Below, piece after piece: positions 1 to 64,000 of a stretch of 64,000 nucleotides of DNA. Position 1 is the first letter of the stretch; the number at the start of each line of letters is the position of its first letter. The notes under the pieces are model-generated. The model had not been told where the DNA came from. It saw only the letters and a program-made list of their open reading frames with translations, and searched no databases. The DNA is from Eutypella sp. D-1 (lineage: Eukaryota; Ascomycota; Sordariomycetes; Xylariales; Diatrypaceae), in assembly GCA_023313575.1 (NCBI GenBank), contig JAJTTP010000023.1, positions 62,001 to 126,000 of the forward strand, in the 5' to 3' direction. The position numbers were made by a program, and so were the translations under genes.

Positions 1-641
1 ATATTCACATCGGTTGATAATGTCGGACTCGGAGTTATTCTCGTACATTTCACCATAGCCATGCAAACAATCGGCCAGTTGAACCCTCTGACGGGAATGA
101 TCGACTATTGACCCAGTTGTTCTACGTAGATAGACACATCAGCCAATGCACGCAGCCAGGCTACTAGATGATCCCAAATGGTGGCGTCTCTAGCTCAGTC
201 TGCAGGTCTCACCCGGCCGATGCCGGAATCAACATCTTCAAGTCTAGTGCTGTAATGCGATTGGTTTTGAATTCACGAACATCTATTCACGACAGGGAAC
301 TAATCCGGGGTGCGGGGTTCGTGATACTCAAATACGCCATGCATTGGGGGGTTCATGGAGATCGTGTTGGTGGAACTACCTGAGACATACACCGCGATAC
401 ACTATTTCAAGCGGATCGCCACGTTGCCACGTCACGAATAACCCCGAGAAGCAATGCATGTCGCGTGCGTAGTGAAACATCGGGATGGGATGCAGATCAC
501 AGTAGCACAAGGCCCGCCGTTCGGAGTTGCTCCAGACGAGACTTCAGTTCCTTGCCAGTGTGCAATATCTACAAATACTCTTCTGATGCTCAATGACTTA
601 ATATCTTGTCGTTTTCTTGTCTGGATTCTTACCATCTATCC
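1..641. other. Left-edge intergenic region
   Basis: I see no supportable gene here. The short open frames have no recognisable content. The right part is the promoter and leader of the carboxypeptidase that begins at 642. Confidence 0.5.
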
Positions 642-2462
642 ATGATGAGGCACTTCTTGAACCACCTTATCACCCTCACGGTGAGCACGGCGTCTGCACT
701 GACAGATGGGCCCCAATACCACCTTGGGCCGGAGGATATCCCTGGTGTTAAAGCCCCACATGATTTCCCCAGGCTGAAGTGTCCCCTCTCGCGGCCTGTT
801 GATCCATCGGAGGACGGGCTGTTGAGCTCGCAGGACGTGTTCTGGGGACCCGACGCACTCCAGCTCATGGTGGATCGCCACCAGCCACTCGTCAGTATAC
901 CGTCGGTCTGCTATGATGACCTGGGTAGTTTCGCGGAAGACGAGAGATGGGAACCGTTTAAAGAGATCCCTGATGTTTTGAAGGATAACTACCCGAACGT
1001 GTAAGTTAGAGCAAGCTTGTGATCATGACGTAGGACTAATGCACGAGCTAGGTACGAATATGCCACTGTTGACACGGTCAACGAATTTGGACTGGTTTAC
1101 ACTATCAAGGGCTCGGACTCGAATCTGGCCCCAATTCTCCTGACTGCCCACCAGGATGTCGTACCTGTAGAGGAAGAAACCCTCGACCAGTGGGAGTATC
1201 CGCCCTTCGAGGCGGTCTACAACAAGACTGATGGATTTCTGTATGGCCGTGGGGCCTCTGACGATAAGTCCGCGATTACAGCCCTCATGTCCGCCATGGA
1301 AGCTCTTCTTTCTCAGGAAGAGTATGAGCCTCGCCGCACCACCATCTTTGCTTTTGGCTTTGACGAAGAGTGTTCTGGGTTTCGCGGAGCTGCCGAAATC
1401 TCCAAGCTCCTGGAGGAGAGGTACGGTCAAGACGGGATTGCTGTCATCCTGGATGAGGGTGGCGGAGGTCTGCAGGCCTTGGGCGACACCCTATATGCGC
1501 TCCCTGCCGTGTACGAAAAGGGGTATCTCGACGTGTGGTTCGACCTCGACGTCATTGGTGGCCATAGCTCCACCCCTCCACCACACACAGCGATTGGGAT
1601 CATGTCGGAAATTGTCGTCGCTCTCGAAGAGAACCCGTTCGAGCCCGAGATTGTTCGGGATGGTCCCGTCCACCAGGCCTTGATCTGTTTAGCACGATAC
1701 TCGCCCTATGCCCTGCCCGAGCTTACCAAGTACATCTACCGGGGTGACCTCAGAGCAGCCGCTCGTGTCTTGGCGGACGTATCGCGTGACACGCAGTATT
1801 TCATTCAAACGTCGCAGGCCGTCGACTTGGTCTCGGGGGGAGAAAAGATCAATTCGCTACCAGAGTTCGTGACCATCGGAGTCAACCATCGTTTCGCCCC
1901 ACAGGATACCATCGGAGGAATCCAATACCGAATCGCGCACTTGGTTGAAGATGTCATCAGGAAATATGACATTGAACTTCAACCCTTCGAAGATGACCAA
2001 GACTACGAAGAGTATCTTGCCGCCAACGGCCTGTCATCGCAAAGAACTAACGCAAGTCACCTATGGGAGCCGGTCTACTCTGGTTCTCTCGTCCTAGAAG
2101 CTAGGAAAAAGAGCTACATCACTCCTCAGTCACCCACAAAAGGCGCTGTCTGGGATGTTTTTGCTGGTACCGTGCGCTACACGTATGCTAGCGAAGCCTC
2201 AACCGTGGTCGTCGCCCCGGGGGCTATGACAGGGAACACGGATACTCGTCACTATCTCAGTAAGTTGCATCCGTTGTGGAGCCTGAGCAAACAGCTAACT
2301 GTATCAGATCTCTCCAAGAATATCTACAGGTGGAGTCCGGGGAGCTTGCAGTCATTCGGCAACATCCACACCATCAATGAGCGCCTTTTGATGAGTGAGC
2401 ATGTAGACATGGCCAGATTCTACTATGACTTCATTCGCAATTATGATCAGGCCGACCTCTAG
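642..2462 (+). CDS. CPS1: Secreted or vacuolar M20 metallocarboxypeptidase (Gly-X carboxypeptidase type)
   Basis: Three exons, 642-1000, 1052-2259 and 2308-2462, encode 573 residues. Introns 1001-1051 (GTAAGT, branch-like GACTAAT) and 2260-2307 have GT-AG ends. Removing the second, whose length is a multiple of three, restores TRHYLNLSKNIYRW, the family's conserved C-terminal histidine segment. The start MMRHFLNHLITLTVSTASA is a signal-peptide or membrane anchor. Zinc-ligand motifs of family M20 are visible: TAHQDVVP, GRGASDDK, the glutamate pair in DEEC, DEGGGG, and the late histidine in TDTRHY. Family knowledge: yeast Cps1 removes C-terminal residues from peptides, often those ending in Gly-X, in the vacuole; fungal homologues may be secreted. 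The gene looks intact. An ATG at 645 would work equally well. Family assignment is firm; the location is inferred from the leader. Confidence 0.93.
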
Positions 2463-3666
2463 GCGGAGATTGTCGCGGTCAGTGCGGACTTGTCACCCTT
2501 TGGGGCATTCCATAATGTTCCCCATGGTCTCTAAATAGGGCTTAAAACACAGATCCATACTTATTCCTACAAGTAACCCAGAATGCTGAATATGACATGA
2601 CGTACATGGTATGCGGGGAATGTCCGTCCGCTGGAGTCTGGGGTACCTGGAATTTCGTTGATTGACATGGATCCTACTCTACTAAGCAGGCTGACACATT
2701 GCATTTTCGTGGCGAATATTGGACTATATAGGCCAGTTATATCGGGATTCGTTATCGGTGTTTGGACCAATAAGAACGTGTCAGGTGGTCAAAAAATGCT
2801 GTTTCCGTAGCCTAACCCCTCTTTTGCGTTATTCTCCTTTCCAGTCTAGATGATATCTAAGCATATCACCTGTGCAATCCTGGATCCGGTACCTCTCCAG
2901 TCGGCGTGGCTCTCCTTGGCTTCGTATAAGGAAGTTCCAGTCAGGAGAACGGTTTTCTTGGGTGGGAACAATGCATATAATAAGCAGGAGTGGTTCGACT
3001 CTGCTCTCATGGAGTGCATAGTGTGGCTTGCAGGAATGTTCGCACGCCAAGGTTTGGGGCACCGGCAATTCTGTTCATTTCCATAGACCTTAATGTACTT
3101 AGTAACGTAGCTATGCCGTTACATTTCATGGCAAATATTGGACTGGTGATGGACCAATTATATTGAAATTGGATATCGGTGTTTAAACCAATAAGAAAGG
3201 GGGTAAGAACCGTGTCAGGTGGTGAGCGAAAGCCATCTCTGTGGTCTGACCCCTCTTTTATGTTCTTCTCCTTTCTATCTTTTCAATATTCAGACCCTGG
3301 TGGCTCTCTGCAACCACTTTCTCATCCGCACCAAAAACCTAAATCAGTAGCCGCGTTTTGAATTCTCTAGAACCCGCAAATTCTAGCTCATCAGTTCGCA
3401 TTAGCAAGTCCCTGCTCAAGGCATCGTCGTTCCGACCCCTGTGGACTACCGTAATTGGGGTTTCATCTAAGCTGAAAGTAGGTGAAGTCGAATATTCTAA
3501 TTGTATACTGCCCCAGCACATTCATTTTTCTTATAGACCACCGATATAAGGGTGTATCATTGCGGGATAACCTTTTACTAACTACTCAGCTCTGAATAGT
3601 CTGTTCCAGCTCAACTGCCATCCTCCTGCCAACTTTGTTCGAGATCAAATTCTCAAGCTTGACACC
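2463..3666. other. Intergenic region with a diverged direct duplication
   Basis: Two segments, about 2695-2840 and 3110-3290, align along their length. Shared landmarks are AATATTGGACT, ATCGGTGTTT, CCAATAAGAA, GTGTCAGGTGGT and CCCCTCTTTT. They flank an open frame at 2850-3086 (78 codons) that I do not recognise. The right copy lies about 380 bases upstream of the HET gene, so the duplicate may be a copied promoter region or the remains of a small repeat. Confidence 0.5.
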
Positions 3667-5955
3667 ATGCCACCTGTGGAAGCCATTATCCTTTTACCCG
3701 ACAATACGAAGCTATCTGGCACGGATGCTCTCGACTATGCCTTTCATCAGCACTGTGACATTTGCGCATCTGAGCCTCTACCGGAGCCCCTTTGCAGCGT
3801 CTGTAAATATATGCGATTACAGCATTTAATCGTATGCGTCAACGAAGAAATTGAACATTTCTACATTTACCTTAATCCCGAGACCACCGGCAATAATCCA
3901 ATATCGAGGATTATGCGCAATAAAGACTGCGCATTATGCCGCTTTCTTTCCAATGGAATGCGTTCATGCGGTTATCAAGATCAGGACGAGTACAATAGGT
4001 GTATGATCCATTGTACAGATTCACTCAAAGTAAAGATTTCTGATGAACTAGAGGAGCAGGTGACATTACAGTTTGAAATCGACGTTTCGTTAGATCAGAT
4101 ACCATTCACGGCTATTGGATCCCTGGTTGAAAGTCGTCCATTAATGAGGAGCCTGGTTAACTGGGTTCAAATCCAAGAATGGATTGGTCGGAGTCCCGGG
4201 ACTCATCAGCGCGAGATATCAACCCTCGAGAACATGCCACAGGGTTTCCGACTAATTGATGTCAATAAGCGGCAGTTGACGTTCGGAAACGATCAAAATC
4301 TAGCCCCGGGTGGATTTGTTACTCTCAGCTACGTTTGGTGTAATAACTCGGCTTCTCCTGAAAATGCACTGATGCAGTCCAATAAACAGGCTCTGGAAGC
4401 TGACGGTGGACTGAAACAACTGCCTAGAACTATCGAGGATGCAATAACGATATGCAAACAACTGGGACGGCCGTACCTATGGGTAGATCGGTATTGCATT
4501 CAACAAGACGAAGAAGAAGAGAAGCAGCGGCAAATGTATGCAATGGCGGATATATTTTCAGCCGCGGAGTTCACCATCGTCAACGTGAGCGGCACTGATA
4601 TGAATTGTCCGATCCCCGGTGTCACTGAGGGACGTGGGGCCTTCCAATCCCAGGTGGTGCTTCCCGGCTTGGCGCTTACCAATATTTACCCCCATAATTC
4701 ATGGGATGTGGATGACTCCAAGTGGGCCGAACGGGGCTGGACATATCAGGAAGAGATTTTATCCAAGAAGAGGCTGTTCTTTGGCCCTCTTCAGGTGTCG
4801 TTGACAAGCGAAGAGATACCCGAAGTGCTCACGAGTACCCAGGAAGACTACTATAGTGATCCCTCATCCGGATATCATAGGCGTTTGAGCATGGGAATGG
4901 ACTACCGGTTTGATTCTTTCGCGGGCCACATAATTTCTTACACGAGCCGACTTTTAACACACCAGTCGGACATATTAAATGCTTTTATGGGCATACTCAA
5001 GACGTTATACCCTAGGGAAACAAGCCATTGTGGTCTCCCAGAGCCCGATTTCAATCGAGCCTTGCTTTGGCACACGTTGCGCCGGGAACAAGAGGACCCC
5101 ATATCTGCGCGTGAAGGATTCCCTTCATGGTCGTGGGCGTCATATACTGGTAACATTTCTTATAACAACCACTGGTGTACGGCAACTCTTGTTTGTTGGG
5201 CTTATAAAGATCAGAACGAAAATCTCAACGCCGTTAGATCACGCAAGAGCTATCTGAAGACCGGTCCTCCCGTGGAATTAGAAGATAACCTACAGGTCTG
5301 GTTGCTGCTTGCATGGTGGGCGGGATGCATCGAGGCTACTTGTCCGGATGAGTTAAAGCAACAACTTGAACGCTATTCTCCAGGAGGTGAATCGCACATT
5401 GTGGACCGATGGCCTACTATCGACAAGATCTGGGACGAGATCATGGGCCGCCGAACTATTTGCCAAGATCGCTTTCGGGACCTCAACATTGGACTTCAAG
5501 CGGAGGATCAATCTATAATCGACAAGTTACGACCTGGTGTTTTAATAACCCGGGCACAAACCGCCATTTTCGAAATTGATCCCTCATACGACAACATTTA
5601 CGATTCAAAAGGTCGTATGATAGGACACGTTGGGTTTGATATGCCCACCAGAATGGAAATTCCAACTTCAGAGGAAGGGGTTGAATTGATGGCTGTCTCT
5701 TTGGATTTACATGACTCTCTTTCGAACACCAGAGATTTTCAGAAATTTTTTACGTTTGTTCATAAGTCATTTTATGCTGGGAAAGAATGCCAGTGGCCAG
5801 GGACGGAAGAATTCTCCACTCGTCTAGATGTAAATGTCCTGGTAATCGAGCGGCCTGGGGGATCATCATTTTGGCGCCGAGTGGGGTTTGGATATATTAG
5901 ATTCCCGGCATGGATTTCTGCTAATCGGACATTTAAGACGATTGCGTTGGAATAG
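3667..5955 (+). CDS. HET-domain protein (heterokaryon-incompatibility-like)
   Basis: An intact, intronless frame of 762 residues. The ATG at 3667 follows ACC, a good fungal context. Residues ~32-50 contain CDIC and CSVC, a possible small metal-binding cluster before the main domain. The HET domain (PF06985 type) spans about residues 213-370, with TLSYVW at the start, RTIEDAI, PYLWVDRYCIQQD, MADIFSAAEFTIVNVSG, and WAERGWTYQEEILSKKRLFF at the end. The tail of about 390 residues has no recognised domain and no WD or ankyrin repeats. HET proteins trigger cell death when non-self hyphae fuse, or act in innate-type recognition; whether this copy is active is unknown. It lies in the accessory half of the window near decayed metabolite genes, which is common for this expanded family. 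Confidence 0.92.
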   Translation: MPPVEAIILLPDNTKLSGTDALDYAFHQHCDICASEPLPEPLCSVCKYMRLQHLIVCVNEEIEHFYIYLNPETTGNNPISRIMRNKDCALCRFLSNGMRSCGYQDQDEYNRCMIHCTDSLKVKISDELEEQVTLQFEIDVSLDQIPFTAIGSLVESRPLMRSLVNWVQIQEWIGRSPGTHQREISTLENMPQGFRLIDVNKRQLTFGNDQNLAPGGFVTLSYVWCNNSASPENALMQSNKQALEADGGLKQLPRTIEDAITICKQLGRPYLWVDRYCIQQDEEEEKQRQMYAMADIFSAAEFTIVNVSGTDMNCPIPGVTEGRGAFQSQVVLPGLALTNIYPHNSWDVDDSKWAERGWTYQEEILSKKRLFFGPLQVSLTSEEIPEVLTSTQEDYYSDPSSGYHRRLSMGMDYRFDSFAGHIISYTSRLLTHQSDILNAFMGILKTLYPRETSHCGLPEPDFNRALLWHTLRREQEDPISAREGFPSWSWASYTGNISYNNHWCTATLVCWAYKDQNENLNAVRSRKSYLKTGPPVELEDNLQVWLLLAWWAGCIEATCPDELKQQLERYSPGGESHIVDRWPTIDKIWDEIMGRRTICQDRFRDLNIGLQAEDQSIIDKLRPGVLITRAQTAIFEIDPSYDNIYDSKGRMIGHVGFDMPTRMEIPTSEEGVELMAVSLDLHDSLSNTRDFQKFFTFVHKSFYAGKECQWPGTEEFSTRLDVNVLVIERPGGSSFWRRVGFGYIRFPAWISANRTFKTIALE

Positions 5956-6249
5956 GAGTAGGGTCTTGTTGGTTGAACTGTGTTTCATTATTTAGAAAGT
6001 AGTTTTATCTCGGTGCGTAATGGATTCTTTCGGATAAGCTCGGGTACTAGTTTCGAGAGCGTTCAACTATAAACATTACAACCGGCCGCCTAGAGAGTTG
6101 AACTCCGAAGGTAAAACAGTTTTCAAGGCATATTCATAGCGCGGCACCTACAGGAAGTGAGATTGATATTTTAGTGCAGATTATGTAATCCCCCCTTTAT
6201 GCTAGCCCACAAAAGGGGCTACGTGCTTCCATGAGCTTAACAGGATGCA

Positions 6250-6295
6250 GTTACAAAGCCAATGACTATACATAGGATAGTCAGTGCTTTGTAAC
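6250..6295. repeat. Long imperfect hairpin
   Basis: The left arm GTTACAAAGCCAATGACTAT pairs with the right arm ATAGTCAGTGCTTTGTAAC across a 7-base loop, with one mismatch or bulge in about 20 pairs. It lies in non-coding DNA and has no run of T after it. It could be a small inverted-repeat relic or a structured transcript. Confidence 0.55.
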
Positions 6296-6650
6296 CCTAT
6301 CGACTATCACCTTTTCTATGAGTTTTAAGCGGTTATCGACTCAGAATCTCGATCTTTATCCTCAGTGACATCGCCCTGTGAGTTCTACCGGATAACCCTA
6401 AAATGATAAGCAAGTAAATCACGCCCAGAGACCACCGCTGTGAGCTTACGGGAAGACTGACAGTCTCCATAGACGGTGCCCTCAAACTGGATATGCGGTC
6501 CACCCATTCCAGGCAAATTCTGTCCAGAGATTTCGATCTTAGTTTTATCTCTACCTCCCCGAGGCTACATCAAACTTCAGCCTTATACATATGACCCTTG
6601 ATTATAAGCCCAGATCCCCAAGGCCACTCCTATTCGCCTTATCTATAGAA

Positions 6651-6800
6651 CTGTACGTTCCTTGCGTCTTTCCGCTACCATTAAACTAACCTCCCAGATG
6701 GTTTGGCCATTCAACTGGTCAAATACAGCGACGTCAGCCTGGCAGTCCTTTCGAGCCCAATGGCGAAGTTCAACAGCCATATAAGTCAACACCTCTCACG
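6651..6800 (-). pseudogene. Relic of a polyketide synthase acyl-carrier domain
   Basis: Read on the minus strand, a frame gives MAVELRHWARKDCQADVAVF, then DQLNGQTIWEV and LMVAERRKERTVL before a stop. This matches the helix after the phosphopantetheine serine in fungal reducing PKS carrier proteins (GVDSLMAVELR-type, then DV-VFD-L). Just upstream, GVD is present but the frame is broken where SLM should follow, so the serine region is lost. Only the C-terminal part of the domain is recognisable. The P450 about 0.7 kb away suggests a former cluster. The domain call rests on motif memory over about 45 residues. Confidence 0.5.
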
Positions 6801-7457
6801 TTCAACCGAGCCCAAATGGGTGATATTTGGGATCCCTCTAGGACAGGGAAAAGTAGAAAAACAACTACCCTGTTAAATAACTGAGAGCCCTATTTATAGG
6901 GTATCGTGGGGCGCCACACGGCGCCACGGCTGAGCCCCAACCAAGGGGTATATAGTCTAACTCCTTACCGTAACAATTCATTTATGGGCACAGATTAAAT
7001 ATTAGTAGGGATAATAGACGAGAACAATGTAGAACCTGAATTAATGATGAACAGACGAGGGCAACTCGCACTGGAGAAGAGGGTGTCAAATGCCGCAAAA
7101 TGGCCTAAAAACGATATACGTGCGGAGAGGCATTGATAGTGCATATCTCACTCAAAACTGGATGGGGAGGTACAAGGAGGTCAATGGATCGGCCTAGGGC
7201 CAAGACCATAACCTGCATACTACCTGAATATGTCTGTAAGTATGTAACATCGTTACGTCGTCTACTCAATTCGATATAACAGCGTTAGGGGGCGAATCCT
7301 TTCCACTCCTAATAAAACTTCTCCCTTGCATCCCGAAATCATAGGGAGGCAGGGTTTCGATTCTCCTACAAAACTCGACGGACGGTCAGCATCAGCATCA
7401 ATCGACAGTTTCAGCCACCAATACGTATTCAAGGTCGAATTCACTCCATAGCCTGAC

Positions 7458-9096
7458 ATGATCAATACACTCGTGCTTCTGCAGTACAGCCTTCTCCTAC
7501 TGGTACCTTGGGTAAGTTGGATCCTAGTTGGAAATGGGTAGAAGCTAATCATACAAGCTTCTTCTCCACGGTATCTATCGCGTCCTGCTTCATCCATTGA
7601 GGAAGTATCCAGGTCCGCCCCTAGCCCGGATTTCGAATGCCTACGGAGGATATTACGCATGGAACAGAACCCTCTACCTTCAGACGTGGCGGGATCACAT
7701 TAAGTATGGTAAGTATAGGTCCACATGTAGCTAATATGCAAGATGGCTAATGTGCAAATGGCATGTGCAAGGCCCCGTGCTACGATATGGACCGAACAAG
7801 CTCGTATTTAACTCGGTGGCCGCGGTTAAAGGTAGGCAGCTTCGCCCCCCTGGTGGTCATCGGCTAACTCGGACTAGACATTTATTTGAACGAGAACCCT
7901 AGAACCACAAATGTGTTCAACACCATCAATAAGCAGGTTCATCGTACGAAGCGAAGGCTTGTCGGTGCAGCTGTGACTGATCATTCCTTGAACAAATTCG
8001 AGCCCACGATATTACATCAAGTCCATATCTTCCTCAAGGGATTGCTCTCGACCGAGCCCGTGAACATGTCAGACCGATGTAAATATCTTGGCCTTGACAT
8101 TTCCGGTCTTCTGGCGTTTAGGTACCCCTTAAACCTCCAAACGACCGAGAAGAACAGGTTTCTCATTTCAGCAATGACAGGCGGAAGCTGGCGCATCAAT
8201 ATTTACATGCAGTTTCCCATACTACGAAGGCTGCGGTATGAGATCTATGTCTATGCCAAGACACTAATCACCCGGAAAGGATACCTCATAACCCTGACCG
8301 AGATGATCAAGTCCCGCCAGGCCAAGGATACGCACGCTATACACGACCTGTATTCCTCTATTTCCGGTAGCCTGGACTCTTCTGACAAGATCGAAATGAG
8401 TGAGGTCTGGACCGAGGCTATTCCCTTCGTGTCCGCAGCCGGCGACACCGTTTCAACGGCGCTGAGCGCTCTATTCTTTTACCTTGCCCACAATCCCCTC
8501 TGCAAGGATAAACTCGCAGACGAGGTCCGCTCTACTTTCACATCGGGTGACCAGATCTGCACCGGGCCGCAGCTTTCCGACTGCCGCTACCTCCGTGCCT
8601 GCATAGACGAGGCCCTGCGCATGTCTCCACCCGTGCCTGGCTGTGGCGCGAGCGACTCGCCCAAGATGGCGATGAACCGTGGGTCGTCGACGGCCACGTT
8701 GTGCCCCCCGGTGTTCGGGTCGGCGTCAATACCTACGCGCTACACCATAACCCAGAATACTTCCCAGAGCCTTTCGTATACAGACCTGAGCGATGGCTAT
8801 CAAATGGTGATGCCAAGTCCCATACGGCTGATAGGGCTGCCTTCATTCCTTTCACGCTTGGCGCCCGGGTCTGCGCGGGGAAGGCTATGGCATATAGAGA
8901 AGTCGGGCTCACTATAGCCAAGACGCTATGGCATTTCGACTTCGAATGCATGAGTGCAAATGCGCGATGTATGAATGACCATGGCGAGTTTTTTTTGGAA
9001 GATGTTTTTACTTCGGTTCATAAAGGTCCGTACCTGACCTTCAGAGCGCGAGGAGATTTAGGGGATGCTTCCGATCTATCGCCTAGCAACATTTGA
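7458..9096 (+). pseudogene. Cytochrome P450 monooxygenase, frameshifted
   Basis: Four exons (7458-7511, 7558-7708, 7772-7831, 7878-9096) join cleanly to give an N-terminal membrane helix, a proline-rich hinge HPLRKYPGPPLAR and the P450 body. The I-helix AAGDTVSTALS, the ExxR helix EALR, PERW, and the heme loop FTLGARVCAG with its cysteine ligand are all visible. At about 8638-8641 the frame shifts: the frame ending at PPVPG must be exchanged for the one starting LWRERLAQDG, which means one base lost (or four). No intron boundaries explain the switch. If real, the protein loses its heme loop and is dead; a sequencing error is possible because the rest is well preserved. The fold resembles benzoate-hydroxylase-like and mycotoxin-cluster P450s. 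The substrate is unknown. Confidence 0.85.
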
Positions 9097-9849
9097 GGTC
9101 TAAGTGTTCATCAGCTGTATACTAGAGCTCGATTTCTACAGCCGCCATATCATACGCGCTCTATCATTCAGACCGTCTGCACGCTCCTATAGCCTTTTCG
9201 GATCCCGAAAACAGTAGTGAACTAGTACTCATTCTCGCGGGTAGATAATAACCTCGCTGACACGATCGGGCGTTTAGATGGAAACAATGTGGTCCTAGCA
9301 CCTAATCTGCTCGATTTAAGCGCTTCGTATAGCGCCCTGGTAGCTTCTTAACTCCATATTCCTGCGTTCGCTGTTGATAATGCAGCGATTGAACCTTGGC
9401 GCGTTCGATTATGTATGTAATAATCAGCATCGAGGAGTCTTGTCCCCACCTTGGCGGTATAATGCGGAGGATCGTGGTAGCTCGTCGGGCCGGTGTTGAA
9501 CTGGCGTATGTCGATGTGCATGTCTATGGGCCACAGGGGAGTGCGATACTGAACATGCTACGCCCTGTCAACACCGACTTCCTCCTTGAGACCTACATAT
9601 AATCCAACCATCAGTGCAGTTCTTATCGGCGTGAGATGGAGCTCGCGTCTCTCACCATTTCTCCTCTTACAGCTCCCGTATCTCGTATCTCATCTCGACA
9701 AAGCTTCATATCGTGGATTGACCAGCGGCCGAGTCGGATCGCCGCCGCTTTACCTGTGCTTGAGTAACTATGCCATTCGGACCCGACAACATATTGGTAA
9801 CCCGAAACCGATAAAGACGCCTCCCCGGCTGAGACGGTAGTTCAGTCAA
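9097..9849. other. Intergenic region before the AT-rich block
   Basis: Normal base composition. Short frames at 9396-9602 and 9586-9840 have no recognisable domain, and the second lacks an ATG start. I see no supportable gene. Confidence 0.4.
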
Positions 9850-10128
9850 GGGGTGACTAACCTAACGGCTTATTAATTACCTTTTAAAAAAGGTATTAAA
9901 TAAAACGTTAAAAAGTAATTAAAAGTTTAATAACGTTTTACGCCATAATTACATTTTATATTAAAAATAAACTAAATTAATTAAATTTATTAATAAAATT
10001 AATTTATTAACGTAAAGTATTTTTTAAATTTTTATTAAATATATAATAAACTTATTTAATACTGTTATTTAAATAATAATTATTTAACTTTTTTTTAAAA
10101 ATATTTAATTATTTATTTTTATTATTTA

Positions 10129-10554
10129 TATTATAACCTAGCTAGGTTATTAACCTTAAATAAGATTAATATAAATATAATCCTTAACCATGGTATTAAA
10201 AAGGACAGCTATAATAAAATAAGCCTTATTTAAGTTACGTAATAAAAAGGATAACTTAAATAACTTAATTATTTTAATAATTTTAAATAGCTTAAATAAC
10301 TTAGTTATTTTAACGATTTAATATTTAATATCACATTCCGGTATTAAAAATAAAGGATATAAATAATATATAATTATATTTATTACCTTTTTTTAAATAA
10401 TTTTTAAGTTTATTAATTTATAATATAACTTAATTATTTAAAGCATTTTTTTATTATTATTAAACGTGATTATTTATTATTTAAAACCTTTAACACTTTT
10501 ATTAATATAAACTTTTTAACTGGATTAATAGTTAAAAATAAACCGGCCGTTATA
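10129..10554 (-). mobile_element. Solo LTR 4, inverted, second subfamily
   Basis: The reverse complement begins TATAACGGCCGGTTTATT and ends GGTTATAATA, the same ends as the three LTRs to its right with TG/CA changed to TA/TA. Its inner part matches LTR B rather than LTR 1. The flanking 5-mers, ATTTA and TTTTA, differ at one base, so the target duplication is imperfect and the boundaries are less certain. Confidence 0.6.
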
Positions 10555-10830
10555 TTTTATATATATATATAATTAAAATTAATCGATAAAAACGTTAACT
10601 TTTTACCGAAAAAGAAATTATTAAATTATTTTTAATAAATTATTTTTAACTTATGTTAAAAATTTACTTTAAATATATAATTTTAATCTGTTACGTTTTT
10701 AACTTTAATTAAAACTTAAAAATAATATTTTTTTTTCTCCTTTTAAACTTAATTTTATATAAGGTTATTTATTTAATAATAGCCTTAATAAAGCACCGTA
10801 AATACCTTAAACACTTAGATTTTAAATAAA

Positions 10831-11259
10831 TGTAACGGCTGGTTTATTCCTAACTATTAGTTTAATTAAAGGGTTTATATTAGCAGGAGTATTAAGGTTT
10901 TAAGCAATAAGTAATTATGTTTAATAATAATAATAAAAAATGCTTTAAGTAATTAAGTTATATTATAAATTAAAAAGCTTAAAAATTATTTAAAAAAAAG
11001 GTAATAAACGTAATTATATATTATTTATATCTTTTATTCCTAATATTAAAATATATAGTTATTATTAAATCGTTAAGATCGTATCCGAATATAACAATTT
11101 AATATCGTTAAAATTATTACCGATTTAACCGATCCTTTTTAATCGTATAACGTATATGGCTTACTTTAATATGGTTATCTCTTTTTTTAAAACTTAAGTT
11201 AAGGATCTTTTCTTACTGTGTTAACCCTATTAGGCCCAATGGCCCGACCGGTTATAACA
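10831..11259 (+). mobile_element. Solo LTR 1 with exact target duplication
   Basis: A 429-bp element starting TGTAACGGCTGG and ending CCGGTTATAACA, so with canonical TG...CA ends. It is flanked on both sides by ATAAA (10826-10830 and 11260-11264). No internal retrotransposon sequence is present, as expected after recombination between two LTRs. The sequence is heavily AT-shifted. I can only say it comes from an LTR retrotransposon. Confidence 0.85.
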
Positions 11260-11686
11260 ATAAATAAATTATTTATTTATTTTATTTATTTATTTATTAA
11301 TAACCTTTTAAAGATTTTTTATTAATCGGGTATAATATTAAAGTTATAAAAATAAATTAATAAACGTTTTTTAAATATTTTTTAAATATTTTAAAACTAA
11401 TTAAAAAAGTTTATTATTATTTATAAATATCGGAATAATTTTTTAAGTAATAAACGGGATAAAAAAACGTATAAAATATTATCGGGATAAATTATTAAAT
11501 ATTTATTAAAGTTATAAATAAATATTATATATTTAACCTTTATAACTTATCGTTTATATATTAATTTATTAATATTTTTTTATATAATTTAACCAGTAAT
11601 AAATAAAATAAAAATATTTAATAAATAATTAAAAAGTAAATTATATAATTTTTATAAAAGCCGAAAATCGTAACGTTAAATATATA

Positions 11687-12561
11687 TGTAACGGCCGGTT
11701 TATTCCTAATTATTAATCCAATTAAGGGGTTTATATTAGCAAAAATATTAAAAGTTTTAAATAATTATAACGGCTGGTCTATTCCTAACTATTAATCCAG
11801 TCGAGGGATTTATATTAACAGAAGTGCTGGGGTTTTTAAGTAATAAGTAATCACGTTTAATAATAATAAAAAAAAAGGTGCTTTAAATAATTAAGTTATA
11901 TTATAAATTGGTAAGTTTAAAAATTATTTAAAAAAAAAGTAATAAACGTAACTATATACTTTTTTATATCCTTTATTCTTAATATTAAAATATATAATTG
12001 CTATTAAATCGTTAGGATAATTAGTTATCTTAATTATCCTGGATTATTAAGATAGCTAGCTATTTTAGCTATCCTTTTTATTACGTGATTAAAACGTGGC
12101 TAACCCACTGTAGTTAGGTTTTCTTAAAAGCCTTATTCTTTTAAATAAGATCGTGATTTGTTATTAGCCCCACTTGGCCTTTTATAACCTGACCGGGTCA
12201 TAACAATAATAAATAATCACGTTTAATAATAATAATAAAAATGTTTTAAATAATTAAGTTATATTATAAGTTAATAAATTTAAAGATTATTTAAAAAAAA
12301 AAGTAATAAACATAATTATATATTATTTATATCTTTTATTTTTAATATTAAAATATATAGTTATTATTAAATCGTTAAGATCGTATTTAAATATAATGCT
12401 TTAATATCGTTAAGATTATTACCGATTTAACCGATCCTTTTTAATTATATAGCGTATATGGCTTATTTTAATATGGTTATCTCCTTTTTTAAAACTGGAA
12501 TTAAAGATCTTTTTTTATTATATTAGCCTTACTCGGCTTAATGGTCCGACCGGTTATAATA
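11687..12561 (+). mobile_element. Solo LTR A, interrupted by LTR B
   Basis: The left part 11687-11765 (TGTAACGGCCGG start) and the right part 12211-12561 (ending CCGGTTATAATA) together give about 430 bp that match LTR 1 along their length. The outer flanks carry ATATA on both sides (11682-11686 and 12562-12566). The final CA has become TA, a C-to-T change. LTR B is inserted inside it. Confidence 0.82.
11766..12205 (+). mobile_element. Solo LTR B nested in LTR A
   Basis: A 440-bp element starting TATAACGGCTGG (TG mutated to TA) and ending GGGTCATAACA, flanked by ATAAT on both sides (11761-11765 and 12206-12210). Its left half resembles LTR 1 and LTR A. Its right half differs (a stretch around GATAGCTAGCTATTTTAGC), so it is a second subfamily. 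It inserted after LTR A. Confidence 0.85.
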
Positions 12562-13258
12562 ATATAAAAATAACTTATTTTTTAAAGTATAAATATGTTT
12601 TAATTTTTTAAAAATTCTAAAGTTTATTTTTTAAATTTATAACGTAAAAAAAAAGTTATTTAAAATAACCCGTTAATTATTAAAATGATTTATAACGCGT
12701 TTAAATAAAAAAGTTTTAAAAAGGTTTATTTTATTTAATATATAAAAACCTTTTATAAAATAAACCCTTATATAATAAGTTATAATAATTAACGTAAAAA
12801 ATTAAAAAATATATAATAAAAACTTATTAAATATATAAAAATAATTTTTATAAATATTTAATATTATTTTTTAATATTATTATTATAACCGGTATTAAAT
12901 ATAAAATTTATATAATATATATATAATATATATAAATAAATAAATATAAGTTTTAAAGTTTAATTAATTATTTTTTAATTAAATTTTTTTTTTTTAATTA
13001 AGTATTTAATAAATAAATAATTAACTTTAACGTTATAAAGTTATATTATATATTAGCTTTAACGGTTTTATTACCTTATTAAAACCACCTTTTAATTAAG
13101 TTATTATCCCTCCCTGGCTTAAGGCTTAGGCTAGCGCCTGTTATAAGGCATAATTACAGCTAAAGCCTTATTATGCGCCTTATTATAAGCCTTGCTTTAA
13201 GCAGGTTGGTTTTACTGGAGCAGCGCAGTTGGTTATAACTTATTTACTCCTAGTAATT

Positions 13259-14021
13259 GGTACTTATATCTTAAGGCAAAGACCCTTTATTTGCACCAAA
13301 AAGGAATGGCAAAATATATGATTTTAAGTACCGATTTATTAAGTACATACACTTAAAATAGTTCGGAATGCAATAGTACTTAGTCCTTAAGGCAGAAGCT
13401 GCTTATTTGCACTATAAAGTAATGGCAAAGATTAAGTTTTGAAGTACCAGTTTAAGGTACTTATGATTTAAAGGTGGAAAGTGGGTTTTATAAGTACCAT
13501 AACCCCGCACTAGTAAGAAAGTAATGGTACTAAAAGCTAACAGCAGAGACCTTTATTTTACACCTTAATCTTATGGCAGAGAATGAATTCGTAAGTACCT
13601 CTACATCTATACTTATGACCTAATGGCAGAACCTCTATATTAACACTAAAATTATATGGCAGAGAACAAGTTTAGTAAGTACCTAGGTACCGATCCCTTT
13701 CACAGCTACTAAAGTATCGGTACTAATAGCTTACGGCAAACACTCGGATTTTACACCAAAATCTCATGGCAGAGAATATGGATAGAGGTATCTGCGACAA
13801 GTGCCGAGCCCCTTACTAGTAATCAAAGTAGTGGTACTAACAGCCCAAGGCAGAGACCCCCATTTTACACCAGAATCCCATGGCAGAGCATGTAAATGAA
13901 GGTATTTGCGACAAGCACCCAACCCCGCGCTAGCTATGAAAGTAGTGGTACTAATAGGTCAAGGCAGAGACCCTAATTTTACACCAAACTGCTACGGCAG
14001 AGCATATAGAGTAAAGTATCC
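13259..14021. repeat. Array A: seven ~74-bp terminal-inverted-repeat elements
   Basis: Copies at about 13259-13332, 13375-13448, 13526-13599, 13608-13683, 13719-13792, 13833-13906 and 13947-14021, all in the same orientation. The best copy begins GGTACTTA and ends TAAGTACC, an 8-bp perfect inverted repeat. Inside are the direct arms GGCAGAG and GGCAGAG on either side of the core TTTTACACCAAAAT. Spacers of 8 to 77 bases separate the copies; the right-hand ones share a CCCCGCGCTAG-like motif. The array lies 165-930 bases upstream of the gene at 14187. Confidence 0.9.
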
Positions 14022-14186
14022 GCGACTTCACAGCAAAAAGTACCACCAAAGAGGTAGGATGCAGGCAAGGTGATAACAGAAGCTGTGTAAGTGCAAACGC
14101 CTGCGAGCTCACAAGTAAACAACTACAAAAACAACCATTCTGGTGATCTGTGACATACTGAAACAAAGCATACACGATCGTTAACG

Positions 14187-15665
14187 ATGCCACCCAAGAG
14201 CGCGAACAAACGGGCGGCGGAGGATGAGGGTGAGGGACCTCCGGCGAAGGGGATGGCAGACACCCTCAAGCAGATCACCGAGGCGCTCAAGGACCTTCCT
14301 GGCACGGTATTGCAGAATTTCGTCGCTATACCGGCCAGGCTGGACGGGGTCCACAAAGAGGGTAAGAAACACATCGAGGCCAACTGCCCGATGATGACGA
14401 TGGAGTCGCTGAAAGCGATGCTCCCGGTGCCGGTGTTTGATGACACCTGGACGCAGGCGGACGAAGACGCGTTGGTGGGGAAGTTCGAGACGGACCCCTA
14501 CCGCGCGTACGTACTGTCCGATGCTGGGAAGCCCTCGGGCAACAATACGGAGTTCTATCCGTTATGGAAGACCCTCCCGCGGCTCCGGGGATGCTTCCCA
14601 ACGGACATCATCGGTGTGAAAACGAGCCTGCAGTTTGGTATGCAGGTGGATATCGGCGGAGAGATGTGGCCGGATCCCAAGTGGACCAAGGGGTTCTGTA
14701 AGAACCTACGAGATCTGGCGATAGGATCCCCGTGCGGACCTAATATGGGCCTACTAGCGCTACTGATCCGCTGGACAGTAGCCGACCGGATTAATGACAG
14801 GCGGAGGGTGAGCCTGGGGGGTCATTGCACGGGGGATCGATTTTTCGAGGAGCTGGCGGTGGAGGTGGGTGCCAGGAACGATGACGAGAGCCTCTGGGCC
14901 ATCCACCAGTCGCTCAGACAGCGATGGCAGGAGGAGGGAGTGTTCTTGTCCTGGGCCTCGGACGTCATGACGCGCGTCGAGGAGATGAACGGCGTCGTCG
15001 GCAGAGAGGGCCCGACGATGTGGCAGGCCGGGGAGAACTTCCCAATGTATGACGTTTTCCCGGAGGATCTAAGCATGTTGATACGCGCGTGCAATGACCT
15101 CAGCGATCTCGGTTATCGCAACCTCCAGACCGTGGAGCACAAGGCGTTCATGGTCAGCCAGGGTCGGCCGAAAGTAGATAAGCCCACCAACTTTGACGAG
15201 ATCAAGGCCCTCGTAGGCCCTCTTCTCTTGTCGGACATGCGGTACCAGGCCATGCGCGATCGAGAGCATGAGCAGGCGGCCGAGCCTGAGCTGGAGCCTG
15301 AGCAGGCGCCCGAGCAGGTGGCCGAGGCAGCCGAGCAGGTGGCCGAGCAGGTGGCGCCGCCTGAGCCCGAGCAAGACGGAATGGATCTCGATGACGAGAT
15401 AGGGGAAGAGCCCGGGGTTCAGGCCCTCGTGGTTGGACCTCCCAGTGAGATGGTGCCGGTCGCAACCCACGAGCCGATGCGCATAGCATCGGTGGTCAAT
15501 ATCGAAGAGCTGGGTCTCGACGACGCGGATTACACGAGCCATGAGCGGCCGCGGAACATCCCTGAGCCCTATGACGTGGATTGGACGCTGGGGGAGGTGG
15601 ATCTCAGTGAGCACGCCGTCAGGGTGTCATCAGAGTGGCTGTACAACAAGTACGCCCGTCGCTGA
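14187..15665 (+). CDS. Orphan protein P1, 492 residues
   Basis: Intact, intronless and GC-rich. I do not recognise the family. The N-terminus has a possible nuclear-localisation stretch (KSANKRAAEDEGEGPPAKG), then an amphipathic helix (LKQITEALKDLPGTVLQNF). Residues ~70-350 look like a folded, mostly helical domain rich in tryptophan (FYPLWKTLPRLRGCFP, MWPDPKWTKGFC, LLALLIRWTVADR, EEGVFLSWASDVM). Residues ~365-400 are a Glu-Pro-Gln-Ala low-complexity stretch built of PEQ and EQVAE repeats. The tail ends SSEWLYNKYARR. The start was chosen because the ATG follows an A-rich leader containing AAACAAC. The gene follows array A directly, the closest array-gene pairing in the island. No signal peptide or membrane segment is visible. 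Confidence 0.75.
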   Translation: MPPKSANKRAAEDEGEGPPAKGMADTLKQITEALKDLPGTVLQNFVAIPARLDGVHKEGKKHIEANCPMMTMESLKAMLPVPVFDDTWTQADEDALVGKFETDPYRAYVLSDAGKPSGNNTEFYPLWKTLPRLRGCFPTDIIGVKTSLQFGMQVDIGGEMWPDPKWTKGFCKNLRDLAIGSPCGPNMGLLALLIRWTVADRINDRRRVSLGGHCTGDRFFEELAVEVGARNDDESLWAIHQSLRQRWQEEGVFLSWASDVMTRVEEMNGVVGREGPTMWQAGENFPMYDVFPEDLSMLIRACNDLSDLGYRNLQTVEHKAFMVSQGRPKVDKPTNFDEIKALVGPLLLSDMRYQAMRDREHEQAAEPELEPEQAPEQVAEAAEQVAEQVAPPEPEQDGMDLDDEIGEEPGVQALVVGPPSEMVPVATHEPMRIASVVNIEELGLDDADYTSHERPRNIPEPYDVDWTLGEVDLSEHAVRVSSEWLYNKYARR

Positions 15666-15964
15666 TGGGGGGCAGGGTGCGCGGGAGGTCCGTCACGGAT
15701 GGCTGGGGGAGGTCAGGGGGTGGGGGGAGGGGGGAATACTGGAATTTCTAGGGACATCACAGCTATCAGACTATCACGCCAATAGCTAAACTCCTGCACC
15801 TGTGAACTGTGAACTGTTACATGCACTAGCTAATCGGCATAATCGTTATATTAATTGTCTAAAACCTCAACCATACGGTCGTACTCAGTCAGTAGCTGTC
15901 AAGCATGGCTACTCTGATCGGCCGCCAGTGGACATTGTGTTGGAGCAGGCCTTCTGTTAGGGCG
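15666..15964. other. 3' flank of P1
   Basis: Non-coding; only the presumed 3' UTR of P1 and unstructured sequence up to array B. Confidence 0.4.
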
Positions 15965-16416
15965 GGTACCTAAGAAATCTACTCTGTGCCAGTGCTTTTG
16001 GTAGGAAATCGGTATGCTCTGCCATTAGCCTATAAGTACCCCTTAGTGCGGTACCTGTGCAATCTATCCTCTGCCCTTGAATTCTAGCATAAAATAGGTG
16101 GCGTGTGCAATTTAGCCGTAAGTACCGTGAGAGTACTTTAGAAATTTACTCCCTGCCATTAGATTTTGGTATAAATTAGGTGGCGTCTGCCGTCGAGCCT
16201 TAAGTACCTTTAAATGTGGGGTAAAAGTGTTAAAGGTAGATACTTATAAGTACTTAGGAAACCTACGCCCTGCCTTCAGATTTTGGTGTAAGTTCTGTGT
16301 GCTCTGCTTTCGGGATTAAAGTACCGATCGGCCGCTTCGGGGTACATAAAGGTTGATGGCAAACCCCCCTCATTTACACCAAAATGTAACGGCAGACATT
16401 AAAGTTATAAAGTACC
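15965..16416. repeat. Array B: five TIR elements
   Basis: Copies at about 15965-16040, 16050-16126, 16131-16209, 16249-16325 and 16341-16416. The first four are in the orientation opposite to array A (core TTTTGGTGTAAA, arms CTCTGCC-like). The last has the array-A orientation (TTTACACCAAAAT, arms ATGGCAAAC and CGGCAGAC). The ends are GGTAC/GTACC-type. The array lies between P1 and the coiled-coil pseudogene at 17206. Confidence 0.88.
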
Positions 16417-17205
16417 GGTATGTCGGTATTTGTAGATGACCATTTGGCTGGATTTCTTTTGATATTATGCAGCCGACTACAGATTTTCTGCCTAATATGA
16501 AAAGTTCGAGTGTACTAACGTTATAAGTGTTAATGGCCATGGTCCTCGGTTGAGCTTGTATCTTATAAGGCCGGCAACGCCTAGGGGGGCGGCACAGACG
16601 GGCCTCTCCGTTGGGAACGGAGGCGCCATTGCACAGCCGAGGACGACCGGGAATAGATCGATGCCGAGATCAAGGCTTGCGTCGGAGTATTTACGGAGCT
16701 GAGCAGCATGACGGGTAGGAGGGAATAAGGGACTGGCAGAAGACTGGCAGAACTGGTAAGGGGATAATGGGGGTCACACCCGTAGGACACCAGCCAAGGG
16801 GAGATGGAATACAGCCACCCGGCGCCAGATAAAGTGATCAACCTTGTAAGGCTTCTATGTACTTTAGACACTCAGTTCCAATAGACGGATTAAATACAGT
16901 GGCTTCACATCCATTGCTATGCGATATCTGACTGTGCACTTCGGTCGCTTCTCATTGGTCGGATTCCGGGACAGATTCTGGGCCCCTATTGGGCCATTCC
17001 ACAAATCCCCGGTTGCCCCTGACTGGAATCGGGTCACATCATGCCGACTCCGACGACAGCCAAGACCCGTCAGAAGAGTAAAAATCGCTCATCCGGAAAC
17101 CTAAATTGAACGTTCTTGGTTTCCGCAACATCATCTGCATTCCGCCTCACAACTGTTAGATTATTTACGCTCCAAACAACCATACAATTCTTTTCTACAG
17201 TGAAA
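16417..17205. other. Intergenic region with a possible gene relic
   Basis: A plus-strand frame at about 16630-16730 reads AEDDRE, a stop, then IDAEIKACVGVFTELSSM and GRRE before another stop. It may be the end of a lost coding sequence. TCTACAG just before the ATG at 17206 could be an intron acceptor in the leader of the next gene. Nothing else is supportable. Confidence 0.3.
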
Positions 17206-19141
17206 ATGGCGGATCAGATGACTGAACTCGGTGAGGCGGCCAAGACGCTGGCCAAGAATATGGAGGTCCTGTCAATCCGGGTCGACAGCAATACCTTACG
17301 CTCTATGAAGGCGGGGGTTGAGCTTTTCGAGGTGCTAGGTGGCGACCTGTCAGAATTAATAGGTGAATGGGGTGAGCTGGTCGGTGAAGAGCGCCGCCAG
17401 GTAACAGAGAGGAAGAAGAGTCTGGAGCAAGGCGAGAAGAGCCTGGAGGATCGCCAGCGCAAGCTGGACCATCGAGAGGCGCAGTTGGCTGCCGAGAAGG
17501 AGAGCCAGACTGAGAAAAAGGCAAGGCGTGCGCAGATGGAGCGCCGCTTGGAAAAGCTGAGCAAGGGGCTGGAGGGGCTGTCGGCCAAGACCGACAAGTC
17601 CCTGGAGACCACGGCAGAGTTGAGGGGCGGGCTAGTGACGTCCCTTCAAAGCCAACTCGAAGACGTTAAGCGTCAGGAGGCCGAGGCCAAGGCGGAGCTG
17701 GCCACCGCCACGGCGCGGCTAGAGAAGGCGCAGCAAGATGTGCGGGACGTGCTGGCCGAGAAGGCGGCGTTCGAGTTCCGCTTGGGGGAGACGAACGAAG
17801 TGTTGGAGCGGCTGTCGCGCGAGGCGAGCGTGGACAAGGACCGGTTGGCACGCGCCCGGAGGGATCTGTAAACCGAGTCTGTGCGGGTCCAGAGCGCGGA
17901 TTCAAAGCGGGCGACGGCGGTGAAGGAGAAGGATGCCGTGGCCAAGGACTACGCCACATCGTCGGCCAACTTCCTAGCATCCGAAGCATCCTTGGTTGTC
18001 GTCCGGGGAGAGAGAGACTCCGTGACGAAGGAGCGCGACGAGGCGCTGACTGCGTTGACCGCTACGGCGGAAGACGTAACAAAACTCCAAGTGGAGAAGG
18101 ATCGCGTGGCGGGCGAGCTCGACACCATGTCGTCCAAGTTTCGGACCACAGAGGAGAGCCTGGCGTTAATGCAGGAGAAGAAGTACCGCACAGAGGCGGA
18201 GCTCCATGCGACGTCCGCTGGGCTCGTCGCTGTAGAGGAAGACCTCGAAACGGCCCAACGGGCGTGCGACGAGTTGTCCACTGCGCGGCAGGTGGCCGAG
18301 GAGACCCTGGTAGCAGTCCAAGGCGAAAGGGACTCTGCTACGAAGCAGCGCGGCAAGATGGTGACTACGCTTGAGGTCATGAAGAGAAACCTGGCCGCTG
18401 ACCAAAAAAAGCGCGATGAGCTCTCCGCCGCGCTCCAAGCGACAGAGAAGACTCTGGCGGCGGTCCGAGTGGACACCGACCGTGTGGCGGGGGAGCACAA
18501 GGCAACGTCTGCCGAGCTCCAGGCCACCAAGGAGAGCATGGCGACGCCCCAGGCGGGGTATGCCGAGCTGTCCGCTGCGCGTCAGGCCACGGAGCAGACT
18601 CTGGCGGGAGTCCGAGGTGAGAGGGACTCCGCCGTCAAGGAGCGCGACGAGATGTCGTCTGCCCTAAAGGAGAAAGCGAAGACATTGGGAGCCCTAGAGG
18701 CCAAGATGAAGTCGCTTGACGATGAGAGGTCCAAGGCAGTCGTGTCGCGTGACATGATAGAATTTACCCACCGAGAGAAGGCCGACAAGCTCAAGGACCT
18801 AGAACGACAAATGAGGGTTGTCCACGAAGAGTGAGGACAAGCGGCAGATGCCCCGAAGAAGAGAAATAAAGAGACCAGGGCCTGAAAGAAGAGATCATCA
18901 CGCCCTCTGAGGAGCGTCTCCAGGTTGGGGAGCCTTGAGGAGACCAGCGACGAGTTATCCGCGGCCCTAACGGAAAGTTCGTAACGAGTAGGTCAAAGGC
19001 CAGAAGAAAGAGAGGTTGTTAAATGAGCGTGGCCATGCCCGGGCGGATCCAAGACGACTCAGGATTAAAACCGGGAGATATTAACTGCGTCCTGTGGTGA
19101 CCCCGGACGATGAGTTCAACTGGGACGAAGACTTGGAGTAA
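17206..19141 (+). pseudogene. Long coiled-coil protein P2, broken by stops
   Basis: The frame starts MADQMTELGEAAKTLAKNME and runs 222 codons to a TAA at 17869. It continues in the same frame for another 320 codons (17872-18831) to a TGA. Downstream, in-frame pieces such as DELSAALTESS repeat the motif of the body, and a shifted frame ends TPDDEFNWDEDLE at 19141. Nearly all of it is predicted coiled coil, with an internal repeat of roughly 35-60 residues (DELSAALQATEKTLAAVR, AELSAARQATEQTLAGVR, RDSAVKERDEM). The TAA is a CAA with C changed to T at CpA, and the TGA codons fit CGA with the same change. These are RIP-type changes, but the frame is otherwise open, so decay is recent or mild. Stop readthrough is a less likely alternative. 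Function unknown. Confidence 0.7.
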
Positions 19142-19511
19142 ATGCTTGGAATGCTGGCTTGCCTAGATAAGCCTTTGCTAGGGATAAGGGTATATGAGAG
19201 AGGTATGAGAGGGAGGGCAGTCTCCAGGATCTGGCAGAGGAAGAGAGAGGGGGAGGGTTGTAATGGAATGGCTTTGCTCGGCACATTTCGCACTCCGTGA
19301 TTCAGTGACATGCACGCTTAACTTGTAGACATCACCACCGTAACCCACTCCATTGCCCCAGCTATGTACGGCGCCTAAACTCTAAACTATCAGGCCCGTG
19401 GCCTCCCTCGTAGTCCCCGTTCCGAGCCTGTATACATGTCGCACCATGCCAGGCGCATTCCCCGTCCTCCACCTCCGCCAGCGGACTCCTCCAGCCGTAT
19501 TCGGCCACTCT
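19142..19511. other. Intergenic region between P2 and P3
   Basis: Purine-rich patch (GAGAGGGAGG-like) and no supportable gene. It contains the 3' ends of two converging genes. Confidence 0.4.
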
Positions 19512-20562
19512 CTAGTAGCAGAACCACCGATCCGTCGGCGCCTCGGCGACGAAGCAACCGACGAGGTCGTAGTTGCCGTTCCGGGCATGCGCTAGCATGC
19601 ACGCCAACACCTCCTGCAGGGTAATCCCCGCCCCTTGGGGGCAGATGGGAGTAAACCCGAAGAGCATGGACGTGTTCATGCGGATCTGGTGATGCCAGCG
19701 GCCCGGTTCGTCGGGCACACCCATGAGGTCTTCTACCCGACGGCGCTTATGCGGCCGTGGGTCGTTCTCCTTGACTTCTCGGAGTTGATTCACAGGCTGC
19801 GACACAGGGCCTATGACACCTCCCTCGCCAGTAGCAAAACCACTGCCACTGCCACTCCCACTGCCGCTGCCAGTGACAGCGGGGCCGATTCCAGCGCTTC
19901 TGCTGCCGCTGTCTCTGCCGCCATAACTCTCTCCTGCGGGCCGAAAGACAAGGCTCCCGAAAGCCGGCACGAGACCTGGGGCACCACCGTCGCCCCCACC
20001 TGTCCTGTCGCCACTGCTGCCACCGACGCCGCCGTCGACGCCGCCGTCGACGCCGCCACCGCGGTCGCCGCCGCTGGCCACCTTGTCCTGGCCCTTGTCC
20101 TGGCCCTTCTCAGAGGAGGAATCAAACCCCAGGAGGGCGTTCCCCATCTTCTTGAGGCGAAGCTCGTCCTTCTCCTCTCTCTCCTTCGTCTCCTCGCATC
20201 TCCGTCATCTCTTCTCTCATCCTCCGCATCTCCTCTCTCATCACTCTCATCTCCTCTCGCATCTCCGTCATCTCTTCTCTCATCCTCCGCATCTCCTCTC
20301 TCATCACTCTCATCTCCTCTCGCATCTCCGTCATCTCTTCTCTCATCCTCCGCATCTCCTCTCTCATCACTCTCATCTCCTCTCGCATCTCCGTCATCTC
20401 TTCTCTCATCCTCCGCATCTCCTCTCTCATCACTCTCATCTCCTCTCGCATCTCCGTCATCTCTTCTCTCATCCTCCGCATCTCCTCTCTCATCACTCTC
20501 ATCTCCTCTCGCATCTCCTCTCGCACCTCCTTCATCATCTCTGCCACGACGTTGTCAGGCAT
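19512..20562 (-). pseudogene. Coiled-coil family member P3, frameshifted after a heptad repeat
   Basis: The frame opens MPDNVVAEMMKEVREEM, the same opening as P7 and P8. It then has five copies of a 21-residue, 63-bp unit, MREEMRVMREEMRRMREEMTE, exactly three heptads. At about 20185-20195 a GA dinucleotide appears to be missing compared with the repeat (ATGCGAGGAGACG instead of ATGCGAGAGGAGACG). In the shifted frame the protein resumes with ETKEREEKDELRLKKM and NALLGFDS, matching the ELRLSMM block of P7 and P8. A Gly-Asp-Val and Gly-Ser low-complexity region follows, then a C-terminal module ending APTDRWFCY. Either the gene is broken or expression needs a frameshift. The 5' leader on the minus strand is CAA- and CAT-rich. 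Function unknown. Confidence 0.72.
20205..20520. repeat. 63-bp tandem repeat, five copies, coding for three heptads each
   Basis: On the plus strand the unit runs from CATCCTCCGCATCTCC to the next identical point, 63 bases later. The copies are nearly identical, so the array is young or homogenised. Each unit encodes 21 residues, so adding or losing units keeps both the heptad phase and the reading frame. Confidence 0.92.
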
Positions 20563-20935
20563 TGTTTGGTTGTGGTATTGAGATTGAGATTGTGTTTCAA
20601 TGAGAATTCAATGATGAGGATGACGATAATATTGCTTTGGTTGTGGCAGAGAAATGAAAACTACGCATGCGTGCTTGAAGAAGCTTTTGATTGCCTCTCA
20701 CTGTATGTTACTTACCGGGTAGCTGTCGCTATATCAGGTATACAATATTGACTACAAGGCGCCTGGAGGCTTGTGCTAGTTAGGAGTTACTTCAGAGCCC
20801 GGATCCCGATATTACCCCTCATCTACTTAGATGAAGAGTACTACAGTGTAAGAGAAGGGACAATATCATAGCGGGTTTACGATAAACACTAGATCCAATT
20901 TCGTTCTCTAATTCAGTACCTAAATATACCTCTAG

Positions 20936-22438
20936 CTAATAACATAGATGGGCAAAGATGAAATTTATGTCGGCCGAATCCTCGCTGGATATTCGAATAT
21001 CCTCCTCCCCCTCCAAAACCTTCAGACGGTAGCCGCCGGCGAAACAACCCCTAGTGTTATGAACCAGGCGTATCGTGGTCTCGCCGAGGTCCACCACCCA
21101 TATGTAGGGCTGCGGAGGGACCACTAAAAGGGCGATATCCTGCGGCTGAAAGTACCTCCATTTCACCTCTGTCAGCTCCAGCCGAACCTCCGTGGCCGAG
21201 CTCGAGGTCGATTCGTTCCTCCCGCGCAAGGCAGCCTTGAGCCGGTCACTCTCTTGATCGTCGATGAAGAGGGAAATCAACTCCCTAAAATCAGAGCGAC
21301 AATCACTGGTCACGACGCTCACCGCCTCCCACACCTCCTTCTCGGGCGCCTGGTTAGGCCACCGCCTCTCTAGAACCTTGGCCACCTGCCATATCCCGAG
21401 CCCGAACATCAGGGACCACACGTCGTCCACTCGGTCCCTCATGCCGGCCTCGCGCGCAAACCGGCGCAGCGTATCCCCCACAAGTGCTACAGGAGCCCGA
21501 GGCGCCGTCTCGAGCTGCCTGGCCAACCAGGAGGCGCAGTCGCAAGCCTCGCGATCCCGGCGTCCCGCCATTATCTTGCCATAAAGTCTGGCCAACGTGC
21601 TTATGAATCCGTCCGGGGCACAGGTCGGCGCGGCCGTGGTCTCCTTGTCCCACGCCCGCATCATCCTCCAGAACTGGCGGTTCCCATCGGGGTCCTGTTC
21701 GGCGGGGATCCACACCTCGCCGTAGGTGTCGCCAGGCGTGGGCTGCTCATCGGGATCCTCAGAACCTAGTTCCGGGCTCGCACGGTGCGCGAGCGCCCCC
21801 TTCAGCTTCTCCGCCTCCCTTTCCAGCGCAGCTATGCGCTTAAGAGGACTCGCTTGAGCCTCGTCATCCCCCGACTCGGTGCTTTGGAGCCCCGAGGTAT
21901 CCCCGTGGGTCTCACTGGAATGGCCCTCCGGTGTGGCGCTCCCCCTCCTCAGATCCCGCAGCTCCGTCAGCTCTCGCTGCGCCTCTTTCAACTTCTCCTC
22001 CGCCTCCTTGCACCGATTCTCCGCCGCTTCGAGCTTCTCCCCCAGCTGGCGCTCGGCGAGGTCCTTCTCGAGGTTCAACAGAGCCTCCTTATGCTCCGGG
22101 GACATGTTCCGGAGGCGATCTAACGTCCCATCCTCATTGGCGAGGACGAGGTGCAGCATGTTGTCAAACTGCTTCTGCTTGGCCTCCTCGGCCATACGCT
22201 TGTACTTGGCCAAGTCGAACTTACCGTTGTCGTCCTTGAGCCTCCTGGTATCTTCCTCGAGCTTATCCGCTAGACTTCTCATCGTCTGCAGCTCGTCCTC
22301 CATCTGCTTCTTGGTGGTCGGTACTCTGGCCAGGGCTGCGTCCACCTGCGAGCGATCTACTTGACTCGCTAACATCTTGTTGCAGTGATCCTGGATCGTC
22401 TGCACCGCCTCTAGTATCTCTTCACTTCGGCTATCCAT
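20936..22438 (-). CDS. Orphan protein P4: coiled coil plus unknown C-terminal domain, 500 residues
   Basis: Start chosen at the ATG giving MDSRSEEILEAVQTIQDHC; the open frame extends ten codons upstream to another ATG (MKLILNI) at 22468. Residues ~30-160 are coiled coil (DELQTMRSLADKLEEDTRRL, LEKDLAERQLGEKLEAAENR). A Ser/Thr/Gly linker at ~165-200 is followed by a short helix (RIAALEREAEKLKGAL). From ~235 on there is a folded region with many Trp (YGEVWIPAEQ, RQFWRMMRAW, MFGLGIWQVAKVLERRW) and a beta-rich end (YIWVVDLGETTIRLVHN) finishing FIFAHLCY. No family recognised. It is divergent from P5 with a 439-base shared upstream region. The frame is intact with strong GC-rich codon use, so it is probably a real gene. 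Confidence 0.72.
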   Translation of the reverse strand: MDSRSEEILEAVQTIQDHCNKMLASQVDRSQVDAALARVPTTKKQMEDELQTMRSLADKLEEDTRRLKDDNGKFDLAKYKRMAEEAKQKQFDNMLHLVLANEDGTLDRLRNMSPEHKEALLNLEKDLAERQLGEKLEAAENRCKEAEEKLKEAQRELTELRDLRRGSATPEGHSSETHGDTSGLQSTESGDDEAQASPLKRIAALEREAEKLKGALAHRASPELGSEDPDEQPTPGDTYGEVWIPAEQDPDGNRQFWRMMRAWDKETTAAPTCAPDGFISTLARLYGKIMAGRRDREACDCASWLARQLETAPRAPVALVGDTLRRFAREAGMRDRVDDVWSLMFGLGIWQVAKVLERRWPNQAPEKEVWEAVSVVTSDCRSDFRELISLFIDDQESDRLKAALRGRNESTSSSATEVRLELTEVKWRYFQPQDIALLVVPPQPYIWVVDLGETTIRLVHNTRGCFAGGYRLKVLEGEEDIRISSEDSADINFIFAHLCY

Positions 22439-22877
22439 GATGGTACGTATATTTAATATAAGTTTCATAAAGCATCAATAGGTTCAATATAGTATATTAT
22501 GCCTCAGTGAAGCTGTCTTGGTGTGTGATGTGTCTGGTAAATCCGAATAACCAGGAAAGGACCTTGGGGGGATCATCTCTGCCCAGGTGGTTATGTAATC
22601 TTTAATTTCCCGCGGTTTCAGATGCTCTCATGTCGGCTCCGGGCATTGCACTTTCTCCGTGTTGGATTGCTGATATGTTCCTATTGGCTCGTGCGCGACC
22701 AACGACGCCTCTGCATTCTTGACCCACCTTCCTAAAACGGAAACCGCAACTGCCAAGCTACGTGCCAAGACGCGTATCTAGACAAACGGAGAACGCGCTC
22801 CAATTTGGTGACTTTCTGCTAACTACATAATCAGTTATTCCACATTCACAAGCGATTACTCTGATTATACGTATACC
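22439..22877. promoter_or_regulatory. Divergent upstream region of P4 and P5
   Basis: A 439-base gap between two divergently transcribed orphan genes. It contains no copy of the 75-bp element, unlike most large gaps in the island. It presumably holds both promoters; I see no clear shared motif. Confidence 0.4.
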
Positions 22878-24176
22878 ATGGACCGTTCTATCGAGGCACG
22901 GGTGTCGGCGGAGATGCCGATCATCCCGGATGGCGTGGTGGATTTGGTGAAGATGGTGGACGAGGGACGGTCGATGAACAGAATCTTCAACCGTCTGATG
23001 TCGAGCAGCCTCGTGGAGGGGATCGAGACGAAGCACGACCTCCAGGGGGATGATATGCGTATCTTATTCCACTCGCTGTCGCGCCCGCTTCTGCGTGGTA
23101 TGCTTCTTAAGACAGCGGGCATGGACCTCTACGACATGGACCAGAAGAAGGATAACTGGTCGCATGTGTATGATGTCAAAGGAGGAGGCGCGTACGTTGC
23201 ACTGATGCACGTGCAAAATAGGGGAGGCGGGTTTTTATGCCCGCGCGAGATAAGAGAGTTGATAGGGATGCTGGAACGGTATGCCCGGGCTGTCGATGCC
23301 TACGACGACTATGTCGTCGATAACCGCTTGGAGGTGCTTGGACCTCGACGGGATGATCTGACGTTCTGTCAGAAGGTGGATGACGAGATGCGGTTGGAAA
23401 AGCACTTCGACGAGGAGGAACCTAGGTACGAGCGGCCGTGCTTCGGCGAACAGCCGCCTAGCATGCCCGGGTCTCCCAAGGACATGAGCAGGAGCATCAG
23501 GCACTTAATAGCCATGTTCGAGAAGAGGTGCGTGGGGGAGGATGAGGAGGTAGTCCAGTGGCAAGCGCCCATGTTGGTTGGAAGCGATTCCAGCCTGCAG
23601 AGGTGCACTAATGACCATTTACATGACTCGTCCACGTCGTCGACGTCCAGGGTCTGGGCGCTGACCATCTCGTGTCTTCGGATGATGGGGGTCCTGGCCA
23701 GAGTACAGGTCGCTCCTTTGTTCTGTGCCTGGACACTGGACCAGATGGACCTTGGTGAGGTCCTCGGTACGATCCTCGGCGGCACCCTGTTGCCCGGTGA
23801 CGGCTTCAACGTCAAGCAGCCGGGCACCAGGGGAGGTGGCCCCGTGGTTAGGGAGGACGGCCTCGAGGCAGCCAAGACTGAAGTGTTCTACTGGAAGGGC
23901 TGGTTCCAGGAGAACCTCCGGCAGTCGATCGCTGACGTTCATAGGCCGGGTCAAGTGCTGGCGGGTCTTCGCGCATACGTCGCAACTCTCCAAGAGTATA
24001 AGGCTAGAGCAGATGAGCTGCGAGAGCGCATTCAGCGCGCTGAGGAGGAGCGGGAAACCGCTATGCGCGAGGCCATCCAGAACGCCGAGCAAGTGGAAGA
24101 GACCCTTGCGTCGCTGAGGGAGTATAATAGGGCCACAGAGGCCCTGGATGATCCCTTTTTTGATTTCGACTTCTGA
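22878..24176 (+). CDS. Orphan protein P5, 432 residues
   Basis: Intact, intronless, ATG in good context (ACCATGG). No family recognised. The N-terminal half is mixed helical (IIPDGVVDLVKMVDEGRSMN, MRILFHSLSRPLLRGM) with a glycine-rich turn KGGGAYVALMHVQNRGGGF. The middle contains an acidic loop (FDEEEPRYERPCFGE) and a helical stretch RVWALTISCLRMMGVLARV. The last ~80 residues are a charged coiled coil (RADELRERIQRAEEERETAM) that ends in the acidic aromatic tail DPFFDFDF. It forms a divergent pair with P4; a coiled coil in both would allow a complex, which is an inference. No signal peptide is visible; one hydrophobic patch at ~255-275 is too weak to call a membrane segment. Confidence 0.72.
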   Translation: MDRSIEARVSAEMPIIPDGVVDLVKMVDEGRSMNRIFNRLMSSSLVEGIETKHDLQGDDMRILFHSLSRPLLRGMLLKTAGMDLYDMDQKKDNWSHVYDVKGGGAYVALMHVQNRGGGFLCPREIRELIGMLERYARAVDAYDDYVVDNRLEVLGPRRDDLTFCQKVDDEMRLEKHFDEEEPRYERPCFGEQPPSMPGSPKDMSRSIRHLIAMFEKRCVGEDEEVVQWQAPMLVGSDSSLQRCTNDHLHDSSTSSTSRVWALTISCLRMMGVLARVQVAPLFCAWTLDQMDLGEVLGTILGGTLLPGDGFNVKQPGTRGGGPVVREDGLEAAKTEVFYWKGWFQENLRQSIADVHRPGQVLAGLRAYVATLQEYKARADELRERIQRAEEERETAMREAIQNAEQVEETLASLREYNRATEALDDPFFDFDF

Positions 24177-24643
24177 TTTTTGGTGGTTGTAAACGGGGGG
24201 TAGAGCTCAGGGGCTGCAAGGCCGTCCCAGATGAGCCGGGCTACAAGGCCATTCTAGATGAGCCTAGGAGGAATGCACACGGCGGCCGACCGGCCGGGAG
24301 GAAGGCTAGGCTTGGTCACTGCATAAGGTGCACGAGGGGGTGACTTGCCGGGACAGTCTTGTGCGATTGTAATAATCAACAAGCTAGTAGCGTAATAAGG
24401 CATCTTGGTGATTATTCTAAGGCGATGAAATAGATTATTCGAATTCGGATAGGTGTGTCCTGGAGCTCTACAGAGTTATCTGTCTACTGCAGGCACTTAC
24501 GCCGGCGAGGACTAGGCATAGTACGACATCTCAGTGATTCCAAGCGGATCAAATGGATTATTCTGACTTGCGAGCGAAACCATAGCCATGTCTGGTAACG
24601 AAGTTATATGATTACCCTGTCAGTCTGTCATGCCATAAGCGGC
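24177..24643. other. Intergenic region with small duplications
   Basis: Near 24210-24265 a short unit GGCTGCAAGGCC...AGATGAGCC is repeated twice. Two diverged 50-base segments around 24395-24440 and 24515-24565 share GATTATTC and ATGGATTATTC motifs. There is no gene. Confidence 0.4.
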
Positions 24644-25180
24644 GGTACCTATAGAATCTATGCTCTACCCTCGGGTTTTGGTGTGAAATAGCTGGGCTAC
24701 ACCCTTAGGCCCTAAGTACCGACTAGCTATTTAGGGGTACTTAAGGGTTAAGGTATGCGCTACCTATTTTGCAGCAAAACCGAAAGGTATAGTGCGAGAT
24801 TTGAAGTACCGAGCTAGGCCTGAAATTAGCTATAAATAGGTACTTCTAAAATCCAGTCTATTCATAGGTGGGCTACATCCTTAGGCCTTAAGAACCAACT
24901 AGGAATTTAGGGGTACTTAAGGGTAAAGGTCCACGCCACCTATTTCACAGCAAAATCCGAGGGTAAGGAGGGAATGTCTAAAGTACCGAACTAGGCTGGA
25001 ACTAGCTATAGCTCGGTACTTAAAAACTTTATTTCATACCCTCAGTTTTGGGTGTAAATAGGTGTGTTTTACCCTCGGGCTACAAGTACTGACGGCGATA
25101 TAAAGATACTTCATAGGCAAGGGTAAACGCCACCTATTTACAGCAAAACCAGAGGGTAAAGACCAAAGTTTTGAAGTACC
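24644..25180. repeat. Array C: six TIR elements in three head-to-head pairs
   Basis: Copies at about 24644-24720, 24736-24810, 24839-24896, 24912-24987, 25015-25090 and 25105-25180. Orientation alternates strictly: 1, 3 and 5 read TTTTGGTGT-type and 2, 4 and 6 read CAGCAAAACC-type. Pairs 1-2, 3-4 and 5-6 are separated by about 15 bases and the pairs by about 28 bases (CTAGGC...TAGCTATA in both), giving a ~190-bp higher-order unit. Copy 3 lacks most of the core. The arms are CTACCCT/AGGGTA rather than CTCTGCC/GGCAGAG. Confidence 0.9.
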
Positions 25181-26126
25181 CAGGGCATTTGACTATACGA
25201 TAAACTGGTATTCGGGTGCCATGGATATAACCTCAGAAGCACAATCCAGGAGCGGAGACCAATTGAGTGTACTAGATGGCCTCTGCTCATCTCGCAACCT
25301 CATAGCTGGTCTGTCGAGGGTAGAGAAACACCACCGGATAGGTTCTCGGATCCATAGGGCTGACAGTCTTGATTACCCCTAGAACAAGGTCACGCCACGC
25401 TTGCCTTTCGTAGCAGCAATTCTTCTTGAATCTTCAACAGGACGATGCGTTCTCCATGAGATTCCCTCGGATACTTATCACATAGCGACTTCTAACGTGC
25501 CATGGATCGACATCCTGTCCGTCCAACACAACTTCAACCAGTCTAAGTCTGCCTATCGATCTCTACACGAGGTCGTCTTAGGGTTAAGCCACGATCTGTT
25601 GTATCTCGACTTTGAGCTGAGAACTCTGACTATACAGATGCTAGCGATCGTCACCGCGGTGGGGATATTCTGGAGTACTGTTTAACTATCCTCTTAGTAT
25701 AGTAGCCGTAAACGGGATGATCATCACTTTCATAGTCTTATCTAGGTCCCAGGCTCGATATAGCTATATTTTCTCATCTGTATCTGTAGACATTGTATGA
25801 TTCTGGTTCTGGTGGCGATGTCGTAGCTTTGAAGCTGAAACTACGTAGCCCACGAGCGCAACCAATCCTCGCTACTTGGCTCATCCCTACACACCCAGGC
25901 TTACGTGGTAGCTATAGGCAAAAGGACACCAGGGGCTGGTACTGGTCAGAAAGAGTCACTTCAGAGCCATTCACCTGGCCGCCTAAGGCGGGAGCTTACA
26001 AGCTACAAGGCTGGGGAGCTTCCAGAGGCCCCAGGTGAGGGGTATAGTATGATAGCCGGAGGTTGCTTGGAGCTTGTTGCCGCCTTTTCATGCGCCGAAT
26101 ATCTCTAGAATAGGTGCTGAGTTAGG
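25181..26126. other. Gap upstream of P6, possibly duplicated at 32.8-33.4 kb
   Basis: Several landmarks recur in the same order at 32.76-33.13 kb: a GAGGGTAG...ACACCACC stretch, AGCCGTAAACGGGAT (AGCCGTGAACGGGAT), GAGCTTCCAG and GGAGCTTGTT. This suggests a diverged segmental duplication. An open frame at 25401-25685 lacks an ATG and is not called. Confidence 0.4.
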
Positions 26127-26151
26127 TAGTTAGATGTAGCTTCAACCCCGC
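26127..26151 (+). promoter_or_regulatory. Shared upstream element of the coiled-coil family (P6 copy)
   Basis: AGATGTAGCTTCAACCCCGC lies about 80 bases before the ATG of P6. Related elements in the same orientation relative to the gene occur at 28525-28548 (P7), 31934-31965 (P8, with GAAGGTCC inserted) and 33421-33449 (relic). Confidence 0.55.
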
Positions 26152-26229
26152 TCATACAGTAGGCCATTTAATCTCCTTACGACAACATCATCATCATCAA
26201 CATTAAACCCATCACACATAAACACCAAC

Positions 26230-27327
26230 ATGTCACATAACGACATGATGATAGAGATCCTGGAGGAGATTCGGGGATTGCGCCAAGAGGTGCGGGAGCA
26301 GAGCCGGCGGATCGCGGCGTTGGAGCGGGCGTTAGCCCAAAGTGGTCAGCCCGCTCCGGGAGGGACCTCGAGAGAGGAAAACAGACCCGAGACTATCGGG
26401 CAGGCACCGGCCAGAGGCCGTGCTGTAGAGACATCGTCGGCCCCGGAGCCACGCCCCAACATCGCCGACCCAACCCCGACCACAGCCGCCGAGTCCAGGG
26501 CGCAATTCCGGGAGTTGCCCACTCGCACTATGCGGGATGGGATTATGCGGAGACGAATTGAGCACGACAGGATGTCGGAGGTGGTCCCCACCCACTACAC
26601 AGACGAGGCGGAAGACCATCTCGATGAGGTTATTGAGCAGGGGGCCGAGGCCAGAAATCAGGTCGCGGCGGGAGGATCATCGGGCGAGGTTAGTCGCCGC
26701 CCACCCCCAGCGCCGTCGAGCGACATCGTTGCTGTGACGCGGGGACAGGTCACCACGGAGTGGCACCGGGGCCAATTCTCTGGCCTGACCCACCGCAGAG
26801 ACCCGACGGTCCGCAACGTTGCGGAGTCTTTTGGAGGGAACACGAGGGCGAACCTCCAAAACGAGAACATGGAGCAGGCGGCCCAGATATTCCGCCAACA
26901 CAACAACCTGAGGCCGGGGGAGGAGGTGGCAATAACCTTTCGGAGGATCCCGAACAGGGTAGCGAGGAGGAGAATGCGGATAACCGACCTCGCGGACATG
27001 GGCCCCACCTATTTCACCAATGAGGCGGGAGACCGGGTCAAGGAGATCCCTCGACAGGAATCGGCGGGAATGGCGACCAGTCGGCACGCCCCTGGTCCCG
27101 TGCGAACTGCCAGGGGCGGTGGACAAGGCGAAGGCCGCGGAGGAGGAGGAGGCGGCGGACGAAGCCAGGGCGGACGAGGCCGCGGCGGTCACCGCGCGGA
27201 GCCTTACCCCCAGCCCCAGCCCGAGGGCGAGGGTAGTGGGAGTCGCGGCAGGGCGACCCAGACGCTAGAAGAGATGTTGGATGAGGCAAGCGGCGCGGCG
27301 GAGAAGGGGTCGGAGGGGAAGAAGTAA
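26230..27327 (+). CDS. Coiled-coil family member P6, complete, 365 residues
   Basis: Opens MSHNDMMIEILEEIRGLRQE, the family start, followed by a short coiled coil to RIAALERALAQSG (matching the ELRLSMMEKALRAG block of P8). The module with the family motif PT-[YH]-[FY]-T occurs twice: RRRIEHDRMSEVVPTHYTDE at ~115-135, and VARRRMRITDLADM then GPTYFTNEAGD at ~238-262. A glycine- and arginine-rich stretch at ~285-330 (GGGGGGGRSQGGRGRGG) looks like an RGG-type nucleic-acid-binding tail, which is an inference from composition. Ends ASGAAEKGSEGKK. No intron. The leader is rich in CAT and CAA. This is the only family copy with a full, unbroken long frame. Confidence 0.72.
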   Translation: MSHNDMMIEILEEIRGLRQEVREQSRRIAALERALAQSGQPAPGGTSREENRPETIGQAPARGRAVETSSAPEPRPNIADPTPTTAAESRAQFRELPTRTMRDGIMRRRIEHDRMSEVVPTHYTDEAEDHLDEVIEQGAEARNQVAAGGSSGEVSRRPPPAPSSDIVAVTRGQVTTEWHRGQFSGLTHRRDPTVRNVAESFGGNTRANLQNENMEQAAQIFRQHNNLRPGEEVAITFRRIPNRVARRRMRITDLADMGPTYFTNEAGDRVKEIPRQESAGMATSRHAPGPVRTARGGGQGEGRGGGGGGGRSQGGRGRGGHRAEPYPQPQPEGEGSGSRGRATQTLEEMLDEASGAAEKGSEGKK

Positions 27328-27781
27328 GGGGCAAATCCGAGATGATAACCGGGGGAGGAGGGGAGGAGGCTACATGCTTTGGCTGGAACAACGGTAATCA
27401 AGATCGATAGGGAGCACGACGGAGAATACAACGCCCATGACGCAATCGAGAATACTACCAATGCGTATTGAAATGACTGTCTTGCTTCAAATGCTAATAC
27501 GGTATACCCTGGTCTTATCAAGGCCATTTAAAGTGATGCACTGAGCGTTACCAGTACTGGTCATGAATCAATATCATCAGCAAATAAGTAATGCGTATTT
27601 TGAATTGATAGCTCTGGTAGTCTGCTTTTGTCCCTCGTCCATTCTCCGGCCCGTGCCCTCCACTTCCGTTGTTGCCCGCCCCTGGGCTTGCCGCCCTTTT
27701 AAAATTTTTATAATTACCACTTGTCCTGCCAAAGCTTATATCTCCCCAGCCACCCCCATCGTCCAATCTCGTCTTCTCCTT
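27328..27781. other. Convergent gap between P6 and P7
   Basis: 3' flanks of two converging paralogues; no gene or array element is visible. Confidence 0.4.
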
Positions 27782-28436
27782 TTACTTTGGGATAAAAAGT
27801 CCTTCCAGTTCGTAGTCGAAGGAGGCATCGCCTGGGCGCTCCTGGCTCGATGTCTCCGCCGCGGCCACCGTGGCCTCCGCAGCCCTCTCGGCTGAGTTCT
27901 CCTGGGTGTGCTCGATTATATCGGCGTCCCTTTCTTGCAGCGTCTGGGACGCTCCGACGTTCGGGCCGGCCGCTATTCCTTGCGGCTCTGGCAGAGGGAT
28001 CTCCTTGGTGAAATAGGTGGGACCCATGTCCGCGAGATCGCGTTGCCGCCTCCACCTCCTTGGGGGCCTAACGGGTTGTGCGTCCCAACCAAAGAACTTC
28101 GCAATTTTTTGGGCCTTCTCGCTATCTATAGCATCGTTATCGCGCTTAAGCCCAACGCCCACCTGCTCTTGGTGTTTCCCGGATACCTCGCGATCCCGAA
28201 CAGCCTGTTCTCGAGGCTCTACCTCCGCCCGTTCCTCAGCCGCCTTATCGGGGATCTGCATAGGCGATCCAGCCCTCAAAGCATTTACCATCATCGAGAG
28301 ACGAAGCTCATGTTTCTCGTCTTTTTTTTTTCATGTCCCCCCGTAGCTCCCGCACCTCCTCCTGTAACTTTTCTATCACCTGTCGCATCTCCCTCATCTC
28401 CTTTACCAATTCTGCAATGACTGCATTATCCGACAT
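27782..28436 (-). pseudogene. Coiled-coil family member P7, frame broken at an A10 run
   Basis: The minus-strand frame starts MSDNAVIAELVKEMREM, continues as coiled coil (EKLQEEVRELRGDM), then reaches a run of ten A (28322-28331). In the starting frame it ends KKKRRET and a stop. In the next frame it resumes DEKHELRLSMM and VNALRAG and stays open to the C-terminus ELEGLFIPK. Nine or twelve A would restore the frame, so this is an indel in a homopolymer, a sequencing error, or slippage. It shares RDLADMGPTYFTKE with P6, and its C-terminus resembles that of P8 (EELGFYIPW). Function unknown. Confidence 0.7.
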
Positions 28437-28923
28437 CTTGCTGGTTGGGCTGGGACAGGGTTAATGATAATAATGGTGATGATGATGATGATGATGTTGT
28501 TGCAAACGGGAGCTTAATCCATTACGCGGGGTCAACATACTTAGCTACGCTTACTTATATCCAGCTGCCCTGGTAGAACAGCTCCTACGTTAGCTGCTAT
28601 AATTCTCTTTACGGAGGGATTACGTCGAACGAGGAACGAGGCCGACTAATACAAGGTCGATGGTATGAATGCCATTACTATAAAGCATCTTGATAACACG
28701 CCGCATCCCACGTTTGCATCTCATTTCAACGCCTGCAACATCAGCACACTGACTCGGACTCTTGGCATCAAGCCGAGAATGACCGTAACAGATCCTTGGT
28801 TTTTTCACTCTAGAGTCAGCCGCTCTGTATATAGGTGATATCGAAGTCCAGCCTCCCCTGATAAGCCGTAATCCTTCAGACAGGGAGCTTATACTCACCT
28901 ACCCTAGCTACCTGTTATAGGTA
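28437..28923. promoter_or_regulatory. Upstream region of P7 with family promoter element
   Basis: On the minus strand the leader includes CAACAACATCATCATCAT-type repeats (28468-28502). The element GCGGGGTCAACATACTTAGC (28525-28548, plus strand) corresponds to the GCGGGGTTGAAG element of P8. The rest shows nothing recognisable. Confidence 0.45.
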
Positions 28924-29190
28924 GGTACTTCACAATTCTACCCTCTACCCTTTGGTTTTGGTGCAAAATAGGTGGCGTCTACCCTAACCCCGCAAGTACC
29001 TCTTTAAGCTTCAGTAATATCAGGTATAGCTAGGTACTTCCAGATTTTACTCTTTACCCTTTGGTTTTGGTGCAAAATAGGTGATATTTACCCTCACCTC
29101 GTAAGTACCCCTGGGTACTTAAAGCTCGAGGGTAAAGCTTACCTGATTCACACCAAAATCCGAGGGTAAACGATGGATTTTATAAGTACC
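28924..29190. repeat. Array D: three TIR elements
   Basis: Copies at 28924-29000, 29033-29109 (both with TTTTGGTGCAAAATAGGTG cores) and 29114-29190 (inverted, CACACCAAAAT). The first two are nearly identical in the core and arms (CTACCCT and TTTACCCT). All are bounded by GGTACTT and AAGTACC. The third sits 4 bases from the second, head to head, as in array C. The array lies about 490-755 bases upstream of P7. Confidence 0.9.
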
Positions 29191-30376
29191 AACCTATTGC
29201 AGCATTTTAAGCGCTAATCCATAACGCAGGATCGCTTTGTTGCCAGCGATGTGTTCAGGCCATTAAACTCTAGATAACTGGCCGCCTTATCCTCCCACTT
29301 CCGCTTTCAAGATATCGTCTGTGACCTAGATGGTAAGACGGGTAGTTGATTGCGGCCCGTATAGTGAGTGACCCGAGGATATTACGGTGGTGATGATGGT
29401 GAGGTATGGAGGGCTTGCCAATGTCCGCTTAGCACAAACTGTGCCTGAGTAGCAGCCAAGGCCTACGTACTCGGTCATGCCACGTGGTCAGGATTTCGGC
29501 AGCCAGAGACTACTTTGCGAGTATCGCCGAGAGCATTCCTGCTAATATAACCAACTGAAGTCGTGCGGGCTACTCCTTTAAGCGTCGGTGCAGCTGTGGT
29601 TGAGCCACGGAAAGGCCCTGGCAAGGAATAGGTATATCCGGAAGTGGGAGGTATCACGAATACGGCAAGGGATGAAGTGATGGCAGACGCGGTAGTTATG
29701 CTGCCTGGCCCGTCCTTAATATAAGGAGGTGAAGACCTTTTATCTACACGGGTAGACTAGAGTGATGCGGCCCGACTTATGCTTATACGACCCCTCCAGG
29801 GGTACTGACGATATGCCATTGGTTTGGGAACATCCCTTACATTTAAAAGGCAGTCCCTATACAGTTAAAGAGGCTTACTGCTGTGGCATACTGTTAAGGC
29901 TTACGACGACCGCGTGCGGGAATACGGGGCACATCCTCGGCTGCCTTACCACTCATTCAGGACACTCAGCTACATGGTCTACGATCTCGGTCGCAAGTCG
30001 CTGATTGGCTTCTTAACATCCGGGCTACGAGCTCCAGAGAAGCCAAAGGAGACGGCGCACGAGGATCTACGTAATTTACCGTAAACATACAGACAGGTCG
30101 CGGATTGCACCTCTACAGCCTTATCGTCAGTAAGGAGGTGTCATTGATATTACGGTCTAAAGGCTCCCTGCCGATAGATCCTGTTTTAGGTCCTATTATC
30201 CCCGTAACCCGGTTAAGATATTATGCTGCCAGAACGCGCATAGTCGAGGGCGTGTTGTTAATGCTATAAGGGCGCAGACTGTAACATACTGTACTGGCCA
30301 GCCGTTTAGGCCCCTTACCCCTATTATTAGTGCTATGTCCACTACTGACTTTACGTATTAAGCAAGCTAGGCCGTA
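29191..30376. other. Long gap between arrays D and E
   Basis: About 1.2 kb without a supportable gene. One frame near 29910-30085 reads LPYHSFRTLSYMVYDLGRKS and onward for about 55 codons and could be a relic of an unrecognised protein. No tRNA is seen. Confidence 0.35.
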
Positions 30377-30643
30377 GGTACTTAACTTATTCTAATTTAC
30401 CGTCAATTTTGGTGCATATTTATGGTTTTTTTATCTAGGAGGAAGTACCGCGCTAAGCACCTAATTAAGGCTAAAAGCTCGGTACTTAGACCATTTCTAA
30501 TTTACCCCCAGTTTCGGTGTAAAAACGTGGTTTTTTACTGTGGCCATAAGTATCTGCTATTACCTAGCAGGTACTTAGAAGCTTCTTATTTTACCCCCTT
30601 TTTTGGTGGGAAACAGTGTTTTTTAACCTTGGCCTTAAGTACC
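30377..30643. repeat. Array E: three TIR elements, same orientation
   Basis: Copies at 30377-30449, 30481-30554 and 30570-30643, with GGTACTTA starts and AAGTACC (or AAGTATC) ends. The cores are more diverged (ATTTTGGTGCATATTTATGG, GTTTCGGTGTAAAAACGTGG, TTTTTGGTGGGAAACAGTG). The left arm is TTTACC. The array lies 470-740 bases beyond the stop codon of P8. Confidence 0.85.
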
Positions 30644-31115
30644 CTCCTATAGCTGTAAACTCGGTCTTTGTAAACAATGAAAAGCCTGGCTTCTCTTAGT
30701 AGCAATGCAGCAATTAAAGACCACCGTAAATCACACCGGCGAAGGTGTGCAATTGCCAGTTTCTGCTCGGGTAATGGAAAAGGCTCCGAGTGCCTGAGGG
30801 AGTATACTCAATCCTGCTTCTCATAGGCAGGCTCCGTCAGCCACTTATGTCTGGGGAGATTATATCAAGGATGGCCGTAGAGGAGAATAAAATGTAGGCA
30901 GAACTTGTTATGGCCACCCTTTACTGCATATACTACTTATGCAAATCACCGCTTCGTCTCACATGGTAAGCTCGAGAGATGGAACACTTTACTGCTTCAC
31001 GCCGAACGCAATCATCATGTTGATAGCTCTACCGGGGCTTGCCCTACTGATTCTAACTACCACTTTTCCAGCTAAAGATTATCTTCCACCCTCACCGTCC
31101 AGTCTCGTTCTCCTC
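30644..31115. other. Gap between array E and P8
   Basis: Presumed 3' flank of P8. An overlapping plus-strand frame from 30939 is the shadow of P8 and is not called. Confidence 0.4.
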
Positions 31116-31772
31116 TTACCATGGGATATAGAATCCCAGTTCCTCATTCCAATAGCCCCCGTCTGGCCTCTCCCGGCGCGATGTCGCCGTCGTATCCCCC
31201 CTTACCAACCCATGCGCTCTCCAGTACTCGGTCATCTCGGCGTCAAGCTCTTCCCACCTGGTCCGGGGTCGGGCGTAGGCCACCGCGCAATGCTCTCCAG
31301 GGCTCGTGGGTTGCACGGGACCAGGGGTTTCTCGACCAGCCACCGTTCCCTCCATTTCGGTTCGAGGGGTCTCCGCCTCCTCTCCCGGCTCGTCGGTGTG
31401 GGTGGGGACCACCTCCGACATCCCGTCATTCTTAACCACCCTTCGCACAATCCTGTCCGGGATGGTACGGAGGGTCATAATCGCCTCCTGGCCGGGCCTA
31501 AGGCGTTCATAGAACTGGCGTATTTCTTCGATATGCCTGTCCAGGGGATCATTGTGTCCCCGCCTCTCTCCGTCCGCCTCAACGACATCTCCCTCCAAGG
31601 GGACGTCCACCTGTTTCTGGTGTCTCTCAGACACCACATCCGCCTCCTGGCCCTCCGCCGCCTCATTGGCCGGCACAAGCGATCCAGCCCTCAGGGCCTT
31701 TTCCATCATTGAGAGACGAAGTTCGTGTTTCTTCATCTCCTTCACCATCTCTTCCATAACGTTGGCAGACAT
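31116..31772 (-). CDS. Coiled-coil family member P8, short intact form, 218 residues
   Basis: Opens MSANVMEEMVKEMKKHELRL, so the coiled coil of P3 and P7 is almost absent and the opening motif runs directly into ELRLSMMEKALRAG in frame. Next come RLRPGQEAIMTLRTIPDRIV and RRVVKNDGMSEVVPTHTDE, aligning with RLRPGEE-type sequence and the PT-[YH] motif of P6. The C-terminus, GGYWNEELGFYIPW, resembles that of P7. It is charged overall, with no membrane segment or signal. The 5' leader is a CAA microsatellite. Because it keeps a full frame with the coiled coil deleted, it shows where the variable segment sits in the family. Function unknown. Confidence 0.72.
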   Translation of the reverse strand: MSANVMEEMVKEMKKHELRLSMMEKALRAGSLVPANEAAEGQEADVVSERHQKQVDVPLEGDVVEADGERRGHNDPLDRHIEEIRQFYERLRPGQEAIMTLRTIPDRIVRRVVKNDGMSEVVPTHTDEPGEEAETPRTEMEGTVAGRETPGPVQPTSPGEHCAVAYARPRTRWEELDAEMTEYWRAHGLVRGDTTATSRRERPDGGYWNEELGFYIPW

Positions 31773-31782
31773 TATTGATTAT

Positions 31783-31795
31783 TGTTATTGTTGTT

Positions 31796-31882
<87 letters not shown>

Positions 31883-31883
31883 G
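31783..31883. repeat. (TTG)n microsatellite in the P8 leader
   Basis: About 27 perfect GTT/TTG units plus imperfect ends. On the minus strand this is a (CAA)n leader ending about 10 bases before the P8 ATG. CAA-repeat leaders are unstructured and generally favour scanning; the effect here is inferred. Confidence 0.9.
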
Positions 31884-31933
31884 ATGATGCTGACGTTGAT
31901 GATGTTCTTGTGAGGAATAGGTCGCCTTAGGAA

Positions 31934-31965
31934 GCGGGGTTGAAGGACCTTCAGCTACATCTACC
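31934..31965 (-). promoter_or_regulatory. Shared upstream element (P8 copy)
   Basis: Plus strand GCGGGGTTGAAGGACCTTCA then GCTACATCTAC. It contains the internal palindrome GAAGGACCTTC. It lies directly beyond the CAA microsatellite of P8 and matches the elements upstream of P6, P7 and the relic at 33361. Confidence 0.55.
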
Positions 31966-33319
31966 TGGGCTCTGAGTAATTATCTAGCTACTAGGCACTT
32001 CATGTAGCTTAATCACGAGTAGAGCTATAGAGGGGTAGTTGTGAGACAGAGGATTAGGTGGGGGGGTCTACCATCTTAGATTTATCGGTATCTATTCAAC
32101 CACTCTGGTTTCAAGACGTAGCTTTACGGGTGACGCAAGACTCAAAGATAGCCAGCAAGGCGGCACGGCGATAGCGAGGTCCAGGTAAACCTCCTAAATG
32201 CTATATCGGCCTATGCCCTTCTCCAACGTATAGTCCAATAAAGACGGGTTAAAACATATGTGGAATCACACCCTACTTAGGTATGCTCGATTCCGCCTTA
32301 TGATGCCTAGGTATGCTTCACGCAGGTAGTAGGCGACCTTGCTATTCAGGGTCGCTATGCCTAGTCCTAAAGCCCCTAGGGAACAGATGCAGATACCCCT
32401 GTAGTCACCGACCGGTTAGCTATAGTTACAGGTAGCTGGTATGTAGGTAGATCTATGCCATGAAAGTACTTATAAAGGGGTGAATATTCAATACTGTCCC
32501 AAAGTTCAGCTAACACTCAAGCATTCAAATTACACCAGCGGCAACAATCCCCGGCTCCGGCCCCACTCCCAATTCCACCACCGAGATGTCTGACAAGCCA
32601 TGGATCAAGAAGGTTTCCAGTAGATGAGGGCGAATGAGCAGCTGGGCTAACGGATCGCGGGTAGAGCGCTTGGTTTCGGAGGGCATGACCGCATTTGCCC
32701 CAGGGGATAACACCGACAAGGCCCAGGAGGTGGACGACGACGGAAGAAGGCCCACTGAGCTATAGATTCTTGCAGCCTTCTCATTGCACCATAGATGGCT
32801 AGCTCGCCTTTCAAGGGTAGGGGCACACCACCCGTTTATCTTGGATCATATGACGTCCTGGAACGCTAGCACTTAACAGCCGTGAACGGGATAACTATCA
32901 ATCGTCTTACCATGCTGTTCGAGGTGCTATAATCCTGTCAATAACTACGATTGACTGCGAAGAATAGCGAAGCTGTCCTTATAGAAATGGATGGGGACAG
33001 GCATGATCAGGTCACGATAATAATCGCTACGACATGACGAAATCTGCTAGTGGCGGCTACTTCAAGGCTGTGAAGGAGCTTCCAGGGACCCAAAGTGAGG
33101 TTTTCCGGAGCTTGTTATTAGCTGTAGTTCTGACCAACCTGGGACTTGCGGCTCCCAAGCCCGACGCAGGCCATAGTTGTTAATTCGAGTAATCAGCTAA
33201 ATAATCTGGCACGTACAGTAAAATCGTGATTACACACTACTCATTTCCTGATTATTCGGGTTTTCTCGGCCTTATTAACGTCCAAGACCGGCAGAAACTG
33301 GTATAATGCTCAATTATCA
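31966..33319. other. Gap with diverged duplicated segments
   Basis: Contains sequence related to 25.2-26.1 kb (see that entry). A minus-strand open frame at 32525-32755 has only a GTG start and no recognised domain. There is no array element, only a degenerate GAAAGTACTTATAAAG near 32462. Confidence 0.35.
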
Positions 33320-33361
33320 CTCCTCCACCAATTCTGCGGCAACTCCTTTGTTGTTGACCAT
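33320..33361 (-). pseudogene. N-terminal relic of the coiled-coil family
   Basis: Minus strand: MVNNKGVAAELVEE, then TGA TAA. It aligns with MSDNAVIAELVKEM of P7. Only 14 codons survive. The family promoter element lies 60 bases upstream (33421-33449), which supports a former full gene. Confidence 0.55.
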
Positions 33362-33420
33362 TTTGGTAGCGTTGATTCTGATGATCATGATATTGCGGGA
33401 ATCTTAAGGCCTTCTTAGGA

Positions 33421-33449
33421 CGGGGTTGAAGGACCAGCTACACACCTCC
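33421..33449 (-). promoter_or_regulatory. Shared upstream element (relic copy)
   Basis: Plus strand CGGGGTTGAAGGACCAGCTA then CACACCTCC, matching the P8 element without its second half-palindrome. Confidence 0.5.
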
Positions 33450-33710
33450 GTAGGGTCTATCTTGTCCTCGTGACATCTCAGTAATCAGAAGCATGGTGTC
33501 ACTCATGTCTAGTCCCGTTACCCCAATGATGACCTTGTGGTACCTTTCAGTTTGCTTCGGTTAGTTTGTCATGCACTGTCACATGGACAGTCACTCAGTG
33601 TACAACTTGATCAGTAGCCGCAGAGGACTAATTCCAAAACTGCCCTGTCTCATTCCCCGTCATCCAGGATATGCTATTGACTGTGTTGACATCCATCGCC
33701 AAATTCAGCA
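33450..33710. other. Upstream region of the kinase gene
   Basis: Presumed promoter and leader; no motif stands out. Confidence 0.35.
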
Positions 33711-35303
33711 ATGGATAGACACCACGAGATGCTTCCCCTACTCGCCGAGGGCGTAGAATATCTAGGGAGCTATCAGGAGGGCGGGTTCCACCCCGTGCAC
33801 CTAGGAGACATCTACAACGGCCGCTATGAGGTGGTACACAAGCTGGGCCACGGCGGGTTTGCGACAGTATGGTTGTGTCTCGACCAACGAAGCCATGAGT
33901 GGAGAGCTTTGAAGATTGCGGCTGCCGATGATTCAGACGAGACCGAATCGGACCTGAAACTACTGAACATGCTGCAATCAAACGGTCTACAGCTCGAGGA
34001 CTGTGAGAACCACCACTTGACCTTTCTTACGGACCATTTCTACATCGACGGGGTGAACGGCCGTCACCTATGCTGCGTGTTCCCTCTGCTCGGGCGTACG
34101 ATCAGTGGAATGGACGTCCGCGACCCGCCGAACACGTTCCAACAGATATTTCGCCAAGTAGGTAAGGCGCTGGCATTTCTACACGGCCAAGGAATCTGTC
34201 ATGGCGACATCACGCCCAAGAATATTCTTTTTCGCCTCCAGGATACGAGCCGAATTAGTCGGGAGGAAATGTTGCGGCTGGTGGGCGGGGTCGGGGTCGA
34301 ATACGTCCGGACCCGCACAGGGAAGAGCCCCAGCCCGAGGTATCCAGTCTATGTAGTGGGGCCGGCGGATCTGAGCCGGCTGAAGTCGACAGGCGACGTC
34401 TCCCTCGTCGATTATGGACAGTGCTTCCGTGCCGACGAGGCGCCCGAGTATATCGCGACGCCGAACCAGTACTGTGCGCCTGAGGTGCGGATAGGCGACA
34501 CGCCGGGATTTAGCAGTGATCTATGGGCCCTTGCGTGTACCATAGTAGAGGCCAGAACGTGCGTCACCCTCTTCCCTCGCACGGATACGATCGGAAAGCT
34601 GATCGAGGCGTTTCGAGTCTACCTCGGTCCTCTGCCGGAACCATATTTATCCACGCGGATCGAGGAGCTGACGGAGATGATGAAAAGAGCCGAGGGATCG
34701 GATGCGCCGGAGTACGAAGGCCTCAGGGAGGTTTGGAAAAGACAGTTGGAGCATTTGACCGGCAAGAGGGCAGAGGGCGAGACTACGGCAGAGCGGGAGA
34801 GGTATCTGGCCATGATTAAGGAGAGGACTGGGCAAGAGAACCCATTTCTAGCAGAGATTGCGGTCACGTACATACTCCCCGACGGAACACCCGAGGCGAC
34901 AGTCACCAAGCCCTGGAGCTTGGCGAAGGGGGAACTCAACTCGCTTGGCGATCTTATCACCAGGACTCTCGAGTACCACCCAGAAGACAGGCTAACGCTT
35001 GAGGAGTTTCTACACCATCCGTGGTTCGAAGAGCCTGCACTCGAAGATTGTGCAGCTGAGGCAGAGTGCTCTCCTAAGAGTTCGGCCGTTATCTACAAGC
35101 CAATGAGTCCAGGAACTATTGAAAACCACCCAGGGTCTAGCATCAAGCACGCTGGCATCAATAAGGCGCCGCCTGAAGCACGACTGCCCGAAAACAGACC
35201 AACCTGGTCCGGACCGTTACGTAAGCTGCTTGCCCTGCTGGGGAGGAAGCTCCACAAGCTCTACATAAGGATTAAGCTCTGGGTATCAAGCGCAAGGCGA
35301 TAA
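33711..35303 (+). CDS. SRPK-like serine/threonine protein kinase
   Basis: Intact, intronless, 530 residues. The kinase domain begins with GRYEVVHKLGHGGFATVWLC (glycine loop ~45-52) and has the catalytic lysine in RALKI (~68). The catalytic loop is HGDITPKNILF (~163) with HGD in place of HRD. The metal-binding motif is VDYGQCF (DYG in place of DFG, ~234) and the activation segment ends YCAPEVRIG (~257). A large insert between the lobes and the late helix RLTLEEFLHHPWF are typical of SRPK-type kinases, which phosphorylate Ser-Arg-rich splicing factors; fungi carry many lineage-specific relatives of unknown target. The tail is basic (GRKLHKLYIRIKLW). Key catalytic residues are present, so it is probably active. 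It sits on the border between the island and the conserved genes. Confidence 0.9.
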   Translation: MDRHHEMLPLLAEGVEYLGSYQEGGFHPVHLGDIYNGRYEVVHKLGHGGFATVWLCLDQRSHEWRALKIAAADDSDETESDLKLLNMLQSNGLQLEDCENHHLTFLTDHFYIDGVNGRHLCCVFPLLGRTISGMDVRDPPNTFQQIFRQVGKALAFLHGQGICHGDITPKNILFRLQDTSRISREEMLRLVGGVGVEYVRTRTGKSPSPRYPVYVVGPADLSRLKSTGDVSLVDYGQCFRADEAPEYIATPNQYCAPEVRIGDTPGFSSDLWALACTIVEARTCVTLFPRTDTIGKLIEAFRVYLGPLPEPYLSTRIEELTEMMKRAEGSDAPEYEGLREVWKRQLEHLTGKRAEGETTAERERYLAMIKERTGQENPFLAEIAVTYILPDGTPEATVTKPWSLAKGELNSLGDLITRTLEYHPEDRLTLEEFLHHPWFEEPALEDCAAEAECSPKSSAVIYKPMSPGTIENHPGSSIKHAGINKAPPEARLPENRPTWSGPLRKLLALLGRKLHKLYIRIKLWVSSARR

Positions 35304-35589
35304 CGGATTAGATAATGTATAGTAGAGGCCTACGGGCAATATAACATGACTTGGGTCTAGGTGCACTCAGCCTAGATGCATGGCGAATCCCATCAAGCTC
35401 ATAGGCTCCTTTGGGGCATTTACGTAAGTTCAGCATTAATTCTCATAGCTACCAGGGGGCCAGGCAATAGGAATCTAAGGACCTTGCCCTCGTAGGCCTT
35501 GAAGCCGTAAAGCACGGCTTCCACAAATGAAACACGCCTTAGACATTAAGCTAGAACCCCCAAACACGATGCCCCGCCTATCCCATAGT

Positions 35590-37118
35590 CTAGTGCTGGT
35601 ACCGATAACCCGGGGCACGATCCTCAAAATCCCTAGGCTCCGGGACCTCTCCCGCGCGCATACGTTCCTTGAGGGCCTCGCGACGATAATAGATATGGCG
35701 AGTGATCCACCAGAGACAAAAGCAGAGGGTGACAGCGCCCAGACTATACGCGTGGCCTAAGGTATAGGTCGGGGCGTGGGCGAGAGGATAGATCTGGCCG
35801 GAGACGATGCCGCCGATATTACCAATGGAGAGGGCGATACCAATAGAAGCCGCGCGTTTGCCGTCGGGTGCAGTGTTGGTCGAGAGCCAGGCGAGGTTAC
35901 CACCGCCGAGCATCCAGGCGCAGGAGGCGATAAGGAAGCAGGCGAAGTAATTAACGCCGACGGGGAGACGGTCCCCCGCAAGAAGGATAGCATAACCAAT
36001 CATCCCCACAGGGGCGCAGAGGACGCAGGCGAGGAAGCGGCGAGCGAAGCGGTCGGAGAGGTAGCCGGCAACACCATAAACGATAGAGCCCCAGAAGAAG
36101 ACGGGGATGCTGAGGTACTGGGACTGTTCGACGGAGAAGTTGAAGCCGAAGCGGAGGATGATGGGGAGGAAGACGCTGAAGCCGTAGAGCACGGTGAGGG
36201 ACATGACCTGGACGATGCCGTGGATCCAGGTTTTGATGTCCTTGGCGGCCATGATGAATTCGGCGCGGGTGTAGTGGCCTTTTCCGCCGCTGTAGGCCTC
36301 GGTCATTTCGGCGCGGCGCCTCATTATGGCGCGGTCGTCTTCGTTGAGGAAGTAGGCGGTTGTGTAGGAGGAGGGGATGACGAGGTAGCACAGGGCCGCG
36401 ACGACGATAGTGGCGCCGCCCTCGATAATGTAGAGCCTGTCGGTTAGCAGAGGCGGCGTACAGCGTATGGAATTGCGGCTTACCATCTCCATCCAGGGTA
36501 CCCCGCAGTGCCTCCCATGAAAAGGATGCCGTAGGCGATGAGGCCACCGAAAGCACTGGCCATAGCGGCGGCGACTGCGGGCGTCAGCATCGCACCGTAG
36601 GCGCACCGGACACGTAGGCACTCACTAAAAAGGTAGCTGATGCGCAGCCCAATCTCCTCCCGCTTATACCAATTCGCGAGCATGAGGGTCAAGCTCGGAA
36701 AGAGAAACCCCTCAAACATGCCCAGGAGCAGGCGACAAGCAGCGAGCTGGCCAAAATTCGTAACGAAGCCATTACCAAGACAGACGACGCCCCAGCCGAG
36801 GGCAGCAGTCGGAATGACGCGGTTGAAGCCGAGACGCTTGACGATGAGGGCGGCGGGGAACTCAGCAAGAATATAGAGGGGGTAGAAGAGGGAGATGGCG
36901 GTGTTGAGCTGGGAGCCTTCGAGGTGGATATCGGAGATCATGCCCTGGGTGGCGGCGAAGCCGATGTTGCCGCGGTCGAGGAAGGAGATGAGCTGTAGCA
37001 CGATGAGGATCGGACAGACGTACATGTCGAGCTTGGCGACGACGCGCAGCTCTCGCCGCTTGAAGTCCTCGTCAACATGATGAGAGTCTGTATGAGAGTC
37101 CGTCTCGAGTTTGGCCAT
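35590..37118 (-). CDS. MFS transporter, anion:cation symporter (allantoate permease) family
   Basis: Three exons: 36626-37118, 36484-36574 and 35590-36436, 476 residues. Introns 36575-36625 (GTGAGT...CGCAG) and 36437-36483 (GTAAGC...GACAG) restore LRISYLFIAAAMASAFGGLI and GYPGWRWLYIIEGG. The family signatures are KLDMYVCPILIVLQLISFLDRGNIG in TM1 with its aspartate-arginine, LEGSQLNTAISLFYPLYI, and FEGFLFPSLTLMLANWYKREE. About twelve membrane helices are visible, in two blocks separated by a loop. Dal5-type proteins import organic anions such as allantoate, nicotinate or pantothenate; the substrate here is not readable. Intact. Confidence 0.92.
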
Positions 37119-37614
37119 TGCAGAAGTGAGTTAAGCCTGGAGTTTGAGATGCCCTCCTCGATGCCCTCGATACCCTCCTCGCGTTCGATCAGCTCTTGTA
37201 GTCAGCTCGGCCATATTTCATGCTCCGTGGCATCGTGTAAGACCCCGGCGATGCCAAGTCCGGGACAGTTGACCCCGCAGCTAGCACCTTTCGGGATCCG
37301 GGAGCAGTGGGCAGCTCCAACTCACTGCGACATGCCATGCACTGGTGCGGCGCGGATACCAACAACGGCATCGTCAGCGACTGTCCTGCCATCAGCGGGC
37401 CTACGATTTGAAATCATGCCCACAAATGAGACCTGAGACGGGTGGAGTGATTGGTGGATGCATGCAAGGATCCCGGCGGTTTCTATAACAAGTTAACCAT
37501 GTCTCATTCTCCTACCTAGGTAGCAAATACTTATAGCTACGTCCCCAGCCGTCACAAATAGCAACACAACGCTACCTGAATCCCACCCGGGGCAAATCAC
37601 ACTCACGGCTACGG
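37119..37614. other. Gap between the MFS gene and the phosphosulfolactate-synthase-like gene
   Basis: Promoter of the MFS gene and 3' flank of the next gene. No further gene. Confidence 0.4.
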
Positions 37615-38577
37615 CTACGGCCTAAACGTGGTGATCTTGCCAAAGGTATCGCTCTTCCCCCAAATGCCCGCGCGAAGGCCGGCGAGCTGGACGATTTGGG
37701 AATGGTCGACGAAGAGATTGACATCGACGCCGAACTCGCGGATATACCAGTTGAAGACAGCAGGGTCCGCAGCCTCAAACATGACCTTCTCGAGTGGCAC
37801 ATCACGAATAATAGCCTGAATAACATCCGTGCGCCAAGCGCGGACGTTCTCCGTGATACCCTCGCTCTCAATCATCATGCGCTCAACGCCGGCATCGACG
37901 AACTTGCGCGCCATATTAATGACACGACTGGGGTCACTGGTGCCGATGGACTCGAGCTCCGCGGCCTCGGTATCGCCGCCCGCACCGAACTGGATGCCGA
38001 GCTCGGGCTTGGCTTTGAGGCCCGCAGCGTGCACGCGGTCGACGAGGCGGAGCCAGTCGTCACGGGGTAAGGAGAGGAAGCCGGTGGACAGCTCGATGAC
38101 GTCAAAACCAAGATCCTTGCACTTGTCGAGGTACTTGTCGACGGCAGCAGGGACGTCGCCTCCACTCGAGGCAAGGACATGTTCCATCCAGCCCCCCGTG
38201 CTCACGTAGACGCCGTGGTGATGAGCGAGGTCGAGGAGTTTGCGGAGCTGGTCCTCGGGAAAGAGACTGAAGGAGCCGCCGGCGAACTTGAGGCCGTCGA
38301 CGTGGGGACCCATGGTGTCGAGGACGTCGGCGAGGTAGCGCGGGCCCATGACGGAGTAGTAGGGACCGCGGATCTCGGTGACGGCGGTGGTGCGTGGTTT
38401 AGGCGGGAGCGGGTTGTGGCGTACGAACCCGAAGCCCTTGTCGCGGTCCTCCAGCAGGATCTTGGGGGTTTGTGAGAGGTAGGGGGTTGTGGTGAAGGGG
38501 CGCCCGGCCCGGGCCCGGCACGTGGCGCTTAGCTTCGGACCGCCTCGAAGGATTAAACTTAAGGAGCGCGATGCCAT
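37615..38577 (-). CDS. Phosphosulfolactate-synthase-like (ComA/HSA32 family) protein
   Basis: Single exon of 320 residues starting MASRSLSLILRGGPKLSATC. The first ~35 residues are Arg/Ser-rich without acids, so a mitochondrial presequence is likely (inference). Body: ILLEDRDKGFGFVRHNPLPP, then RTTAVTEIRGPYYSVMG, LADVLDTMGPHVDGLKFAGGSF, VYVSTGGWMEHVL, LGFDVIELSTGFLSLP, MIESEGI, VMFEAADPAVFNWYI and VNLFVDHSQIVQLAGLRAGIWG. This is the ComA TIM-barrel pattern. In archaea ComA joins sulfite to phosphoenolpyruvate in coenzyme M synthesis; in plants the homologue HSA32 acts in heat tolerance. Fungi do not make coenzyme M, so the reaction here is open. The frame before the ATG is open but has no further in-frame methionine in good context. 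Confidence 0.88.
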   Translation of the reverse strand: MASRSLSLILRGGPKLSATCRARAGRPFTTTPYLSQTPKILLEDRDKGFGFVRHNPLPPKPRTTAVTEIRGPYYSVMGPRYLADVLDTMGPHVDGLKFAGGSFSLFPEDQLRKLLDLAHHHGVYVSTGGWMEHVLASSGGDVPAAVDKYLDKCKDLGFDVIELSTGFLSLPRDDWLRLVDRVHAAGLKAKPELGIQFGAGGDTEAAELESIGTSDPSRVINMARKFVDAGVERMMIESEGITENVRAWRTDVIQAIIRDVPLEKVMFEAADPAVFNWYIREFGVDVNLFVDHSQIVQLAGLRAGIWGKSDTFGKITTFRP

Positions 38578-39392
38578 TGCGATGCCTGATGCCTGTGATG
38601 CCTGCGTAGCCGCGATGTGATTCAAATCTGAAATGATTACTACAGGGGAGGTTGAACGGGATGTCGAACATGGCCGGCAGAATAGGTAGGTGGCCGGTGA
38701 TTTATATCCCGTGTTACACAAATATCCGCATCAGTGTTACATCATAGCTATATCAGAGCAGTCTACACCTCTGAAGTCAGAGATCTACGTACGGCAGGTA
38801 AGTTGACGATCATCGACTCGCCTGCCGTTATGGTACCTGTTAGTCACAAAACCAGCACGGTACAGTCGATCTAGATTCAAGCCTACGGATTCCTAACTCG
38901 GCCGTGGAACCTATTGACTCAATATGTATGTATAGCTAAGGTAGCAGGAGGAACAGCAAAAATTGGACAGCAAGAAAATAATGGCGTCGAGCCACATGGG
39001 GTACTGTATTATCCCGAGGTACTATTATTACAGGCCGCACTGCAACTGCAACTGCATACTGCACTGCGGATCGGTAGGCGGGTTTGCAGGTCGCCTGAGA
39101 ATTTCAATGATCGCCGAATCGATTTACATTTGTTGCTTTTTCTTTTCTCTTCACTTCAACATCCCATAATCCAATCTTCGCATTCCGGGGTTGTCCGGGG
39201 TCTGCTGGTGGTATCTTTAAATGAATACATACGCGGAGGAAAAGTCGCGGATTAATTTTGGTATAAGCGGCAAATGCCTGGACGGCTATGACCCTGGACA
39301 TGGGGCCTGTGCGTACATGCAGGAGATGAGCAGGAAATAAGATGACAAGGCCGCTCGCCACTGGAAATGTAAACAAAATACAGATAGATAGA
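38578..39392. other. Gap between the ComA-like gene and URC4
   Basis: No supportable gene. Small CTGCAACTGCAACTGCATAC-like repeats near 39041-39063. Presumed promoter of the ComA-like gene and 3' flank of URC4. Confidence 0.4.
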
Positions 39393-41174
39393 TTAAAACA
39401 CGGTGCCGTCCGAGTCTATCAGGATTGGAGGTTCTTTGGTGTTTGGCCGGCTGACCTCGGCGATTTCACGGCCGCCCTGTGATTGTTCGTTAGCTACTGA
39501 CGTAAATTCGGGCCAAGATACGAGACGTAGGGGGCCTACCTTCCAGCTTCCCGCTTCCAACAGCTGCCCGAGGGATAGCTCGCCGCCGTCCAGCTCCTTG
39601 CGCAGGGCCTGATTCACATCAGCGCATAGCCTATCGAGGAAGCCGACGGTGACGCCGCGCCATTCGACAATAACATCATCGCTGGGCTCGAACATGGGGG
39701 CGACCTCGATTCCCTTGGTGCCGGTGCGGGTGCAGTATTCGTGGTAGTGCTGGAGACCGCGTTCCATATCGGGCTGCTTGAGGGTCAGGACGCCGAGGTC
39801 GACGAAGAGGCCGCCGTTGCGGTATTCGGGGAGGCCGGTGAGTAACTCGACGCCGGCGAACTGGATCTTGAGCAGGTTCTGCATGGGTTGCATCAGGGAG
39901 TAGGTGAGCCACTGGGTGAGCTTGTGGAAGGGCAGGATGGACTCCCACTGGGCGGTCGGGGGCCCGGAGGAGTTCGGGAAGGGGGAGAAGGAGGGGGAGG
40001 CCGGGGTGGAGGCCTGCTGGGGCATGGAGGAGCAGGGCCAGGCATCGCCGAGGGAGACGCCATTGATGGAGGTACGGGATTCGGGCCAGATGGGGCCGAG
40101 GCCGTTCATGAGGACGTTCCAAAGCACGGGAAGGATCACGATGGGTGACGACGACGCCTGTGTTGTGGGGTGTGCCAAGAGGTAGTCTGAGATGTTAGCG
40201 GTGACCGAGATGAGGGCCTACACTTGGTAAGAGGACTAACCAATCATGTTACCCGGACGTCCGTCCTCGCCGAAGAACTCCTTATTCTCGGACACGGCCT
40301 GACCGAGTCGGATCAACAGCTGTGTCCTACCCTCTAATCCGTCGAGTTCGTTACCCGGACGCGACTGGAGCCCCGTGGCGAGCTGTTCGACTTCGAGTTT
40401 GCGCAGACCCTCCTTGTCGACCTGGAAGCGATTGTTGGCGTCTCCGGAGAACAGGCCGGTCTTGAACATCTCGAGACTGGCGACGGCCAAGCCCTCGGAC
40501 CGTTTATACATCCTGCCATTCTCGGAACTCTTGTAGCTCCAGGTGGTCCCGGCGCCGGCATCGAGCAGCACACTAACGAGGAAGAGGTCGATCAAACGGC
40601 GGCACTTCTCGGTATTGTCGACGCTTTCGGGGAAGGTGGCGAGGAGGTTGGCGATTCGGTCACGGCCGCCGACGCAGAAGTGCTGATATCGGCCGTGGGA
40701 GGGGATGGTATTGAAGGGGGCATCGTAGTCTCTCTTGATGATCTGACAGACAAAAGAGACGACATCGGGAAACTTGGCGACGTCGACATCGAAATGATTC
40801 AGGGAATTCCGAAAAGCCTTGTTGGTGACGACCTGACAACGCTCACGCACAGCCCCTAAACTCTTCAGATACCCCGGAGCATCGAGGGTCGGGTCGGGAG
40901 GCTTGGGGAGGTTGATCTTGGAAAGATGAGAGGCGGCCATGGGGGACATGGGAGAAGGGGGAACGCTGGCCTGGGAACTTCGATTCAAGAAACGAGAAGA
41001 TGCAGCAGAAAAGCCACCACCGGTTCCTCCAGTTCCACCACTTGTTCCTCCAGCAGATGACGGGACTTTTCTGTTGGACTTTTCCGAGTCGAGGCTGGCG
41101 GTGTCGAAAGTTTTACCACCACCACCGTTGATTTTGGAACTACGGTCCTTGGATCTCCTAGAGAAGATACCCAT
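39393..41174 (-). CDS. URC4: Uracil catabolism protein 4 (DUF1688)
   Basis: Three exons: 40241-41174, 39540-40186 and 39393-39476. Intron 40187-40240 (GTTAGT...CTCAG) joins MI to DYLLAHP, and intron 39477-39539 (63 bases, in frame) restores SWKGGREIAEVSRP. The N-terminus is low complexity (GGTSGGTGGTGGG). The core shows YLKSLGAVRERCQVVTNKAF, PFNTIPSHGRYQHF, LLDAGAGTTWSYK, GRMYKRSEGLAVAS, FKTGLFSG, then EYRNGGLFVDLGVLTLK and the end GGREIAEV...DGTVF, all typical of DUF1688. Family knowledge: Urc4 is needed for the URC uracil-degradation route of fungi and bacteria; its biochemical role is not settled. No other URC gene is seen in the window. Confidence 0.9.
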
Positions 41175-44100
41175 GGCGTATATGTATGCGTTGGAGGGGG
41201 GGGAGAGGGGTTTTATGTACGTATACTGTACTGTATGTATGACTCGTAAAAAAAAGAAACGAATGAATAATAACGCTAATTCGGGTACAAAAGGATAAAA
41301 GGATGTGGGATGTGGGATGGTGGATGTCCTGTCAGGTGGTCTGGTGGTCCTGTGGATGTGAAACTGCGGATGATGAGTGGTTGAAGCTGTGGAAGCTATG
41401 GAAGCTGTACGAGGTGTAACTTTTGTTTCTTTTTCTTTCCTTTCCTTTTATTTCCTCTTTTCCACAAACCGACGTTTTAGAGAAACCGTATAAAGATCCG
41501 TTTAAGCAAGGATTACTGTGAGAATAGATTTGAAGAGAAGTAATTGGTGGTCTGCCTGAAAAAAAGAAGATCGCAGCAACTGGCCAGGTACCACGAGTGA
41601 ACGGGTCCTGATGTCTGATGTCTGATGTCGTGGGCGTGGACGTAGACGGAGATGCAGATGCAGACGTAGCGTAGCGTAGCGTAGATGCAGACGTAGGCGG
41701 TAAGGTGGATGGATGGATGGATATATTCGGTTATGGAAGTATTATGCCCAGGCAAGCCAGATTAAGTCTATGTAGGCGGAGATGCTGCGATACTGCGATA
41801 CTGCAATGCTGCAATGCTGCGATAGTGGCGGCACGGCGTCAGACGTTAGGTAAGTAACTGGGGGGAATTAAGTAAAGTAAGGGGGGTTAGGGGGCGGTTA
41901 GGGGGGGAGGGGGATAAACATGTGTAAGTGTAGGCGAAGTGGATGTATGTGAATACCTAGGCAGTGTGCGAATAGAGTGCGAATATGAATGAAGCTATCG
42001 TTTACCTACATACATAAGCATATGAATATGGATATATCCAGTAACAGTAACAGTAATGGCAGACGGGTATCACTCAAACTTTCCAAACAAAGGTACAAAG
42101 TCAAAAACTCTGGGCGTACATGGATTTTCCCCAATTATTCCCCGAACTGCCAGCTTGCAGACATTTCACTCCCGAAGCAGGGTTTGAAGCCATTCACGGG
42201 ATCGGATTGGATAGGATTCGAGGGAGGGAGGGGAGGAGAGGGGCCAACCAAGGAAACCAAGGAGGGGGAGGGGAGTGGTGGTTATGGAGTGTTTATGGGC
42301 TTAGTAGGATATACGAATACAGGTATCCATATAAGGATGGATAAGGGGCTGGCTATATGGATGTGGATGTGGATGTGGGAGGGCTGTAAAAAGGCTGACT
42401 TACTTACAGGAAACAATATTATTTCTCTCAACCCTGAATATCCCAAATTCTCGAGGCTTCTTCCCAAGCACGCACGCTTGCCAATTAATTACCAATAAGT
42501 TATGCCACAATTCCCAAAGCAGAAAACAGATGAATAGAAGAAATGGGCAATGGAAATAGAATATGAAATGGGTTCCGGTTCCAGACAAGACAGACAAGCT
42601 CCGGCCAGTCTCTTACTTAGATAGAGGAACTTATTAGTACGGCCCTCTTTATTAGTTGCCCTGATTAGTATCCTGATTAGTGTCCTGCTTAGTACCCTAT
42701 TAGTACCCTTATTAGCCCTATTAGTCACCTAAACCAACTAGCCTAGGTACCTGAACTATCCCCCTTCTAGGCAATGGGGGTCTGCCCCAACCCGGGCTCC
42801 TAGCCTAATAACGCTACAGGGCTGGTAGACTGCGAACCCGTGAACCTTCCGATTGGGGAAGTCCACCACCAATCAATTTCAGGGGTAGCCCTTACTAGAG
42901 TCTCCCCTTACTATGGATGTGTATGTGATGTGATGTGCTATGGAGCTTGTCGTCGGCGTCTTTTTTGGTATATGTCGTCTATCTTGACTTTTCTCGGGCG
43001 TGTCGTTAAGCTGGCACTGGCAAACGAATGATGCTGCTCATAAGGCTCGACGGGTTCGGTATCCGGAATGCAACGTGAACGTGAATACGAACGGTCTTGC
43101 CAACGGTCGAGACAAATACGTAGGTATCCGGTCGTCTGTTCGGCATCCGAGACAAGTAATCTATCTGTTGGACGTAGACGATATCTGCCTCGTACGTGTC
43201 GTGGTTCCGAGCTTGGGCTGCGGCGGCTACCAATTCGTACGGGATGCTCTGAACGCTGTGAACGCTCGGGGGTTATTCCTAGGAGCAAGCAACAGACGGA
43301 GGAATGGCGCGACCTGGAAGTCGGACACAGATAGATTGATGAGATCCTGAAGAAGAAGGGCCTCGAGGAGAAGAGGAAGATTGAATCTGGGTCGACGAGG
43401 AAGACACTCTTCCCACCTAGATCCCTCTTACCTACCTACCTGGGAGACGCTAACGAAGGAAAGGTCTAGAGGGTATCTCTACCGGTGGAAGATCGGGAAC
43501 CGCACCCCTGCCGAACCAAACCTCTTTCCCGTCTCTCCCCTAGATTGACTACTCTACTTACCTACCTAGTACTCTATTTACCTAGTATGTAGGTAGCACC
43601 CTGCCTCTTGCCTCTAGCAGTAACAGTAACGATAAGAAAGAGACAGAAAAAAAAACCATACGTGCGTAGGTAGCCACTATCATACGTGCGGGACCTCCCA
43701 GCGCTTATTTAGGGTTAGGTACCGATCACGAACCCCTTAGCGATCAGGCCAGGCGGTTCTCCTCATTACAGGTCTGGGGAAGTTGGGTCTGGTCTGGTAT
43801 CAAGCCTGTCTGCCTCTACTCTACTCTACATACATACATACTCTGCTTTTTTGCCTATGTAGTCCGCTCTGCCTCTACTCTGCTCTAACTAATTCGTTAC
43901 ATACTCTCCCAGGATCGAGTTGGATCGTTCCCAGGCCGCAATATTAATGGATATGGGATCGCCGGAGCGGAGCCGCTCCTTTGCGGTGGTTCGGTAAAGC
44001 TGGGCCCCCAGCAGCCAGCGGGCCCAGTAGCGTAGCCTCCAGGGTGGCTCGCGCGGCCCCTGAATTAATTAGAGAGATCGCCAGGCACCGGACGGAGGGC

Positions 44101-46666
44101 TGGATCTAATCCTGGAGGGGGGGGGGTTAAGTAGTTACTGGGTCCCTAGAGCTCTACTAGTAGGTAGTTACTAGATCCCCAGTTAAAGTACTGTAGGGGC
44201 TTATTCCGCTTTCCGCTTCCCTGGACGCCGGACCCCTGTCGTGGAACCGGGGTTTGATAGGATGGATGTGGTAAGTTACCAGTAAGGTAATTAATTAAAT
44301 AAATAAATAAAATCCCAACGGGCAGGGAAGAAAATGTTGCGCTTCCGTTCGGTCGCCCACTTCGAGATCAGGGCCCCTGGGAAGAGAGAGGCCTGGCTCG
44401 GTAGTTCTGTGCAGGTGCTTACATACATACCTAGGTAGGTGTGTGGGCAAAACCCGTACCAACACTACCAATCTACAAATATGGAGGATCGAAGCGGTCG
44501 ATAGTCAGACGTCCCCCCCTCAGTCATCCTCCGTCAGCTTACCTCGTGAAAAAAAAGACAAAAAAAGTCGGGACCGAGGCCCGCCAGTAAAGTGGAAGAT
44601 CCGAGCAGAGATTGTCGAGTAGCCATCCGGATGCGGTAGCGGTTCGCCGGCTTACGTGCCCCTCAACTACTGTACGCGCCGCCGAAGCATCGGCACTTGC
44701 CATCTCGGGGCCAACCGTTTCTATAAAGGATGCCGAGCTGACAAGATAAGACGCTTTTAAGACCACACTTTTTTGAACCCTCACTTTTATGCCCGCAAGT
44801 CTTATCCCCTACGCAGTATATCAGCCCGAATGAGGAATAGGCCGTAGATAGCCTGATCCTACCGGCACCTACATCAAATTGTGGTTATCCTCGCGGCAGT
44901 TCAGTTCAGGCATGCGGCGAAGCATGCGGCGTGCCGGCGGAATGTCACCATAACGATGCCCAGGCCGGACTCTACATACGTTACCTGATGTTACCTACAT
45001 ATCTACATACGTATCATCCCTGGTAAGGAAGCCCCTGTGCAGGTATAAGGAGGGGGACGACGATTGATGCTCGGCCCGACGCTAGGAAGGGTCCTGGTGG
45101 ACTCCGGGCGGTCGGGTTAGTTGTGTGATGTGTGATCAGTCCACCTACATACCACATACATTACATACATACATCCATAGTTACACACATAGTGTCTCAA
45201 GCACCCCGGACGCGGGTACCGTGCGAAATTTGCTGCTCATCTAGGGCACGGCACGCAATTTATATATATCGTATACCTAGGTAACTCATCCCACGGTTCG
45301 ACCAACGCATCCCTATAAACAGTCGGGATACGAAGTCACTTCACTTTGGAACCTCTGCCCTGCCTGCCTGCAAAAGCTCCACCTCCACACCCGGATGCGC
45401 CTATGTACGGTATTGTGGAATATCTGGCGATGATTACCTACGAGATATGCCCGAAACGGTTTTAGCCGCAAGCCGTAGCCGGAGCGAAGGAAGGATGATG
45501 CCTGTACACAAACTATACAATAACAACTGACCGTTGGATGTGCGTACGTACATACAGATAAAGCATAGCATGTGCAAGGTAGATAAGACAGACAGACAGA
45601 CAGACAGACAGACATTAGAGAATTTTTGCGACTCAACTCATCACAGAACTAGTTATGTGTGTAATCTACAGTTGGGGTCATGACCGGCAGTCATAGCTCG
45701 GGAATAGCTTGCGCAAGGAGCACCGTCCGTCCAGCGCGGGAACGCAGCGCTGGTCCGGTGACGACATATAATGAAATAAAGCAATAGCAGATGAAGTGAA
45801 GTGCTGGCAGGCAGGGTGCCGGTTCATCCATACCTACGTAGATTGTTCTACGAGGCCATAACTTGTCTGTCTGCCTGCCTATTTATCCATTCTATCCATT
45901 CACATGAAATGTGCTTGCGCTATCTAGTGTAATAGTGTTAGGTCGGTAGGTAATATCCCAGAACCTAAAGGCTTGGCCTCGATCCACCCGCAAACCAGCC
46001 AAGAAGGCCGGAAGGGGTTCCCAGTGGCCGTGTCCCGGGGAATTGGTCTCGACCTAGTGGTGTGGTTAGCGCTCTGTAATAACCACCTAGGTACACTACT
46101 CTAACTGGTAGTTAGTTAGCGGCTCAAATCTAGGAAGCTTATTAAGCTTATAATGGGTGGGCGCCTGGCGCCTCGGGATGAAAGCCCGGGACCTGTCATT
46201 TGCGGCAAAGGCAATGACAGATTCTAGACTTTGTGGGTTTGCGAGCGCTGGGTGGGTCATGGCAATGGCAATCGGGTTTAAGCCCGGGAAATGGTATGGT
46301 AGTAGAAGATAGCTTCGTATAGGTATTGAAAGATGCCATTTTGAGGCCGTATCAAGTACGTAATTAGCTTCCCGTCTGCCGGTTTGCCATAAGGCGGGTT
46401 ATTGGGTAGCCGTATTAACGTAGGGATTCATTCTTCAGTGGATATTGCCTAATCTACTACCTAATCTGTTAGTGACCACGCAGATACATTTCACGGTTAA
46501 AGGCATGTATGGCTACGGTCTTAAGGTATGTGTACATTCGGGAGAGGCTCCGTATCCGCTATAGTACAACGTCCAGGCTCTCAGCCTCGTAAGTCTATAG
46601 TACAGTGCTGTCCGGCAGCGGGGTGCTGCAGTCCGGGGCAATCAACCCGACCCCGTCCATCTGCGG
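41175..46666. other. 5.5-kb gene-free stretch
   Basis: No supportable gene on either strand. The frames present (for example 41989-42498 and 43000-43350) are short and low complexity and show no domain. Many copies of CTACCTAGGTA, TACATAC and TACCTAC runs are scattered through 43.4-46.1 kb, with a (GACA)n tract at 45589-45614. It could contain long leaders, a non-coding RNA or a gene too unusual to see. I see no tRNA. Confidence 0.5.
45588..45614. repeat. (GACA)n microsatellite
   Basis: About six perfect GACA units within non-coding DNA. Confidence 0.85.
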
Positions 46667-48440
46667 CTACCTCCGCCTGCGACGGCTCTCCTCGAGCCTA
46701 CGGGCCAACTTCTCCTTCTCCTCCGCCGCTCGCCTCTCCTCATAGCGCTGCGCTTCCTCCCACTCCCTCTTGCGATCGTCCTGGCCGAGGGCGTCCTTGA
46801 CCTGTTTCTTGATACCCTGAGCGATGCCGATATCGGGCTCAGGGACGGGCCGTTTCGTAGGGGCCTGCCAGACGGCGCCGGAAGCCGCAGTGGCAGCGGC
46901 AGCGGCAGAGTTGGGGACCTTGGAGGGTAGAGGCGGCAGACCAATCCGGTTGCGGATGGCGGGGTTCAGGGTGGCGGTGGTCTGGATGATGGTGGTGCCG
47001 GTGAGGCAGAGGAAGAACCACTGTAGGCCGGCGGGCAGCCAGGCGGTGGTGAAGAATACGAGAGGCGGGAATATGTACATCATGGCCTTGGTGAGATATT
47101 GTTGCTGGCGGTTCATGGAAGCGGCTTGGTTTTGCTGGTATTGTCAGTGAACATAGCCTGGCGAGCGAGAGGGGGGGGGGGCAGAGGGGACAGAGGGGAG
47201 GAGGCAGGGGCTTACCCGCAACATCAGGAGACCGAGGGCGACGTTGGCGATAGGCAGGATGTAAAAAGGGTCATGAACGGTCAAATCGGCAAACCAGGCA
47301 AGGCCGCCGTGCTCAAAACTAGGGACGGGGATGGCGGCCATGCCGCGCATGAGGCGGAACATGCCGAAACTGAAGGGGACAGTAAGAAACGGGACGCCCA
47401 TGAGCCAAATCTTGTAGCCGGACTTGCCGGTGACGGCGCGCATCTTGCGACGGGCGTCCATCATGGCCATCTGGTCCTTAGTGCGGTAGGCGGCGACCTT
47501 GAAGGCCTCAAAGGCGGCCTGATACTCGGGGTTTTTCTGGGCCTCCTGTAGAAGCGCGCTGCTCTTGGTGGAATACAGCGTAGGGATGAAGATGACGGCG
47601 CGCCAGAGGGTGGCGACGGCGAGTAGGGATCCCCACCAGGGCAAGCCACTGTAGACGTGGATGTGCTCTAGCAGCCAGGCGCACGAGGAGGTGGGGCCGG
47701 GGCCGAATTCGAGGCCGAGACTCTTGAGGTAGCCGATCTGCACGGGGATGTCTAGGATGGAGGTGAAATCGAGGCCATCCAAGGTGGAGTTGAGGGAGGC
47801 GGGGTCGCTGCTGAGGTCGGAAGCCGGGGCGTCTAGGGAGGCCGGGGGATCATCTAGGGAGCCCGGGGAAGCCGGGGAAGCATCGTCAGGGCTGACGGGT
47901 GTAGCGCCGGCAGCGGAGGACTCAGCATCCGACGTAGATGTCTGCAGAGTGTCGCCGGTGGTGGTCTCGGATGGAAGCGGGGACGACTTTTTAGAGCCGA
48001 AGGGCCATAATGACAAGTTACGGGAAGCGCCGGAACGACTGGCAAAGACGGTAGAAGCCCCCAGGGCGCCGATACCACTTGAATGTATGGAGGGGAGGGG
48101 CCCAGGAGACGCAATCGACCCCAATCGCGATACTGACGGTCGAGCCGTCCCTCGTATTATCGGTGCATTTCGGCTATGGCTGGACAATTGGGAGAAATTC
48201 CGGGACAGTCGGGGTCTGAGGGTCTACAGGGAATTTATTAGCATTGACATCCCTCAGCGCCATATGAAGCCTCATCGCATATGAAGCCTCATCGCGATAT
48301 GAGCAAAGCCTCGGACACGATGCGATTGGGTGAGGTTGAAATCGAGATTGCGAATTGAGGAGGTTGAGGATAATCACCTTTGTACTGTGTCGCAGCGCAT
48401 CTGCTGGACTGATCCTACTGGACAACCTATTAGGCAGCAT
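46667..48440 (-). CDS. OXA1: Mitochondrial inner-membrane insertase Oxa1
   Basis: Three exons: 48378-48440, 47216-48223 and 46667-47134, 512 residues. Exon 1 begins MLPNRLSSRISPADALRHST, a mitochondrial presequence. Intron 48224-48377 (GTGATT...CTGTAG) joins it in frame to TLRPRLSRNFSQLSSHSRNA. Intron 47135-47215 (GTAAGC...ACCAG) joins LLMLR to QNQAASMNRQQQYL. A Ser/Pro/Asp-rich segment precedes the YidC/Oxa1 domain: HVYSGLPWWGSLLAVATLWR (TM1), IWLMGVPFLTVPFSFGMFRL (TM2), DPFYILPIANVALGLLMLR (TM3-4) and MMYIFPPLVFFTTAWLPAGL with LQWFFLCLTG (TM5). The C-terminal tail is basic coiled coil ending RRLEESRRRRR, the ribosome-binding end in yeast Oxa1. Oxa1 inserts mitochondrially encoded subunits into the inner membrane. 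Confidence 0.93.
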
Positions 48441-49180
48441 GATCGCGGCGGATTAGGTAGAGTGAAGTCGTGGTCTCAGCCGTGATATCGTGTAGTTCAT
48501 CCCCGAGACCTTCCTCCGGCGCAAATGCGTATTGCCCTCGATTTTTTGGTTTTTTGTTTCCCGATAAGCTACCCAGGTAGGTTTAGATTGGTCTTATCTA
48601 TGCTTCTACCTAAGGCTTGTGGTGGTAGTCGGTTTTGACCCGGGCGGACCCGTTAAATTTTCAGTGGGTCCGTGCTATCGGAGACTTTTTGGTCCGTGCT
48701 CCGTCCGATTGCCGGGAGGATGAAGTCTGGTAGACCGGGCTTTACCGGGTCAGGAAGCAGCTGGGCTACGGCAGTCAAATAGGGGCAGACAGACAGGTCA
48801 AGCATGTATCTCTAGATTTACAGCGTCAGGATTGGCGAGGACACTCAAGGACACTCGTGCGTGTGTTTTAAGGCTCTCTGATCCTACAGGGCTTGAGTAT
48901 ATAAAACATCGCAGGAACGGCTAAATCACATGGCTAGATGCAGCCGTTGTAACCAAGGCTGCGGGCTGGATGAAAGCTGCAGGCCGGATAGCAAGGCCTC
49001 ATTAGATATCCCCGGCAGCAGGGCGTCTCATATACCAGACATTCCTATTCCATTCAGAATGCAGATCTATTGCGCCCATACAGCCATAAACCTCATATCT
49101 AGCGTAGACATGAATCATATCCCAGAGTATGTGCAGTTTTGATATTCCAACAGAAAGACAGCCTGCTCCTTTTTCTCCCA
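48441..49180. other. Gap between OXA1 and MIM1
   Basis: Promoter of OXA1 and 3' flank of MIM1, both read leftward. No gene seen. Confidence 0.4.
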
Positions 49181-49634
49181 TCACTCCAGACTCGTGAGAT
49201 CGTCCAGCTGTCCCCGCGCCTTCGGTCGTTCGCGTATCTCGATTCCGGGCCCGATGGCATGTGTCTTCCGTCTCGACAACGGGAATACCTGTAGAACGTC
49301 AGATAAAGGCTCCCTCTCGGGGTCATGCTCAGGATACCTGGCTAGGCGTCTAGCAGTGATCACTTACCCTGGTACCTCCCCATCCTAACCGGAAAGCAGC
49401 CTCGTGCGCGAACAGCTCGCCAAAACCCAGCATCATGCCGTTGATGAAGGGCAGGACCAAATTGATGGCGGTGCCGCGGATCAGGGACCAGATGGTCGGG
49501 GGCTTGTAGAGGATGACGGGGGAGGAGGACGACGGGGGCGACATGGAGAGGTCTTCGGCGGCGGAGTACTGCTCGCTGTCTGAGTGCATAGTGATGCCGG
49601 ATTCTGCCAGAGGGTGCGTTGCCTCTTGAGACAT
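49181..49634 (-). CDS. MIM1: Mitochondrial outer-membrane import protein Mim1 (Tom13)
   Basis: Two exons, 49368-49634 and 49181-49288, 124 residues. Intron 49289-49367 (GTAAGT...CTACAG) joins LGWGGTR to VFPLSRRKTHAIGPGIEIRE. The N-terminus is Ser/Glu-rich and the single membrane segment is IRGTAINLVLPFINGMMLGF, with GELFAHEAAFRLGWGG after it. This is the Tom13/Mim1 signature, with the glycine-rich helix used for oligomerisation. Mim1 inserts alpha-helical proteins into the mitochondrial outer membrane. The next gene to the left is the inner-membrane insertase OXA1; the pairing may be chance. The first in-frame ATG was used. Confidence 0.9.
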
Positions 49635-50445
49635 CGTGGCGGTTGGGGCAGGGCAGCGGGCAGCGGGCAGCGGGTAGGGGGCAGCGGGGATAGACTCCAA
49701 TACAGGCTCTTATTCGTGGATCGTAGGGTTCCAGCGCAGGCCGCTTAACATCCAACCATAGCCCTGTTATATCACTGCGTATATACTGTTGGAGGTGCTC
49801 AATATTCCGGATGTTGTGGGGAGATGATGCAGGTGGTTGTTTATGTTCGGGTGGTGTAAATGCATGACACTCCGGTGCTAGATGAGAGATTGGGCAACGC
49901 TGGAGCTGTAGCGTAGTAGGCGCTAGCTGTTAGGTTGGAGGCACTGGGACTACCTACCTATCAAGCTCCTAATCAGGCCCTAAACGATACTTAGAACAGG
50001 TACAGCCTTCTATTCTGTAGTGCATTTGCCCTGGCAGCCTGGGTGGCTTTCATATTCAGTTATACCGTATAAGGCGGGGTAAGTACGTACCTAGGTACTT
50101 CTACTCTCCGATTAAGCTAAAGTGGGTACCTCACCTTACCTAAGGCACATAACTCCGTAATCTATATGTACATTGGATGACAGGCAGGTGGGGCTTGACG
50201 TCGTTCAGGAAGCTGCCTGTTTGCTGGGTCGTAGTTGCCCAGGTACACACACACTACGAGGCTCACACACTACAGCCTTTGAGGTCATCATCGTTTCTTG
50301 CAATTCCTTCTTCCTTCCCTCATCACACTCTCTCACTCTTTCAACTTCCAACCCTTAGTATCGACAGCTTTCGTTCGTGATCGATACAACCTGAAAGACA
50401 AATAGCGTCCCTGCCAGTACCATCAACCAAGCCCATTCACGCAAG
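49635..50445. promoter_or_regulatory. Divergent promoter region of MIM1 and the p47 gene
   Basis: An 811-base divergent gap. The right end has a pyrimidine-rich leader (CTTCTTCCTTCCCTCATCAC and on) just before the p47 ATG, common for fungal housekeeping genes. Confidence 0.45.
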
Positions 50446-51877
50446 ATGGCCGACGCGAATGCCATCTCGGATGAGAATATTGCCAATTTGGCAGCCATCA
50501 CTGGTCTGAACGAAGCCCAGGTATGTCGGCTCCCTTCCCCTTGTTTGCTTTCCTTTATACTCCTTCCCAGCACTGGAATGCCTAGATGTTTAACCGTGTC
50601 GGACTGTAGTGCAAGGAGTATCTTGCAGCTACCAACGGCGACCTTCAAGCCGCCGCCCAGCTCCATTTCACCGACGTCGAGGAGAACGAGGCCGAAGCCG
50701 CAGCCGAAGCCAGCGGCAGTTCTCAGCAAGTTCCCGACAATTACACCGGTCCTCGCACTCTCGACGGCCGTCCCGCCCCTCAGGCCATCCCCACCGTGCG
50801 TTCGGCCGGCAAGAAGCCCCAAAAGAAGAAGACCGGATTGGCCACTTTGAGCTCTCTAGGTGGTGGTCACGCTCACGACGACGATGATGACGACGATGAC
50901 GATGCCGACCTCGATCCCCGCGATCCGCGAAACACGTACGCAGGCGGCGAGAAGAGCGGACTTGCCGTGCAGGACCCTTCTCAGCGGTCCGATCCTAAGA
51001 AGTTGCTCAATGATATCATAGCCAAGGCCAAGAGGTGAGCCCCTCTCGTTGCCAGTGGCTCCTTGCTATATAGACCTAGGCTTACTAACTGACGTCTAGC
51101 AATGCGCAACGCCCCGATGCGGAATCTCCCGGTCCGAGCGCCGGCCCCAGCGCATTCCGCGGCTCTGGCCAGACTCTAGGCGGTGACGGAGCTCCCAGCC
51201 GCGTGATCCCCGACCCTAACGCTCCCCCGCCCGGCGCCAGCGGTCGCAATGCTCCCCAGACCGGCGAGGTCCAGGAGCGGACCCTACATCTCTGGCGGGA
51301 CGGGTTCAGCATCGATGACGGAGAGCTGCGACGATTCGACGATCCCGCCAACGCTAATGACCTGCGCATGATCCAGCAAGGCCGGGCTCCCCTGCACCTT
51401 ATGAACGTGCGCTTCGACGAGCCCCTCGACGTCAAGCTGCAGCAGCACGACGAGAATTGGCGTCCGCTGCCCAAGGTGTACAAGCCGTTCGGGAGCGAGG
51501 GCCGACGTCTGGGTAGCCCTGTGCCGGGCGATTCGTCAGCCGCCGCCGCATCAACGTCCGCGCCATCCCAGACATCCGCACCGAGCACATCCGCCGCGAG
51601 CACCTCCGCACCGAGCACATCCGTCGACGAATCGCAGCCTAACGTGCTGATTCGGATCCAGATGCCGGACGGCACGCGATTACCGGCGCGGTTCAACCTG
51701 ACGCAGACCATCGGCGACATTTACGGCTTTATTACGAGTTCATCGCCGGAGTTGCGCGCCGGGGGCTGGGTCCTCGCCACGACGTTTCCCAACAAAGACC
51801 ACACCGACAAGTCGTTGCTGCTCGGCGATATGGCGGAGTTCAAGAGGGGCGGCACCGCTATGGTGAAGAAGGTTTAG
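50446..51877 (+). CDS. SHP1: p47/Shp1-type Cdc48 adaptor (UBA-SEP-UBX)
   Basis: Three exons: 50446-50520, 50610-51034 and 51100-51877, 425 residues. Introns 50521-50609 (GTATGT...CTGTAG) and 51035-51099 (GTGAGC...TCTAG). The UBA-like N-terminus reads ISDENIANLAAITGLNEAQ then CKEYLAATNGDLQAAAQLHF. A poly-Asp stretch lies in the linker. The SEP domain starts at RTLHLWRDGFSIDDGELRRF, followed by RAPLHLMNVRFDEPLDVKL. A Ser/Thr/Ala/Pro linker precedes the UBX domain (VLIRIQMPDGTRLPARFNLT, ending ATTFPNKDHTDKS...GGTAMVKKV, with the usual FP loop). It delivers ubiquitinated cargo to the Cdc48/p97 ATPase and acts in membrane fusion. Intact. Confidence 0.94.
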
Positions 51878-52152
51878 GGCCGTTAACGTAGAATCGACAG
51901 CGTTACTACAGCTAGCTCGGGGGCATCACGGGGGCTAGGTACATGTATTGCCAGAGGGTTATACAAGGATCTGCATTAACAGGGCCTTTCATGGGAGCTC
52001 CTGAAGCCTAAAATAGATATAGCAGCTATGAAGCTATGAAAGCAACTACAAGCAGCTATGAGCTACGAGTATGATCCACTGCAGTGATATTGTGATGTAG
52101 CGTAAGCATTATACCCAGCCACAATTCCCATGGCCACCAAGCCCGTACACGC

Positions 52153-52938
52153 TCAGCACGTATCCAGCATCCCCCCCAAAGCCTCAACCTCAGCATCAGT
52201 AGCACTAAGGGCGTATTTATCCTTAACCGCGATCCAAGCGGCAGCGTAGACACAATGGGAAGATTCCAAGGGCGGGGTCCATTCATCGGGACTACTGTCC
52301 CCCTTTTCGCTGTTGACCGTGGCCGTCATGGCCCACAGCTGCGGAGAGTCGAGGTCGTTGGCGAAGGCTTCGCGGTCGGGGGTTGTCCATTCGCTTGCTC
52401 CGGACTGCACATATACGTATCAGCACCCACACCTAGCAAATAAAAATTACACTAGGAGGGATAGGGCAAGACAGGGGGAAACCTACAATCCAAGCATTTT
52501 TCAACGGGACCAAATGATCAATACTAACATCGGGCGGATTCTCATGAATCTCGCCATCAAAGAACGAAGTCCAGGAGCCAGAGACAGGATAACAATCATT
52601 CCCGACCTCGACATCGTCGCCGTCGCGACGGAGCACGAATTCGCGCGTATTGCAGTTCGTTTCGCCCTCGACTGCGCTCCAGTGCGGGAATAGGTCCCGG
52701 TCGTAGCTCCCGTCGTCCTGGGGCGTTGCGATTGTGAGGCTGGAGAGGAGGGTGCGGGCTTCGGTGCCTGAGGGGATGTTGGGCTGTAGGTGGGTGGTTA
52801 GGTGGGGCTTTATGTTTTACGTAGGGGGTAACTTACAGGATCGCGCTTGCTTAACATGCTCCGAGCATTCTGCTCAGGCGGGGGCGCGGCAAGCACCACG
52901 GCGGCGGAGAGGGCACTCAAAGCACAGGAGAGCTGCAT
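52153..52938 (-). CDS. Secreted HNH-family nuclease (GmrSD/DUF1524-like)
   Basis: Three exons: 52837-52938, 52487-52783 and 52153-52404, 216 residues. Introns 52784-52836 (GTAAGT...CTACAG) and 52405-52486 (GTAGGT...GTGCAG). The start MQLSCALSALSAAVVLAAPP is a clear signal peptide. A KR dipeptide after it (SKRDP) could be a processing site. The catalytic region reads DVSIDHLVPLKNAWISGASE with the DH of the nuclease motif, then EAFANDLDSPQLWAMTATVN and the distal block KGDSSPDEWTPP. Four cysteines remain in the mature part. Fungal members are secreted proteins of this fold; DNA or RNA cleavage is expected from the family but not shown here. Confidence 0.85.
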
Positions 52939-53905
52939 GGTGATAAATAAGAAGAAGGGCAATCTCCAGTTTCTATGTCCGATCAAGATGTACAGCTGCG
53001 CGAGCCAGCGCTTTATATCCGCCCATAACCACTTTTCCGGCGGAAACCATTTGACCACGAGGGCATGTGACAGGGCCTGCTTATTCAGATAGCAACACGG
53101 GGCGCATCACCGTATCGGGCCCCGCGACGATCATGTCCCGTGGAAGCAGGCACGAGAATGGCCCCGCCAGGTCCGCCGCCAGAGATGCCAAGACTGCGAG
53201 CCGGACGCCGAGACTCCTTAATACCGATTACACCTCCTCCCCCGCGAATAGCACTCGAAGGATAGAACATAGGCTTTGAAATACATGCGTACGATATGAT
53301 AAGGGCTACGATAGGGGCCAGCCGGACGTTTCTAAAGCAGCGAGGCCACGACGTGTCGTTGGGGTGCTACAGACGGACGCCAAGACGCGGTATCTGTGAT
53401 CGACAGGCGGAGCCCACCATCGTCGGTCTAGAGACAGCAACCTGCCTAATAGGGGGTGCAGAGCCGATTTGATCGCCAGGGACGGGCGGACTACTTTAGA
53501 AGGTCCATAGCGATGCGCGGGGTTCGTGGATGTCCAATGGAGCGTTTGGGTTGGTGCACGAGTCTCATATGGCAGGCAAGCCTTTAATCTTTACGCAAGC
53601 ATCACGGTGAAGTATCATACCTGCAATTCCAGCTATTATTTTAATTGGCAACTAAGCAAATATCCGCCAGGTGCGACCTAAATCCGAGCTACCCTCATTT
53701 TTCCGCTAGCATCATTCCTAGTAAATCCAAGCTACTCCTAAAAGCAAAAATGGGCCGTAGCCAAAAGCCTCAAGATCCTTCTTGGGTATCATATCCATAG
53801 CACGTGTCTCGTCAATCATAGCCTCCTGATCTTCCTTCGCCTCGCCTAAATCCCCTCGTGCGGCTTTCGACAGGCTTTGTATGGTTCGTATGGCCTTCCT
53901 ACAAG
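52939..53905. other. Gap between the HNH nuclease gene and GTR1
   Basis: No gene seen. It is the promoter of the nuclease gene and the 3' flank of GTR1. Confidence 0.4.
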
Positions 53906-55026
53906 CTAAGACGTTGAGGCCGAGGGCGTGGCCGGGCCATCAAGAAACTTGAAGCTCTCCTTCGCGATCTGGCAGTTCAGCTTGGCAGAGTTGAAGCGCG
54001 CCTCGCCCGGGGGCAGGATGACCATGAGATAGGTGTTGGTGGTGAACTTGCAGGCGAACATGGAGAACCGCGTGCCGGCTTTGTGCTCCATAAGCGAAAA
54101 CTGCTCGGCGTTACGAGGGGTGCCGGTGAAACGGCTGATGCTCTGCTTGAAGTGCTTGAGGATGTTGGAGATGCGCTCGAGACGGTCTTCGGTCGGATTG
54201 TTCTGGCCTTCCTCAGAGGTCCAGCTGGACACGACGAGGAAGCTGGTCCTCTCGAACAGCAGCAGCTCCTCGGCGTCTATGAGGATGCCCAGGGACTCGA
54301 GCTGGGACTCGATGACGGAGAGGTTGGGTACGAGGTCGTGGATGATGCTAGCCCAGGCCTTGTAGAGCGACTGATCCCAGATGGAGGTGGCGAAGGGGAT
54401 CAGGTCGAGCTCGCCCGTATACCCGGAACCCTGGATAAACTCGCCCGTCTTCTGCCGGACCAGACGGACCCTTTCCGTAAAAACGGCCTCGCGGGCCTGC
54501 AGCATGATCAGGTCCATCTTGTGGATCAGGACGTAGATCTTGGCGGTGGGGGAGTACTGGGTCAGGGCGGAGAGGATGGAGACGTAGGTGGCCATGTCGC
54601 GGTCTACGTCGCGGGACTCTATATCGAAGACGTAGATCAGGACGCCGACGTTGGAGAAGACGTGTACGCGCTGTTGGGAGAGGTAGTTCTCCATGAATGC
54701 CTCTTGTCCACCGCAGTCCCACAGATTAAGTGTTAGGTTGCCGAGGAACTTGACATGGGAGAGGTCAATGTCGATCGTGGCGCCGCTGTCTAGTCAGCAC
54801 AGCACAGCACAGCAGAGCATTGGCGGGTGCTTGGATATATGTTCACTTACAGACGACGCGTATCCCTAGCGATATAGTTGCTGAAGATGATACTCCTCAT
54901 AGATGACTTCCCGGAGCCGCTCTTACCCATGAGGAGGACTTTTTTCTTCTTAGGTTTCTTAACCTCGCTTCGTATATCGCTGGGCATAACCCCCAGGCTG
55001 GAGGTGGACTGTTCGGGGTCGGCCAT
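53906..55026 (-). CDS. GTR1: Rag-family GTPase Gtr1
   Basis: Two exons, 54851-55026 and 53906-54785, 351 residues. The intron 54786-54850 (GTAAGT...GACAG) joins RDTRRL to [13 protein letters not shown]. The P-loop is [17 protein letters not shown], switch II is [17 protein letters not shown], and the base-recognition motif is HKMDL. A roadblock-type C-terminal domain follows ([10 protein letters not shown], then [17 protein letters not shown]). Gtr1 with Gtr2 forms the heterodimer that recruits TORC1 at the vacuole in response to amino acids. The first ~25 residues before the P-loop are Ser-rich then poly-Lys. Intact. An acceptor AG six bases earlier would put the exon out of frame, so the GACAG site was chosen. 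Confidence 0.94.
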
Positions 55027-55845
55027 CGCAGCTGTTTAACAACCGTTTAAACCGCCAAAGATGGTTATCGTTCTTGAGACCTTGGATGATCGATAAAACC
55101 TCGATAAAACCTCGAATTTCTCCGGCATCGGTCTGTTGATCCGTTGATGTGAACTTGAACTTTACGTAGGGAGTTTTATCATGATCGGTCGGTCAGCGGT
55201 CGTCGCACCTCGCACAATTGACGTGTCTCAATCGTGAGACAGTGCGACGGTGTGTTACCGATGCGGTCGTGCTGTCGTGGGACGAGACCGGACTTGACGA
55301 TGTCTAGGCTGTGAGGTGGAAATTGGAAGTTGAAGTTGTTCAGTTGATTATCGAGGCTCGAAGTCAGCCGAGTCCCTAGTAATGCCTGGTGGGGCCGATA
55401 CCGACGCGATAAGCATGAAGTTAACGCGATAAGCGTTGGTGTACAGCGGTGACGTCATCCCTTAGCGTAAAGAGCTGCCTACCTCCATGTAGCTATCACA
55501 ACATGTATGCCTGTGTATACCCAGGCGAATAATTACAAGCATATCAAAGCACAGTCAAGTGAAGCGTTGGAGTTAAGAGGCTCAAAGGGTAAAGAGAGAC
55601 ATGTCTTTATCCTGACCTGAAGCCACGAGAAAGCAAGCCAGTGCTCTGACAGTCAATTCATGTGGCCCTTTAGCGATGGCATCTAGCAGGCTATTGACAA
55701 GGGATTCGTGACTAAGCTGGGTCTGGGCCAAGCCCGTAACTATATAAACCCTAGTGACTTCATATACTCTAATGGGGGCCTCAATACTAGGTAGGGCTAT
55801 CCATCACCGGTGATATCTACACCCACCCTAGCCACAGCTTCCGGA
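55027..55845. other. Gap between GTR1 and the FAD oxidase gene
   Basis: Promoter of GTR1 and 3' flank of the next gene. No gene seen. Confidence 0.4.
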
Positions 55846-57921
55846 CTAAACCCTTCGGCACAGTCGAGTTCCGTACTCAATAACCTCCCAATCCTCAGTC
55901 CCAGGGGTCGACACCGTGTAGAACAACCCATTCGGATCCCACTTCTTCTTGATCTCGAGAAGCCTCGGATACTCCGGGCCCCAGAAGTGGTCCTGCCAGT
56001 CCGGCTGGAACGGGTCTCCCTAATAATCTGTTAGAACCAAATATAATCATGATGCAATGAGAGAGAGTTACCTCGTTGACATAGGCACACCCGTTCGGCC
56101 CTGCATTCCGCATCGCCTCGTCCTGAATATTCGTAAGCACATCCTGAAGGTCCTCCTTCTGCGCCCAGGTAGCGCCAACAGGCACGGGCAAGGCAACGAT
56201 AGAGAAATCGGTAGAGTTCCGGAACCGCGGGTTCGTAGCGCTATTCGAGACCGGGACGCCGTAGCCCGCGTCCCAGAGGTGTCCGATGAGGGCGCCCTGA
56301 CCGGCTAGGTCTTCGTGCGGCGAGATCACCGTCTTGAACGCTTCGATGATCTCGTCGTTGTGCTCGGCGACGTCCTGGTGCGCGAACATCCATCCTCCGG
56401 TGAGAGCTGACGTCCCGGCGCCCTCGTCTTCGAATAGGCTCGTGTACAGCTCGAAAAGCGTCTCGAACTGTTCGCTGGAGGTGTCGTAGGGGACTCCTTT
56501 GGCGTCGAGCTCGTCGAACATGGGTTGGAGGATCTCCTGCAGCTCCTGGACCGTCTTGCCGATCCCGACGAACGGCCGTACATGCAGGCGCAGATTCATA
56601 AGCTCGAAATACACGTAGAGGCCCGCGCCCACGAAATCATTGGAATATTTATGGTACGTTCGGACACCCTCCCAGAATAGGGTTTCGTTCTGGGTGTGCG
56701 AAGAGTTGATGTCGAGGGTGGCGCCCGCCGACCGCTGTTCCGGGAACGTCTTGAGCGTGACCGAAAGCACCACGGCGAAGGCGCCCGGCCCGCCTCCTTT
56801 GAGGGCCCAGAATAGATCCGGGTTTTCCTCGGAATTCGCCGTCAGGAACTCGCCTTCAGCCGTCACCACGTCAAAGGACAACGCCGTGTCCGCCGTCAGT
56901 CCGTGGAGGGGAGTCAGGGGGCCATGGCCGCCTATAAGAGTTACTTAGCTTAGGTTAACCCTAGAATTAATTAGTGGGGCTTACCTCCTTGTACTAGGCC
57001 ACCAGCTACACCGACCGTCTGCGAGGGTTAGCCACGATCACCACCGCCACGATCACCACCATCCGCAAGGTACTTACCGGACATTCGCCCGTGACCACCA
57101 AGACCGGGGGTTCCTGCGCATTCGCCTCGGTAAGCAAAGCGCGCGCCTGCACACCCGCGCCGATGGTGACAGCAGTCCCCCTGTACTCCCCCGGGCCCGC
57201 ATATTCGGCTATGAACTCTACATCTTGAAAACTGTGGGTATTGATGACGAGGGCGCCCCAGCCGGTACTGCGGCCGATGAAGTCGTGGCCGGTATTCCTG
57301 ATAATCAGTCTCAAGCCGTTCTCCCGCGCGAAGTCGACGCCCGCCTTGATGTGCGCCCGCGTCTTCGCCTCGATCACGTAGACGCCGTAGAAGCCCAGCG
57401 TGCAGGGATCGTTGGCGTTCGTCGTCGGCCGACACGTGTCGTTCGTGAAGTACGTCCAGAGTAGGGCCGTAGATTGCTCGACACTGTTGGCGTTAGTCTA
57501 GGATGTCAAAAGCTCCTCGGATAGGTTCCTTTGACTCACGCCCACTGTTCCCCAGCGAAATTAGCCGATGTGTCCGCGCAGGACGCAGCATCGTACGTCG
57601 GCACTGTTCCTAGAGGGCCCTCGAATTCCTATCAGTGGATTAGCAACACCTCTCGCCTCGCAATTACCGCCTCCCGCCTCACCCACGTACATTATGGCAA
57701 ACAGCACCAGGAGGAATGTTCACGCGCAGGTTCCCCTCCACCGTCGAGTTCAGCTCCCCCCACGCCGTGTCCACGGGCCAGCAATCATCGCCAAAGTAGC
57801 ATTTACAAGCATACTCAGCTCCGTTCCAAGACCGGGGGACGAGCGGGGGCACTGATGTTGTCGGGAAGGCGCCGCCGAGAGACGGGAGGCTCAGAGTGAG
57901 AAGACCGCCGATCCAGGCCAT
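55846..57921 (-). CDS. Secreted FAD-linked oxidase, berberine-bridge-enzyme type
   Basis: Six exons (57691-57921, 57540-57628, 57078-57483, 56985-57018, 56072-56931 and 55846-56019) give 597 residues, and all junctions keep frame. Signal peptide MAWIGGLLTLSLPSLGGAF. The FAD-binding part reads LIIRNTGHDFIGRSTGWGAL, with VTIGAGVQARALL, then, across the fourth intron, GLVQGGGHGPLTPLHGL, VVTAEGEFLTANSEENPDLF and WALKGGGPGAFAVV. The C-terminal BBE block reads NGCAYVNEGDPFQPDWQDHF then YPRLLEIKKKWDPNGLFYT. The family oxidises alcohols, sugars or metabolites with covalent or tight FAD. The covalent attachment sites are not certain here. Many relatives act in secondary metabolism, but the neighbours are housekeeping genes. 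Substrate unknown. Intact. Confidence 0.92.
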
Positions 57922-58531
57922 CGTGGGTTGCAGTTGACTTCACGGGTAACGCAGAGATGGATGCAGTACCCTCAGTGACGCCGGGGCGGGCTTCTTAAAG
58001 GTGGCCATCCATGCCATGCATCCCCACGGGGAGATGGCGAGGCGGGTCGGTCGTTGGGGTCGTCCAAACCGCCTGAATAGAGCATATCCGGAAAGGGTGC
58101 GCCTCCGGGGTTTTGGCATGGATTCGGGCAATGATATGCAGCCGCGCGACGTCTCATTGGCAGGGTAGTATAGGGTATATGCAAGGTTGCCAAGGCTGGA
58201 GAACGATATAATACTCCCATTATAACTCCCCGCGTGCGGATTCTCTATCGGGAACGCCATTGTCTCGGGCATCAGGCTGTATGGGGGTGGAGTCTAAAAG
58301 TCGGCTTAATCTTAAGGCGTCACCGATATACGGCTTAATGGGGCTGTATCGTGCCCTACACTCCTGGCTACGGCATAATATATCACATCCATGCAAGGAT
58401 CAAGATTGAAGTATAGATCAGAAATATATTCACAAAAGGGGAACAGGGCTCAGCCCGCTACGTAGACTTACACTAAATACTCAAGTACCCTACTTGGTAA
58501 TGGAAATGAAGCAACGCTGAGGAGATGCAAC
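57922..58531. other. Gap upstream of the FAD oxidase gene
   Basis: Presumed promoter of the oxidase gene and 3' flank of the acidic orphan. Nothing else seen. Confidence 0.4.
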
Positions 58532-59251
58532 TTAAATCCATCCTTGCATGCGATACGCCTCCTCCATTTCCCGCTCATACTCAGAGTCGGTGGACTCGCT
58601 GTGGCTCTGGAAGTCGGAGTCGGTCTTATCACTTACCGGTTCTAGCTGAGCGTCCTCGCTCGCCTCTAGCTGCCCCTCAAGTTCCTCAGGCTCCTCTGGC
58701 TCCTGAGGCTCCTCTGACTCCTGAGGCTCGTCAAGCTCCTCAGCCTCCCTATAAAGCTCCTCCAGAAGCTCCTCAGGAGGCTCATCACCCGTAATGCGGC
58801 ACACCTCCGCGCGTACAAGATCATACAAGTGGGGGATATCCTCCGGCGGGGGATTACCGAGGTACTTCCACCAATAATGGCGATTCTCCAGCTTCAGGTA
58901 TCCAAAGACCCGCTCAGCAACAAGATGTTCCTGTTGGTCATCCAGGCGGCCCGCGGAAACACGAACGACAATACGGACAATATTCAGGAAAGAAGCACAT
59001 TTCGCGTCCTCGTCCTCGGGGTAGAAGTCCTGATCTTCGTCGGGGGCGCGATAGGCGCAGATCGCGTGGCGTTTGGCTTGGTGGATCGCCGCCGCTGTGG
59101 TTTCGTCGTCTGCTGCGCAGAGGGAGCTCGCGAGTCTTGCGTCTCGGAGGGGCCGCTCTAGTGCCGTCCGTGTTGACCCGCTGCGCCATGCCTGGTCGTC
59201 GTACAGGTGTATGTCGGTGGGGCGCTTCTTGTTCGTGTACGGGTACTCCAT
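58532..59251 (-). CDS. Acidic hypothetical protein, 239 residues
   Basis: An intact single frame starting MEYPYTNKKRPTDIHLYDDQ. Residues ~90-150 look like a small helical domain (FLNIVRIVVRVSAGRL, then VAERVFGYLKLENRHYWWKY). The second half is strongly acidic with repeats of EEPQE and EEPEE, ending EREMEEAYRMQGWI. I recognise no family. The codon use is ordinary and the ATG stands 20 bases inside an open upstream region, so it is probably a gene, though expression is unproven. Confidence 0.55.
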   Translation of the reverse strand: MEYPYTNKKRPTDIHLYDDQAWRSGSTRTALERPLRDARLASSLCAADDETTAAAIHQAKRHAICAYRAPDEDQDFYPEDEDAKCASFLNIVRIVVRVSAGRLDDQQEHLVAERVFGYLKLENRHYWWKYLGNPPPEDIPHLYDLVRAEVCRITGDEPPEELLEELYREAEELDEPQESEEPQEPEEPEELEGQLEASEDAQLEPVSDKTDSDFQSHSESTDSEYEREMEEAYRMQGWI

Positions 59252-59672
59252 CTTGCCTGCAAGGTGGTCGGACGTGGGGTGTTTGGACGGATCTCGGAGC
59301 TTGGAACTGGGCGGTCAGACTGGGCGGTGGATTTGGGATAGGTGTTGTTTGCGAGGGTATCTTGAAGTTGGGCCTAGGTCTGCCTAATATATCAAGGGCT
59401 CACGTGCCTAGGACAAGACATACAATACCATTGTCCACCTGCATTGTCAGTTACAGCTTCAAAGGCCTTGTTTCCATTTCTGTGATGCTTTGTTCAGTCC
59501 TAGCTTTGTCCCTGGATGCATGTGTCTTTTACGTGATCCGACGCCATAGAGGCTGAGGGATGGGGGAGCGAAGACATAGGAGTTGCCACAGGGGATAGAG
59601 CTAAGGTGGGGCCGTACAACAGCTGTAGTCCTTCGCCTGTGACGTCACATGTAATCAACCTCAATTCTATAT
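59252..59672. other. Gap between the acidic orphan and GCS
   Basis: Promoter of the acidic orphan and 3' flank of GCS. No further gene. Confidence 0.4.
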
Positions 59673-61352
59673 CTAGTCTATCTTCCCCGTCGACGGCGTA
59701 GCCTTCTTTGCCCTAGCCGGATCCCTCTCCGGCCCCCTCTCCCCCTCGTCTACCGCAACAACAGTCATATCAGACCTCACACGAAACTCCCTACCCCTCC
59801 AGTTAACATTAGCACCCAGTAAAACGGCCCAGGTCCAGATGGGGAGGGCGAGACACTCGCGGCCGAGCCAGGCGAGGTACCATTCAGCAAAGGGGCGTTT
59901 CTCCGCGCCGCCGCGCGCCGTGCCGCGGGCAAAGGCGGGGGTATTCTCGTCGACGTCGATACTGCGACCCGCATGCAGACGACCAAAGACGACGCGATCC
60001 GTGAGCATCCAGGAAGCGACGCCGCAGAGCCAGCAGAGCCAGAAGGCGGGCCAAGTCTGGGGGATACCGAGGGCGGTACTGACGCGGGGGATGGTAGTGA
60101 GACCGAAAGAGAGGTAGAGCCAGCAGACGAGGGACTCGACGCCGTGCTCGACGAGGGTGGCGGCGAGGACGGTCCATTTGCGGGCGCGGAGCCAGCGGAC
60201 GCGGCGGGAGACGTAGCCGGAGACCGACATGCCGGCGATAGGCTGGACGGCGAGGTTGCCCCAGAGCACGGCGTGGTTCGCGAAGCCCGGGAGGTCGGAT
60301 TTCCAGAGCAGGTCGCCGATGCAGTGGTCTTCGCACATGAAGGCGGCGAAGTGGTCGATGCCCGGGGGCAGGGTGGCCAGGTTGCCGGTGAGTAAGGGGT
60401 TGCGGTCCGGGTCGGTTACTTGTTCCAGATGGGACTTGCGGAACATGTTACTCTTGCCGACGACGCAAGGGGCGACACCGACGGTGTTGATGGCGCCGTA
60501 GAATTTGGCGTGGGTGGTGGCCATGAACATTTCCTCGAGACGGCCGCCTCCAAGAACCCAGGAACGGGAGAAGAGGGAGGTGGGCACGTCGATGGATCCC
60601 TGGGTATCGGAGCCACCCGTGACCGAGGCGTTGGACAGGAGGGACTGGCCCTCGGAATCGACGTGGCTCATGGAGGAGACGGTATCCACGACAAGGGGAA
60701 GCTGGTGGACGAATTTAAAGGGCGTGGTTCTCGTGCCGTTGGACTGATACCCGTATAGCCTATCGACCATACGACCGGCGACGCCCTTATCGATCCACAC
60801 GTTGCAGTCGACGATCCATATCACGTCGCCCTTGGCCTCCCTGTACGCACGGCTAACATTCCGAATCTTGGGGTTGGGACCCACGTTGTCCGGGTCGCCG
60901 TGGGTTCCGTTGAGGTGGGGATCCTCGGCCTCGACGTAGACCTTGGCGTCGAAGCCCGGGTAGTCGGTGACGAGCCGGCAGAGAGTCGGGTAGGCCGGGT
61001 CGTCCTTGGAGGAGGCGCAGAGGTAGATGGTGAGCTTTCCCCGGGGATAGGCCTGGTGAAAGCTGGAGGCGAGACACTCGTACAACCCCGGTTCCAAGCC
61101 CTTGGCGGGCCGGATCAGGGTGATGTGGGGGACCTCATCATCGGGCAGGTCGGGGGAGACGGGTTTCTCGGAGACGGAGGAATAGGAGCGGAAGCTGCGG
61201 TTACAATGAGCTCCTGTTCATGCAGGGAATTCCAGGCGGATAAGGTTGGGCGGGCCTGCTCACAGTTGATATATGCCAATGCCCTGGACGAAGAGGACGG
61301 CGACCCCCCAGGTGAGCCCAATACAGGCCAGTGCTTCTACGAACGGGGTCAT
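59673..61352 (-). CDS. GCS: Ceramide glucosyltransferase (GT21)
   Basis: Two exons, 61264-61352 and 59673-61194, 536 residues. Intron 61195-61263 (GTGAGC...CCGCAG) joins GIGIYQL to FRSYSSVSEKPV. The N-terminal helix CIGLTWGVAVLFVQGIGIY anchors the protein. Catalytic features of family GT21 are HITLIRPAKGLEPGLYECLA, YLCASSKDDPAYP, DVIWIVDCNVWIDKG, the third aspartate in MCEDHCIGDLLW, and RRVRWLRARKW, the (Q/R)xxRW motif. Two or three membrane helices follow (WPAFWLCWLCGVASWML, LPIWTWAVLLGANVNW). It transfers glucose from UDP-glucose to ceramide to make glucosylceramide, which fungi need for polarised growth. Intact. Confidence 0.93.
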
Positions 61353-62790
61353 CAGTGCATGTACTGCACCGGGCCACCAACGAGGTCGTAAGATGTGGGC
61401 GGTGAGAGTGGGAGATGATTTCAGCTATACGCAAACCATACGCGAATGGGTAGGCAACCTGAGTAGCTTGTGCATAAACGAGAGACAGCTTCCAGGAGTA
61501 TTCTCGTCTTGTGCTGCTCGTGTAGGTCAACGAGGGCACTAAGTCCACGGGTACGGGCTCAACGACAGTATTATACACGATGGGAACGCGAGACAACACG
61601 TGCGGAAAGGAATGTCATACAACACAATGAAAGGAGGATCAAGGGAGGCCTCAGCTCAGAACACGCGCAGGTCGTCCCCGGGGGTTTTAAGGGATTCGAG
61701 AATGGAACGGGGATGTTAACATTAGCATCGTCATCTCCCTTCTTTTCTTACAGGAAGTAAGGGCCCTAAAAATAATCCATAAAAAAACAAAAAGACCACG
61801 ATGGTGAACTTTTTCCGATGGCGCTGAGGCCCGCTAAACCCACTGTCCAGGTCACTGTCCAGGTGACGAATAGTGATAGTGTACGGTGGTCGTGTACGGT
61901 AGTGTACGACGGTAGTGGTGTACTAATCGACGTCAGATTGCTGTATTTGTCCACTGTAATATGCCCTGAAGTTACCGTACCATCCGAGCGTTACTAGCAT
62001 CCATGGATGTACCTGTACCTTCGCATATACCCCACCTGCAGCGTCCCGCTATCCCGCAGCCCCCACTTGCACACTACCTAGGTATGTAATTAACCCCTGC
62101 TCACTGATAAGCTGCCCTGAAGCTTCCAAGGTTCGGAGCCACTAGATTATCCGGTCAGCATGAAAAAATCGAATTTCGTAGGCGCTTACAGTGCACTAAC
62201 AGTCACTAATAATCAAGGTTTGCTGCATAGGAGCTTATCCTCCCAATCGGTAGCGGCAGAAAAAGATTTCTCTCTTCCATCTTTCTTTCTTCATTCCCGC
62301 ATTCCTCCTGGTTTGACTCTGACTCTCCCACCATCAACTCTACATCTCACCATGAGAAGACATGCGCTTCATGTCGTCGGCCTTTGCCAATATTCTTATC
62401 TCATCCGGCCAGATTATTATACTTGATTTGTATTGTGTTTATCAGTGATCCAGGCTTTCCGGTGCATCGTGTCGTGTCGTGTCGTATGACCTGGTCGGCT
62501 TATCCTAGAATGCCGTCTAGTCTCGTGAGTTCTCCCGTCCCTTCACACGGCCCTTGCGCTCCTTTTCCTTTCAGGGGAAGACAGCAAGTTGCTTGTCTTG
62601 ACCACATCGCGGTGATGACAGACTTTACGGTGCTTAGAGATGAAATACTCTCAATGAGTGTCCCAATATAGACTACAACGGTATCTGAGCGATCATTTTT
62701 CATTCCTACACTCTGGATCTTCAAACAATCGAGCTTAGAGTTCTCCCTTTGAATTCCACTAATTATTGTAGATCATGATGAAAAGACGTA
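61353..62790. promoter_or_regulatory. Divergent gap between GCS and SEN2
   Basis: A 1.4-kb divergent region. It has short GTACGGTGGTCGTGTACGGT-like repeats at 61875-61915 and GTGTCGTGTCGTGTCG at about 62468-62485. No gene is called; pyrimidine-rich patches near 62260-62350 suit a fungal promoter or leader. Confidence 0.4.
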
Positions 62791-64000
62791 ATGGCAGCTG
62801 AATCATCCACCTCATCGCCGGCAGTGCCGCAATCCACAACAGCAGCGGGGACAGCGGCAACAGCAACGGCCACGGCGACTCCCACTTCTAATGGAGAGCG
62901 ACCCAAACCCCCGAGACCGTCTATTTATCAAATCTACGCTCTGCCCGTGCCTATCCGGACCTACCCCCTGCCTACCTTCTACCCTAGTAATCCCCTCTCG
63001 CTTTTCCACGTCCTCTACACGTGGCTAAGCCAGACCCTCTTCCCCCCTCCCGCCGAACCCTCCGTCATCCCCGGCGTGTGGTCCTCGGCGACGAGATCGG
63101 TTCACATCACAGACTCCAAATTCATCCGCGTCTTGTGGGAGCAGGGCTTTTTCGGCAAGGGAAGCTATAGCCGTAGCGAGCCGAACTGGCTGAAGCGCGA
63201 ACAGGCCCGGAAAGGCAGACACGCCGATCATGTGGCCGAGGAATACACCAATAAGAGGAGGGAGGAGCGAAAGCTTATGAAATGGGACCGCGCGAGAAAA
63301 GAGCAGGAGGCTATCCGGAAAACCAGGCTGGAAGAGGCCTGGGTTGCTCCGGTGGGTCCTCTCGAGTTGTTAGCCTTGCCCAACTCCCTCCAGGACTTGA
63401 CGTCCGACGAGGATACCCTATCCAACAGTGTCACTACCCAGGAGACGGCCTCCTCCGCGACCTCCGCGACGAGCGAGTCGGGCTCCCCTGAACCCAGCCC
63501 GGCCAAAGCAAAACACCCTAACGGGATCTTATCCAGACCCACCCAAGTCAACGGCGTTGGCCTGACCGACGAGCAAGACGCTTCGGCACCTGTAAACGGC
63601 AGCGCGTGTCTGCCCGAGCTCAATACCGACAGCCAGGGCATCAAGAGGAGGAAGAGCGTGCGATTCTCTCCCAAAGTGCAATCCGCCACCTTCATGTTAT
63701 CGGATCCCCCTAGCCCCGGCCACGGCCTCTTGACCAACGGCAAGCTACCTGAGCGTCCTAACGGAAGCGCTCTCTCGTCTGCCCAGGTGCCGCCAGGCTC
63801 CAGCAATGGCGCGGCGAATGGACAAGGGACTCATAGCGACATAGTGGATAGGGAACATCTACAGCTGATGCCCGAAGAAGCTTTCTACCTCACCTATGCC
63901 CTTGGCGCTCTGTCTATACAAGATCCAGCGACGCAGAAGCCCCTCAGCGTCCAGGACCTCTTCAGACTGTTCCGACAATGCTCCTACTTCCCCCCGCGCA
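62791..64000 (+). CDS. SEN2: tRNA-splicing endonuclease subunit Sen2 (5' part, cut by window end)
   Basis: Starts at an ATG giving MAAESSTSSPAVPQ, followed by an Ala/Thr-rich stretch, and runs open to the window edge (about 403 codons). The family start is visible: RPSIYQIYALPVPIRTYPLP, then PTFYPSNPLSLFHVLYTWLS and SSATRSVHITDSKFIRVLWE, QGFFGKGSYSRSEPNWLKRE. A long Ser/Thr/Pro linker follows, with KRRKSVRFSPKVQ. The last visible part, LMPEEAFYLTYALGALSIQD, opens the endonuclease domain; the catalytic residues lie beyond the window. Sen2 with Sen34, Sen15 and Sen54 removes introns from tRNA precursors. Confidence 0.92.
   Translation, partial: MAAESSTSSPAVPQSTTAAGTAATATATATPTSNGERPKPPRPSIYQIYALPVPIRTYPLPTFYPSNPLSLFHVLYTWLSQTLFPPPAEPSVIPGVWSSATRSVHITDSKFIRVLWEQGFFGKGSYSRSEPNWLKREQARKGRHADHVAEEYTNKRREERKLMKWDRARKEQEAIRKTRLEEAWVAPVGPLELLALPNSLQDLTSDEDTLSNSVTTQETASSATSATSESGSPEPSPAKAKHPNGILSRPTQVNGVGLTDEQDASAPVNGSACLPELNTDSQGIKRRKSVRFSPKVQSATFMLSDPPSPGHGLLTNGKLPERPNGSALSSAQVPPGSSNGAANGQGTHSDIVDREHLQLMPEEAFYLTYALGALSIQDPATQKPLSVQDLFRLFRQCSYFPPR

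Follow-up and report, generated by a model that had tools for sequence, protein, structure and literature searches.

Five intergenic arrays in a fungal gene island carry 24 copies of one composite unit family of about 75 bp, which are predicted docking sites of a protein complex that would control transcription of the island genes. Judging from the pattern of conserved and drifting letters, we give this reading a probability of about 55%. Coordinates refer to the window, the whole 64,000-bp stretch of DNA that was analysed.

Census and layout of the repeat units

A mismatch-tolerant search with paired ends recovered the copies listed in the original prediction, and a 76-position profile gave 24 matches at E ≤ 1.5e-6 and a weak 25th at E = 0.053. 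All 24 copies, in arrays A (7), B (5), C (6), D (3) and E (3), lie where they had been placed. Their lengths had been put at 58–79 bp, mostly 73–77 bp; 23 of the 24 indeed measure 73–77 bp and one 58 bp, but none reaches 79 bp. The weak match is an extra copy beyond the earlier count, internally deleted to 43 bp. In the following list, the strand is the one whose core reads TTTTGGTG, and 'both' stands for end-pair search and profile.

13259..13332, minus strand, A1 (both)
13375..13448, minus strand, A2 (both)
13456..13498, no strand assigned, 43-bp internally deleted copy with two perfect ends, GGTACTTA...TAAGTACC (partial profile match)
13526..13599, minus strand, A3 (both)
13608..13683, minus strand, A4 (both)
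13719..13791, minus strand, A5, one of three 114-bp tandem units (profile)
13833..13905, minus strand, A6, 114-bp tandem unit (profile)
13947..14020, minus strand, A7, 114-bp tandem unit (profile)
15965..16040, plus strand, B1 (both)
16050..16126, plus strand, B2 (both)
16132..16208, plus strand, B3 (both)
16249..16325, plus strand, B4 (both)
16341..16416, minus strand, B5 (both)
24644..24720, plus strand, C1 (both)
24736..24810, minus strand, C2 (profile)
24839..24896, plus strand, C3, 58 bp, left arm and most of the core lost by internal deletion (profile)
24912..24987, minus strand, C4 (both)
25015..25090, plus strand, C5 (both)
25105..25180, minus strand, C6 (both)
28924..29000, plus strand, D1 (profile)
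29033..29109, plus strand, D2 (profile)
29114..29190, minus strand, D3 (both)
30377..30449, plus strand, E1, weakest held-out match (profile)
30481..30554, plus strand, E2 (profile)
30570..30643, plus strand, E3 (profile)

A unit comprises inverted ends (GGTACTT/AAGTACC), a pair of direct arms with T(G/A)CC at their centre, 32–34 bp apart (15 in the deleted C3), and a core, TTTTGGTGT-AAA. The core originally quoted as conserved needs correcting: its AGGTGG half is not conserved in array A, and conservation is best in TTTTGGTGT-AAA. Units occur in both orientations, and the spacing of ends, arms and core is near fixed in 23 of the 24 copies. Within array C, C1–C2 is duplicated as C3–C4 with a period of 176.

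Confinement to a single island

As the profile includes its own training copies, the search was repeated with each array held out. This recovered 23 of 24 copies (A 7/7, B 5/5, C 5/6, D 3/3, E 3/3), missing the 58-bp C3, at E-values of 2.9e-14 to 0.0006 with the exception of E1 at 0.042. Outside the island, in the set covering C16:1-184000, the best match over the five held-out searches reached only E = 0.15. End pairs 72–78 bp apart with at most one mismatch per end numbered 20 in the 7,462 bp of array-bearing gaps, compared with a mean of 0.13 and a maximum of 2 in 300 Markov resamples. No such pair was found in positions 1–9,500 or 32,001–64,000 of the window, which agrees with the earlier claim that the copies lie only in island gaps and are missing from the 35–64 kb part. 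The original prediction had named a uniform genome-wide spread unrelated to these genes as grounds for refuting it; when the 48.5-Mb genome was scanned with patterns and at the DNA level, the element turned up in this one 17-kb island alone. Of 15 look-alike pattern sites elsewhere in the genome, the 12 tested with the full profile were all rejected, and the other three are 3-mismatch matches on C39, C44 and C48 that read the same as a profile-checked match on C33. As a weak test of whether the family is undescribed, a literature search with the end sequences as letter strings returned no relevant title among the matches listed.

Conserved letters among drifting spacers

Conservation is confined to the ends, the arms and the core. 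Motif columns, when chosen from all copies, are 0.855 identical between arrays and 0.865 within them. In the other columns, identity is 0.535 (54%) within arrays and 0.419 (42%) between them, against 0.254 (25%) at random, which indicates that the copies descend from one ancestor and supports the view, already put forward, that they are old.

We then compared changes in three locally duplicated stretches, using motif columns chosen without the tested array. Motif positions changed less than spacer positions in array A (6/32 versus 18/40, p = 0.017), array C (6/52 versus 11/35, p = 0.022) and array D (1/32 versus 14/28, p = 2.5e-5), in Fisher tests that treat columns as independent and use an alignment made with all copies. 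A further, poorly matched pair, C5 against the C2–C3 region, showed this difference only weakly (7/27 motif versus 14/41 spacer positions), with motif columns picked from the same copies. Since the key letters were kept while the rest decayed, the copies are likely docking sites for a protein.

The second letter of the arms is array-specific, being G in A and B (TGCC type) and A in C and D (TACC type). At arm columns 24 and 58, 12 copies have G-G, nine A-A, two A-T and one gap-A. The right arm is an exact word in 9/12 A/B copies and 6/9 C/D copies, and is degenerate in E. Outside the arms array B resembles C/D (+0.066, bootstrap 0.008 to 0.123); within the arms it resembles A (−0.173, bootstrap −0.335 to −0.035). 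The arm switch is possibly a single event on one branch and thus carries little statistical weight. The C/D arm word may resemble Reb1-type GGGTAA sites.

Genes of the island

The island genes are as follows.

14187..15665, plus strand, P0001, 492 aa, homologues in Xylariaceae; single genome match
17206..18834, plus strand, gene 2, coiled coil; in-frame stop at 17869-17871
19512..20562, minus strand, gene 3, exon pieces, coiled coil with 63-bp repeats; upstream gap without array
20936..22468, minus strand, P0003, 510 aa; single genome match; upstream gap without array
22878..24176, plus strand, P0002, 432 aa, homologues in Xylariomycetidae; single genome match; no array upstream
26230..27327, plus strand, P0004, 365 aa
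27782..28436, minus strand, paralogue related to P0004 and to the E-side gene, exon pieces
31116..31772, minus strand, P0004 paralogue (the E-side gene)

The five arrays occupy four intergenic gaps. All but array E are upstream of an island gene, with 167 to 1,050 bp between array and start codon. Array A ends 167 bp before the start codon of P0001; array B lies downstream of P0001 and about 790 bp upstream of gene 2. Array C is 468 bp downstream of P0002 and 1,050 bp upstream of P0004, and array D is 488 bp upstream of the 27782..28436 paralogue. Array E, 473 bp past the stop codon of the 31116..31772 gene, lies 3' of the gene closest to it. An AT-rich, RIP-like block borders the island and adjoins array A.

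Genome searches with P0001, P0002 and P0003 placed all three in this island and nowhere else. The eight named homologues of P0001 and P0002 are hypothetical proteins, all from Xylariomycetidae, and their contigs measure 43 kb to 1.5 Mb. Most island proteins have no Pfam family above the cut-off, several are coiled coils, and no protein piece matched a DNA-binding domain above that cut-off. Gene 2 gave a sub-threshold Pfam match to a phage-integrase N-terminal domain (E = 0.03–0.04), and its one in-frame stop points to an intron or a break. A search of a prokaryote collection for relatives of P0002 returned 74 pattern matches and no relative. Structure models were poor, with mean pLDDT of 42 for P0001 and 51 for P0002. 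Cargo of a Starship element was considered and rejected; the DUF3435 captain gene has seven matches in the genome (C34, C19 and C10) and none on C16.

A possible mode of action

Site-restricted conservation, both orientations, near-fixed spacing and matched arms support clustered protein-binding sites, one of three explanations offered originally; a structured RNA fails and a miniature transposon is weakened, as set out below. One factor would bind the inverted ends, and another factor, or another domain of the same one, may bind both arms. Whatever their orientation, and at differing distances from genes, units could then sum to an enhancer- or silencer-like array. Local duplication may have enlarged the arrays, with all but the contact letters drifting afterwards, and the A/B (TGCC) and C/D (TACC) arrays might be read by slightly different arm specificities. 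Against such control stand the array-free gaps upstream of P0003, P0002 and gene 3, the position of array E 3' of its nearest gene, the varying distance between array and start codon, and the failure of every island protein piece to match a DNA-binding domain above the Pfam cut-off.

We read the arrays as distal regulatory arrays that may work rather like baculovirus hr arrays. Baculovirus hrs form arrays at a number of intergenic sites, and the island shares this layout as well as short units with inverted symmetry. Their palindromes are described as bound by the regulator IE1 and as acting as enhancers and origins (PMC6669502); the title of a reference in that article has IE1 binding them as a dimer (PMC6669502). 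Unlike hrs, which belong to large DNA virus genomes, the island lies on a fungal chromosome, on a 614,731-bp contig of the 48.5-Mb genome, and no viral gene was found; its units carry their symmetry at the ends and have direct arms and a core besides. A bolder analogy, which we consider doubtful, would make the island a eukaryotic chromosomal counterpart of the viral arrays, self-contained, with its own four-part unit in five arrays; a single island-specific regulator, in diverging versions, would read them. The basis for diverging versions would be the array-specific word common to both arms of a unit, which changes in step.

Alternative explanations

The copies might instead be a non-autonomous TIR transposon (MITE) that made only local hops and is now dead, its conserved letters being old transposase contact sites. 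This is unlikely, although the units are short, uniform in length and non-coding, have terminal inverted repeats, sit at several loci and share homologous non-motif columns between arrays, and although the ends are intact, or nearly so, in the internally deleted copies. No dispersal beyond the island appeared in the genome scans, the ends are only 7–8 bp long, and a dead element would not be expected to change less in its motif letters after local duplication of unit and spacer. Target duplications, proposed earlier as a check, are absent: none of the 24 copies has an exact duplication at any k from 3 to 10 bp, one has one at k = 2 (1.13 in the control), and mean flank identity is 0.19–0.33 against 0.23–0.28 in the control. 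The mimp MITEs in effector gene promoters of Fusarium are likewise short, non-coding and bounded by TIRs, and they too sit upstream of fungal genes with a restricted lineage (PMC3599309). Mimps are described as 200–220 bp long, with TIRs of about 27 bp resembling those of Impala (PMC3599309), in contrast to the 75-bp island units with their 7–8-bp ends, lack of target duplications and confinement to the island. Very improbable, in turn, is transcription of the copies as structured small RNA or their origin as intron-like elements. The inverted ends could pair, but RNAalifold predicts no conserved pairs, none of seven end-helix pairs changed on both sides, pairing is no better than in shuffles and Rfam gave no match at E = 0.1; with no predicted pairs, compensatory change or Rfam match, the structured-RNA reading fails. 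Symmetrical, spreading introns do occur in the same order, Xylariales (PMC8469720), and the stwintrons and introner-like elements of Hypoxylaceae are also short repeats with inverted ends and no flanking duplications (PMC8469720). However, the stwintrons are described as lying inside genes, with inverted repeats of 45–55 nt (PMC8469720), whereas the island units have another layout and form arrays between genes as modelled from ORFs; a location inside coding genes with splice sites was not seen, and both introner and symmetrical stwintron were rejected.

That the island is what remains of a selfish replicon or a large DNA virus, with the arrays serving in its maintenance like hrs or STB (as origin, enhancer or partition sites), appears improbable. 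Inverted-symmetry units in several intergenic arrays of one gene block do recall baculovirus hrs (PMC6669502), and the scarcity of Pfam families, the coiled coils and the bordering RIP-like block would fit; however, the named homologues of P0001 and P0002 are all fungal, a search of a viral collection found no relative of P0003 or P0002, and no replication, packaging or recombination gene in the island exceeded the Pfam cut-off. The STB of the 2-micron plasmid is described as a partition locus to which Rep1 and Rep2, proteins of the plasmid itself, bind. STB consists of tandem repeats, but it is one locus rather than five arrays and has a different unit, and the island holds no Pfam-recognised plasmid gene. 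We think it similarly improbable that the arrays are chromatin or recombination sites (an insulator, replication fork barrier or heterochromatin seed) with no direct gene switching. The position of array E, and that of B and C between genes, would suit boundaries as much as promoters, and the RIP-like block adjoins array A, but two convergent gaps (18.8–19.5 and 27.3–27.8 kb) that are possible places for insulation contain no copy.

Implications and a candidate regulator

If the units bind a dedicated factor, the island would be a lineage-restricted gene set with a private control code. It could then serve as a test case for how new gene clusters gain and keep co-regulation, and for whether a reader changes along with its paired half-sites. 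The copies also caution against taking every short-TIR repeat in the intergenic DNA of fungi for a MITE.

As the regulator, P0001 is a candidate at most, and no recognised domain speaks for it. The seven members of its family gave no Pfam match at E = 0.01, and their one match among solved structures, to leucine-rich repeat flightless-interacting protein 1 (E = 0.11), was taken as chance. By eye and a simple residue count, P0001 has a basic N-terminus and an acidic C-terminus, and its homologue P0011 has, by eye, an AT-hook-like stretch.

A ~75-bp unit found in arrays within one gene island

We analysed a ~75-bp unit in the window, which belongs to a 614,731-bp contig (C16) of a 48.5-Mb assembly comprising 72 contigs and also carries fungal-type genes (HET, P450 and DUF1688). 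The original prediction of 24 copies in five intergenic arrays was borne out by a paired-end search and by a profile search with each array held out, placing the copies in four intergenic gaps between 13.2 and 30.7 kb of the window. When the profile was trained without a given array and then searched for that array's copies, 23 of the 24 were recovered, the best outside match reaching E = 0.15 (sequence set covering C16:1-184000). The sole miss was C3, a copy in array C in which the left arm and the bulk of the core are deleted. End pairs at the correct spacing numbered 20, against 0.13 expected.

Arrays and their placement relative to genes of the island
Array A (7 copies): 167 bp upstream of P0001
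Array B (5 copies): 790 bp upstream of gene 2
Array C (6 copies): 1,050 bp upstream of P0004 (26230-27327, plus strand)
Array D (3 copies): 488 bp upstream of the D-side gene (27782-28436, minus strand)
Array E (3 copies): 473 bp past the stop of the E-side gene (31116-31772, minus strand)
Extra copy: 13456-13498, 43 bp, both ends perfect

Alignment and column information revealed the conserved parts in order: a GGTACTT left end, a T(G/A)CC left arm, the core (TTTTGGTGT-AAA), a T(G/A)CC right arm and an AAGTACC right end. Spacing is near-fixed, at 20-22 from left end to left arm, 20-21 from right arm to right end and 32-34 between the arms (15 in C3), and units occur in both orientations (for example, + - + - + - in array C). 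The units had also been proposed to be a structured RNA, a reading we dropped, as no RNA structure was found.

Using pattern scans of the genome, we found the exact paired ends GGTACTTA and TAAGTACC, 50-70 bp apart, at 5 places, of which 3 lie in the island, against none in the control, and relaxed ends at 14 (8 in the island; reversed control 4). The core word with ≤3 mismatches gave 13 matches (7 in the island; reversed control 14), and all 5 of those with ≤2 mismatches lie inside the island, as do 7 of 8 matches to an A-type arm plus core (control 0). DNA queries with one D copy and two A units matched the island only. The four pattern scans named 15 off-island sites; a profile built from the copies, the check first suggested, was run on extracted stretches of the genome and rejected all 12 look-alikes tested, those on contigs C39, C44 and C48 lying outside that test. 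No unit was found by profile search of C16:1-67000 and 126001-204000. As far as pattern and DNA-query scans reach, the unit is confined to one island; strongly diverged copies may lie elsewhere.

Motif letters appear to be under selection

Arrays A, C and D each contain duplicated unit-plus-spacer segments, of 114 bp in A and 176 bp in C. Letters within one duplicated segment are equal in age. With motif columns taken from the other arrays (≥1.2 bits, a self-set threshold), an alignment built from all copies and Fisher tests that assume independent columns, variable columns amounted to 6/32 in the motif versus 18/40 in the spacer for array A (p 0.017), 6/52 versus 11/35 for array C (p 0.022) and 1/32 versus 14/28 for array D (p 2.5e-5). 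One further, poorly matched array C pair differed weakly (7/27 versus 14/41). Identity in motif columns, here also picked from all copies in the same alignment, was 0.855 between arrays and 0.865 within them; in non-motif columns it was 0.419 and 0.535, respectively (random, 0.254). Judged from these sequence comparisons, the motif letters are kept by selection and do not just reflect decay of the unit.

The second arm position is G in both arms in all 12 copies of arrays A and B, and A in both arms of arrays C and D wherever the arm is present; in array E it is A on the left and T, T and A on the right. As whole words, TGCC forms 12/12 left and 9/12 right arms in A and B, while TACC forms 8/9 left (one deleted) and 6/9 right arms in C and D. 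Array B is nearer to A within the arms and nearer to C/D outside them. The simplest history is the same change in both arms on the branch to C, D and E, which fits two half-sites read by one protein surface; we regard this as suggestive, because it was possibly a single episode.

Composite protein-binding units as the favoured reading

We put at a little over one half the probability that the units are composite sites for protein binding and that their arrays have a distal regulatory role. Of the proposal that they are clustered binding sites, site-restricted conservation, near-fixed geometry and orientation freedom were observed directly, together with island confinement within scan reach; the protein, its binding and an effect on transcription are parts of the mechanism that we infer. 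P0003, P0002 and gene 3 have no upstream array, which argues against a uniform promoter rule.

Baculovirus hrs are dispersed over intergenic places. The layout of the island arrays appears analogous to that of hr arrays, as portrayed in PMC6669502. The island arrays are not counted as hr members, because searches of the viral collection with P0002 and P0003 revealed no viral context. The unit is unlike Fusarium mimps, as described in PMC3599309, in its size, the length of its ends, target duplication and its spread through the genome. None of the titles listed in literature searches, whose coverage leaves out most subscription journals, describes the unit, which we provisionally consider undescribed.

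Island genes and surroundings

P0001, P0002 and P0003 have one genome match apiece. Among ~8,000 candidates scored for each, P0001 yielded 6 homologues, the 5 named ones all belonging to Xylaria or Xylariaceae; P0002 likewise yielded 6, with 3 names among them (Monosporascus, Xylaria longipes and Xylariomycetidae sp. FL0641), and P0003 has 3 matches. The 8 named homologues of P0001 and P0002 are Xylariomycetidae without exception, and 7 belong to the order Xylariales, which makes a member of that order the most likely host. Orthologues of P0003 and P0002 come from contigs of matching length, 11,710 bp in one case and 11,309 bp in the other, which suggests that they are neighbours in two other assemblies. 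P0014, a database protein from a 1,456-bp contig, joins a P0003-family C-terminal part to a piece labelled PF01180 (dihydroorotate dehydrogenase); the join may be genuine or may have arisen in assembly.

P0004 and the D-side and E-side genes are paralogues. Coding stretches of this family at 26965-27024 and 28001-28060 contain CCACCTATTTCACCAA or a near-match, a word that resembles the unit's core read on the opposite strand, probably by chance. Directly ahead of the E-side start codon lies TTG x34 (31782-31883; CAA on the gene strand). Gene 2 (17116-18834) supplied the one scanned island piece that passed a Pfam cut-off, its second half, with two coiled-coil models; one frame of the gene is open from 17110 to 18831 but for a stop at 17869-17871. 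The minus-strand gene 3 contains a 63-bp repeat (20171-20518; 5.6 copies, 97% alike) encoding a methionine- and glutamate-rich coiled coil. By eye, its N-terminus resembles those of the D-side and E-side genes, to which BLASTP found no link.

Array A adjoins an AT-rich block (10001-13000; GC 14-18%, CA/TG dinucleotides depleted) with the composition expected of RIP-mutated repeats, and comparable kilobases occur at C16:1-1000 and C16:8001-9000. A genome search for DUF3435 (Starship captain) gave no match on C16 and 7 matches on contigs C34, C19 and C10, 5 of which have internal stops.
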